Positions 1 to 42,205 of a stretch of DNA of 42,205 nt are shown here, in pieces. A program made the position numbers and the translations under genes. Every line of letters begins with the position of its first letter. Within the stretch, counting starts at the first letter, position 1. The notes beneath the pieces are model-generated. The model saw only the letters and a list, made by a program, of their open reading frames with translations, had not been told where the DNA came from and did not search any database. Source of the stretch: an uncultured Anaerolineae bacterium (lineage in GTDB: Bacteria; Chloroflexota; Anaerolineae; Anaerolineales; Villigracilaceae); assembly GCA_903846015.1 (NCBI GenBank), contig CAIMZS010000248.1, forward strand, positions 1 to 42,205, in the 5' to 3' direction.

Positions 1-17
1 AGGTCAATCAGCCAGCC

Positions 18-34
18 GGCCGTGCTAGAAATCG
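18..34 (+). repeat. Internally deleted copy of the dispersed GTGCTAGAACCGGCAC repeat
   Basis: The 13 bases GGCCGTGCTAGAA match the start of the repeat seen intact at 992-1039, and the next four (ATCG) match its end, so the middle CCGGCACT appears to be missing. The TAG inside this copy, read on the minus strand (25-27), is the stop codon of the small gene 25-291. It may be a decayed copy or chance similarity. Confidence 0.5.
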
Positions 35-291
35 TTTGCATGGGTGAGCGTATCAACCTGCTGGCGCAGTACGGCAAGTTCCCTGGCCTGTTCCAGCAAA
101 ATAGCCAGCAGCGCGGCCTCAAAGGGCAGCAGCGCTTCAGTTTGACTGATGGCGGCGCTGTGCCGGCGCGCCGCGGCGAACATGCCATCCAGGATGTATT
201 GGTCGTTTTTGCGCAATGTGCGGCGGAAGCGCCCCAGGGCGGCCTCGGTATCGCTGAGCTGTTGGGTGATGGTGGGGAGTGTGCGGCCCAT
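25..291 (-). CDS. Small alpha-helical protein of unknown function (88 aa)
   Basis: I do not recognise this gene. The start is the ATG at 289-291, five bases after the TGA stop of the upstream gene 297-857, a spacing typical of translational coupling; a longer in-frame extension would overlap that gene and is less likely. The product is 88 residues with no signal peptide or membrane segment. It is rich in Ala, Leu, Arg and Gln and reads as continuous amphipathic helix, probably coiled coil towards the C-terminus (LLEQARELAVLRQQVDTL). The stop codon TAG lies inside a degenerate copy of the dispersed repeat at 18-34, so the original C-terminus may have been longer. Pairing with the RecA-fold-like gene suggests the two act together, but the function is unknown. 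Confidence 0.55.
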   Translation of the reverse strand: MGRTLPTITQQLSDTEAALGRFRRTLRKNDQYILDGMFAAARRHSAAISQTEALLPFEAALLAILLEQARELAVLRQQVDTLTHANDF

Positions 292-296
292 AGGGA

Positions 297-857
297 TCAG
301 ATCGCAAACAACGCTGGTTGGATGGCGATTTGATCTGGTTTTTCTTGCAGCATGACGCGCTCGGCCCTGGCGCACACCTGCTCGATCATGAAGGCGCGTT
401 GTTCAGTCACTGGCGGCGCGAGCGTCACGATTACAGGCGCGAACTGGCTCAGGCGTTCCACCTGGCGCAGACAGGCTTCCAACAAACGGCGGACTTCGCG
501 CTCGTTGACGTGATCATCATAGAATCCGCCCAGCAAGTCCAGGATGATACATGGCTGCCGGAGAGCAGGTGTATTTTCCAGTAAGGCCAGCAACTGGTAA
601 CAGGTGAAGGCTCTGCTGATGAACATGTGCCTCGCAGCGGCCTCCACCTGTGTGGTCTGCCGCCTGAGGTATTGCGCCACCCGGTAGGCTTGAAAGCGAT
701 TGCCGCCGTCCAGTACGGTCAGCGGGCCGCGCAGGGCCAGATCAGCTATCAGTAGGGCGGCAGCGTCGCGGGCGGCATGTGGGGCGCGGATGACGAATAA
801 CGCGCCAGGGTGTAAAGCAGTCAGAATATCCATGCCCACAGTGTAGCGGATGCCCAT
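297..857 (-). CDS. RecA/KaiC-fold-like protein without a Walker A motif (186 aa)
   Basis: The reading frame encodes a compact alpha/beta protein. Residues near 45-60 (LTVLDGGNRFQAYRVAQYL) and the strand IILDLLGGFYDD near 105-115 resemble the core strands and Walker B region of RecA/RadA/KaiC-like ATPases. Where a GxxxxGK[ST] P-loop would be expected near the N-terminus there is only RAPHAARDAA, so ATP binding is doubtful. No signal peptide or transmembrane segment is visible. ATG at 855-857 and TTG at 858-860 are both possible starts, and an internal ATG at 833 is another. It sits directly upstream of, and is probably cotranscribed with, the 88-residue gene at 25-291. The assignment to the RecA fold is inference from pattern only; the gene itself is well supported by its length, composition and coupling. 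Confidence 0.6.
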   Translation of the reverse strand: MGIRYTVGMDILTALHPGALFVIRAPHAARDAAALLIADLALRGPLTVLDGGNRFQAYRVAQYLRRQTTQVEAAARHMFISRAFTCYQLLALLENTPALRQPCIILDLLGGFYDDHVNEREVRRLLEACLRQVERLSQFAPVIVTLAPPVTEQRAFMIEQVCARAERVMLQEKPDQIAIQPALFAI

Positions 858-864
858 CAAGAAA

Positions 865-886
865 ACATCCCCTTATGGGGGGATGT
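865..886 (-). promoter_or_regulatory. Perfect 8-bp hairpin just upstream of the RecA-like gene
   Basis: ACATCCCC (865-872) and GGGGATGT (879-886) are perfect inverted arms around a six-base loop. Read on the minus strand the stem is followed by TTTTC and lies seven to eight bases before the start codon of the 297-857 gene. It could be an operator, an attenuator hairpin, or a weak terminator after the LuxR gene. Confidence 0.4.
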
Positions 887-920
887 GATGGGGGGAAAAA
901 GGGGGTAACCTTTTGGGGGG
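877..920 (+). other. Potential G-quadruplex tract
   Basis: Four runs of five or six G occur at 877-882, 890-895, 901-905 and 915-920, separated by 7, 5 and 9 bases. This fits the standard G-quadruplex pattern on the plus strand, which is the template strand for the minus-strand gene 297-857. Whether it folds in the cell is not known. Confidence 0.5.
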
Positions 921-991
921 AACCATAGGCGGGGTCAGGTGCATGTGCAGCCCTGTATGTTTGGGAGTCGCATGCTGCCCAATTCAATCGT

Positions 992-1083
992 GGCCGTGCT
1001 AGAACCGGCACTATCGGCCGTGCTAGAACCGGCACTATCGCAGATTAGAGCAAGCGCGAGTGTCGCTGGAACCGGGACTGCCG
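992..1083 (+). repeat. Two tandem copies plus one decayed copy of the dispersed repeat
   Basis: Copy A is 992-1015 and copy B 1016-1039: identical 24-base units beginning GGCCGTGCTAGAACCGGCAC and ending TATC. A third, degenerate unit (CGCTGGAACCGGGACTG) follows at 1064-1080. The array lies in the 288-base gap between the LuxR gene stop (1149) and the start of the RecA-like gene, a gap in which I see no credible gene. Confidence 0.85.
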
Positions 1084-1148
1084 TTGGGCGAATCAAAATG
1101 CGCGATTATTTGTAAAGCCCTTTTTTTCTTGATGTGAGCCGTGCCAAA

Positions 1149-1529
1149 TTATTCAAAACGTTTTTCAGTACAGTCCCAACCGCTGAAATCCCACTCCGAG
1201 AGCAGTACGCGCAGGTCAGCCTTGTTGCTGACCTGGAACTTGCTGTGCACACTGCGTGTGTGCGTGCGCACTGTCTCCACCGACAGGTTCAGGCGCGCGG
1301 CCATCTGTGGGTTGGTGAACCCCAGGCAGGTCAACGCTGCCACCTGCTGTTCACGCGGGGAAAGCGCCAGCCAGCGATTCCACAACTCGCCGCGTATAGG
1401 GCGCTGCTGCTGCCCGGCAAGCGAATTCAAGGCCGTGCGCAGCGAATCGTCAAGGACAATTTTCTGCGCTTTCGGCGCGCGGCGCAGGCCCAGGCGTTGA
1501 AGCAGGTAATCGAGCAGATACATAACCAC
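1149..1529 (-). CDS. LuxR-family DNA-binding transcriptional regulator (126 aa)
   Basis: The C-terminal half (about residues 56-108) is a LuxR/GerE-type helix-turn-helix. It has the LSPREQQV entry motif, the FTNPQMAARLNLS helix pair and the recognition helix VETVRTHTRSVHSKF, followed by a final helix. The N-terminal 50 residues do not resemble a receiver or ligand-binding domain, so this is a stand-alone or truncated regulator. The start is GTG at 1527-1529, or the in-frame ATG at 1521-1523. A good sigma70-like promoter lies 19 bases upstream (1548-1576), so the gene is probably transcribed alone. It is flanked by the beta-propeller gene and the repeat array; its targets cannot be read from the sequence. 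Confidence 0.85.
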   Translation of the reverse strand: MVMYLLDYLLQRLGLRRAPKAQKIVLDDSLRTALNSLAGQQQRPIRGELWNRWLALSPREQQVAALTCLGFTNPQMAARLNLSVETVRTHTRSVHSKFQVSNKADLRVLLSEWDFSGWDCTEKRFE

Positions 1530-1547
1530 AAGAATAACAGAACATAT

Positions 1548-1576
1548 ATTCTAGTTTCATTGCAGATACCGTGCAA
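1548..1576 (-). promoter_or_regulatory. Sigma70-like promoter for the LuxR gene
   Basis: On the minus strand, TTGCAC (1571-1576) is followed after exactly 17 bases by TAGAAT (1548-1553). The predicted transcript start lies about 10-12 bases before the GTG start of the LuxR gene. Confidence 0.6.
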
Positions 1577-1591
1577 AAAACGCACAGCGCT

Positions 1592-2884
1592 TCAGGATAT
1601 TCGCAGTATTGAGTCTTCGTTTTTCGGAGATATCAAATAGCCGTGGTGAAAACCCAGGCGCGGGTCATCCATCGCCCCCATTGATGGAACGTATTCGTGC
1701 AATTCAGGCATTTTAACGCGCAGTTTCACAGTGGCATCCGGATAATTGTACATTGTGATGTGATTCAGACCGCGGTTGGCAGTAAAAAGCAGGGATTGGT
1801 CACGTGAAAGTTGGCAGCCGTAGACTGAATCCAGCAGTGAGAAGCGACTGGCGCGCAGTGCGCCGAAGAAGTGGCGGGTACTGGTGAACAAACTGCCGCG
1901 CGCAAAGGAATCATAGACCTGTGTGGCGATTTCACGCGGGTGTTCCAGGGTGGTGCGCAGATCGGGGCGTTCATCGATCACGCGGAAATTGGCAAAGTTC
2001 TTCAGATCAATGCAAATGATCGATTGGCTGGCGCCGTTGCAAAAGATCAGTTCGCTGTCAGAGATGGTCACATCCGAATTAATGTGCGCGGGGGTTTCGC
2101 GGCTGGTGGCCCAATGGCGCAGCACCTGTTTGTTCTCAGCGTCAATCTCAAAGGCGTATTCTTTCAAGAATGCGATCGCCCATTCGTGGTAGTCGATATT
2201 CTCTTGCGGCATGACGCGGAACGAGACCGCATAGAAACGGTCCTCCGTTGGATGCGTCGTCAGGTGCCAGCAAGTGGTGGGCAGCTCCATGCGGGTGGCT
2301 TCGCCGGTTGCCATATCCCAAATACCGACTTCCTTGGCTTCTCCGTCGCGCCCAAAGTGTGGGTTATCCATCGAGCCGTAGCAGATATACTTGCGGCTCC
2401 TGGTCAGTTTCATGGCGTGCGGTAGCTTTACCTTGTGCGGCCCCAGGCGTTCGCCTTTGCCCAGGTTGTTGACGCTGAATTTGTAAAAATAATCGCCAAT
2501 GGCGGTGAGAAATTCTTCATTGTTTAGCCAGATCAGGTGGGTGCTGCCGCGGATCGAGGTATCGTTGACTTCGAAGCGCAGCGTGGAAATGCGGTCCAGC
2601 TCTTCCAGGTTGTGCGTATCGTACAGCAGCAGATGCTGCCCGGCGTTACCGAGGAAGCCATAGGTGCCAGCCGGGTTTACATTAACGGCGTGTCCACCCG
2701 CCATGCCCTGATAATACTTGATCTTGTAGGCGTAAGAATTGTCAACAGGGTTGTATAGAAACAGGCACACACCGGCCATGCCTTCCAGGCCGTTGATTCC
2801 ATTTCCATCCAGGGCAATGTGAAACGAATAGGGATATTCTTGCATTTCATGCCAACTTTTCCGGCCCCGTGCGCTGCTCAACAT
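1592..2884 (-). CDS. Beta-propeller-like protein of unknown function (up to 430 aa)
   Basis: The protein is a long run of short beta-strand segments with recurrent propeller-like turns, for example YGFLGNAGQHLLLYDTHNLEE, KEVGIWDMATGEATRM and LLFTANRGLNHITMYNYPD. This suggests a YVTN/WD40-type or selenium-binding-protein-like seven-bladed propeller. No signal peptide is visible, so it should be cytosolic. Two starts are possible: ATG at 2884 or ATG at 2845 (MQEYPYSFHIA), the second giving 417 residues; neither has a strong ribosome-binding site. The family was judged from strand periodicity, and I could not identify a catalytic motif. The gene is monocistronic or followed by the LuxR gene, which has its own promoter in between. 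Confidence 0.65.
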   Translation of the reverse strand: MLSSARGRKSWHEMQEYPYSFHIALDGNGINGLEGMAGVCLFLYNPVDNSYAYKIKYYQGMAGGHAVNVNPAGTYGFLGNAGQHLLLYDTHNLEELDRISTLRFEVNDTSIRGSTHLIWLNNEEFLTAIGDYFYKFSVNNLGKGERLGPHKVKLPHAMKLTRSRKYICYGSMDNPHFGRDGEAKEVGIWDMATGEATRMELPTTCWHLTTHPTEDRFYAVSFRVMPQENIDYHEWAIAFLKEYAFEIDAENKQVLRHWATSRETPAHINSDVTISDSELIFCNGASQSIICIDLKNFANFRVIDERPDLRTTLEHPREIATQVYDSFARGSLFTSTRHFFGALRASRFSLLDSVYGCQLSRDQSLLFTANRGLNHITMYNYPDATVKLRVKMPELHEYVPSMGAMDDPRLGFHHGYLISPKNEDSILRIS

Positions 2885-2981
2885 GCCGGGGTCTCATTTA
2901 TGAAGAGTATTGCTTGATCAAACGTGCCAATGTGTGCCTTAAACAAGCAGTTGATGGTGTTTTTATTTTCAGAATTGCCGA

Positions 2982-3010
2982 TTGTATTGAAGTGAGTATA
3001 TGTGTATAAT
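2982..3010 (+). promoter_or_regulatory. Sigma70-like promoter for the 3.1-8.5 kb gene cluster
   Basis: TTGTAT (2982-2987), a 17-base spacer and a consensus TATAAT (3005-3010) form a good promoter in the AT-rich gap 2885-3128. It points at the five-gene cluster that begins at 3129, leaving a leader of roughly 110 bases. Apart from this promoter I see no gene in the gap. Confidence 0.65.
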
Positions 3011-3128
3011 TATATCATTATTGTCGTATTTAGACCTGTCGGGGTAGCGCCCGAGGGGTTCCCGTGAATGCAAGAATGCGTCCGTGCGATTTGCCAGGCA
3101 AACCGCGCGGGAAAGGATGGTAGAACAC

Positions 3129-3641
3129 ATGGCCGATTTGGATATCCATTATGATCCTCTGACGATTAACAACAACCCCGCGACGGTGACCATTCAAGGT
3201 TTGGACAACGTCAAAGATACCATTACGCTGGCGACACCCCAACCTTTGAAATCTGAAACCAAATCGGATATCAACTTTCCGTCCCCCATCGTCACTCATA
3301 CCACGGCAGAATTGGCCATTACCCAGCCGATTCGCACCGAATCCAAAGCCGAACTGGATATCAAGCCGGTGGAGTTTGACCAGTGTTTGACTATTCGGAT
3401 CGCGCCGCTGCCACCAACCTGCGTCCGTCTGCCTTATCAGCAGCACTTCGGGGTGACTTTGTTTGGCGTGGAGCTGCTCGGTTTCAACCTGGAAGGCGAG
3501 TCACATGTGGTCGTCAGCGATCTGCCGCGCTCGCCCCAGGTGGATTGGGGCGGCGAACAGTCTGCCCGGCACAGCGCAGCCCCGCAAGCGCCCTCCATTC
3601 GGAACGTGGATGGCGGTCTGCGCATCCGTCTTGGTAAATAG
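3129..3641 (+). CDS. First gene of the Ig-like cluster: unknown protein with internal repeat (170 aa)
   Basis: I do not recognise this family. The N-terminal half contains an imperfect repeat: QPLKSETKSDINFPSP (about residues 53-68) and QPIRTESKAELDIKPV (about 80-95), each a beta-prone Lys/Ser/Glu-rich strand. It is followed by a conserved-looking core, CVRLPYQQHFGVTLFGVELLG (about residues 112-131), which ends in a short hydrophobic beta stretch. There is no signal peptide. I chose ATG 3129 (MADLDIHYD); ATG 3117 is also possible, and the GGAAAGG ribosome site at 3110-3116 lies upstream of both. It is the first gene after the promoter at 2982-3010 and is followed after nine bases by the next gene, so it belongs to the same operon. 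Confidence 0.7.
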   Translation: MADLDIHYDPLTINNNPATVTIQGLDNVKDTITLATPQPLKSETKSDINFPSPIVTHTTAELAITQPIRTESKAELDIKPVEFDQCLTIRIAPLPPTCVRLPYQQHFGVTLFGVELLGFNLEGESHVVVSDLPRSPQVDWGGEQSARHSAAPQAPSIRNVDGGLRIRLGK

Positions 3642-3650
3642 GAGCTTGTG

Positions 3651-4490
3651 ATGAATACATCCGGCGGATCTCTCGAAGCTAGTATGCCTGGGTACGATAT
3701 TCTTGATCTATCCGCGGATGCGCCCATCATCCTGGTCGGCGAAGGGAAATCTCTACGGGGTGAATTGCGTTTGCGCAACCCGGGGCCAGATAGAATACAA
3801 CTGAGTGCCGCCAACCTGCATTTGCAGGTTTCGCACTCGTCTCAGCCCATTCCCTATGCCCAGGTTTCGCTGCCCGCCGGGCTGCCTCCCGGCCAGAGCC
3901 AGCGGGTGAAAATGTCGCTGGACTTTGACCCACTGACGCCGCCAGGCGAATATAAGGGCGAGCTGGATATGGCGGGTCATACCCGGGCAGTGATTGTTTA
4001 TGTCGCCGAGTTGATTCGCCTGGCTATCTCGCCACAGGTGCTGGTGATTGACCAGCCCGCCGGATCGATAGTGTCCAAAAATATCATCCTGACCAATGAG
4101 GGCAACGTCCCGCTCACATTTGTTCCGATCGGGAAGGTGGCGCTTGGCGAGGAGTTGATGCTGCGCCGCAGCCTGAGCGTCACGGTTGCAGCCGCAGGTG
4201 AAAAAGAAGCCAATCCGCTTGGCAAGATCTTTGCCGATCTTGTCCATCAGGAATCCAAAGCGGTGCTGGGCGAAGCTGGTACTCTTATGGTGGTCAATGC
4301 CAGCCTGGTGCTGCAGCCGGGTGAATCACGCCAGTTGGGCCTTGAAATTCATCTGCCGGATAACCTTTCCATGAATTCCCGTTATATTGGCAGGGTTCCG
4401 CTGTATACCAGTGACCTTGAATTTGTTGTAGTGCCGCATTCAGTCCGGCCCGCTAAATCGCCGAAGCCAGAAAAAGAGTCTTCGGATTAA
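3651..4490 (+). CDS. Cytosolic tandem Ig-like beta-sandwich protein (279 aa)
   Basis: The protein appears to be built of two Ig-like beta-sandwich domains. The first (about residues 15-120) begins with the SADAPIILVGEGKSLRGELRLRN pattern and ends in PGEYKGELDMAGHTRAVIVYVAEL. The second (about 125-265) begins LAISPQVLVIDQPAGSI and contains the LTNEGNVPL turn typical of CARDB/NEW3-like domains. No signal peptide is present, which is unusual because most such domains are extracellular. The C-terminal tail is Lys/Ser/Pro/Glu-rich and probably disordered. The start is ATG 3651 with GGAGC five bases upstream; GTG 3648 is an alternative. It follows the 3129 gene by nine bases. After its stop the cluster is interrupted by a 169-base gap carrying two copies of the dispersed repeat. 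Confidence 0.75.
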   Translation: MNTSGGSLEASMPGYDILDLSADAPIILVGEGKSLRGELRLRNPGPDRIQLSAANLHLQVSHSSQPIPYAQVSLPAGLPPGQSQRVKMSLDFDPLTPPGEYKGELDMAGHTRAVIVYVAELIRLAISPQVLVIDQPAGSIVSKNIILTNEGNVPLTFVPIGKVALGEELMLRRSLSVTVAAAGEKEANPLGKIFADLVHQESKAVLGEAGTLMVVNASLVLQPGESRQLGLEIHLPDNLSMNSRYIGRVPLYTSDLEFVVVPHSVRPAKSPKPEKESSD

Positions 4491-4543
4491 TCATGATTAT
4501 TTGGATAGCCCCGCAAGCCACGAGGCACCACGGAAATTGCCGT

Positions 4544-4593
4544 GGCCGTGCTAGAACCAGCACTATCGGCCGTGCTGGAACCGGCACTATCGC
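4544..4593 (+). repeat. Two tandem copies of the dispersed repeat inside the Ig-like cluster
   Basis: Two 24-base units (4544-4567 and 4568-4591) match the units at 992-1039 with single changes (ACCAGCAC in the first, GCTGGAAC in the second). They occupy the 169-base gap between the genes ending at 4490 and starting at 4660. Nothing else was recognised in that gap except the AGGAG ribosome site before 4660. Confidence 0.85.
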
Positions 4594-4659
4594 AAGAATG
4601 GTAAGCAATAGTAACTTTTGCGCAGTGATCTGTGAGCAGTTTTCAATTCAGGAGCAGCC

Positions 4660-5421
4660 ATGCAAGAACAACGTAATTCGATGCCAGCTTGGAACGATTA
4701 TTTCACCCAACAGCGCTGTGATACTTGTGGACGGACACTTGCGCCAGCGGGTATTGGTTTAGGACAGAGCGCTTCCAACCAGACCACCACCCAATATATG
4801 GATAGTTGGACGCGCGCCTGGGGTGGCATGTACGATGCCTGGACACAGGCAGTCACTTCCAGTTGGGCGCCATTTTATGCGCCGCAGCAGCAGTCCATGA
4901 ACCCTGTGGGTAAAACCCACGCTAAGCGCCACGAGGAACACTGTGAAGAATGTGGACGCTCAGAAGGCGCATGTGGGCATGACTGTGAGTGTAAATGCTG
5001 CGTTGGCGATGCGGATTTACTGGTGCATGCCCGGGTGGGCGAGCGCCGGGTGGTGCCGCTGGTGATCGAAAACGATTCGCACCGAGAAAAACAGATCGAA
5101 TTGGAGCTGAGTGATTGGACACGCAGCGCCCACAACGGGGCAACCGATATTCAGATCACCGGAAAACTGCTTGATCCGATCGCCTTCACCCTGGCTGGCT
5201 GTTCTGAGCAGAAAGTGACCCTGATGGTGCAAATCCTTGGACAGGCTGTCGGTACAGAAGATGCTGCCAACCGGGGTATTGGAGATGTGGATGGCTGCCA
5301 GGTCTATTACGCTGATTTGCGCGTAAAAGGCTGTGATATTCGCCCGGTGCGCATCGCCCTGGCGCTGCTCTCGCGTGATTGCTCGCCCCTGACCATCGAA
5401 TGCCGCTGTGACTGCTGCTAA
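4660..5421 (+). CDS. Cys-rich protein with phasin-like helix and Ig-like domain (253 aa)
   Basis: Residues about 15-25 hold a CDTC pair. Residues about 45-75 form an amphipathic, Trp/Met-rich helix (MDSWTRAWGGMYDAWTQAV) reminiscent of phasin or PhaE-like helices. Residues about 95-115 are a dense cysteine block (CEECGRSEGACGHDCECKCC), and the C-terminus ends in ECRCDCC. Between the last two (about 117-240) lies an Ig-like domain whose strands (VGERRVVPLVIEN, DPIAFTLAG, YYADLRVKGC) align by eye with those of the next gene (IGQAALRSFVLEN, KPERFSLAP, YRATVTVHGY). The cysteines could bind metal or cross-link. There is no signal peptide. The start is supported by AGGAG six bases upstream. The stop is three bases before the next gene, so the two are coupled. 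Confidence 0.75.
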   Translation: MQEQRNSMPAWNDYFTQQRCDTCGRTLAPAGIGLGQSASNQTTTQYMDSWTRAWGGMYDAWTQAVTSSWAPFYAPQQQSMNPVGKTHAKRHEEHCEECGRSEGACGHDCECKCCVGDADLLVHARVGERRVVPLVIENDSHREKQIELELSDWTRSAHNGATDIQITGKLLDPIAFTLAGCSEQKVTLMVQILGQAVGTEDAANRGIGDVDGCQVYYADLRVKGCDIRPVRIALALLSRDCSPLTIECRCDCC

Positions 5422-5424
5422 CCT

Positions 5425-6180
5425 ATGAGCGATAAAAACGATACTTCCGGGAAAGATTTTAACCGCCAGGCTCAGGATTTTGTCACCCGTTCGATTGCGG
5501 AGCAGGTGAAAGCGGCCCAGCGCGCCTACGATCTGGCGGCGCGTTTTAGCCGTGGAGAAATTTCTAGCCAGGCCATGATCGATGAATATGTCCGTTTTAC
5601 CAGTCAGGAAACCAGCCGGTATACCAGCGACCTGGCCATGCTGGGTTTAAATTATTACAAGGATTGGCTTGCGCTGAATCTGCGCTACAGCAACAGCTTT
5701 TTCGAGGCGGTGGGTGCCAAACGCGAAACCAGCGTATCTGAAGCCAGTGAGCCGGCCCGGCGGGTTGAGATCGAACTGCATGCCCCCATCGGCCAGGCTG
5801 CGCTGCGCTCGTTTGTGTTGGAAAATAAGCGCGGCGGCACAGCCGATATCTCATTTGTTGTTTCCGAGTTCACAAGCCTGGCCGGGACAATCCGGCTGCC
5901 GCTTGAGATAAAACCCGAAAGATTTAGCCTTGCTCCCGGCGAAGAATGCACCGTTTCGCTGCGTCTTCCACTGCCTGCCGGATCGGTTGTTAGTGGGCAG
6001 CGTTATCGCGCTACCGTCACAGTACATGGTTACCATGACCTGGAATTGGGATTGACTGTGTGGGCTGATGCGCCTGCTTCAGATATGGAGAAGAATTCAG
6101 CCATACCTGAAGCGGTCAAACCAGCCGGGAAAAAGAAAGTTACATCTCGCAAGGCAGGTAGTGAGGAAAAAGCTGAATGA
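5425..6180 (+). CDS. Phasin-like helical domain plus Ig-like domain (251 aa)
   Basis: Residues about 8-95 are predicted all-helical and amphipathic (AQDFVTRSIAEQVKAAQRAY, then MIDEYVRFTSQETSRYTSDLAMLGLNYYKDWL). This resembles phasin/PhaE-type segments that coat polyhydroxyalkanoate granules. Residues about 105-215 form an Ig-like beta-sandwich homologous by eye to the one in the preceding protein. The tail (about 220-251) is Lys-rich and disordered (GKKKVTSRKAG). No signal peptide is seen. It starts three bases after the upstream stop and overlaps the next gene by the four bases ATGA (6177-6180), a classical coupling overlap. The phasin comparison is inference from helix pattern; no PHA synthase is present in the window. 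Confidence 0.75.
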   Translation: MSDKNDTSGKDFNRQAQDFVTRSIAEQVKAAQRAYDLAARFSRGEISSQAMIDEYVRFTSQETSRYTSDLAMLGLNYYKDWLALNLRYSNSFFEAVGAKRETSVSEASEPARRVEIELHAPIGQAALRSFVLENKRGGTADISFVVSEFTSLAGTIRLPLEIKPERFSLAPGEECTVSLRLPLPAGSVVSGQRYRATVTVHGYHDLELGLTVWADAPASDMEKNSAIPEAVKPAGKKKVTSRKAGSEEKAE

Positions 6181-8489
6181 CGCCTGCCAGAACCGGCCTT
6201 CGGGTTCCTTCGCAGAAAAAAATCCAGGCGGTGATAGTCTCCAATCCGGTCGCAGACCGTTTCGGCTTGCTGGAAGCCGCTCTGACGCAGAGCGGTTTTT
6301 GGGCTGATCTGGCGAGGGCCAGGCGCAAGGCGAAACGGCGCCCGGATGAATTTCAAATTCTGATCAAGCCGGATATGGGCTTTTTTAAAAAGGGTTCCGC
6401 CACCGGTACAGATCCAATCTTGGTGGAGTACCTTGTTGATTTGCTGTACGGGCGCGGCTATACCAGCGTTGTGATCGGTGAAGGTCGCGACAGCTTTGAC
6501 CTGTGGCTGGAAAACCGCGATGTCCTTGTGCTGGCTGACCTGGTGGGATATCGCTTCACCACCGAATCAGGCAATTTCTATGATGTAGTCGACCTGGGCG
6601 AGGACCTGGTGGAAGTTCCTTTCCCCGCTGGGAGTGTTTTGCATGGCAGCAGCCTGGCGCGCGCCTGGGTGGATGCCAATTATCGCATTTGTTTCGCCAA
6701 GAACAAGACCGACGAAGAAAATTTTTATGCGCTTTGCCTGCATACCATCGCTGGAGCGCTGCCACTGCGTGATAAAGACTATCATTATCACAACCGATTG
6801 GCAATACAGGATGTGATCGGAGACCTGCTCTTGCAAACGCCAGTGCACTTTGCGCTGATCGATGCCTTTACAAGCAGCCACGGCAGCGCCGGTTCACGCC
6901 TGGAACGGGCCGTGGACACCCACACAATCATTGCCAGCAGCGATCCGCTTCTGGCGGATTGGGCCGGGGCAACCAAGATGGGGTTGGATCCATTTTCATC
7001 ATCCCTGAATGCAGCCGTTTTGCGTCGCGTAGGTCTTCCGCTCAATCATCAAATCAAAGGCGATCTGGCTCCGTATACCGGCTGGATCAACGTTCATCCG
7101 CTCATGGTCAAATCAGTGCAGAGCCGCAATGAATGGATGGAGATCAACCGTTTGACAAAACCCTGGTTGCAGCGTGTGGACCAGGAGCTGTTTCCCTTTA
7201 AGGAATTGATCGATGGACAGATCAACACCATCGCAATGCGCTACCTGGGCGATATCGATGACAATGCGTTGGCATGGTGGGGCACTGCCGGGTTGAATAC
7301 CTGGATCGGCGCGGCCCACGATGGTTTGCAAGCCTACCAGACTCTGTATGACAAGGGAAATTTGCGTTGGAAAGAAGCCTTGCTCAACCTGGATCTGGAT
7401 TCTTACAGCCTGGCCGATTACGAAGCGATCGCTGGATATCTTGAACCGTTGGCCGAACTAATCCTTCAGACTCCTGCTGACCCAAACGGCATGCGCTGGC
7501 GCTACCTGGACGGGTCGGTGCTGTTTGAATTCGTGCGTGAACTGGCAATCCCCTATGATGATTTCATTGCGCGCGTAGATATCAGTACAGCCATCCAATT
7601 GATGAACGATTATATCGGTGGGCGGGCAGTCCCTGTGGCTCGGGATCAATCTGGGCGCGTAACCCACCAGGCCGAACGTAATTTTTATCTGCCGCAGCCC
7701 AATTACGTTGTGCTTTACAACGGCAAAGTCATCGATGTGACCAAGATCGAACATATCCGCTATTCTGAACATGAACAGCAAATTTTTTGGAAAACGGTCA
7801 AGAGTGAGAATGCTTCGGCTGAGTTTGATGACGGGATTGTCACATTTACGCGCAGCGCAAATGGAGAGACACGCGTGAGCATCATGGGACGGCAGTTGTT
7901 CACCTTGCCCCTGTTCTTCCAGGTATTCAGCCTGGATGCCAATCCGCCGCTCAAAGGGTTTTTGACTCAACAGGCCTATAACACTTTCTTCAACCAGACG
8001 ATGGCGAATTTCGAGGCAAAATATGAAGGTCGCCAGGTGCGCATCGGGCGACCCTGGCATGATCAGGAGGGCCAGCCGGGGGTGGATGATGTGGAAAAGT
8101 GGCCGAGCGAACAGCTTGCCGCGCTGGTTGAAAAGGTCGGCGCTGCTGTTGGCCAAAATATGAGCAGCTCGGCAAATGTCTGGAGCTGGCAGGAACGGCC
8201 CACAGCCAGACCAGGCGGTATTCTTGATGATGAAGGTTTTGTGCACTTCCAGGGCAAACCTGCCAGTGATGAAATTGCCGCTCACACAGCTGCCCCGGTG
8301 TTCTTCAGGAACGGTAATTCTGATGAAGGTCCAGGTGGGCAGTCGGGCAGTGCTTCTGGGAAACCCTTTGGGTATGCCGGATCTCCGCCCATCCCGCCTC
8401 AGTTTGGTGTGATCCTGAGTGAGTTTTTAACTGGGCTGACATCGGCCATGCAGAAGGATTTCGGTCTTAAACCCGATTCAGAATCATGA
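6177..8489 (+). CDS. DUF362-domain protein with SRPBCC-like C-terminal region (770 aa)
   Basis: Residues about 15-300 match the DUF362 pattern: ILIKPDMGF, then TDPILVEYLVDLLYGRGYTSVVIGEG, the VDANYRICFAKNKTD segment, and the diagnostic HGSAGSR with DTHTIIASSDPLLADWAGATKMGLDP. No FeS cysteine motif is present, unlike some DUF362 ferredoxin fusions. A region from about 460 to 620 has the strand-helix order of a helix-grip SRPBCC domain (ISTAIQLMNDYIGG, then NYVVLYNGKVIDVTKIEHIRYS). The last 130 residues are Gly/Ser/Pro-rich. The protein is much longer than most DUF362 proteins (about 300-450 residues). The first codons (TGCCAGAACCGGC, 6185-6197) match 12 of 13 repeat bases and may be a decayed repeat copy. 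It overlaps the upstream gene by ATGA and closes the cluster. The biochemical role of DUF362 is unknown. Confidence 0.8.
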   Translation: MTPARTGLRVPSQKKIQAVIVSNPVADRFGLLEAALTQSGFWADLARARRKAKRRPDEFQILIKPDMGFFKKGSATGTDPILVEYLVDLLYGRGYTSVVIGEGRDSFDLWLENRDVLVLADLVGYRFTTESGNFYDVVDLGEDLVEVPFPAGSVLHGSSLARAWVDANYRICFAKNKTDEENFYALCLHTIAGALPLRDKDYHYHNRLAIQDVIGDLLLQTPVHFALIDAFTSSHGSAGSRLERAVDTHTIIASSDPLLADWAGATKMGLDPFSSSLNAAVLRRVGLPLNHQIKGDLAPYTGWINVHPLMVKSVQSRNEWMEINRLTKPWLQRVDQELFPFKELIDGQINTIAMRYLGDIDDNALAWWGTAGLNTWIGAAHDGLQAYQTLYDKGNLRWKEALLNLDLDSYSLADYEAIAGYLEPLAELILQTPADPNGMRWRYLDGSVLFEFVRELAIPYDDFIARVDISTAIQLMNDYIGGRAVPVARDQSGRVTHQAERNFYLPQPNYVVLYNGKVIDVTKIEHIRYSEHEQQIFWKTVKSENASAEFDDGIVTFTRSANGETRVSIMGRQLFTLPLFFQVFSLDANPPLKGFLTQQAYNTFFNQTMANFEAKYEGRQVRIGRPWHDQEGQPGVDDVEKWPSEQLAALVEKVGAAVGQNMSSSANVWSWQERPTARPGGILDDEGFVHFQGKPASDEIAAHTAAPVFFRNGNSDEGPGGQSGSASGKPFGYAGSPPIPPQFGVILSEFLTGLTSAMQKDFGLKPDSES

Positions 8490-8614
8490 TGATCTGGAAT
8501 AGCTCCATAAGAATCGAAGTTACATCAAAGGATGAGCATGCTCAGGACAAGGGTTTTGAACTGCGCGAAGAGCGCCGTGGAAATTCAAGGATGGTTTGAA
8601 AGAACTGGGATTCT

Positions 8615-9661
8615 ATGGGCTTGAAGGTATTGGTAACAGGTGCAAATGGATTGATCGGTGCGAACCTGGTTCGCGAGCTTTTGGCACAGGGTTGCGAGGT
8701 GCGCGCGTTTGTGCGGCGCACCAGTGACCTGACCAGCCTGGCCGCGCTGCCGGTCGAGATCGTTTACGGGGATGTGCTTCAAGCTGAAACGCTGGTTGAG
8801 GCCGCCCAAGGCTGCGAGCTCGTCTTCCATACCGCGGCTATTTTTGCTTATTGGGGTGTCAGCGCCAGCGATCTCGAGACCACCGCGGTACAGGGCACGC
8901 TCAATGTATTGGAAGCATGCCATTCGGCAAATGTACGCAGGGTGGTATTGACTTCATCATCGGTGATATTTGGGTCAAGCTCCCGTCCTGTGCTGCGCGA
9001 CGAAACTTCAGAATTGAGAGATGAAGATGCCCCGGCGTATGTCCCGACCAAGCTGGCCCAGGATCAGGCGGCTTTCCGGCGCGCTGCCCAACTCGGTCTG
9101 GAACTTGTGGCCGTTTGTCCCACCATTGTGGTCGGAGCGCATGATGTTCATCTCAGCCCGAGTAATTCGATCATCGTAACCTATCTCAGTGATCCGTTCC
9201 GGCTGACCTTTCCAGGAGGCTGCAACATCGTTTCGGCAAGTGACGTGGCCAGTGGGCATATTCTGGCAGCGCGCCACGGGAAAAACGGCCAGAAATATCT
9301 GCTTGGCTCCGAGAACCTTGAGTGGTCCGCCATTCATCGCGCCATCTCGGATTTGTGTGGTGTTCCTGGACCATTTTATACCACCAATCACACTGGTTCT
9401 TATCTGGCTGCGACCGCCGCCGAGTTGAACGCCTGGTTTACACGCAAGCCGCCGCTGACCACGCGCGCGCAGGCGGGTATGGTTGGGCGCTATTATTGGT
9501 ATCGCCACGAGCGCGCCGCTGCGCTGGGTTTTTCACCTATGCCTGCTCGCCAGGCGCTGGCCGAGGCCGTCTCCTGGCTTGCCGCCAGCCGGCATGTGTC
9601 GCAGCAGTTGCGGGTGACGCTACAGCTTTCACGGGAAGTCTATCTGGCCCGCCAGAAGTAA
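8615..9661 (+). CDS. NAD(P)-dependent epimerase/dehydratase, HpnA/dihydroflavonol-reductase type (348 aa)
   Basis: This is an extended short-chain dehydrogenase. The Rossmann signature TGANGLIG lies at residues 8-15 (glycines 9, 12 and 15). The acidic GDV turn is at about 52-54, the TSSSVIFG strand at about 113-120, and the catalytic YxxxK is Y142/K146 (AYVPTK). The C-terminal domain is typical of the dihydroflavonol 4-reductase/HpnA branch that acts on sugar or steroid-like substrates; the exact substrate cannot be read. Length is normal for the family. The start is ATG 8615 with only a weak GGGA ribosome site. The 125-base gap before it holds no convincing gene. The SRPBCC gene follows 31 bases downstream and may be cotranscribed. 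Confidence 0.88.
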   Translation: MGLKVLVTGANGLIGANLVRELLAQGCEVRAFVRRTSDLTSLAALPVEIVYGDVLQAETLVEAAQGCELVFHTAAIFAYWGVSASDLETTAVQGTLNVLEACHSANVRRVVLTSSSVIFGSSSRPVLRDETSELRDEDAPAYVPTKLAQDQAAFRRAAQLGLELVAVCPTIVVGAHDVHLSPSNSIIVTYLSDPFRLTFPGGCNIVSASDVASGHILAARHGKNGQKYLLGSENLEWSAIHRAISDLCGVPGPFYTTNHTGSYLAATAAELNAWFTRKPPLTTRAQAGMVGRYYWYRHERAAALGFSPMPARQALAEAVSWLAASRHVSQQLRVTLQLSREVYLARQK

Positions 9662-9692
9662 CCCGAACTAATTTGGAAGGATGATCTGCGTT

Positions 9693-10262
9693 ATGAAGCC
9701 ATTCAAAAGTGTGGCAATTGTCAAACACCCCATCGAGCAGGTCTGGTTGACCGTGCTCAACCGCTTACCCGACCTGGTGCCTTTTATGGAAGATATGGAA
9801 AAGATTAGCCAGCTTAAGCGCGAAGATCTTCCATATGGGGTTACCCGGTTGGATAATCTTTGGCAGGCCAAACCGATGCTGCGACTTAGTCCCGGTTCTA
9901 GCACGGCCACGGGGCAAGGATTGCAGCTCAAACCGGAGATGTTTGCCTGGATCGATCGCGCCGAGTGGCGCCCGCAAGACCATGCCTGTCACTGGCAGAT
10001 TGAATCACGCTTTATGCCTGATGCGCTGAAGTGTTGGGGGGTGACCAGCTATGAACCAGCCATCGGCGGGCGCGGGACGCGCGTGACATTCGAAGGAAAG
10101 CTCGGAATGAGTACCGGCACTCTTCTGCCAGGGTTGGGGTTTCTGGATGGGTCGTTGATGAGCGGCTTTGAAACCCTGGCCAGCTCTCTGATTCCCAAAA
10201 ATATGCGCAAAATGACCGAGGCGGTGGGGATTTTCCTGGATCAGTACCCCGCGCGTGATTAA
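9693..10262 (+). CDS. SRPBCC (START/polyketide-cyclase-like) family protein (189 aa)
   Basis: The N-terminal strand-helix MKPFKSVAIVKHPIEQVWLTVLNR and the later strands (CHWQIESRFMPDALKCWGVTSYEPA, TRVTFEGKLGM) fit the helix-grip SRPBCC fold. The long C-terminal helix around SGFETLASSLIPKNMRKMTEAVG is also typical. Such proteins bind lipids or other hydrophobic ligands; the ligand here is unknown. Residues about 66-75 (RLSPGSSTATG) are encoded by an in-frame copy of the dispersed repeat (9881-9912), in a loop between strands. The start is taken as ATG 9693; ATG 9681, which follows GGAAGG directly, would add four residues. The gene is convergent with 10288-11475, 25 bases away. Confidence 0.8.
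   Translation: MKPFKSVAIVKHPIEQVWLTVLNRLPDLVPFMEDMEKISQLKREDLPYGVTRLDNLWQAKPMLRLSPGSSTATGQGLQLKPEMFAWIDRAEWRPQDHACHWQIESRFMPDALKCWGVTSYEPAIGGRGTRVTFEGKLGMSTGTLLPGLGFLDGSLMSGFETLASSLIPKNMRKMTEAVGIFLDQYPARD
9881..9912 (-). repeat. Dispersed repeat inserted in frame in the SRPBCC gene
   Basis: The reverse complement reads GGCCGTGCTAGAACCGG and continues with a diverged GACTAAGTCGC end. It is read through in the SRPBCC gene as the loop LSPGSSTATG without a frameshift or stop. Confidence 0.8.
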
Positions 10263-10287
10263 CGACCTGTTACAACCCGCCATGATC

Positions 10288-11475
10288 TTATTCAGCCATC
10301 TCTTCCAGCCGCTCTGCCGCGCGCGATAGACCTTTTTGACGGGCCTGGGCCAGGATGGCGTCAACGGGCAGCACGGGGATGCTCAGGCGCTGGCATAGAC
10401 TGGCAAACTTGCGGTTGATCTCAACCGGCGATGGCCGGGTGTTTGCGCCCTGCAGCCATTCCAGCAGCTGCTCAACAGCAGCCTGGTTACGAACGTTGAT
10501 ATCATCGCACATCACCCAGATGCACCAATCATAGATCAGTGTATATCGGCCAACGCTGCGCATGGTCAGGCGGCCGGCTTCGTCATCATCCGCGTCGGGT
10601 AGGAAAATCCGTCCATCCACCATCACCTGCGCGCCCCACGGTCCGTTCTCATTCAAATACCAGGCCTCCTGCTTCAATCCGCCTTGCTCAAAGTATCTGC
10701 GCACAGACTCGGAGAGGCTGTCTGTTTTAGCTTTCAGGGCCCGGTAAACGATCGGGTCGCGGTTGACAGCATCTTCCAGGACTGTATCGTGCAGTCCGCG
10801 CACCTGGCTGAAGACCAGCAGCTTGAGCGGGCTGGCTGGTTTGTTCTCACGCACTTCGATAAAATACGCCGGCATATAAGCCGGTTCGGGGTTGAGCAGC
10901 TGCGTTGAGCTGATTTCATCCGGCAGGTTAAAGCTCTCATGCGGGTTTTTCAGCATTTGCTCGAGCGCGTCGTCATTCCAGGGTTGGTCGAAGTGAAACA
11001 AGGCCTGAAAGGGCGTTTTTTCAGCGCTCAGCGTTTCCAGGATGGGGATCTTGTAATGCTCCGGGCTGAGCGGGTTGCTGCCCAGGGCTTCGAAATACAG
11101 TTCGGTGCTGGTATTTTGATCTTCGTAGCGCACCCGGTCGCGCACTGAAGCGATTCCCAACTCCGTCAGGGAAAGGTTGTCATAATTGCCTTTAATATGC
11201 CCGATCCCTCGCAAAAAGTCCACCAGGCGTTCCACAAAAACCGGTTCCAGCCCATAGAAAGAAGCCAGCTCAACCAGTGAACTGAAACCCGCGTCAAACA
11301 AACCGCGCTCCATATACCATTCCAGTTCATCAAACTCCGTGGCAATACGCTGCCGCCCATCCACGCGCACACGCCAGAGCGGGTACAGCACGCGAAACAG
11401 GCGCACCGGGATGTAGCCCATTTCCTGGACCTGGTCGAGGGCTTTGTAATGGCTGTACAGCAGGTATTTACTCAC
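10288..11475 (-). CDS. Unknown 395-aa protein coupled to the UPF1-like helicase
   Basis: I do not recognise the family. A winged-helix-like stretch is visible at about residues 40-105 (FDELEWYMERGL, then LVELASFYGLEPVFVERLVDFLRGIGHIKG and LSLTELG). Later parts are mixed alpha/beta (LLVFSQVRGLHDTVLEDAV, WYLNENGPWGAQVMVDGRIFLPD, VGRYTLIYDWCIWVMCDD), followed by helices. There is no signal peptide or membrane segment. The best start is GTG at 11473-11475: it overlaps the helicase stop in GTGAGTAA and has GAAGG five bases upstream. ATG codons at 11520 and 11550 would force a 50-80 base overlap. The tight overlap implies translation from the same mRNA and probably a joint function with the helicase. 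Confidence 0.75.
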   Translation of the reverse strand: MSKYLLYSHYKALDQVQEMGYIPVRLFRVLYPLWRVRVDGRQRIATEFDELEWYMERGLFDAGFSSLVELASFYGLEPVFVERLVDFLRGIGHIKGNYDNLSLTELGIASVRDRVRYEDQNTSTELYFEALGSNPLSPEHYKIPILETLSAEKTPFQALFHFDQPWNDDALEQMLKNPHESFNLPDEISSTQLLNPEPAYMPAYFIEVRENKPASPLKLLVFSQVRGLHDTVLEDAVNRDPIVYRALKAKTDSLSESVRRYFEQGGLKQEAWYLNENGPWGAQVMVDGRIFLPDADDDEAGRLTMRSVGRYTLIYDWCIWVMCDDINVRNQAAVEQLLEWLQGANTRPSPVEINRKFASLCQRLSIPVLPVDAILAQARQKGLSRAAERLEEMAE

Positions 11476-14400
11476 GGGGGCCTTCAACAGGTTGGAGCTG
11501 GGCTGGTAATTCGTTGGCATAAAGATAGCCTTTTGGTGTGGTTTTAACACTTGTCAGCAGGGCTTTTACCAGGCGCGCAAAATCCTGGTCGGCACTCTCG
11601 GATAACGTGACCGAATCACCCACCAATACCAATTGCCGGCGGGCGCGGGTCAGGCTGACGTTCAGGCGGCGCAGTTCAGCCAGGAAGCCGATGCGGCCTT
11701 CGGTGTTGCTGCGCGTGAAACCGAAGATGATCACATCCTGTTCCCGGCCCTGGAAGGAATCGACCGTAGCCACCCGGCTGTTCAATTCGTCTTCACTCAA
11801 TTTAGTCTGGCGGCGGCGCAGTTCACGGCGAATTTTCTCAGCCTGTTTTTTATAAGGTACGATCACCCCGGCCTCACTGCCTTTGGACTGGTAAGCCATC
11901 AGCAGGTCACTGATCAGGCCTGCCTCAAGCAAGTTGAAATAGCCCTGACCATCGTCGGAACGCTGCTCAAAATGGCGAAATTCCCGCATGGTATCTACAA
12001 AGACCATTGGGCTGCTGCCGAAGAATGGATCCAGGTGGGCCGCTGCTCCGTCCCCGGTGTGGTAGCTGCCGCCATAAAACTGCGCGGAGATAAAGTCTGC
12101 GATCTGGCGCGGCATGCGATACTGAGTATCCAGCATCACCCTGTTACTATTGGGGGTGTTTGGGCGTTTGATCATGCGTTCAAACAGGCTCTTCTCCAGC
12201 CACTCGCCCAGCTCCTGGTTCTCGGGTTCATTCTCGCGGATCTTCACTGTGATTTCAGCTTCCACCACGGGTGGAAGTTGAAGATGATCGCCTACCAGTA
12301 CAGCGCGTCTGGCTCGCACTAACGGCACGAGCAGGTCCATCACCTGGATCTGCCCGGCTTCATCGGCGATTACCAGGTCAAATTCCAGATCTTCAAAACG
12401 TACGTCGGTGGCGATGCCGATACAGGTGGCGCCAATTACATCCGCCGAGCGGATCAAGGCCGGGTAGAGCGCCTGTTGGCGGGATTGGAGCAGGTCGCGC
12501 CATTCGGCCAGCAGCGTCCTGCGGCGCATCATCAATTCATACCATCCGCGCCACTCCCACAATGCGCTTTTAAGCCCATCCATCGATGGGAAGGAATTCT
12601 CGAAAGGGGCTGTTCCATGCCCCGTGGCCGTGGCCGTGCTGGAACCGGCACTGTCGCTGGAACCGGCACTGTCGCCTGAACCGGGACGCAGAGTCTCGGT
12701 CAGATGGATGAGTTCGGACTGTGCCTGGTCAATCCCGGCGCGTACCTCCGTCAGGACAGTCTCGGCTTGCATAACCTCGCGCTTGAACTGGAGGGCTTGC
12801 TCGCCGGCAGTGACAAAATGTCGGTAGGCCTCCCATATCTGCCGGATGGTTTCCCTGGATTTGCGCATATCTCGGAGAGCTTCGTTATATTGAGCGGAGG
12901 CTTGCTGCCAGTCATGCGATAACTGGTTCGCCCACAGGATAAAGAATTCGCCAATCAACGGCGCCCGGCTCAACTGTCCAAAGGGCAGGCCAGGTTGGAA
13001 GCCTTCCAGTCTTCGGCGCAGACTCTCGGCATGGCGTGCTATCTGATTCAAGCGGATGCCCAGCGTGTGAAAATGGTTCTTTTGACGGTCCAGGCTGTGT
13101 TCCACGCGCGTAAACGAGGCGCGCTGCCAGTTGGTCAGGTCGGCAAGTTTGTGGTCCAGCCCGGTCTGGGCCTGGCGCCAATCTACCAGGAGTTGTTCCA
13201 GCCGTTCAATCACTTGCTGGACCTCAGGCCACAATTCCTGGGTACTCTCCAGGTTGGCCTGCACCGGTTGAATATTGTCGAGAATATTCTGCTGCATGGC
13301 GCCAGCCAGGTTGTCGATCAGCATCGGCCGCACATCGGGGGCTACTGCTTCTTCCCTGCCAATCCGCACCGCCAGGACATTTTTCAATCCAGCCAGCACG
13401 TTGTCAACGGCCTTGTTATTTTTGGATGTCACCAGCACTTTCCTGCCAAGTGCCGCCTGGCGGGCAACAATCTCTCGAATGGTATCGGTCTTGCCGGTGC
13501 CGGGTGGGCCCAGGGTCAGCAGCAGGTCCGGCACAAGCAGGGCGCGCTCGATCATTGTTCTTTGAGCGGAATTGGGTTTCCCTTTTGAGTGTGAGACAGT
13601 GGCAGCTGCGAATGTTTCGAATTGGTTATCAACGATCAATGGCAGCAGTCGCTGGTTGAGAGCAGCGCCATTGCGCAGCGCCCGCACCGCTTCGTGTTGA
13701 ATGGTGTACTGTCGGGTGGATATTTTCGGGGCCAGCCACTCTACCCGCTGCAGCAGTTTCAGATCGACCGCCTGGTTAAAGCGCAGCAACAGGGATGTGC
13801 CCACGGCTTCCATCACTACGCCATCATACCCCGGGCTGGCATCCGTGGCTGTACCAGTGCCTGTCCGCAGGTACTCGCCCGCTCTGATCTCGGCCAGAAC
13901 CGCCAATTGAAAGCGATAGGTCTTGCCTGGGAAGCGCTCCATTGCCACCGCTTCGACTGATTTAACCGGGATGCGTTCTTGTTGGGCGGCCTTCTCCAAT
14001 TCCACCTGGCAGGCCAGATCGATCAATGTATCCACATTTGCCAGGAAGGCCAGGTGCTCCGGCGTCAGACCGGCGCCCCCTGGGCCGCCGTGGGTTGGAA
14101 GCAGCACGCCTGTCCCAGGTTGTCGCGCTTGCTTCCAACAAGCAAGAATCGCTTCGATGCCGGTCTGTGCCTGGGTGGCACTTGTTCCATCGGATGCCAG
14201 CTGGTTGATATTCGCCAGCTCTTCAAATGCGCCCCAGGTGTGGGGTGATACCCTGACTGCGCCGCGCGCGATCTGGTTGTGTGTGCGCAGGGAAAGCGGC
14301 GCAAGGCGCAAAGCGAAATAGGCATCCTGCTGCGAGGTAGTCCCGGTTCCAGCACGGGGCTGTGTCAGCCCACAGACCAGTTCATAACGTGGTGTGCAAA

Positions 14401-14602
14401 AAGAGATGCGTAAATTATCGGGTTGTTTATCATCCACCAGAGTCAGCAGGCCATTTTCGGAATATACCAAAAAATCTGCTTCTACTTCTGAGGATGTCTG
14501 TGGCAGCGGAATATCCGGGTAATCCTCGGCAGCCTTTGTCAGGCAGCGTTCCGGCAGGACAACGAAAAGGGGGTGCGGCAGCTGACAGTGTACAAACCCC
14601 AT
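11468..14602 (-). CDS. UPF1/Dna2-like superfamily 1 helicase with coiled-coil insert (1044 aa)
   Basis: All SF1 motifs are present: Walker A GPPGTGKT (365-372), Ia VTSKNNKAVDNVL, Walker B VIADEAG (744-750), motif III GDHLQLPP (771-778), motif IV QYRM (827-830), motif V VDSFQGRE (947-954) and motif VI RRLNVSLTRAR (978-988). This is the UPF1/Dna2/SMUBP2 (SF1B) type, which unwinds nucleic acid 5' to 3'. Residues 1-330 form a beta-rich N-terminal region of unknown type. About 430-730 is a long helical insert, mostly coiled coil, between motifs Ia and II. Two dispersed-repeat copies are read in frame: at about residues 82-88 (PRAGTGT) and in the insert at 640-663 as a Gly/Ser/Ala-rich linker. The start ATG overlaps the upstream TAA stop by one base (TAATG). 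The gene is cotranscribed with the 75-aa membrane protein and the 395-aa protein. Confidence 0.93.
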   Translation of the reverse strand: MGFVHCQLPHPLFVVLPERCLTKAAEDYPDIPLPQTSSEVEADFLVYSENGLLTLVDDKQPDNLRISFCTPRYELVCGLTQPRAGTGTTSQQDAYFALRLAPLSLRTHNQIARGAVRVSPHTWGAFEELANINQLASDGTSATQAQTGIEAILACWKQARQPGTGVLLPTHGGPGGAGLTPEHLAFLANVDTLIDLACQVELEKAAQQERIPVKSVEAVAMERFPGKTYRFQLAVLAEIRAGEYLRTGTGTATDASPGYDGVVMEAVGTSLLLRFNQAVDLKLLQRVEWLAPKISTRQYTIQHEAVRALRNGAALNQRLLPLIVDNQFETFAAATVSHSKGKPNSAQRTMIERALLVPDLLLTLGPPGTGKTDTIREIVARQAALGRKVLVTSKNNKAVDNVLAGLKNVLAVRIGREEAVAPDVRPMLIDNLAGAMQQNILDNIQPVQANLESTQELWPEVQQVIERLEQLLVDWRQAQTGLDHKLADLTNWQRASFTRVEHSLDRQKNHFHTLGIRLNQIARHAESLRRRLEGFQPGLPFGQLSRAPLIGEFFILWANQLSHDWQQASAQYNEALRDMRKSRETIRQIWEAYRHFVTAGEQALQFKREVMQAETVLTEVRAGIDQAQSELIHLTETLRPGSGDSAGSSDSAGSSTATATGHGTAPFENSFPSMDGLKSALWEWRGWYELMMRRRTLLAEWRDLLQSRQQALYPALIRSADVIGATCIGIATDVRFEDLEFDLVIADEAGQIQVMDLLVPLVRARRAVLVGDHLQLPPVVEAEITVKIRENEPENQELGEWLEKSLFERMIKRPNTPNSNRVMLDTQYRMPRQIADFISAQFYGGSYHTGDGAAAHLDPFFGSSPMVFVDTMREFRHFEQRSDDGQGYFNLLEAGLISDLLMAYQSKGSEAGVIVPYKKQAEKIRRELRRRQTKLSEDELNSRVATVDSFQGREQDVIIFGFTRSNTEGRIGFLAELRRLNVSLTRARRQLVLVGDSVTLSESADQDFARLVKALLTSVKTTPKGYLYANELPAQLQPVEGPRE
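12626..12687 (+). repeat. Multi-copy dispersed repeat inside the helicase coding region
   Basis: A 24-base-type unit (from 12632) is followed by an 18-base-type unit (GCTGGAACCGGCACTGTC) and a degenerate third (CCTGAACCGGGAC). Read from the minus strand the array encodes GDSAGSSDSAGSSTATATG in the helicase insert. TAG is replaced by TGG in these units. Confidence 0.85.
14338..14360 (-). repeat. Partial dispersed repeat in the helicase N-terminal region
   Basis: The reverse complement reads CCCCGTGCTGGAACCGGGACTA, one incomplete unit. It is translated in frame as PRAGTGT in the N-terminal region of the helicase. Confidence 0.65.
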
Positions 14603-14829
14603 TATAGTATCCAGCCTGAAACCAGCACAAGCAGGGCCAGGCAGGCGCAGATCAATAGCAGCAGAATGGCGCTGTTGCGCGCCACCTTCCGGCGGGCAGT
14701 TTCCACTTGTGCTGGCGTTATCGGCAGCCTGGAAGGGGGCTGCAAACGGATTGGCTCCCGAGCCAGCTCTGGCGGGGGTGCAACTCCATCGTTATAAAGG
14801 TCGGAGAGATCAGTTTCCACGGGAAACAT
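14602..14829 (-). CDS. Small tail-anchored membrane protein (75 aa)
   Basis: The product begins MFPVETDLSDLYNDG, continues with a Pro-rich cytosolic part (APPPELAREPIRLQPPSRLPITPAQ) and a basic helix (VETARRKVARNS), and ends in one strongly hydrophobic segment (AILLLLICACLALLVLVSGWIL). It therefore looks like a C-terminally anchored single-pass membrane protein. Its TAA stop overlaps the helicase ATG by one base, which supports its reality and coupling. I chose ATG 14829; ATG 14907 would add 26 residues. It may place the helicase at the membrane, but that is inference. Confidence 0.7.
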   Translation of the reverse strand: MFPVETDLSDLYNDGVAPPPELAREPIRLQPPSRLPITPAQVETARRKVARNSAILLLLICACLALLVLVSGWIL

Positions 14830-14947
14830 CCTGTCAGCTGTCCAGGTGTGATTTTCCTGGCAAATCGCGCGGGTGATGATCTGCATTATACCAATCATCT
14901 GAACCATGATTAGTGTCTCATGTCTGAACCGCAGATTTTCGCCTCGT

Positions 14948-14991
14948 GGCCGTGCTGGAACCGGCACTATCGCTAGAACCGGCACTATCGC
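14948..14991 (+). repeat. Tandem dispersed repeat, intergenic
   Basis: A 24-base-type unit (GGCCGTGCTGGAACCGGCAC plus TATC) is followed directly by an 18-base unit (GCTAGAACCGGCACTATC), which defines the short variant of the repeat. It lies in the 212-base gap between the genes starting at 14829 and ending at 15042; no other feature was seen in that gap. Confidence 0.85.
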
Positions 14992-15041
14992 GGGACGTAT
15001 TGGGCAATGGAAAATTTTGCAGGTTGGCAGCTTTTTCAGGT

Positions 15042-17081
15042 TTACTGGCAGCCGAATTTGGCTAACAATTTGTCGGGAAGCGTTGTTTTTTGCCCCACAC
15101 GCGCCCATAAAGCGCAGATTCCCTTGCGCATGGATGGTCTGTTCTGCAAGCTTTGCCAGGCGAGCTTTTCTGCAGTGTCGATCTGCCCGGTATAAGCCTG
15201 TGCTTCGATAAACGGCAGCCATTCCAACGGATCGGAGGGCTGCAAGCCTTTTTGTGCAGCTTCCTGCCCCAGTGTGACGATTGCCTGCCAATCAGCCTGC
15301 TGCCGGGCCAGTTCGGCCCGGGTATAGAAATAACACCAGTTGTGCGGCGGTTCCTGTCCAAAAATAGATGCGGGCATGACCGGTGCGGCTGCATTCGTCA
15401 GGATCATGGCCGGGTTGGACAGCCTGGTGATTTGCGCAAGGACAGCGGATGGCTTGTTCAGCGTGGCTCCACTGTCATAGACTGGATCCAGGATCCGCAG
15501 GCAGGATGATGTTGGTGCGATGAAGGCCACCATCTGCGCCGTGTTGCCGTAAAAACGCACAGGCCTGTAAGCGAACTGGAAGTCCACGCCCGGTTCGAAG
15601 GATGGCAGCCGGTGTGCGCGTTCGCCCACCCCCATCACCAGGTAAGGCAAACTGGGCGATAGCGCCGGTTCTAGCACGGCCGGCTGGAAGTCTGGCGCGT
15701 AGATCCAGTTGATCGGCGCAGTCAGCGAGTAATCTGTCTCGTAGTCGATTTCCATCTGGTCAGTCAGCAGCGTTGTCCCAGGCTTGAGCGCCGGAATACG
15801 CCAGGAAAGCTGCCAGTAGATGTCACGCTGTCGTTCCCAATCCCGGCGGAAGATGTTGGCGTTATAAGCCTGCTGCCCGACCCCCAATGCGATTACCAGC
15901 GCGGCGGCAGATGTCCAGGTGCGTTTGCTGCGGAAGATAAGCGTCAGCAGTCCTGCCACTAACAGGCTGGCTCCAGGCAGCATAGAAATAGTGAAACGAT
16001 CGAAACTGGATTGCAGCGTCAGCGGCAGACCTGCCGCCCAGGATGGAATGCGCCCGAGCAGGATCCCCGCCACGCCCATAAAAATAGCCTGAAGTGCCCA
16101 GGTTTGCGAGCTTGAAAATCGCATGTCAGCTTCAATCCTTCTGAAAAATAACAGCAGGAAGCCAAGCGCCAGCCCCGCCACGCCCAATGCCGCCCAGGTG
16201 GATGGGGCGGTAATCGTCTGGACCGCCAGCCAGGGCAGCTGCACCCAGGTGAATAAACCCGCCTTAAAGATGGCTTCGGCGCTCGCGACCAGGAAGTTGA
16301 CCAGGACGCCGCCAGGGGTGGCAGCTATGCTGCCAATAACCACATCATAGTTGGCATACACGCCGGAATGATAATAAAAATACAGCCACAGCGCGTTAAG
16401 CCCCCACACACCGAGATAAGGCAGCCAGGTTTTGAGCGCGCCCAGGATATGTGTCTTTAGTCCGGCGGCCTGCTCGCTCAGGATAAAAAAGATAAACAAC
16501 AAGCGCAGCGGCTCAATACTGATAAAGTATTCAGTAGGGAAAACCCCCAGGATCAGCAGCAGCAACGCCAGCGTGGTGCGCCTCTGTCTTCCCGCAGCGG
16601 ACCGCAGGGCCAGGCCGGTCATCCCAAAGGAAAGCGTATAAAACAGGAAGGGAATAAGCTCTTGGTTAATGTGAGTCAGCGCCACCCAATGCTGGCTGTA
16701 GGCCGGGTAGACCAGGAAACACAGCGCCACGAGCAGGGTTTGCCAGCGCCCTTCCGGCCAAAGGCTGCGGAAGGCCCACCATCCCGCCAGCGTCAGGAAA
16801 AAACGCATCAACAGGGCCAAGGCCTGCCATGCCAGCGGCGTGGTAGGCAGCAGGCTGGTGGTCAGCACAAAGATGGGCCCCAAAAATGGGCGCACGCGCA
16901 AAAACGATCCCACGAAACTTTCTGGACCCATAAAGTGCGCTGCCCAGGCAAAGGGCCAGTCGTCCCAAAAAAAACCGGTCTGGAACAGCGTCAGCCCGTA
17001 TGCCAGCGCCACCAGCACGGCAAACAGCCAGGGGATTGATTTTTCGGTAATGCGAAATTGTTTAAAACCAAAGACCGTCAT
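15042..17081 (-). CDS. Multi-pass membrane protein, GT-C glycosyltransferase-like (679 aa)
   Basis: About eleven hydrophobic segments span residues 15-430. The first periplasmic loop holds the acidic pair FFWDDWPFAWA, which resembles the catalytic DD of GT-C enzymes that transfer sugars from polyprenyl-phosphate donors. The part after about 430 is soluble and mixed alpha/beta, and the last about 90 residues are TPR-like helices (WLPFIEAQAYTGQIDTAEKLAWQSLQNRP). A dispersed-repeat copy (15656-15683) is read in frame as AVLEPALS near residue 471, just where the soluble domain begins. No close family can be named from the sequence. No clear ribosome site precedes ATG 17081. It is the first of the minus-strand genes between 17 and 10 kb, and a weak promoter lies upstream. 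Confidence 0.75.
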   Translation of the reverse strand: MTVFGFKQFRITEKSIPWLFAVLVALAYGLTLFQTGFFWDDWPFAWAAHFMGPESFVGSFLRVRPFLGPIFVLTTSLLPTTPLAWQALALLMRFFLTLAGWWAFRSLWPEGRWQTLLVALCFLVYPAYSQHWVALTHINQELIPFLFYTLSFGMTGLALRSAAGRQRRTTLALLLLILGVFPTEYFISIEPLRLLFIFFILSEQAAGLKTHILGALKTWLPYLGVWGLNALWLYFYYHSGVYANYDVVIGSIAATPGGVLVNFLVASAEAIFKAGLFTWVQLPWLAVQTITAPSTWAALGVAGLALGFLLLFFRRIEADMRFSSSQTWALQAIFMGVAGILLGRIPSWAAGLPLTLQSSFDRFTISMLPGASLLVAGLLTLIFRSKRTWTSAAALVIALGVGQQAYNANIFRRDWERQRDIYWQLSWRIPALKPGTTLLTDQMEIDYETDYSLTAPINWIYAPDFQPAVLEPALSPSLPYLVMGVGERAHRLPSFEPGVDFQFAYRPVRFYGNTAQMVAFIAPTSSCLRILDPVYDSGATLNKPSAVLAQITRLSNPAMILTNAAAPVMPASIFGQEPPHNWCYFYTRAELARQQADWQAIVTLGQEAAQKGLQPSDPLEWLPFIEAQAYTGQIDTAEKLAWQSLQNRPSMRKGICALWARVGQKTTLPDKLLAKFGCQ
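15656..15683 (-). repeat. Dispersed repeat inserted in frame in the GT-C-like gene
   Basis: The reverse complement reads GGCCGTGCTAGAACCGGC then GCTATCGC, one almost complete unit. It is translated as AVLEPALS in the membrane protein. Confidence 0.85.
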
Positions 17082-17107
17082 AGGTGGGAATACTCATCAT
17101 GATGGAG

Positions 17108-17136
17108 CAAAATCCCCGGCTGGATGGGATTGTCAA
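17108..17136 (-). promoter_or_regulatory. Possible promoter for the GT-C-like gene
   Basis: On the minus strand a consensus TTGACA (17131-17136) is followed after 17 bases by ATTTTG (17108-17113), a poor -10 element. It lies about 30 bases upstream of the ATG at 17081. Confidence 0.3.
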
Positions 17137-17169
17137 CAACCACCCAGGCATCGGTATTGCGGCCAGTCC

Positions 17170-18081
17170 CTAAAGAGTGTGTTGTGGTTTTCCGGTGATC
17201 AGTTCCAGCAAGATCGGGTAAACCAGGTCGGTTTGTTGGTCAGCCTGGTCAGGATCGATCAGATCATGTTTCAGCTTATAGTGGGCATCAAATTCGTACA
17301 GGCGAATGCCGGGCGCACCCAGGGCATTCCAATGCTCGACAATCTCGTGGGCGTAAGCGTTGTTGACATGTTCATCCGTGGGGTTGAGCACCATCAAGAC
17401 GGAACCAGCTCGTGGCGGCGTGTGGCGCGAGTTTCCCCGTATTTTTAGCCCGATTCTTACAAATTGCGCCAACCCGTGCGTGGCATAGCGTGGATAGGCG
17501 TGCAGCGGCGGCAGGGGCTCATCCCGGGTCTTTTCGTCCCACCATCTGAATTGGTCCGGCAGCAGCAGGAAGGATTGGGCCGCCACGGCTGTCAATGCCA
17601 GGGGAATGGCATGAAAAGCCAGCGCAGGCGCAATGGCGCATGCCAGTGAGATGTCATCCCGGTGGGTGGCGGCCCATAAGGTCAAAACTCCGCCCATCGA
17701 AAGCCCCGCCACTGTGACCTGCTCTCCCAACCCCTGCATGATATCCATTGCGCTATTGGTAAACGAAAGCAGTTCCTGCCCTGTTTGGTTTGCCAATGCG
17801 GTGGTCATGCGATCCTTCATGCCATGATACGGAAAACGCGGCACCAGCACGTTGTACCCAACTTGGAAGAACTCAGCCGCCAGTTTGATATAACAACGCG
17901 GGCTGCTGGTGTAACCATGCAGCAGCAGGATGGCGCGTTCGGTTCTGGCTCCGTGGCTGAGGAAAATCATGGCTGAGCGCGGATCGACTTCTGGCGCGTT
18001 ATCCAGTGCCTGCAGCGCTTCAATACGCCGCACGGCATCAGCATAGCTTTGGGCGGGAGATGTGGAAGTGTTATTATTCAT
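17170..18081 (-). CDS. Alpha/beta-hydrolase, esterase/lipase type (303 aa)
   Basis: The oxyanion strand-turn AILLLHGYTSSP lies at residues 50-61, the nucleophile elbow GLSMGG carries S128, the acid is probably D236 (NPTDEHV) and the base H272 (KHDLIDP). So all members of a Ser-Asp-His triad are present. The overall order resembles carboxylesterases and monoacylglycerol-lipase-like enzymes that cleave acyl esters; the substrate is unknown. No signal peptide is seen. The start ATG 18081 has AGGA eight bases upstream. It ends 88 bases before the GT-C-like gene start and lies 60 bases after the GNAT gene, on the same strand. Confidence 0.88.
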   Translation of the reverse strand: MNNNTSTSPAQSYADAVRRIEALQALDNAPEVDPRSAMIFLSHGARTERAILLLHGYTSSPRCYIKLAAEFFQVGYNVLVPRFPYHGMKDRMTTALANQTGQELLSFTNSAMDIMQGLGEQVTVAGLSMGGVLTLWAATHRDDISLACAIAPALAFHAIPLALTAVAAQSFLLLPDQFRWWDEKTRDEPLPPLHAYPRYATHGLAQFVRIGLKIRGNSRHTPPRAGSVLMVLNPTDEHVNNAYAHEIVEHWNALGAPGIRLYEFDAHYKLKHDLIDPDQADQQTDLVYPILLELITGKPQHTL

Positions 18082-18125
18082 TGGTCTGTTCCTGGTGGAA
18101 TGTGCTTGTAAATAATTAATTCAAC

Positions 18126-18163
18126 CCAATCCCTGTAAACGTCATTCCTTTAACAGGGATTGG
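18126..18163 (-). terminator. Inverted repeat across the GNAT stop codon, possible terminator
   Basis: CCAATCCCTGT (18126-18136) and ACAGGGATTGG (18153-18163) are perfect 11-base inverted arms with a 16-base loop that contains the stop of the GNAT gene. The downstream minus-strand sequence is AT-rich but has no clean T-run, so termination is only likely. Confidence 0.4.
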
Positions 18164-18435
18164 TATTCTTTATGGCGTTCGATATAACCAGTCACAAACC
18201 AGCAAGTTGATAGCACCCGATATGATTTCTCTTGCGCAAATTCCATTCCGGCATGTGCCAGTTGGCTGCCGATCCCGCGCCCTTCCAGTTCTGCCGGTAC
18301 AAAGGTATGCGTGAACGTGATCGTGTCACCTTCGAGAATGTAATCCAGAATGGCAACCTGATTTTCTGCATACAGCTCAAACCGCCTGGTAGCGGGAATA
18401 TGGCGAATTTCGGGTTTAATAATTGGTCCTGTCAT
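18142..18435 (-). CDS. Small GNAT-like N-acetyltransferase, YjdJ/COG2388 type (97 aa)
   Basis: The short protein has the core of the Gcn5-related fold: strands around VAILDYILEGDTITFTHTFV, then the acetyl-CoA loop and helix ELEGRGIGSQLAHAGMEFAQ (about residues 49-68), then a strand VLSTCWFVTGYI and a final helix. The length and sequence type match the minimal COG2388 acetyltransferases, whose substrates are mostly unknown. The start ATG 18435 has AGGTG six bases upstream. The gene is divergent from the lysine 2,3-aminomutase gene, across a 360-base intergenic region. Confidence 0.88.
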   Translation of the reverse strand: MTGPIIKPEIRHIPATRRFELYAENQVAILDYILEGDTITFTHTFVPAELEGRGIGSQLAHAGMEFAQEKSYRVLSTCWFVTGYIERHKEYQSLLKE

Positions 18436-18795
18436 TGTTCACCTGTTTGAAAATAATTCATTTTGCCCGCACAACCGCTCGAAGAGAGTTATTCAGTGCA
18501 TTGACGCGATAGTGCGAACTTTGGAACACGCATTGTACGATAAGATGGCCGTGTTTGCCACACATAAAAAGTTTCATTGCACTCATTCTTATTTTACAAC
18601 AAATTAATCAGGATGAATTGATTATTGACCCTCATCCTATTTCCTCTTACAATACATTTATGTATTCTGTATTTAAATATTTTGCCGGTTTTTTTCGACC
18701 TGATCATGACCCTCCTTTTGCTTGCTTCCAGAAAGTTTAGTTTGACGCGATATCCTTAAATGTATGCTTTCAAAACAACCATCCGGAGGATTTAA
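18436..18795. other. 360-base intergenic region between divergent GNAT and kamA genes
   Basis: The region is AT-rich towards the right end and holds no credible gene. It contains the promoter at 18625-18653 and two identical 11-base words TTGACGCGATA at 18501-18511 and 18741-18751, with the same orientation and 240 bases apart. The words could be paired binding sites or chance. GGAGGATTTAA precedes the kamA start. Confidence 0.6.
18625..18653 (+). promoter_or_regulatory. Sigma70-like promoter for lysine 2,3-aminomutase
   Basis: TTGACC (18625-18630), a spacer of exactly 17 bases and TACAAT (18648-18653) form a good promoter. The leader to ATG 18796 would be about 135 bases. Confidence 0.6.
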
Positions 18796-20130
18796 ATGCC
18801 CCAACCTTTTGTATCAAAACGCGCTCCTGTTTACCGGGATGTACCCGATGAAAAATGGAATGATTGGCGCTGGCAATTAAGCAATCGCCTGAATAGTGTA
18901 GATGATATTGGCAAAGTTTTAACGTTAACTGAGAATGAACGCAAAGCGCTCAACACCAGTGGGCTTTTTCGCGTGGACGTGACGCCTTATTACATTTCCT
19001 TGATCGACCCGAATGACCCCGAAGACCCCATCCGAAAACAAGTCATTCCGCGCGCTGAGGAACTGCAAGCTTTTACGTCCATGATGGCGGACTCGCTGGC
19101 AGAAGACCGCCACTCACCAGTGCCCGGGCTCGTTCATCGTTACCCGGACCGTGTGCTTATGCTGGTTACCACCCAGTGCGCTTCCTATTGCCGTTATTGC
19201 ACGCGTTCACGCATTGTCGGTGATCCGGGACAGACTTTTAATCGCCAGGAGTTCGAGATGCAGATTGCCTACATCAAGAACACTCCCCAGGTGCGGGATG
19301 TGCTGCTTTCCGGTGGCGACCCTCTGGTGTTGGCACCTAAAATCCTGGAAGAACTGCTCAGCCGCCTGCGTGAGATACCGCATGTGGAAATAATCCGTAT
19401 CGGCTCTCGTGTGCCAGTTTTCATGCCGCAACGTATTACCCAGGAACTTTGTGATATGCTGAGTAAGTACCATCCATTTTGGATGAATATCCATGTGAAT
19501 CATCCAAATGAGATTTCAGCAGAGTTGGAAGCCGCAACAGATCGTTTAAGCAGGGCGGGCATTCAACTGGGCAACCAGTCTGTTTTGCTGGCTGGTGTGA
19601 ATGATTGTGTGCACATCCAGCGCGAATTGGTTCACAAGCTTGTCCGTATTCGCGTACGACCCTATTATCTTTACCAGTGTGATCTGGTTGAAGGCGCTGG
19701 TCATTTCCGCACTCCGGTTGCAAAGGGTATCGAGATCATTGAAGGATTGCGTGGGCATACTTCAGGATATGCGGTGCCACACTTCATCGTTGATGCGCCT
19801 GGTGGCGGAGGCAAGATCCCGGTCATGCCCAATTACCAGATCAGCATGTCGGATCACAAGATCATCTTGCGTAATTACGAAGGTTATATAGCGACGTATG
19901 AAGAGCCTGTTGAATACAAGCTGCACGACCCAAAAACCTGCAAGGCCTGCCAGAACAAACGGCCTGAAGTAGGGCAGACCGGTCTCACTGGTTTGCTGGA
20001 TGGAGATCATTTGTTTATCAAGCCGGAAGGATTTGACCATTTGCATAACCGCGATGGCATTCAGCACCGTCTTAAGGATGAAAATAAGTGGAAGCCGTTG
20101 GGAATCGGTGCTGGCGAATCCACGGATTAA
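18796..20130 (+). CDS. kamA: Lysine 2,3-aminomutase, radical SAM/PLP enzyme (444 aa)
   Basis: The enzyme interconverts L-lysine and L-beta-lysine using SAM, a 4Fe-4S cluster and pyridoxal phosphate. The radical SAM motif CxxxCxxC is C128, C132 and C135 (CASYCRYC). SGGDPL (about 172-177) is the SAM-binding GGDP strand. The PLP lysine is K340 in APGGGGKIP. D296 and D333 sit where the clostridial enzyme has the two aspartates that hold the substrate epsilon-amino group, so lysine rather than glutamate is the likely substrate. C271 and the C383/C386 pair may bind zinc. The start has GGAGG seven bases upstream. The gene is apparently single, with no beta-lysine acetyltransferase of obvious type beside it, although a small GNAT gene is divergent. 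Confidence 0.93.
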   Translation: MPQPFVSKRAPVYRDVPDEKWNDWRWQLSNRLNSVDDIGKVLTLTENERKALNTSGLFRVDVTPYYISLIDPNDPEDPIRKQVIPRAEELQAFTSMMADSLAEDRHSPVPGLVHRYPDRVLMLVTTQCASYCRYCTRSRIVGDPGQTFNRQEFEMQIAYIKNTPQVRDVLLSGGDPLVLAPKILEELLSRLREIPHVEIIRIGSRVPVFMPQRITQELCDMLSKYHPFWMNIHVNHPNEISAELEAATDRLSRAGIQLGNQSVLLAGVNDCVHIQRELVHKLVRIRVRPYYLYQCDLVEGAGHFRTPVAKGIEIIEGLRGHTSGYAVPHFIVDAPGGGGKIPVMPNYQISMSDHKIILRNYEGYIATYEEPVEYKLHDPKTCKACQNKRPEVGQTGLTGLLDGDHLFIKPEGFDHLHNRDGIQHRLKDENKWKPLGIGAGESTD

Positions 20131-20202
20131 TTCACCCCGCTGGTTCGTCCCGGGCAATTTTGACCTGGGCGATGTGCCGGGAAAAAATTTAAGGAGCTAA
20201 AT

Positions 20203-20760
20203 ATGAAAACTGTTCGTTTATTCTCAATCGTCATGGCCGTTGTTATGTTGGCGGTGGCAGCCTTCCCGTTTGCGGCATCTGCCAGCAGCACGGTGAATAC
20301 CGCCGTATCTGCCGGCATTCGCCCAGTCCAGGCATTTGCTGATGCTGCCATGGGTCTGCCTTTGTTTGCGCCCATGAACATGTCCATGGCGCTTCTCAAC
20401 TTTAAAGTTGAAAGCGTTGCATCCAGCGGATACAGCTGCACATATATCAGCCAAACCCCCAAGGACTGGGTTCAAATGCGTTCCCGCCAGTCCTTTGATA
20501 TGAAATGGACCGTCCAGAATACAGGCAGTCTCGTCTGGCATCCCGGTTCAAATGACCTGAAATATATTAGCGGCACAAAAATGCAGACTCGCGGCGATAC
20601 GGTTCACCTGGCTAGCAATGTCGGTCTCGGCAAGAAAGTCAATCTGGTTGTTGATATGAGCGCTCCCAAGGCATTGGGTACTTATACTGCATTGTGGTCG
20701 CTTGTCGCCAGCAAAACGAATTTCTGCAAAGTTACCATCGTTCTCACAGTCACTCGTTGA
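20203..20760 (+). CDS. Secreted NBR1-type Ig-like domain protein (185 aa)
   Basis: A signal peptide (MKTVRLFSIVMAVVMLAVAAFPFAASA) with a probable cleavage after ASA is followed by a short low-complexity segment. From about residue 75 to the end lies one domain of the NBR1/FW Ig-like type, recognisable by MKWTVQNTGSLVWHPGSNDLKYISG and the final YTALWSLVASKTNFCKVTIVLTV strands. Two cysteines (about C80 and C176) could form a disulphide. Such secreted domains are frequent in Chloroflexota and their role is unclear, probably binding at the cell surface. AAGGAG seven bases upstream supports ATG 20203. It is followed by a lipoprotein with the same domain. Confidence 0.82.
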   Translation: MKTVRLFSIVMAVVMLAVAAFPFAASASSTVNTAVSAGIRPVQAFADAAMGLPLFAPMNMSMALLNFKVESVASSGYSCTYISQTPKDWVQMRSRQSFDMKWTVQNTGSLVWHPGSNDLKYISGTKMQTRGDTVHLASNVGLGKKVNLVVDMSAPKALGTYTALWSLVASKTNFCKVTIVLTVTR

Positions 20761-20807
20761 TTGTTCAAAAAAATGTCCAAGTTCCTTGTTACCCATCTGG
20801 TTGAGCC

Positions 20808-21524
20808 ATGAAAAGGACGAATAGGACATTCTTGATTGCGCTGGCTGTTTTACTGGTGGCGTCGGCCTGTCTTGCGACGCTGCCAGTTCCAGCCTCAACG
20901 CCACCCACCTCGTCCCCCGATCTTGCCGGGACACAGGGTGTTACAATCCTGACGGCTTCCGCTCCAACAGCTTTGCCAACCTCGACTCGTTCGATTCCCA
21001 CCCCGGCACCATCTGTCACGATGACACCGTTCCCCAGTATTACTCCACTTCCAACCGCCACCGCCACCAATACGGCGACGCCGTTTGGATATAAGGATTC
21101 ACCGACACCAGTACCTCCGACCATCGCCATCAGCCCCACTTTTCAGGCAACCGATTCAGCTGATGGCGCCACCGATGACTGGGGGTCCGATTATCGTTGC
21201 ACACTTACTGCCAAAACGCCATTAAACTGGACGGTCGTTCCACCTCTCCAAAAATATAAAGTCTCATGGACTTTGTTAAATACCGGTCACAAGAGATGGC
21301 AGGCGGATCAACTTACGATTGTTTATGTTGAAGGCATAAGGCTGCGGGCAGATTTACCCGCATCTCTGATGCATGACGTTAAAGTGGGTGAGAGTATTAC
21401 ACCTATTATCAATATTTACCCTCCCAAAGAGCCTGGCACGTACAGATCTGTCGTAGGCATGCGTGTGATCAAAACTGGGCACTTGTTTTGCACGTTCACT
21501 GTCCAGATTACAGTAAAAAAGTAG
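20808..21524 (+). CDS. Lipoprotein with Thr/Pro stalk and NBR1-type Ig-like domain (238 aa)
   Basis: The N-terminus is a lipoprotein signal (MKRTNRTFLIALAVLLVASAC) with the acylated cysteine at about residue 21. Residues about 25-110 are Thr/Pro/Ser-rich and probably an extended stalk (TPLPTATATNTATPF). The last 110 residues are an NBR1-type Ig-like domain (YKVSWTLLNTGHKRWQADQLTIVYVEG, ending in CTFTVQITVKK) that is paralogous by eye to the 20203-20760 product. The pair therefore presents one free and one membrane-anchored version of the same domain. The gap to the upstream gene is 47 bases; the ribosome site is weak. Confidence 0.82.
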   Translation: MKRTNRTFLIALAVLLVASACLATLPVPASTPPTSSPDLAGTQGVTILTASAPTALPTSTRSIPTPAPSVTMTPFPSITPLPTATATNTATPFGYKDSPTPVPPTIAISPTFQATDSADGATDDWGSDYRCTLTAKTPLNWTVVPPLQKYKVSWTLLNTGHKRWQADQLTIVYVEGIRLRADLPASLMHDVKVGESITPIINIYPPKEPGTYRSVVGMRVIKTGHLFCTFTVQITVKK

Positions 21525-21609
21525 ATCATCGCCCAATTCATATCCATAATAATGTCGGCTATATTGAGCTTGAATGGTCCTGTCTAATTTTCGACAAAAC
21601 AATGCAGGG

Positions 21610-22542
21610 ATGACAAAAACCTGCAGCGCATGTGGTTCATCTCAACCTAAAAATTTGCAGTTTGGGCTTGGTCAGAAGCACGCTTCGATACCAGATACTC
21701 AAAAAAATGGGGCTGCCGCCAATGGAGCCGACATTTATTGTTCTTTCTGTGATACGCGCTACTCCGCGGGCACTCCAACCTGTAAGCAGTGTGGCGGAGA
21801 ATTAAAGAATGTGCCCAAGCTTGAAGGCGGGATGGGGATTGGCCGTGCTAGAACCGGCACTAACGCAGGAGATTCGTTGGCTGCCGAGCAGTCCCCACCA
21901 GCACTTGTGCCAGCGGCCAAAAAAACTTTTGTTTTTCGTCCCTGGATGGCGCTCCCCATCATTGGGTTTCTATCCATGGCCTGCCTGGTGGTTGGGTTCA
22001 TTTTTTTTCGTCCAACGGATTTGCTTGGAGTGGTGCAGGATGTAAGCTGGCAGCGCACGATTGCCATCGAAGCACAGCGCCAGGTTACCAGCGAAGGCTG
22101 GCAGAATCAACTGCCCAACGGAGCTACGGTGTTATCATGCCAACAGAAATATCGCTCTCGCCAAAATAGTCCGGTTCAGGGATCCAGGGAAGTTTGCTCA
22201 ACCGAGTTGGTGGATCAGACCAATGGTTCTGTCAAGGTTGTGGAGAGTTGTTTTTATGATGTCTATGATAATTATTGCAAATACCAGGCCCTGGAATGGC
22301 GAGAAATTGGCCAGTCGCAGTCGCAAGGTACTGATTTAAATCTTTATTGGCCACCGGCCAACCTGGTTGATGGGCAGCGTGAAGGTGCTCGCACCGAAGT
22401 TTATACAGTGATTTTCAAAACACGAGATGATCTTAAAAAATTCACTACCAGTGATGAAGTTTTGTTTACCCAATTTCTACCCGGAACGCAGTGGATTTTA
22501 AGCGTGAATACGATGGGCGCGATTATTGATGTATCCCCTTAA
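21610..22542 (+). CDS. Zinc-ribbon membrane protein of unknown function (310 aa)
   Basis: Two CxxC zinc-ribbon pairs occur at the N-terminus (CSAC near residue 5 and CSFC near 45, followed by CKQC near 60), a double zinc-ribbon arrangement. A Pro/Ala linker and one transmembrane segment follow (PWMALPIIGFLSMACLVVGFIFF, about 120-142). The remaining about 165 residues are extracytoplasmic and contain several cysteines. A dispersed repeat (21841-21866) is translated in frame in the linker as GRARTGTNA. ATG 21574 would give 12 more residues and cannot be excluded. I do not recognise the extracytoplasmic part. The next gene follows after 12 bases. Confidence 0.72.
   Translation: MTKTCSACGSSQPKNLQFGLGQKHASIPDTQKNGAAANGADIYCSFCDTRYSAGTPTCKQCGGELKNVPKLEGGMGIGRARTGTNAGDSLAAEQSPPALVPAAKKTFVFRPWMALPIIGFLSMACLVVGFIFFRPTDLLGVVQDVSWQRTIAIEAQRQVTSEGWQNQLPNGATVLSCQQKYRSRQNSPVQGSREVCSTELVDQTNGSVKVVESCFYDVYDNYCKYQALEWREIGQSQSQGTDLNLYWPPANLVDGQREGARTEVYTVIFKTRDDLKKFTTSDEVLFTQFLPGTQWILSVNTMGAIIDVSP
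21841..21866 (+). repeat. Dispersed repeat in frame in the zinc-ribbon protein gene
   Basis: GGCCGTGCTAGAACCGGCAC then TAACGC, one unit with a single change from TATCGC. It encodes GRARTGTN in the linker between the zinc ribbons and the membrane segment, and it is the rightmost copy I found. Confidence 0.85.
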
Positions 22543-22554
22543 ATAGGAGGTTAT

Positions 22555-23520
22555 ATGCATTACCGTAGATTAGGCAGGTCTGGGTTAAAAATAAGTGAAA
22601 TTTCGCTTGGCGCATGGGTCACATTTGGCTCACAAGTGGATGAAGACACATCGATTGAGATTATCAGGGCTGCCTACGATGCTGGTATTAATTTTTTTGA
22701 TAATGCCGATATCTATGCCAATGGCCTTGCTGAAGCAGTAATGGGCAAAGCCATTAAAAACATGCCGCGGGAAGCGCTGGTGATATCTTCCAAGGTGTTC
22801 TGGCCAACCATGCCGGGACCCAACGGGCGAGGCCTCTCTCGCAAGCATATTATGGAATCCGTCGATGCCACTCTGAAACGTTTGGGCACCGACTATATCG
22901 ACCTGTACTTTTGTCACCGTTTTGACCCTGATACCCCCATTGACGAGATTGTTTTTACGATGGATACACTCGTTCGTCAGGGCAAGATTCTGTATTGGGG
23001 TACGTCCGAGTGGCGGGCATGGCAGGTCTCGGCGGCATTTGCCGCTGCCATGCAGCACCACCTTACGCCGCCCAGCATGGAACAACCTCAGTACAATATG
23101 TTCCACCGCCGCCGGGTGGAAATGGAATTATCATCACTGTGCAAGGAATACGGTATTGGTCTGACGACGTGGAGTCCGCTGTATTATGGAATCCTTACCG
23201 GCAAATACAATGATGGTATTCCTACAGGCAGCCGCGCGTCGCTAGACAGCATGGCATGGATTCGTGATCGAATTACCCCGGAACGTGTTGCCATCGTTCG
23301 TGAACTGGCAAACGTCGCCAATGATTTACATATCACCACCGCTCAATTGGCCATTGCCTGGTTGCTGCGCCGTAAAGAGATCAGCAGTGTTATCACCGGT
23401 GCCACCAATCTCAAGCAGCTGCAGGATAATTTGGATTCTGCCGAGGCGGTCGAAAAACTTAATGACGACATTCTAGATCAGATCGAACATATCCTTGACA
23501 ACTATCCCGATGAAGATTGA
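22555..23520 (+). CDS. Aldo/keto reductase, AKR6 (Kv-beta-like) type (321 aa)
   Basis: The protein has the full (beta/alpha)8 aldo/keto reductase order. The catalytic tetrad is D49 and Y54 (FFDNADIYANG), K80 (SSKVFW) and H121 (YFCHRFDPD). The NADPH-binding C-terminal part contains the expected TTWSPLYYGILTGKY and SSVITGATNLKQLQDN segments. Sequence type is closest to the Kv-beta subunit/YghZ-like group, which reduces aldehydes and ketones with NADPH. A strong AGGAGG six bases upstream fixes the start. It follows the zinc-ribbon gene by 12 bases. Confidence 0.93.
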   Translation: MHYRRLGRSGLKISEISLGAWVTFGSQVDEDTSIEIIRAAYDAGINFFDNADIYANGLAEAVMGKAIKNMPREALVISSKVFWPTMPGPNGRGLSRKHIMESVDATLKRLGTDYIDLYFCHRFDPDTPIDEIVFTMDTLVRQGKILYWGTSEWRAWQVSAAFAAAMQHHLTPPSMEQPQYNMFHRRRVEMELSSLCKEYGIGLTTWSPLYYGILTGKYNDGIPTGSRASLDSMAWIRDRITPERVAIVRELANVANDLHITTAQLAIAWLLRRKEISSVITGATNLKQLQDNLDSAEAVEKLNDDILDQIEHILDNYPDED

Positions 23521-23606
23521 GCTCTTTATCTATCCCCTGCAGTGACCGGCACCATTGCCATGCTCAATAAAAACTTACAAACGGTTTTCAATCTCAAAAT
23601 TGATGG

Positions 23607-23642
23607 CAAATTTCGATCTACTTCGCTAATAATCGAAATTTG
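23607..23642. promoter_or_regulatory. Perfect 11-bp inverted repeat, possible operator
   Basis: CAAATTTCGAT (23607-23617) and ATCGAAATTTG (23632-23642) are perfect inverted arms with a 14-base spacer. The element lies 3 bases upstream of the -35 box of the promoter at 23646-23674, so it is well placed for a regulator of the metallo-hydrolase gene. It is AT-rich and has no T-run, so a terminator is less likely. Confidence 0.5.
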
Positions 23643-23645
23643 TCC

Positions 23646-23674
23646 TTGATTTTGACTCGCGTTTGTGCTATCTA
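23646..23674 (+). promoter_or_regulatory. Sigma70-like promoter for the metallo-hydrolase gene
   Basis: TTGATT (23646-23651), 17 bases and TATCTA (23669-23674). An overlapping alternative is TTGACT with TAGGTA, also 17 bases apart. The leader to ATG 23702 is short. Confidence 0.5.
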
Positions 23675-23701
23675 TAGGTAATCTTCTTATTAAGGATTTC
23701 T

Positions 23702-24556
23702 ATGCATCGCGAACGTGTTTCCGAAAATGTTTTTTGGTTTCAAAGTGAACTTTACGCCCAGGTGACTGCTGGTGTTATAGCAGGGCCCCAGTGGGCTGTT
23801 GTTATTGATACGCTGGCTACCCCCGAAGAAACCCTGGGGATACGCGAATATATTGAACACGAACTTGGCTTGCAAGTTCGCTATGTAATCAATACTCACT
23901 ACCACGCGGATCACACATGGGGCAACTGTTTTTTCCCTGGCGCAACTATCTTTTCACATGCTTTGTGCCGCGACTTGATCCGTGACAAAGGTATTCCCTC
24001 GCTTGAGTCTGCCAAAAAGCAGAATGCCGCTTTGCGCCAGGTTAAGATTGTGCTTCCGCATCTCACTTTTGAGAATGGCGAACTCAGTCTGCGAATTGGA
24101 AAGAAGAACCTGATTCTGACGCAGGCCCTGGGACACAGCAGCGATGGTATCTCTGTGCTGGTGGAGGAAGATCGCATCCTCTTTGCCGGTGATGCATTCA
24201 TGCCAATGCCCTATATTGTCGATGGCAATATCGACGAAATGGTAACTTCCATTAAAAAAATTGCTCGTATGGGTTTGGAAAATATTGTTCAGGGCCATGG
24301 TGACATTATTCTGCGGGGTGAAATTGATGCGGCTGTAAAAGAAAACCTGGCCTATCTTTCCGCCATCCGGGCCCAGGTGCGCAAAGCCCTCAAACGCAAG
24401 ACCCCGCTTGAATATTTGGATGAGGTATCGATCGAGGATTGTGGCAAAAGCCGTGTCTATCTGGGAGGCCTGGCTGAATCCCTGCATAGACGCAACCTGC
24501 GCGCGCTTTACAAGCATATGCTCGATCATAAGGATAGCGGCGAAACTGAAGAATAA
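23702..24556 (+). CDS. Metallo-beta-lactamase-fold hydrolase (284 aa)
   Basis: The dizinc signature HxHxDH is H66, H68, D70 and H71 (THYHADHTWGN). Further ligands are H145 (LGHSSDG), D164 (FAGDAFM) and H199 (QGHGDI), so both metal sites are complete. Family members hydrolyse thioesters, lactones, beta-lactams or other esters; nothing visible fixes the substrate. There is no signal peptide, so a cytosolic role is likely, unlike secreted beta-lactamases. AAGGA six bases upstream supports the start. The gene has its own promoter with a palindromic element next to it and ends at a strong bidirectional terminator. Confidence 0.9.
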   Translation: MHRERVSENVFWFQSELYAQVTAGVIAGPQWAVVIDTLATPEETLGIREYIEHELGLQVRYVINTHYHADHTWGNCFFPGATIFSHALCRDLIRDKGIPSLESAKKQNAALRQVKIVLPHLTFENGELSLRIGKKNLILTQALGHSSDGISVLVEEDRILFAGDAFMPMPYIVDGNIDEMVTSIKKIARMGLENIVQGHGDIILRGEIDAAVKENLAYLSAIRAQVRKALKRKTPLEYLDEVSIEDCGKSRVYLGGLAESLHRRNLRALYKHMLDHKDSGETEE

Positions 24557-24562
24557 AAATGG

Positions 24563-24622
24563 AATATGCAAGAATGAAAAGTCGGCTTGACTTGAAGCCG
24601 GCTTTTTTTATTCTTGCATATT
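24563..24622. terminator. Long bidirectional terminator between convergent genes
   Basis: An outer perfect 13-base stem (AATATGCAAGAAT at 24563-24575 with ATTCTTGCATATT at 24610-24622) encloses a 10-bp inner stem (AAGTCGGCTT with AAGCCGGCTT, one G-U pair). The inner stem is followed by a seven-T run on the plus strand and by AAAA on its other side. The right outer arm is the last coding sequence of the CoA transferase. Confidence 0.85.
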
Positions 24623-25774
24623 TTTTCTGTTTTCTCGTTTACCGATGACACCAGCGCTGGTTAATTCTTGCAGTTCTTGTTGGCTAAAAATATCTTCCAA
24701 AACAGCGTTTGTATGCTCACCCAACTTTGGAACGGCGCGCTTTGGCCCGTGCGCAAATACAAAAGGTGAGTTCAACCCGGCTGGTAGGCCATTTTCTGTG
24801 CGCACGAAATCGCGCGCATTCACTTGTGGGTGAGAAAGCATTTCTTCAAACGAAATGACGGGTTCCACACAGCCATCACTTGCTGAAAAAGCTTCAACCC
24901 AAGCATCCAGGATCCGTTGTTTGAATATGGAGGCTACATCTTTTTGGATTGTACGGTCGAACTGGCGTGAAAGTAAATCATTTCGCCCAGTAATTTTGCA
25001 AAAATCGCTCCAGAAGGTTGGTTCAAGCGCCCCAAGTGCCAGATACTTACCATCCGCCGTCTCATAGATATTGTAACAAGCCAAACCACCTTGCAAAGCC
25101 AGTGAGCCACCTGTCACAGGCAAATTGTCAAAGAAGGCTGCGCCAGCCAATGGCGCCATCCATGAAAGAATACCGTCGAACAGAGCTATGTCGAGGTAGG
25201 CTCCCGGGCCGCCGTTGTTGCGCCCTACCAGTGCGCCAAGAATGGCAATACCAGCCAGCATGGCTCCGCTCAGATCAGCAACGGTTACCCCGAAAGGGAT
25301 GGGCGGCTGGCCCTGAGCTGCATTCAACGCCAATGCTCCACTGGCTGCAGCATAGTTTAAATCGTGCCCAGCCCGGTTGCGGTAAGGGCCTTCCTGTCCA
25401 TAGCCAGAGAGCGCACAATAGATAATGTCTGGTTTGACTGCTTTCATGGCGTCATAATCGATCTTTAGTCTTGTTGCTGCCCCGGGACGAAAGCTTTCAA
25501 GGATCACATCAGCAGTGGATGCCAGGCGCAAAAGAACATCCCGACCTCGCAGGTTACGATAATTGATCGCAACGCTCTTTTTCCCCTGATTGATCATTTC
25601 GAACATTTTTCCCAGCCCCATCTCTGCTGGAACAAAACGGGCGTAATCACCCGCTGTGGTTGTTTCGATTTTGATCACTTCCGCGCCCAGGTCGACCAGA
25701 AGTTGGGTTAGATAGGGTCCGGGTACCAGGCGAGAGAGATCGAGAATACGAATTCCTGTAAGTGGTTGGTACAT
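24608..25774 (-). CDS. CaiB/BaiF family III CoA-transferase or alpha-methylacyl-CoA racemase (388 aa)
   Basis: The N-terminal GIRILDLSRLVPGPYLTQLLVDLGAEVIKIE is the CoA-binding Rossmann start of family III CoA transferases. GHDLNY (about residues 140-145) carries the catalytic aspartate that forms the acyl-CoA/aspartyl anhydride in transferases and sits in the active site of the racemases. The length (388) and the ending suit alpha-methylacyl-CoA racemase (Amacr) or an E-cinnamoyl-CoA:phenyllactate-type transferase; these cannot be separated here. GGAGG five bases upstream fixes the start. It is the last gene of an operon after plsY (15-base gap), and its last codons form one arm of the terminator. 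Confidence 0.9.
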   Translation of the reverse strand: MYQPLTGIRILDLSRLVPGPYLTQLLVDLGAEVIKIETTTAGDYARFVPAEMGLGKMFEMINQGKKSVAINYRNLRGRDVLLRLASTADVILESFRPGAATRLKIDYDAMKAVKPDIIYCALSGYGQEGPYRNRAGHDLNYAAASGALALNAAQGQPPIPFGVTVADLSGAMLAGIAILGALVGRNNGGPGAYLDIALFDGILSWMAPLAGAAFFDNLPVTGGSLALQGGLACYNIYETADGKYLALGALEPTFWSDFCKITGRNDLLSRQFDRTIQKDVASIFKQRILDAWVEAFSASDGCVEPVISFEEMLSHPQVNARDFVRTENGLPAGLNSPFVFAHGPKRAVPKLGEHTNAVLEDIFSQQELQELTSAGVIGKRENRKNMQE

Positions 25775-25789
25775 TACACCTCCGTATCT

Positions 25790-26503
25790 TTATTCTATAT
25801 CATCCAATGCATCGGCTGCATCACGCTGCTCTTGTTTGGCTTTCAAGCGTCCAGGAAGGCTAATGCCGATCACACGTTCGGTACCGTTCAATAATTTCTT
25901 GATATTTGGTCTTAAAGCCCATGCTAATAACACTTCGGTAACGACGCCATAGGCTGCATAAATCCACGGCGAGTCAGGCACCCCTAAATAGGCTCGTACC
26001 GAAAAGACAATAATCGCAAAAAAACTCACCGACAGGGTGGCTAATGATGCATAACCCAGGCCGAAAAATACCAACGCTCCCAGCGGTAAAATGATCAGTA
26101 TTGAGGCAGGCCACAACCCGATCACGCCTCCCAGCGCTGGAGCGCCGCCTGCGCCACCGCGCAACCGTTTGAACCGTCCGTTTGCATCGAAGTCTGGCAG
26201 GTAAAGTGAATAATTATGCCCAAGCACAACGGCGATTGGTGCCAGAACATGCACCCAGTCGTTGCCAGGGCTGATGGATTTGGCAATCCAGGCGGCCAGA
26301 AAACCTTTGGAAATGTCAAGAAATGTTGTCATCAGCCCGGCCCAGAAACCAGCGGCGCGCATGGCATTCGTCCCACCAGTGCGCCCGCTTTCCACCTGGC
26401 GAATATCCTTGCCAGTTTTTAGCTTGACAATGATCAACCCGAAAGGAATTGATCCCAGCAGATAGCCCAACAGAACCAACCCGATATTTATTTGAAGTTG
26501 CAT
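25790..26503 (-). CDS. plsY: Glycerol-3-phosphate acyltransferase PlsY with variant motif 3 (237 aa)
   Basis: PlsY transfers the acyl group of acyl-phosphate to glycerol-3-phosphate, the first step of phospholipid synthesis, in the membrane. Motif 1 is clear (GSIPFG, then SGRTGGTNAMRAAG). Motif 2 GHNYSLYLPDF (about 93-103) is followed by a short Arg/Lys-rich insertion and RGGAGGAPALGG, where most PlsY proteins have GGKG or GGRG. Five or more membrane segments are visible and the basic tail is cytosolic. Of three consecutive ATG codons (26509, 26506, 26503) the third lies seven bases after GGAGG and is chosen. The variant motif and insertion are odd and could affect phosphate binding. It lies between a JAMM gene and the CoA transferase. 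Confidence 0.87.
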   Translation of the reverse strand: MQLQINIGLVLLGYLLGSIPFGLIIVKLKTGKDIRQVESGRTGGTNAMRAAGFWAGLMTTFLDISKGFLAAWIAKSISPGNDWVHVLAPIAVVLGHNYSLYLPDFDANGRFKRLRGGAGGAPALGGVIGLWPASILIILPLGALVFFGLGYASLATLSVSFFAIIVFSVRAYLGVPDSPWIYAAYGVVTEVLLAWALRPNIKKLLNGTERVIGISLPGRLKAKQEQRDAADALDDIE

Positions 26504-26554
26504 CATCATGCCTCCATTTGGTCTATGTGCGGTAACACAAAAACAGGCTGGAAG

Positions 26555-26965
26555 TTACACGTTTAATATTGTCATGGGTATTTCGATGGCATGCCCATCT
26601 TCGATCCAAAACCCACGCGCCTGCCAACGCCTTCCTGCTTTTGACCAGATGATATTTACAACCGGGTAAACTGCTTCCTGTATGTCAGTGGGGGATGGTA
26701 CTGATGGGCCTCGGGGGTGCGAATGAAATATGGCAACCAATTCCAATGATTCTGTTTCGATTTGCTCCAGCGCTCGCAATTGTGCTTTTGGATCCATGCG
26801 GAACAGAATCTTGCTTTGGGCTGCATTTTTGACCGCCAATACCAGTTCCACGGCCCCCTCTTTTCCTCCTAATAGCCCGCAAGCTTCCAAAGGTGCTTCG
26901 TTATTAATATGGCGCTGCATCGCGAACATGTGCGCACGTTTTAGTACCAGCGTATGGTCGGTCAT
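26555..26965 (-). CDS. JAMM/MPN metalloprotease, Mov34/M67 family (136 aa)
   Basis: The JAMM zinc motif is complete: E27 in EACGLLGG, H81 and H83 in HSHP, and S91/D94 in PSPTDI. Small bacterial members of this family remove C-terminal residues from ubiquitin-like sulfur carriers (MoaD/ThiS-like) or act in cysteine synthesis, but no sulfur-carrier gene is seen next to it. The start is ATG 26965, two bases after the upstream stop (TAA at 26968), with AGAGGA five bases upstream; an upstream ATG at 26998 would overlap that gene. It belongs to the four-gene operon 27783 to 24608. Confidence 0.9.
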   Translation of the reverse strand: MTDHTLVLKRAHMFAMQRHINNEAPLEACGLLGGKEGAVELVLAVKNAAQSKILFRMDPKAQLRALEQIETESLELVAIFHSHPRGPSVPSPTDIQEAVYPVVNIIWSKAGRRWQARGFWIEDGHAIEIPMTILNV

Positions 26966-26967
26966 AC

Positions 26968-27783
26968 TTATCCTCTTACCAGTACGGCAGCCGTCCAAAA
27001 AACGGCCAACCAGATGAAAGCTTCGATTCCAGCCCGGCGATAGGGAACATCCTCGTTCAAGTTCAGTGCCAATTCATTTAGAACATATAATGGTCCCAGG
27101 AGTGCCAATCCATACTGCACTGGCGCTATTGGCCAATAATGCAATGCGGCAGCGATTTGAGTCAGGATCAACCCACTCCCGATCATCCAGGAAAAATCCC
27201 ATTTTCCCGTGCGCAGATGCAAGGCGCGCAGCGCGACCATCCCTGCGGTCGGGAAGACGATCGCCACCACCACTACCAGTCTTACTGAAGAGAATGACAG
27301 CGTGGTCATTAGAATCAGGAACAATGTATATGAAAGTGCCACCAACCCGGCCGAGGCCGCTGGATGGCGCACATCGGAAGAGTCCAGCGCAATGTATTCT
27401 GCCAGGAATACAAGCAGAAGTAAAATGCCGCCAATGCCAAAGCTCAACCACCACGCAGCTCCAAAAGGAAGATTGTAGAGTGGCACTCCTAATACGAAGG
27501 CCGTCAGGGCCGGCAAGATCCAATGCTGGAAGGTGCTTCCCCCTTCAAAATGAGGGTGCCCGCGTAGCAACCAGTTCATTCCTGCAGCAGTTAAGCCTGT
27601 GGCCATCAAGGTGGCTCCAATATTCAGGTTTAGTGGCAGAACAAATACGATTCCAAGTAAGTTTAGTTTGAGAGCATAATTACTGGTTTCGATCAAATGA
27701 GCCAGGGCATAGGCCAGCAGGATGGCAGCAATTAACACACTTAAGCGGTCTGCATCTGGCATGTGGCGATGTTCTTCACTCAT
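26968..27783 (-). CDS. Multi-pass membrane protein of unknown function (271 aa)
   Basis: At least seven hydrophobic segments fill the protein from about residue 15 to the end (LSVLIAAILLAYALAHLIET, LNIGATLMATGLTAAGMNWLL, WILPALTAFVLGVPLY, and more). The short N-terminus (MSEEHRHMPDADR) is hydrophilic, and a few acidic and aromatic residues lie in the loops. No transporter signature is recognised. I chose ATG 27783; ATG 27828 would add 15 residues. It is the first gene of the operon that continues with the JAMM protease, plsY and the CoA transferase. Confidence 0.7.
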   Translation of the reverse strand: MSEEHRHMPDADRLSVLIAAILLAYALAHLIETSNYALKLNLLGIVFVLPLNLNIGATLMATGLTAAGMNWLLRGHPHFEGGSTFQHWILPALTAFVLGVPLYNLPFGAAWWLSFGIGGILLLLVFLAEYIALDSSDVRHPAASAGLVALSYTLFLILMTTLSFSSVRLVVVVAIVFPTAGMVALRALHLRTGKWDFSWMIGSGLILTQIAAALHYWPIAPVQYGLALLGPLYVLNELALNLNEDVPYRRAGIEAFIWLAVFWTAAVLVRG

Positions 27784-27872
27784 GGTTTCATTGTACCTGT
27801 CTGCAACCGAGAGGGGAAGGGCGTTCACCCTGGGCTGTTATGTCTTCGTTATAAGCCTTGTAATCATGCCTG

Positions 27873-27881
27873 TGGTAGAAT
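27873..27881 (+). promoter_or_regulatory. Extended -10 promoter giving a leaderless mRNA
   Basis: TGG followed by TAGAAT (27876-27881) is an extended -10 element. Only nine bases separate it from ATG 27891, and no ribosome site lies in between. The transcript would begin at or just before the start codon. Confidence 0.45.
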
Positions 27882-27890
27882 CAAATACTT

Positions 27891-30816
<2,926 letters not shown>

Positions 30817-30840
30817 GGGGATCGGGCTTCCGCCCACCCC
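30817..30840 (+). terminator. Weak GC hairpin after gyrB
   Basis: GGGG, ATC, GGGC, TTCC, GCCC, A, CCCC forms a compact hairpin right after the gyrB stop, but no T-run follows. It may slow polymerase or protect the mRNA end. Confidence 0.35.
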
Positions 30841-30993
30841 TACTTTGAAAATAATAGTTGACCACAGTGGCGCAGATACAAATATAGAAAACGGTTTTTT
30901 CGCAAAGAACACTTTTTTCAGTTATTACAATGTGTACCACTTTTATTGCCCAAAATAGTTCCGGCGCAAGTTTTACTGTTTGGGAGTCTCTTT

Positions 30994-33900
30994 ATGGACA
31001 AGTCTTCCGGGGTTCTAGGGATATTGGATCGTATTACCCAGATCATGGTGATCGTCTATCAGGCCATCGTCGTCCTGGCAATGATTGCTATTCCATTCTG
31101 GGCTTTTGGCTTTTTCCAGCTGCCGTTTATCGGGGTGTTTTTAGAACACACGATGGTGACGAATGGTGTTGGACCGGATACCAAAGAACCAGAATGGCCT
31201 ATTTATGACCAGGGGCTGGTATTTGGCAATCAGTTGGTTTCGCTGTCAGTACTCGATGCAAACCAAAAACCACAATCCACCATCGAGCCAAAAAGCTTTA
31301 GTCAGATCGAAACTCTGTTAAAAGGTCATGCTCCAGGCGAATTGATCTCAGCCACCTTTCGCAATCCCGGGGGTGAAGAATCTGTTTATGTCGTTCCATT
31401 AAACAATTTCCCGTTATCGGACCAGATACGTTTCTTTTACCTGCCTTATCTAACGGGTGTGATCTACCTGGTCGTCAGCCTGTGGATCTTTGGCCTGCGC
31501 CGCTCTGAAACAGCCGGGCGCGCTTTTTCGGTTTTGGCCAGCTCTATTGCACTGGTAGCAGGTGGGCTCCTGGATATTTACACGACCAACCATCTTACCT
31601 ATCTTTGGGTGGCGGCTTTACCAATGGCTGGGGCAGCGCTTTTTCATCTTGGGCTGGTTTTCCCGCAGGAAGCACGCTTTGTGGCACGCTTCCCTTATAT
31701 GCGCTGGGTAGGATATTTTGTTGCTTTTGGCCTGGTTATTCTGCAATATTTGTCGCTCTTTGATTTTAGTCGACCGTTAATCTATGCAGACACCTGGGCT
31801 TTTAGTTATTTATTTGTCGGAATGGGCGGTTTATTTTTTATCGGATCCACTTTTTACCGTTGTTATTGGTCATCGTCCCCAGTAGTGCGCCAACAGGCGC
31901 GCACCATTTTGATTGGCGCGATTTTTGCCTTTGCACCTATTACGGCCTGGCTTTTGTTAACATCTGTAATGAAGATGAATTTCAATCCCTTTGTCGGATT
32001 TCTTCCATTGATTATCTTCCCCGCGACTACGGGGTACACAGTATTGCGATATCGTTTGTTGCGCACCGATTATTTACTCAGTCGCGGCATCCTTTATGCT
32101 TTGCTAACCGTCATGGCGCTGGGCGGTTATTTTCTGATGGCCATCGGGCCCAGCTTATTATTTGGAGTGGTTATTGGTCCAGACAACCCGTTATTACTTT
32201 CACTGACAGTCATTCTCACTGCTTTTATTCTAAATTTTGTGCGCGGTTGGCTGCAGATCGGTATTAACCGCATTTTTTTTCGAGGCGAGCGTGCCCATCT
32301 GGATCGCCTGAAGATCTTTACTCATGAGTTAACCAACGCCGTTTCTCTGAGCGAGATAATTCGAATCTTGCGAGAGCAGATTTCCATCAGCTTACTGCCA
32401 AACCAACTACACATCTATATCTATGATCCGCTTAGTGACCAATATATTGGCACTCCAGATGAAACCGGTCACGCAACCAGCGATATTCGTTTTGCCACCA
32501 GCAGCCCCCTGTTGACGATAATGCGTCACGAGCAGATGCCTATTTTTTTGGATAATGGCAATGTGCCCGATAGTCTGCGCACCGAGCGTGGACGCCTGTT
32601 CTTACTCGGTGCTGAATTGTATATCCCCATGCCTGGACGCGACCGATTGGTGGGTTGGATTGCACTTGGCGAGCGCCTATCTGGTGAAAACTATGCCAGC
32701 CACGATATAGCCTTCCTCGAAGCCATCAGCCGCCAATCGGCTATGGCATTGGAACGTGCCCAGGTAGTTACCAATATGGAGCGCCGAGTCCATGAGATGG
32801 ATACTCTTGCGCGGGTGGCTCAGGGTATCAATATCACCCTCAATTTTGATGACATCCTTGAATTAATTTATGCCCAGACCATCCAGATCATCCCAGGTTC
32901 TGATTTTCACCTGACACTTTTCCATAAGACCGGGCAATACGCCTATTATGCTTTTTGCTTGGAAGATGAAGATCGGATTTCTGCCAAAGAAAATATACCC
33001 TTATCCGTCAAGACCACGCTCGACCAGGAAGTGATTCTTTCCCGCCGCTCGATGTTGGTTCAAGATTATCCCAGCCAGTGTCAGGCACTAAGTGTGGCAC
33101 CGTCTTCCAGAAAAATTTACGCCTGGCTGGGGGTGCCTCTCAATGCCGGCGCGGAGACCATCGGCGTGATAAGTGTGGCATCTTATAACTCATCGGTCAC
33201 TTATACTGATTCTCAAAAGGATTTCCTCCAGGCAGTAGCCGATCAGGCCGCGGGAGCCATTATCAAGTCACGTTTGTTACAAGAGACTGAACGCCGCGCG
33301 CAGCAGCTATCCTCCCTGAATGTGATCACCCGCCAATTGACTTCCACGCTCGAGCTTCAGCCGCTTTTAAAGAATATCCTGGAGAGCGCTGTTGATATTT
33401 TGAATACTGAGGCAGGTAGTTTGTTCCTGGTCGATGAACAAACTGATGAGTTGATATTTCAAGTTACAGTCGGACCAGTGGCGCAAAACCTGGTTGGCCA
33501 GCGGCTGCCTTCTGGTGCTGGTTTTGTCGGCAAGGCTGTTATCAACCGTCGCCCGGTTATCGTCAATGACGTAGCCGCCACGACAACGTGGAATCCAGCA
33601 ACTGATAAGCAAACCGGTTTCATCACCCGTGCAATTCTGGCTGTTCCCATGGAAGTCAAGGATCGCATTAGTGGCGTCATCGAAATTATTAATAAAAAGG
33701 ATGGCAATCCTTTTAACGAAGACGATCAAAATCTGTTAGCGGCTTTTGCCGGCCAGGCAGCTGTTGCCATTGACAACGCCCGACTTTACACTCTTACCGA
33801 TCGTGAGCTCACTGCCCGCGTGGAAGAATTATCAGTCATGCAGCGAGTCGATCGTGAATTGAACGCTAGTTTGGAAGTTAATCGCGCCATGCGCATCACT

Positions 33901-35028
33901 CTCGAATGGGCTATGCGTCAATCACAGGGCGAGGCTGGATTAATTGGCTTTATTGAAGAAAAAGGTGTGCGGGTACTGGCAGATCAGGGTTACTCTGGCG
34001 ATGTGAGTGTCTTAAAAGAAAATTATATGCCGTTGGACCATCCTGCCGTTCACATGGCTATTGAAACAGGTTTGCCACAGCGTAATGTTTTTGATCCGCC
34101 TGATCCGCAGGTCTCCTTTTTGAAGGACGCTCGCAGCCAGTTGGTTATTCCCATCCGTCGTGAATCGAAAGCCATTGGCCTGTTTTTACTGGAAAGTACG
34201 ATCTCGGAATCCTTTCAACAAGACGTGCTAGCTTTTCTCAGCCGTCTTGCAGATCATGCTGCCATCGCTATTTCCAATGGACAGCTCTATGCTGAGGTTC
34301 AACAAGCCAATATTGCCAAGAGCGATTTTGTCTCCCTGGTGGCCCACGAATTAAAAAATCCAATGACATCGATAAAGGGATATGCCGAACTGCTGGCTGC
34401 CGGTGCCGTTGGCCCTATGACAGACATGCAGAACAATTTTCTCAGTACCATTCGCGGCAATATCGAGCGCATGAAAACAATCGTTGATGATCTCAATGAT
34501 AATTCCAAGATTGAAGCGGGCCGGCTGCGCCTTGACTATAAAGCGGTTGATGTTGCAGAAGTCATTGAAACTGTTATTCGTTCTACACGCCGCCAGATTG
34601 ACGATAAAAAACAAATCATTGATGTACAACTATCCCAACCACTTTCCAAAATCTGGGCTGATCGTACGCGCGTTGAACAGGTGCTCGTCAATCTGGTTAG
34701 CAATGCCCACAAATACACCCAGGAAGGCGGCAATATTTCAATTTGTGCAGAAAGATCAGCCAACTACTGGGATACCCAAAGTCCGGCGGACGTAGTTCAC
34801 ATTTGGGTCAAGGATAACGGTTATGGCATGGGACCTGAAGACCAGAAGAAGATATTTGTGAAATTCTTTCGTTCCGAAGATGACCAGGCCCGTAAATCAC
34901 CTGGCACAGGCCTGGGTTTAAATATCACCAAAAGCCTGGTGGAAATGCAGGGCGGGCGTATTTGGTTTGAAAGTGAATTCCGTAAAGGGACCACCTTCCA
35001 CATTACTGTCCCAGTCTCTGAAAACTAA
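30994..35028 (+). CDS. Membrane sensor histidine kinase with multiple GAF domains (1344 aa)
   Basis: An N-terminal membrane anchor (about residues 10-40) is followed by an extracytoplasmic PDZ-like segment (about 70-125). A block of about seven transmembrane segments spans 130-410. Three or four GAF domains then follow (about 430-580, 610-770, 790-945 and 960-1100). Last is the kinase core: H-box FVSLVAHELKNP (phosphorylated His about 1118), N-box QVLVNLVSNAHKY, G1 VKDNGYGMG and G2 GTGLGLNITKS. It should sense several small ligands or redox signals and phosphorylate an unknown regulator; no receiver gene is adjacent. ATG 30994 has GGGAG eight bases upstream; ATG 30946 is an alternative. A FIST gene follows after 12 bases and is probably its sensory partner. 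Confidence 0.9.
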   Translation: MDKSSGVLGILDRITQIMVIVYQAIVVLAMIAIPFWAFGFFQLPFIGVFLEHTMVTNGVGPDTKEPEWPIYDQGLVFGNQLVSLSVLDANQKPQSTIEPKSFSQIETLLKGHAPGELISATFRNPGGEESVYVVPLNNFPLSDQIRFFYLPYLTGVIYLVVSLWIFGLRRSETAGRAFSVLASSIALVAGGLLDIYTTNHLTYLWVAALPMAGAALFHLGLVFPQEARFVARFPYMRWVGYFVAFGLVILQYLSLFDFSRPLIYADTWAFSYLFVGMGGLFFIGSTFYRCYWSSSPVVRQQARTILIGAIFAFAPITAWLLLTSVMKMNFNPFVGFLPLIIFPATTGYTVLRYRLLRTDYLLSRGILYALLTVMALGGYFLMAIGPSLLFGVVIGPDNPLLLSLTVILTAFILNFVRGWLQIGINRIFFRGERAHLDRLKIFTHELTNAVSLSEIIRILREQISISLLPNQLHIYIYDPLSDQYIGTPDETGHATSDIRFATSSPLLTIMRHEQMPIFLDNGNVPDSLRTERGRLFLLGAELYIPMPGRDRLVGWIALGERLSGENYASHDIAFLEAISRQSAMALERAQVVTNMERRVHEMDTLARVAQGINITLNFDDILELIYAQTIQIIPGSDFHLTLFHKTGQYAYYAFCLEDEDRISAKENIPLSVKTTLDQEVILSRRSMLVQDYPSQCQALSVAPSSRKIYAWLGVPLNAGAETIGVISVASYNSSVTYTDSQKDFLQAVADQAAGAIIKSRLLQETERRAQQLSSLNVITRQLTSTLELQPLLKNILESAVDILNTEAGSLFLVDEQTDELIFQVTVGPVAQNLVGQRLPSGAGFVGKAVINRRPVIVNDVAATTTWNPATDKQTGFITRAILAVPMEVKDRISGVIEIINKKDGNPFNEDDQNLLAAFAGQAAVAIDNARLYTLTDRELTARVEELSVMQRVDRELNASLEVNRAMRITLEWAMRQSQGEAGLIGFIEEKGVRVLADQGYSGDVSVLKENYMPLDHPAVHMAIETGLPQRNVFDPPDPQVSFLKDARSQLVIPIRRESKAIGLFLLESTISESFQQDVLAFLSRLADHAAIAISNGQLYAEVQQANIAKSDFVSLVAHELKNPMTSIKGYAELLAAGAVGPMTDMQNNFLSTIRGNIERMKTIVDDLNDNSKIEAGRLRLDYKAVDVAEVIETVIRSTRRQIDDKKQIIDVQLSQPLSKIWADRTRVEQVLVNLVSNAHKYTQEGGNISICAERSANYWDTQSPADVVHIWVKDNGYGMGPEDQKKIFVKFFRSEDDQARKSPGTGLGLNITKSLVEMQGGRIWFESEFRKGTTFHITVPVSEN

Positions 35029-35040
35029 GGAAGACAAATC

Positions 35041-36219
35041 ATGACGCTTATCGCAGCAGTAGGACAGGCGCAGTCACGTGATGCTCGCAAAGCCGGCATG
35101 CAAGCCACCCATCAGGCCCTCCACCAGCTTGGCACGCTTTCCCCCGCTTTATGCCTGGTTATGGTTCCTTATCGTTACGATCCAGAGCAGGTTATTAACG
35201 GAGTAGCCAGCCTGCTTTCCAACACCCCTACTTTAGGTTGCAGTGTTTCCAGTGCGCTATCACAAGAGGGCGCTTTTTCTCACTCCGTGATTGTCGCCAT
35301 ACTGGCAGGCGACGCCCTGCAAGCTGAAACACATTGGTTTCCGACCTACAGCCAGGCAAGTGCCGAAACAGCCATCCGCATCTCGCAGCTGCTCAGCTAC
35401 GAACAGCAGCCCGCCGAGCAGGTGATTGTATTTGCCGATGGGCTGAACGGCAACGCAGACGAGTTTTTAGCCGAACTGCCGGCCGGCTTGTCAGTTTTAG
35501 GCGGTCTTTCCAGCGGGGATATGCGAAGTGCCAACAGCTTTCAGATCGCCGGTACTCAGTCTGGAATGGGTGGACTGGCTGCGGCTTTTTTACGTGGCAG
35601 TATAAAAACAGGCATCGGCTATGGGCATGGTTGGCATGCAGTTGGCAGTCATTTTCGCGTCACTCGCTCACGCGGATTCTGGCTGCGTACTCTGGATGGT
35701 CACCCGGCCTCCGAATCATATTCCAATTTATTTGGCCGCCCCGCGCGTGAATGGGCCTTTCCACCGCTTAATTATATGAGCCGTATCTATCCACTTGGCT
35801 TTGAACAGCTGTATACCGATGAACTGCTCGTACGTGCCCCGCTGCGTGTGGAGGCTGACGGCAGTTTTCGTATGAATTCAGGTCTGCGGGAAGGGAGCGA
35901 TGCCTATTTAATGGTTGGAAGCCCGTCTGATTGCAAGGACGCTGCACGCCAGGCTACCCGCCAAGCCTTGCAGGCACTGGGAACTGCCAAACCTGTTTTT
36001 GCTCTTGTTCTGATCGATCTCTCCTGGCAACTTCTCTTACAGGCTCATCCTGGCGAAGAGATACAGGCTATTCAGGAAGAGCTTGGGCTAAATGTGCCTC
36101 TGGCAGGCGGCTATACGCTCGGTCAAATCGTCCCGCCTCGTGACCTCAATTCACGCCCTGATTTATTAAACCAACACATTCTGGTTGCCATCTTTGGAGA
36201 AAATGAAAAAGCGAAATAA
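35041..36219 (+). CDS. FIST sensory protein (392 aa)
   Basis: Residues about 25-200 form the FIST N domain, with the LGCSVSSALSQEG turn and the VLGGLSSGD motif. Residues about 215-365 are the FIST C domain (GYGHGWHAVGSHFRVT, then the final NVPLAGGYTLGQIVP). FIST domains are thought to bind small ligands such as amino acids and are often linked to histidine kinases or GGDEF proteins. No signal peptide is seen, so sensing should be cytosolic. GGAAG lies ten bases upstream of ATG 35041. The kinase ends 12 bases before, and a strong bidirectional terminator follows, so kinase and FIST form a unit. Confidence 0.9.
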   Translation: MTLIAAVGQAQSRDARKAGMQATHQALHQLGTLSPALCLVMVPYRYDPEQVINGVASLLSNTPTLGCSVSSALSQEGAFSHSVIVAILAGDALQAETHWFPTYSQASAETAIRISQLLSYEQQPAEQVIVFADGLNGNADEFLAELPAGLSVLGGLSSGDMRSANSFQIAGTQSGMGGLAAAFLRGSIKTGIGYGHGWHAVGSHFRVTRSRGFWLRTLDGHPASESYSNLFGRPAREWAFPPLNYMSRIYPLGFEQLYTDELLVRAPLRVEADGSFRMNSGLREGSDAYLMVGSPSDCKDAARQATRQALQALGTAKPVFALVLIDLSWQLLLQAHPGEEIQAIQEELGLNVPLAGGYTLGQIVPPRDLNSRPDLLNQHILVAIFGENEKAK

Positions 36220-36249
36220 ACCATACATCCATTCGCATTGTTACTTTGG

Positions 36250-36299
36250 AAAACGAGATCGGTGATTACTCATAGAAGAGTAGCCGCCGATCTCGTTTT
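36250..36299. terminator. Bidirectional terminator between FIST and trpB2 genes
   Basis: AAAACGAGATCGG (36250-36262) and CCGATCTCGTTTT (36287-36299) form a perfect 13-bp stem with A and T runs at its ends, with a smaller TACTC/GAGTA stem inside. It can stop both converging transcripts. Confidence 0.85.
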
Positions 36300-36340
36300 A
36301 TAAGCTGTTTTTAGCTATTAACTGATATTGCCTGACAAAA

Positions 36341-37714
36341 CTACGCTGGCATCTGCACGTTAGGCAGATCTTTCATCGCATCCTGAACCGCTTGTGCCGG
36401 ATATTCATAGTCTACCAGTTCATTATTCAAATAAGACTGGTATGCCATCATATCGAAGTGCCCATGTCCAGAAAGGTTAAACAAAATAGTGCGTTTCTCG
36501 CCCTTGTTTTTAGCATCCAGCGCTTCATCAATCGCCACACGAATGGCATGTGATGATTCGGGAGCCGGTAAAAACCCCTCGGTACGCGTGAATTGGATGG
36601 CCGCGTCAAATGTGGCGCGTTGGTGTACGGCAACCGCATCGATCAGCCCGGCATTGTACAGCGCTGAAACACTTGGAGCCATGCCGTGGTAGCGCAGCCC
36701 GCCAGCGTGAATGCCTGGCGGCATAAACGTATGGCCAAGCGTATGCATCTTAACAACTGGCGCCATCTGTGCCGTATCGCCGAAATCGAAAGCGTAGGCC
36801 CCTTTGGTTAATGATGGTGTGGCTGTAGGTTCCACGGCCACCAAACGAGTGTGTCTGCCATTTTTCAGGTTTTCGCGCAAGAATGGATAGGCGATACCCG
36901 CAAAATTGGAACCGCCACCTACGCAGCCGATCACAACATCCGGATATTCTCCCGCCAGGTCCATCTGCTTGATGGCTTCCTCCCCAATGACGGTTTGGTG
37001 CATCAGCACATGGTTTAGTACCGAACCGAGACTATACTTCTTGGCTCCGCCTGAGCTAGCCGCAACTTCCACCGCCTCCGAAATAGCGATGCCAAGCGAG
37101 CCGTTGTTATTGGGGTCTTTTTCCAGCAGCGAACGCCCGTACTGGGTGCGGTTCGTTGGGCTGGCATACACCTGCGCGCCGTATGTTTCCATAAAAATTC
37201 GCCGATAAGGCTTCTGGTTATAGGAAATTTTCACCATGTATACTTCCAGATCGATACCGAAGAAGTTGCAGGCCATTGCCAACGAAGTTCCCCATTGTCC
37301 GGCGCCAGTTTCGGTCGTCAGGGCCTTGGTACCAGCGGCTTTGTTATAAAATGCCTGCGCGATGGCGGTATTCGGTTTGTGGCTGCCAACCGGCGATTCG
37401 CCTTCATATTTGTAATAAATATGAGCAGGTGTGCCAAGTGCTTTTTCAAGTCGCACTGCACGAATCAGGGGAGTGGGGCGATAGAGCCGGTATATATCGC
37501 GTACTTCCTCTGGGATCTGGATGTAACGTTCTGTGCTGATCTCTTGTAAGATTAGTTCCATTGGAAACAAAACTGAGAGAAAATCAGGCGTAATTGGTTC
37601 AAGTGTGCCGGGATGCAGCACTGGTGCGGGTTTTACCGGGCTGTCGGCATTTATGTTGTACCAAAATTTGGGTAGATCGTTTTGGCTAAGATTGAAGCGG
37701 GTTTGTTCTGACAT
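36341..37714 (-). CDS. trpB2: TrpB2-type tryptophan synthase beta chain (457 aa)
   Basis: The enzyme condenses indole with L-serine to give tryptophan, using PLP. K113 in GSHKPNTA is the Schiff-base lysine. GCVGGGSNFAGI is the phosphate-binding glycine loop, GAGQWGTSLA is the indole/serine loop, and the SGHGHFDM ending is typical. The length of about 450 residues, the long N-terminus and the GSHKPN form mark it as TrpB2, which does not depend on TrpA. The start ATG 37714 has AAGGAGATC just upstream. No other trp gene is near. A T-box leader with a UGG specifier precedes it (with one 58-residue ORF in between), so it is expected to be induced when uncharged tRNA-Trp accumulates. Confidence 0.94.
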   Translation of the reverse strand: MSEQTRFNLSQNDLPKFWYNINADSPVKPAPVLHPGTLEPITPDFLSVLFPMELILQEISTERYIQIPEEVRDIYRLYRPTPLIRAVRLEKALGTPAHIYYKYEGESPVGSHKPNTAIAQAFYNKAAGTKALTTETGAGQWGTSLAMACNFFGIDLEVYMVKISYNQKPYRRIFMETYGAQVYASPTNRTQYGRSLLEKDPNNNGSLGIAISEAVEVAASSGGAKKYSLGSVLNHVLMHQTVIGEEAIKQMDLAGEYPDVVIGCVGGGSNFAGIAYPFLRENLKNGRHTRLVAVEPTATPSLTKGAYAFDFGDTAQMAPVVKMHTLGHTFMPPGIHAGGLRYHGMAPSVSALYNAGLIDAVAVHQRATFDAAIQFTRTEGFLPAPESSHAIRVAIDEALDAKNKGEKRTILFNLSGHGHFDMMAYQSYLNNELVDYEYPAQAVQDAMKDLPNVQMPA

Positions 37715-37777
37715 GATAGATCTCCTTGGTTAATTTTCTTGAATAAAGGCTATATTGGTTGTTTCTGAATTGTGGGC

Positions 37778-37954
37778 TTACGGGATAAAACCCGGGCTTG
37801 ATATTTTTTCATTCATTGGCCTTTCAGCAGCACGCTGTTTGTAAACTTGTTCTGCAGAAAGAGCTTGATCTGTCTCCACGCCAATCGCTACCTTTTCTTG
37901 TGCTGGCAACTGCTCTGTTCGTTCTGTATCAAAAACCTTCTTCTTTGGAACCAT
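37778..37954 (-). CDS. Small 58-aa protein between the Trp T-box and trpB2
   Basis: ATG at 37952-37954 is preceded by an ideal AGGAGGAAGAC ribosome site. The frame runs 58 codons to TAA at 37778-37780. The product starts with a basic patch (MVPKKKVFDTERTEQ), is highly charged and soluble (LPAQEKVAIGVETDQALSAEQ, VYKQRAAERPMNEK) and ends SSPGFIP. It has no Trp codon, so it is not a Trp-rich leader peptide. The strong ribosome site directly after the T-box terminator, and its place before trpB2 (63-base gap), argue that it is real and under tryptophan control. I know no family for it. Confidence 0.6.
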   Translation of the reverse strand: MVPKKKVFDTERTEQLPAQEKVAIGVETDQALSAEQVYKQRAAERPMNEKISSPGFIP

Positions 37955-37977
37955 GTCTTCCTCCTGGGTAGGTTAAA

Positions 37978-38017
37978 CAAAAATACGCGTTTATCCCTTT
38001 GACGGGACGAACGCGTA
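37978..38017 (-). terminator. T-box terminator hairpin
   Basis: On the minus strand TACGCGT and ACGCGTA arms with an inner TCCC/GGGA stem are followed by TTTTTGTTT. It competes with the antiterminator formed around the T-box sequence. Confidence 0.8.
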
Positions 38018-38052
38018 GTCCGTGGTGCCACCCGAATTAGGCTGATTATTAA

Positions 38053-38076
38053 CAAAAAATCCCGTGTGAACGGGAT
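38053..38076 (-). terminator. T-box stem III-like hairpin with its own T-run
   Basis: ATCCCGT, TCAC, ACGGGAT is a 7-bp stem with four-base loop, followed at once by six T on the minus strand. It stands where stem III is expected but also looks like an intrinsic terminator. Confidence 0.55.
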
Positions 38077-38338
38077 AAAGCCAGCCTCACTCATTTAGTC
38101 AGCTGATCTCAATCGGAGATCAAGTGACTCTGCCAGGTAACGGTTGCAGATTCCGGAGCAGGCTACTTAGCTTCGTGCCAACCATCTAACAGCCAGCACA
38201 TTCCTTTTGCCTTTTCAACTCTGAGGTCCATTCTGCGCTGTCGTTTCGGGCAGGACTCACATCAATTGCTGCCTGCTTTCTGAACCGTCGTACTGCGCTT
38301 ACTCATCCTCTTCATCGTTTTTATATATATTGTGCAGA

Positions 38339-38366
38339 ATTATATGCCGACAGCATTTTCTGTCAA
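38339..38366 (-). promoter_or_regulatory. Near-consensus promoter of the T-box/trpB2 operon
   Basis: Consensus TTGACA (38361-38366), a 16-base spacer and consensus TATAAT (38339-38344) form the best promoter in the window. It gives a leader of about 380 bases before the 58-residue ORF. Confidence 0.8.
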
Positions 38367-38508
38367 GGTTTCATCAAGGCAATATTAATACCCAATTTGC
38401 TATGATGGGTTGGCGCAATGCTTGTGTATAATAAGGGCACTCTTACAAGCATTGCAGGTATGGAATGATGGGCACAGGTCTCGGAGTCTAAACACGGGAA
38501 TTGTATTT

Positions 38509-38619
38509 ATGCATAGTTTACAGGCCGCTGGTTACCTGGAATTCAAAGGGAATAACCCATCCTACCGCAAACAAAAGCGGGATACTCATCTCGTATTTCA
38601 CAGGTATTTAATCATATGA
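38509..38619 (+). CDS. Possible small ORF overlapping the ycf45-like gene start (36 aa)
   Basis: ATG 38509 starts a 36-codon frame (MHSLQAAGYLEFKG, then basic residues) whose TGA stop overlaps the next gene's ATG in ATGA (38616-38619), as in coupled genes. GGGAA lies nine bases upstream, and a plus-strand TATAAT sits at 38427-38432. The following gene has only a weak ribosome site, so a coupled leader peptide would make sense. There is no recognisable family, and chance is possible. Confidence 0.25.
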   Translation: MHSLQAAGYLEFKGNNPSYRKQKRDTHLVFHRYLII

Positions 38620-40292
38620 GTCAACAACGCCGCATCACTGACGATCTGGCCGCATTGCTGAGCGTAATACCAGAATCCATCGTCAAAGCTGTCCACAAAG
38701 AAAACAATTATGACAAGCTGCTCGAGATCATCCTTGATCTGGGCCGTTTTCCAACTGCCCGTTATGTCGCCGGAGAGATCACCTTGCGTGAGAAAGAGAT
38801 CACTCGCGAGGAGCTTGATCAAACCATTCAGCAAATTGGAAATTTTGACGCTGACAACCGTGCCGGCCTTGAGCGCACCCTGCATCGAATTTCAGCCATT
38901 CGCAACAGGCGTGGGGTTGTGGTGGGACTGACCATGCGTGTGGGTCGCGCCGTATATGGCACCATAGATATTATCCAGGACATTATAGAGTCGGGCAAAA
39001 GTATTCTCATCTTGGGCCGCCCGGGTGTGGGGAAAACAACCCTGCTGCGTGAAGCTGCCCGCATTCTGGCCGAAACGCGCCGCGTGATTATTGTGGATAC
39101 CTCCAATGAAATCGGTGGGGATGGCGATGTGCCACACCCGGCTGTTGGCAAGGCGCGCCGTATGCAGGTGAAGGTACCCACTCATCAACACGAAGTCATG
39201 ATTGAAGCCGTGGAGAATCACAATCCTGAAGTGATCGTGATTGATGAAATTGGGCGTGAACTGGAAGCCCAGGCCGCGCGCACCATCGCCGAACGTGGTG
39301 TGCAGTTGATCGGCACGGCGCACGGCAAGACCCTCGAAAATTTGCTGCTGAACCCCACCCTCAGCGACCTGGTTGGCGGCATCGAAGCCGTCACCCTATC
39401 CGATGAGGAGGCTCGCCGGCGTGGCACACAAAAAACAGTGCTCGAGCGCCGCGCCCCACCCACCTTCGACGTATTGGTGGAGATCCAATCCCGTGATGAA
39501 TTCGCCATTCATGTTGATATCACCGAATCGGTTGATACTTTCCTGCGTGGGTTCCCGCTTCCGGCTGAGCTGCGCATACGGGATGAAAATGGCAAGGTGC
39601 GTATTGAAAAAGCGCCGGTGACCACCCCCAGTGTTGGGCAGCGCACCGATCGCGGTGGACACTCCACAACCGGCTTTGAATCTGGCCCAGTGCCGGCGCG
39701 GCCGCGCAGCACGCCAGCGCCCGTTTCGAAATCAGCATCTCCCTTGATGCCTGCACCGACGCCGGTACCATCATCTGATTCCAACGAGAACCTGTCCGAT
39801 GTTCCCACACGCATGCCGCTGCCCGTCATCAAAGTCTACCCCTATGGTGTGGCGCGCAATCGCTTGATGCAGTCTGCCAAACGTATTGGTGTTCCGGCGC
39901 TGGCGGTGCGCACCATTGACGAGGCCGATGCGCTCATCACCCTGCGTTCATATTACCGTGAACATCAGGCTACCATCGTGGAAGCCGAGCAGCGCGGTAT
40001 GCCCATTTATGTGCTGCGCGCGAATACGATCAACCAGATCGAACAATTTCTGACCGATCTGTTCAATCTTTCAAGAGATGATTCTGTTCTGCCTCCCAGC
40101 GCTGGGGATGAGGTGCGCGACGAGACCCAATCTGCCATCGCAGCCGTGATGAACGGCGAGCGTTATGTGGATATGCCACCTGCCGACCCGATTGTCCGGC
40201 GCATTCAACATGAGATGGCGCGTAAGGCTGACCTGGTTTCGCATTCTTATGGCAAAGAGCCCAGGCGGCATGTACGAATTTTCAGGGATTAA
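38616..40292 (+). CDS. Ycf45/SpoIIIAA-like AAA ATPase with C-terminal R3H domain (558 aa)
   Basis: The Walker A motif GRPGVGKT is at 134-141 and Walker B EVIVIDEIG at about 205-213, in a RecA-like AAA core (about 20-330) of the SpoIIIAA/Ycf45 type. A Pro/Ser/Thr-rich linker follows (about 350-400). Then comes a mixed alpha/beta region (KVYPYGVARNRLMQSAKRIGVPALAVRTIDEADALITL), and at the end an R3H-like segment (IVRRIQHEMARKADLVSHSYG), which usually binds single-stranded nucleic acid. This architecture is typical of cyanobacterial and Chloroflexota proteins whose precise role is unknown. ATG 38616 has a weak AGG upstream. The tmk gene follows after 19 bases. Confidence 0.88.
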   Translation: MSQQRRITDDLAALLSVIPESIVKAVHKENNYDKLLEIILDLGRFPTARYVAGEITLREKEITREELDQTIQQIGNFDADNRAGLERTLHRISAIRNRRGVVVGLTMRVGRAVYGTIDIIQDIIESGKSILILGRPGVGKTTLLREAARILAETRRVIIVDTSNEIGGDGDVPHPAVGKARRMQVKVPTHQHEVMIEAVENHNPEVIVIDEIGRELEAQAARTIAERGVQLIGTAHGKTLENLLLNPTLSDLVGGIEAVTLSDEEARRRGTQKTVLERRAPPTFDVLVEIQSRDEFAIHVDITESVDTFLRGFPLPAELRIRDENGKVRIEKAPVTTPSVGQRTDRGGHSTTGFESGPVPARPRSTPAPVSKSASPLMPAPTPVPSSDSNENLSDVPTRMPLPVIKVYPYGVARNRLMQSAKRIGVPALAVRTIDEADALITLRSYYREHQATIVEAEQRGMPIYVLRANTINQIEQFLTDLFNLSRDDSVLPPSAGDEVRDETQSAIAAVMNGERYVDMPPADPIVRRIQHEMARKADLVSHSYGKEPRRHVRIFRD

Positions 40293-40311
40293 CCGGACGA
40301 TTAATTAACGT

Positions 40312-40926
40312 ATGTTTATCACACTCGAAGGTCCCGAAGGCTCCGGCAAGACATCACACATCCAACCCCTGTCCAGGTGGCTCGCGGCCCGGGGCTTGAA
40401 TGTTTACGTCACCCGTGAACCGGGCGGTACTGCCATTGGCGAGCAAATCCGCCACGTAATCCATGATTTGAAGAATACGGAAATGCACCCCCGTACTGAG
40501 GCGTTGCTGTATCAGGCTGCTCGGGCGCAAATTGTCGAACAGGTCCTGCGCCCCAGGTTGGCAGCTGGCGAGATCGTGTTGTGCGATCGCTACTTTGACT
40601 CAACCCTGGCTTACCAGGGTTATGGGCATCAGATAATCGGGTTGGATGAGCTGCGCCAGGTCATCCGATTTGCCACCGGTGGGCTGACACCTGACCTGAC
40701 AGTGCTGCTCGATTTGGATGTTGAGGTGGGTCTGGCGCGCAAAGGCCGGCAGGATGAGTGGAACCGTCTCGACGCTTTCACAGTGGATTTTCACCAGCGT
40801 GTGCGCGCTGGCTATCACGAACTGCTCAAGCTCGAACCGATGCGCTGGGTGTTGTTGGATGCCGCCCAGCCCTGGGAGAGTGTCCAGGAATGTCTGCGAA
40901 AGGTAATTTCAGAAAGGCTGGGGTAA
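40312..40926 (+). CDS. tmk: Thymidylate kinase (204 aa)
   Basis: Tmk phosphorylates dTMP to dTDP with ATP in the dTTP pathway. The P-loop is EGPEGSGKT (residues 6-14). The dTMP-binding TREPGGT is at about 34-40, the DRYFDSTLAYQGYG motif (about 92-105) binds the thymine base and phosphate, and the LID-type LARKGRQDEWNRLD segment follows. Length is normal. It starts 19 bases after the ATPase gene and ends three bases before the ClbS/DfsB-like gene, so all three are probably in one operon. Confidence 0.96.
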   Translation: MFITLEGPEGSGKTSHIQPLSRWLAARGLNVYVTREPGGTAIGEQIRHVIHDLKNTEMHPRTEALLYQAARAQIVEQVLRPRLAAGEIVLCDRYFDSTLAYQGYGHQIIGLDELRQVIRFATGGLTPDLTVLLDLDVEVGLARKGRQDEWNRLDAFTVDFHQRVRAGYHELLKLEPMRWVLLDAAQPWESVQECLRKVISERLG

Positions 40927-40929
40927 AAA

Positions 40930-41424
40930 ATGCTGCAATCGGATCGATACAAACAAGCTTTGCTCAAATCGATTGAGCGTGAATGGATTGCCCTGATGGC
41001 TGCGATTGAACGCCTGACCCCGGAGCAAATGGTCACGCCGGATGTCGGTGAATGGTCGCCAAAGGATAATCTTGCGCATCTCACCATGTGGCTTAAGGCG
41101 CTGGTTGGTTTTCATATCGACCATAGAACTGCTGAGGAAGTGCTTGGTATTCCTGCTGCATTGGCTGAAAATTTTGACTTCAACCGTGTCAATGCTTTTA
41201 TGTACGAACAGAGTAAGGATCGTCTGACTGAAGATGTGTTGACGGAGCTTAAGACCCAGTATGCCGAGGTGTGTGCACGGCTGGTGTCGATGTCACTGGA
41301 AGAATTGATGCAGCCGCGCCATGCCGATGACCCTGACCAGCGCCCGCTTGTCTTATGGGTGCTGGGCAACACCAGCGAGCATTTCGCTGAGCATCGCGCG
41401 ATCATTGAGAAAATCTTGAAGTAG
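40930..41424 (+). CDS. ClbS/DfsB-like (DinB-type) four-helix protein (164 aa)
   Basis: The sequence follows the DinB-like helical bundle: long first helix (YKQALLKSIEREWIALMAAIERL), the DVGEWSPKDNLAHLTMWLKAL segment, and later SEHFAEHRAIIEKIL. Histidines in NLAHL and in HFAEH stand where metal-binding residues occur in the family. ClbS/DfsB members include a colibactin self-resistance protein, but most have unknown roles. The gene starts three bases after tmk and shares its operon. Confidence 0.85.
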   Translation: MLQSDRYKQALLKSIEREWIALMAAIERLTPEQMVTPDVGEWSPKDNLAHLTMWLKALVGFHIDHRTAEEVLGIPAALAENFDFNRVNAFMYEQSKDRLTEDVLTELKTQYAEVCARLVSMSLEELMQPRHADDPDQRPLVLWVLGNTSEHFAEHRAIIEKILK

Positions 41425-41587
41425 CCCAAAAACTATCATCCCATCAGCATGCATAATCCGATTTTTGCATCCCGCTTGGGGAAACATCTCGAAGGACAGC
41501 CTTGCCCAATCGACCAGTAACTGCCAACGCCGCGTAAAAGGACTCTTTCATACGGACGATATTTAGCCACGTTAAAAAGGAGAGAAA

Positions 41588-42205
41588 ATGCGAAAGTTCA
41601 AAATCAGCGTATGCATCACATTATTGGTGTTTGCAATGTTAGCGTGTAATGCGGCTACAGGTATTCGCGCAGCCCAGACTGAAATCCCGGCCTTGCTGAC
41701 TTCCGCCCCAACCATGCTTGGCCCGCTGGGAACGGCCGCTGCTCAAATGACCCCTTCGGATTTATTGACCGCTCTGCCAATCACCAGTAATACGCCCATT
41801 CCTGGTACCTTGGGGATTTCATTGGTGGATGTAAAGATGGTGATGGAAATCACCCGGCAGTTTTCATTCAAGGATGGAACTGTGGATGGCAAACCAGCCT
41901 CCATCGCAATGTTGACTTCTACAGCCGCCGCTTCTTTCCCTGTCCTGGCGGACGGTTTTTCGGCTGAATTTATCGGTGACGCCAGTAATCTTGTTGAGAT
42001 CAGGGTCACGGTGCCGCGCTCGGAGGATAAAACCACGGTGGATCAGGGCATTGGCTTGTTGTCATTGTTTTTTAGTGGGATTTTGCCCCCTCAGGTGCAG
42101 ATGGCCTTTATCCCCTGGATTACCGAAAATTATTTATCGTTGGCGGTCGATGGCTCGAAGGAATTGGCCAGTGGTAATTTGAAATTCAGGCTTTCGCGAG
42201 ATCAG
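41588..42205 (+). CDS. Lipoprotein of unknown function, cut by window end (at least 206 aa)
   Basis: ATG 41588 has GGAGA four bases upstream. The first residues (MRKFKISVCITLLVFAMLAC) are a lipoprotein signal with the acylated cysteine at position 20. An Ala/Thr/Pro-rich linker follows (about 21-75). The last part is beta-rich (ISLVDVKMVMEITRQFSFKDG, then a domain with AEFIGDASNLVEIRVTVP). The frame is open to the last base, so the C-terminus lies outside. The 163-base gap before it shows no gene. No family is recognised. Confidence 0.8.
   Translation, partial: MRKFKISVCITLLVFAMLACNAATGIRAAQTEIPALLTSAPTMLGPLGTAAAQMTPSDLLTALPITSNTPIPGTLGISLVDVKMVMEITRQFSFKDGTVDGKPASIAMLTSTAAASFPVLADGFSAEFIGDASNLVEIRVTVPRSEDKTTVDQGIGLLSLFFSGILPPQVQMAFIPWITENYLSLAVDGSKELASGNLKFRLSRDQ

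What the first reader, a model, noticed from the sequence alone, without database searches (positions are those of the whole stretch)
3129..8489. Undescribed five-gene cytosolic Ig-like/phasin-like/DUF362 cluster
One promoter (2982-3010) leads into five same-strand genes with gaps of nine bases or fewer, or ATGA overlaps, apart from one repeat-filled gap. Three products have paralogous Ig-like beta-sandwich domains but no signal peptides, which is unusual for such domains. Two of these also carry amphipathic helices like phasins, and one is strongly cysteine-rich. The last protein couples DUF362 to an SRPBCC-like tail and is about twice the normal DUF362 size. Together they suggest a cytosolic particle, granule coat or assembly with a DUF362/SRPBCC protein as client. 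The function is inference; the domain relations are by eye.
Basis: partly seen in the sequence, partly recalled or inferred. Interest (0 to 1): 0.8.

Follow-up and report, generated by a model that had tools for sequence, protein, structure and literature searches.

The report
Cytosolic lipid-handling scaffold and enzyme module
An eight-gene set that recurs, whole or in part, in unrelated bacteria encodes an oxidoreductase-family protein, a predicted lipid-binding protein and predicted scaffold proteins, which likely assemble inside the cell around an oily substrate.

Summary
The five genes are real, and the finding is bigger than stated. They belong to an eight-gene module: a propeller protein (1592-2884, minus strand), g1-g5, an SDR (8615-9661) and a conserved 193-aa protein (9681-10262). 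The order g1-g2-g3-g4-g5-SDR-193 aa recurs in an Opitutaceae genome; parts recur in Nitrospirota, beta- and gammaproteobacteria, Verrucomicrobia and Chloroflexi. Profiles built only from other phyla recover g1, g2 and g4 best of 310 window frames; g3 comes second to its paralog g4.

In models, g5 is a lactate-racemase (LarA)-fold domain fused to a full START-type lipid-binding domain, with two conserved short motifs in a disordered tail. g4 is a helical hairpin plus an ASH/MSP/PapD-like Ig sandwich. g3 is its paralog; g2 possibly.

The polyhydroxyalkanoate (PHA) reading is not supported: the host has no PHA synthase match, as have 5 of 8 other genomes. The module is patchy: g5 is in 0 of 100 relatives, g4 in 0 of 399 phylum members.

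Best guess: a cytosolic lipid-handling assembly in which hairpin/ASH proteins scaffold the LarA-START protein, SDR and propeller. Gene set and linkage are shown, folds predicted, substrate and function inferred. No description was found in the open-access papers searched.

The parts
1592..2884 (-). Beta-propeller protein, weakly WD40-like, 430 aa; the most conserved member of the module
   Evidence: 62-75 % identity to copies in 7 of 8 loci (the eighth, L005, is a contig cut off inside g5); 852 relatives at E<=1e-3; mean column identity 71 % over 36 rows; Beta-prop_THOC3 in 15 of 36 members, best E 1.2e-5, but no family for the window's own copy.
3129..3641 (+). g1, 170 aa, no known family; C-terminal FGVE...GES motif shared with relatives
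   Evidence: Held-out profile of three other loci finds it at E 7.3e-7, next frame 0.23; no Pfam or NCBIfam match.
3648..4490 (+). g2, 280 aa, probably Ig-like scaffold protein
   Evidence: Held-out profile E 2.8e-30; weak Ig-type Pfam matches (Fn3-like, NPCBM_assoc, Cep192_D3) and choice-of-anchor D at 0.027.
4544..4591 (+). Two 24-base direct repeats in the 169-base gap before g3
4660..5421 (+). g3, 253 aa, cysteine-rich, Ig-like, paralog of g4
   Evidence: hhalign to g4 98.3 %, E 2e-14; held-out g3 profile E 9.2e-4, with g4 ranking above it at 3.3e-8; 17 Cys; relatives match fn3_5, HYDIN and Cep192 Ig models at 1e-3 to 3e-3.
5425..6180 (+). g4, 251 aa: helical hairpin, ASH/MSP/PapD-like sandwich, disordered basic tail
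   Evidence: Held-out profile E 1.1e-32; model; fold matches; 13 homologs, own included.
5443..5715 (+). g4 residues 7-97, two long helices (hairpin)
   Evidence: Model, pLDDT about 72-89 in most ten-residue blocks, pTM 0.45; this part was not covered by the fold comparison.
5758..6069 (+). g4 residues 112-215, ASH/PapD/MSP-type sandwich
6177..8489 (+). g5, 770 aa: DUF362/LarA-fold domain fused to a START domain, with a disordered tail
   Evidence: DUF362 68.4 bits; model and fold matches; 344 relatives at E<=1e-3 among the 7995 candidates scored.
6240..7187 (+). g5 residues 22-337, lactate/malate racemase (LarA) fold
7392..8036 (+). g5 residues 406-620, START-type lipid-binding fold
8226..8249 (+). 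g5 tail motif DxxGFxHF (residues 684-691)
   Evidence: Exact in 31 of 35 aligned rows; present in L008 and L009; absent from the other seven module proteins; column counts.
8397..8459 (+). g5 C-terminal helix (residues 741-761), conserved F..(D)L..A..KD.G
   Evidence: A757 33 of 34, K760 33 of 34, D761 34 of 34 rows; helix in the model at low confidence.
8615..9661 (+). Extended SDR, HpnA/3beta-HSD-like, 348 aa
   Evidence: Epimerase E 4.5e-31; HpnA 250.6 bits, under its cut-off of 367.65; 49-63 % identity in 6 of 8 loci.
9681..10262 (+). Conserved 193-aa protein, SRPBCC-like by eye only
   Evidence: 24-48 % identity in 6 of 8 loci; alignment with invariant GGRGTR; no Pfam match and no relation to the START domain of g5 by hhalign.

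Best explanation
The five genes belong to an eight-gene module, found whole or in part in unrelated bacteria, that likely builds a cytosolic assembly for handling an oily, lipid-like substrate. In this reading g3 and g4 would lie on a lipid surface through their helical hairpins and display ASH/MSP-type Ig domains that gather partner proteins; g1 and g2 would be further scaffold. g5 would hold the substrate in its START pocket and act on it, or present it, with its LarA-fold domain. The SDR would carry out an NAD(P)-dependent oxidation or reduction of it, and the 193-aa protein would be a second carrier. The disordered tail of g5 would dock through its two conserved short motifs, most likely onto the propeller protein, because the motifs persist in the two isolates that lack g4 relatives. 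Shown: the gene set, its order and its linkage. Predicted by models: the folds of g4 and g5. Inferred: the lipid substrate, the assembly, the docking and the chemistry.
For: Order g1-g2-g3-g4-g5-SDR-193 aa in L004 (Opitutaceae), with ATGA overlaps of g2/g3 and g3/g4. g1-g4 also in a row in L005 (Nitrospirota) and L010 (gamma endosymbiont), and g3-g4 in L006 (betaproteobacterium). Held-out profiles recover g1, g2 and g4 as best frames and g3 second to g4. Of the 120 contig lengths listed for g5 relatives, 21 recur among the 120 listed for propeller relatives, against 0.55 by chance and at most 3 in 2000 trials (one is the window's own and one, 2775 bases, is too short for both genes; both lists are the best 120 of longer ones). 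The g4 list shares 6 of its 13 lengths with g5 and 2 with the propeller, own included. START and LarA folds of g5; that DUF362 and LarA share a Pfam clan is stated in PMC11770544 (passages). Sandwich and hairpin of g4. Tail motifs. Short ORFs that look helical sit just upstream of g5 in L003, L006 and L007. PAP2 phosphatase genes, a family that includes lipid phosphatases, lie beside the module in L004 and L006.
Against: No ligand or activity is known. The host genome has no match for PHA synthase, WS/DGAT or squalene-hopene cyclase, so no known lipid body or hopanoid route explains it. Two isolates (G484, G485) carry propeller, g5, SDR and a 193-aa relative without any g4 relative, and G483 has no g4 relative either, so the scaffold is not obligatory. 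Hairpin confidence is moderate, and the hydrophobic moment of g4 (0.60) is no higher than that of the SDR (0.59), so surface binding is not demonstrated. The sandwich of g4 matches periplasmic pilus chaperones and glycosidase domains about as well as ASH/MSP domains, so the fold alone tells neither place nor role. The 193-aa protein has no confirmed fold. g1 and g3 of L004, and g3 of the other loci, were assigned by position and motif.
Confidence: 0.4

Rival explanations
1. g3 and g4 are phasin-type coat proteins of polyhydroxyalkanoate granules, and the module is an accessory of PHA storage.
For: g4 has an N-terminal helical hairpin and a basic tail. A 111-aa ORF stands in the place of g4 in L003 and matches Phasin_2 at E 0.0046. 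G482, G484 and G485 have PhaC.
Against: Phasin_2 stays under its cut-off (17.6 against 24.9 bits) and shows in 1 of 10 g4 members at 0.26. PhaC_N is absent from 6 of 9 genomes including the host; no class III synthase passes the cut-off in 9 (the only control that rang, Caulobacter, did not pass it either). Two of the three PhaC-bearing genomes, G484 and G485, are among those without a g4 relative.
Confidence: 0.07
2. The core is a biosynthetic or catabolic pathway for a secondary metabolite, and g1-g4 are only optional stabilising or localising proteins; the LarA-fold domain is a true racemase or epimerase acting on a hydrophobic 2-hydroxy acid.
For: Propeller, g5, SDR and a 193-aa relative occur without g4 in two isolates. 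The LarA fold of g5 is clear. The SDR is of a kind that works on small hydrophobic molecules.
Against: LarC, needed for the nickel-pincer cofactor of LarA enzymes (established knowledge), is absent from 7 of 9 genomes including both isolates and the host. Real LarA homologs are in 3 of 9, including the host, and g5 does not align with them by profile. The other usual genes of a biosynthetic cluster were not seen next to it.
Confidence: 0.25
3. The module is an undescribed defence or other mobile system, which would explain its patchy spread and the helicase-like gene beside it.
For: g5 in 0 of 100 relatives and g4 in 0 of 399 phylum members; the flank is kept without the module in two same-genus genomes; a 41-residue match of the propeller to the PADLOC candidate model PDC-S05, E 2.6e-4.
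Against: No other PADLOC match among the 8 proteins; no propeller match on plasmids or viral contigs; the parts predict lipid binding and redox chemistry, not nucleic-acid or effector action.
Confidence: 0.08
4. The conserved neighbourhood reflects the core genes only, and the Ig-like genes of the window are unrelated newcomers that drifted next to it.
For: g1-g4 are the fastest-evolving part: 18-28 % identity to the other phyla's copies for g2 and g4.
Against: The same four kinds of gene adjoin g5 or the propeller in L004, L005 and L010, and g3-g4 in L006; held-out profiles recover them.
Confidence: 0.05

Closest known systems
VAP (MSP domain) and START-domain lipid-transfer proteins of eukaryotic membrane contact sites
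   Same: MSP/ASH-type Ig domains together with a START domain, and conserved short motifs in a disordered tail.
   Different: No TM anchor in g4; START is fused to a LarA-fold domain; the tail motifs persist without the ASH proteins; nothing shows common descent beyond the fold, and the fold is shared with many other proteins.
PHA granules with phasins
   Same: Small cytosolic proteins with long helices and a basic tail, in a cluster with metabolic enzymes.
   Different: No PHA synthase match in the host; Phasin_2 under cut-off; Ig domains attached.
LarA superfamily (lactate/malate racemases; DUF2088) and DUF362
   Same: g5 matches DUF362 and its N-terminal domain has the LarA fold.
   Different: Fused to START and a motif-bearing tail; LarC missing from 7 of 9 genomes; no detectable sequence alignment with LarA.
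HpnA / 3beta-HSD / dihydroflavonol reductase-type extended SDRs
   Same: Full-length match of the SDR.
   Different: Under the HpnA cut-off (250.6 against 367.65 bits); no hopene cyclase match in the host.

Membership tests
DUF362 (PF04015) | Match above the gathering score | tested here: met
   g5: 68.4 bits against 24, residues 61-265.
LarA superfamily (nickel-pincer racemases) | LarA fold | tested here: met
LarA superfamily (nickel-pincer racemases) | Cofactor maturation gene larC in the genome | tested here: not met
   PF01969 in 2 of 9 genomes (G479, G486), not in the host or the two isolates. The host does have a LarA homolog without a LarC match, so its assembly may be incomplete here.
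LarA superfamily (nickel-pincer racemases) | Catalytic His and cofactor-binding Lys | tested here: inconclusive
   hhalign to three LarA homologs gives no usable alignment (probability 0.2 %).
START / SRPBCC (g5 residues 406-620) | Helix-grip fold with long C-terminal helix | tested here: met
START / SRPBCC (193-aa protein) | Family or fold match | tested here: inconclusive
   No Pfam match; best PDB profile match E 0.04; no relation to g5 by hhalign; not folded.
Phasin / PHA granule protein | Phasin family match above cut-off | tested here: not met
   Phasin_2 at 0.26 in 1 of 10 g4 members; 17.6 bits against 24.9 for the L003 ORF.
Phasin / PHA granule protein | PHA synthase in the same genome | tested here: not met
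   PhaC_N in 3 of 9 genomes, not the host; TIGR01836 over cut-off in 0 of 9, weaker matches in 4 of 9, none in the host.
Phasin / PHA granule protein | Amphipathic helical part | tested here: inconclusive
   Helices 7-42 and 48-97 in the g4 model; hydrophobic moment 0.60, but the SDR reaches 0.59.
ASH / MSP / PapD-like domain (g4) | PapD-like sandwich | tested here: met
VAP-type contact-site protein | C-terminal TM anchor | tested here: not met
   Highest 19-residue hydropathy in g4 is 1.18.
VAP-type contact-site protein | Binding of short FFAT-like motifs | not testable with these tools
   Needs a complex model or a binding assay.
Known anti-phage defence systems | PADLOC component models | tested here: not met
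   1 of 8 proteins has a match at E<=0.01, one 41-residue stretch at E 2.6e-4.
HpnA (hopanoid-associated epimerase) | Score above the NCBIfam cut-off | tested here: not met
   250.6 bits against 367.65.

The most novel reading that the evidence does not exclude
Bacteria of several phyla share a soluble counterpart of the eukaryotic VAP-START lipid-contact machinery: MSP/ASH domains carried on surface-binding helical hairpins recruit a START-fused, LarA-fold lipid enzyme through short linear motifs in its tail, making a lipid-surface organelle or metabolon unlike PHA granules, lipid droplets or microcompartments.
Probability: 0.15. Interest if true: 0.9.

Novelty: categorically new. Interest (0 to 1): 0.68.

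Why it matters
If right, several unrelated bacterial lineages share an undescribed eight-gene module that puts ASH/MSP-type scaffolding, best known from the eukaryotic cytosol, beside a START lipid carrier fused to a lactate-racemase fold. That would be a new way for bacteria to organise lipid chemistry in the cytosol, and it would give the unassigned DUF362 domain a testable cellular setting. Two records that look like cultured isolates (Mitsuaria sp. WAJ17, Pelomonas sp. BJYL3) carry the four-gene core, so gene removal and lipidomics could be done.

Tried and rejected
PHA storage: not supported for the host. Wax-ester/TAG storage: WS/DGAT in 3 of 9 genomes (G482, G484, G485), not the host (no control genome rang). 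Hopanoids: squalene-hopene cyclase matches in 6 of 9 genomes, 4 over the cut-off, only G479 and G481 strong, none in the host. Nickel-pincer racemase. Known defence.

Plasmid carriage: no propeller match in the plasmid collection. Viral contigs: 13 pattern matches, none a relative. The first look for g5 in genome contigs with a single protein confirmed none of 15 pattern matches; the profile confirmed 8 of 23.

Contaminant contig: considered, because the host MAG has 5.85 % contamination and the window is a whole contig. The right flank (10288-15291) is kept in order in two same-genus genomes (G008, G010) at 57-74 % identity for its two main proteins, and no module protein matched the stretches read, so the contig fits the genus and the module is a variable neighbour. 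What was read: 21.7 kb of the 57.7 kb contig of G008 and the whole 9.0 kb contig of G010. Whether g5 is elsewhere in them was covered, which found none.

Horizontal transfer: a tree of 36 propeller proteins puts the three rows labelled Chloroflexota in two places and the two acidobacterial rows in two, but keeps Verrucomicrobia together and betaproteobacteria weakly so. Transfer is likely but not shown. L005, L006, L007 and L010 are short contigs (5-10 kb), so missing genes there say little.

The histidines of the propeller first suggested a metal enzyme; the weak Pfam matches are to WD40-type propellers, and no PDB sequence match was found. DUF5119, DUF1523 and other Pfam matches under cut-off were disregarded as chance.

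Papers: DUF362 with phasin, 0 papers; five-term search, listing only; DUF362, 9 papers, of which passages of PMC11770544 and PMC10892978 were seen; PF04015, lipid droplet/START/phasin, epimerase/SRPBCC and ASH/MSP, listings only. The module is not described in what was seen; subscription papers and preprints were not searched.

Full report
WHAT IS THERE. The five ORFs are present at the stated place. Spacing is tight: 6 bases g1-g2, 3 bases g3-g4, an ATGA overlap of g4-g5. One 169-base gap lies before g3 and holds two 24-base repeats. A hydropathy scan finds no signal-like or membrane segment. The promoter claim is not supported: the scan finds only a minus-strand match near 2982-3010.

THE MODULE IS LARGER. 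A profile of 35 long DUF362 proteins found eight loci in named genomes: Verrucomicrobia, Opitutaceae, Nitrospirota, betaproteobacterium UBA6910, Chloroflexi, Pelomonas, Mitsuaria and a gammaproteobacterial endosymbiont of Lamellibrachia. A translated search of these with the window's proteins shows the propeller (1592-2884) in 7 of 8, the SDR (8615-9661) in 6 of 8 and the 193-aa protein (9681-10262) in 6 of 8; the contigs of L005 and L007 end within g5. L004 has g1-g2-g3-g4-g5-SDR-193 aa in the window's order, with the propeller convergent at the end. L005 and L010 have g1-g2-g3-g4 in a row on the strand opposite g5. L006 has g3-g4 opposite and a 101-aa ORF overlapping the start of g5. L003 has a 111-aa phasin-like ORF before g5, L007 a 140-aa ORF that looks helical. 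L008 and L009 have only propeller, g5, SDR and a weak 193-aa relative. Some assignments rest on position and motif: tblastn with the window's proteins did not find g1 or g3 in L004 nor g3 anywhere; the g4 profile does match g3 in the genomes of L005 and L010 (E 2.9e-10 and 7.8e-9). A whole-genome search with that profile found matches in 5 of these 8 genomes and none in those of L007, L008 and L009.

IS IT MORE THAN CHANCE. Profiles built without the window, from the other phyla's copies only (three for g1 and g2, four for g3 and g4), were run on all 310 stop-to-stop frames of the window. They find g1 at E 7.3e-7, g2 at 2.8e-30 and g4 at 1.1e-32 as best frames. The g3 profile puts g4 first (3.3e-8) and g3 second (9.2e-4), so g3 is the most diverged. 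Frames outside g1-g4 are at 0.23 or worse. In the large protein set, the 120 contig lengths listed for g5 relatives and the 120 for propeller relatives share 21 values, against 0.55 on average and 3 at most in 2000 jittered trials; g4 shares 6 of its 13 with g5 and 2 with the propeller. Named relatives include Chloroflexi bacterium TSY, Blastocatellia, Chthoniobacterales, Bryobacteraceae and Nitrospirota.

PATCHY IN ITS OWN KIN. Among 100 other relatives none has g5 at E 1e-20; among 399 other genomes drawn from the phylum none has g4 at E 1e-3; in the family of Mitsuaria 2 of 200 have the propeller, both already known. The flank right of the module is kept in G008 and G010 of the same genus, without module genes in the stretches read.

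HOW IT MAY WORK. START domains carry hydrophobic ligands (established knowledge of the family); the SDR resembles enzymes on lipids, sterols and flavonoids; PAP2-family phosphatases sit beside 2 of the 8 other loci (in which ten chosen proteins were scanned). I therefore infer a lipid-like substrate, a scaffold by g1-g4 on a lipid surface, and docking of g5 by its tail. None of these three steps is shown. The absence of PHA synthase, WS/DGAT and hopene cyclase matches from the host argues against the familiar lipid bodies; the absence of LarC from 7 of 9 genomes argues against a nickel-pincer racemase, though the host has a separate LarA homolog without LarC, so an assembly gap is possible there.

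VERDICT. I found no such module described in the searches made (open-access papers only), and the nearest known systems each miss a defining feature that was tested, hence categorically new, with function still inferred.

Noticed in passing
window 20203-20760 and 20808-21524: Two adjacent proteins with the N_BRCA1_IG domain (E 8e-13 and 4.6e-8) follow a lysine-2,3-aminomutase-like radical SAM gene.
   Followed up: no
window 10288-14602: A 420-aa protein of no family and a 1044-aa protein that looks like a helicase by eye form a block kept in only 2 of 10 same-genus genomes (G008, G010), at 57-74 % identity.
   Followed up: partly
L004 214-831 and L006 7424-8011: PAP2-family phosphatases lie directly beside the module in two unrelated phyla.
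   Followed up: partly
L003 9599-9934, L006 1685-1990, L007 3197-3619: Short ORFs of 111, 101 and 140 aa without Ig domain, helical by eye, sit just upstream of g5 where the window has g4.
   Followed up: partly
L042 1483-2751 (host contig C433): The host has a full-length LarA homolog but no LarC match.
   Followed up: no
window 1149-1529: A 126-aa LuxR-type protein (GerE E 1.1e-12) lies next to the propeller gene; only the DNA-binding end is matched.
   Followed up: no
window 38616-40289: A 558-aa protein combines AAA-type ATPase matches, a 79-residue phosphotyrosine phosphatase model and an R3H domain.
   Followed up: no
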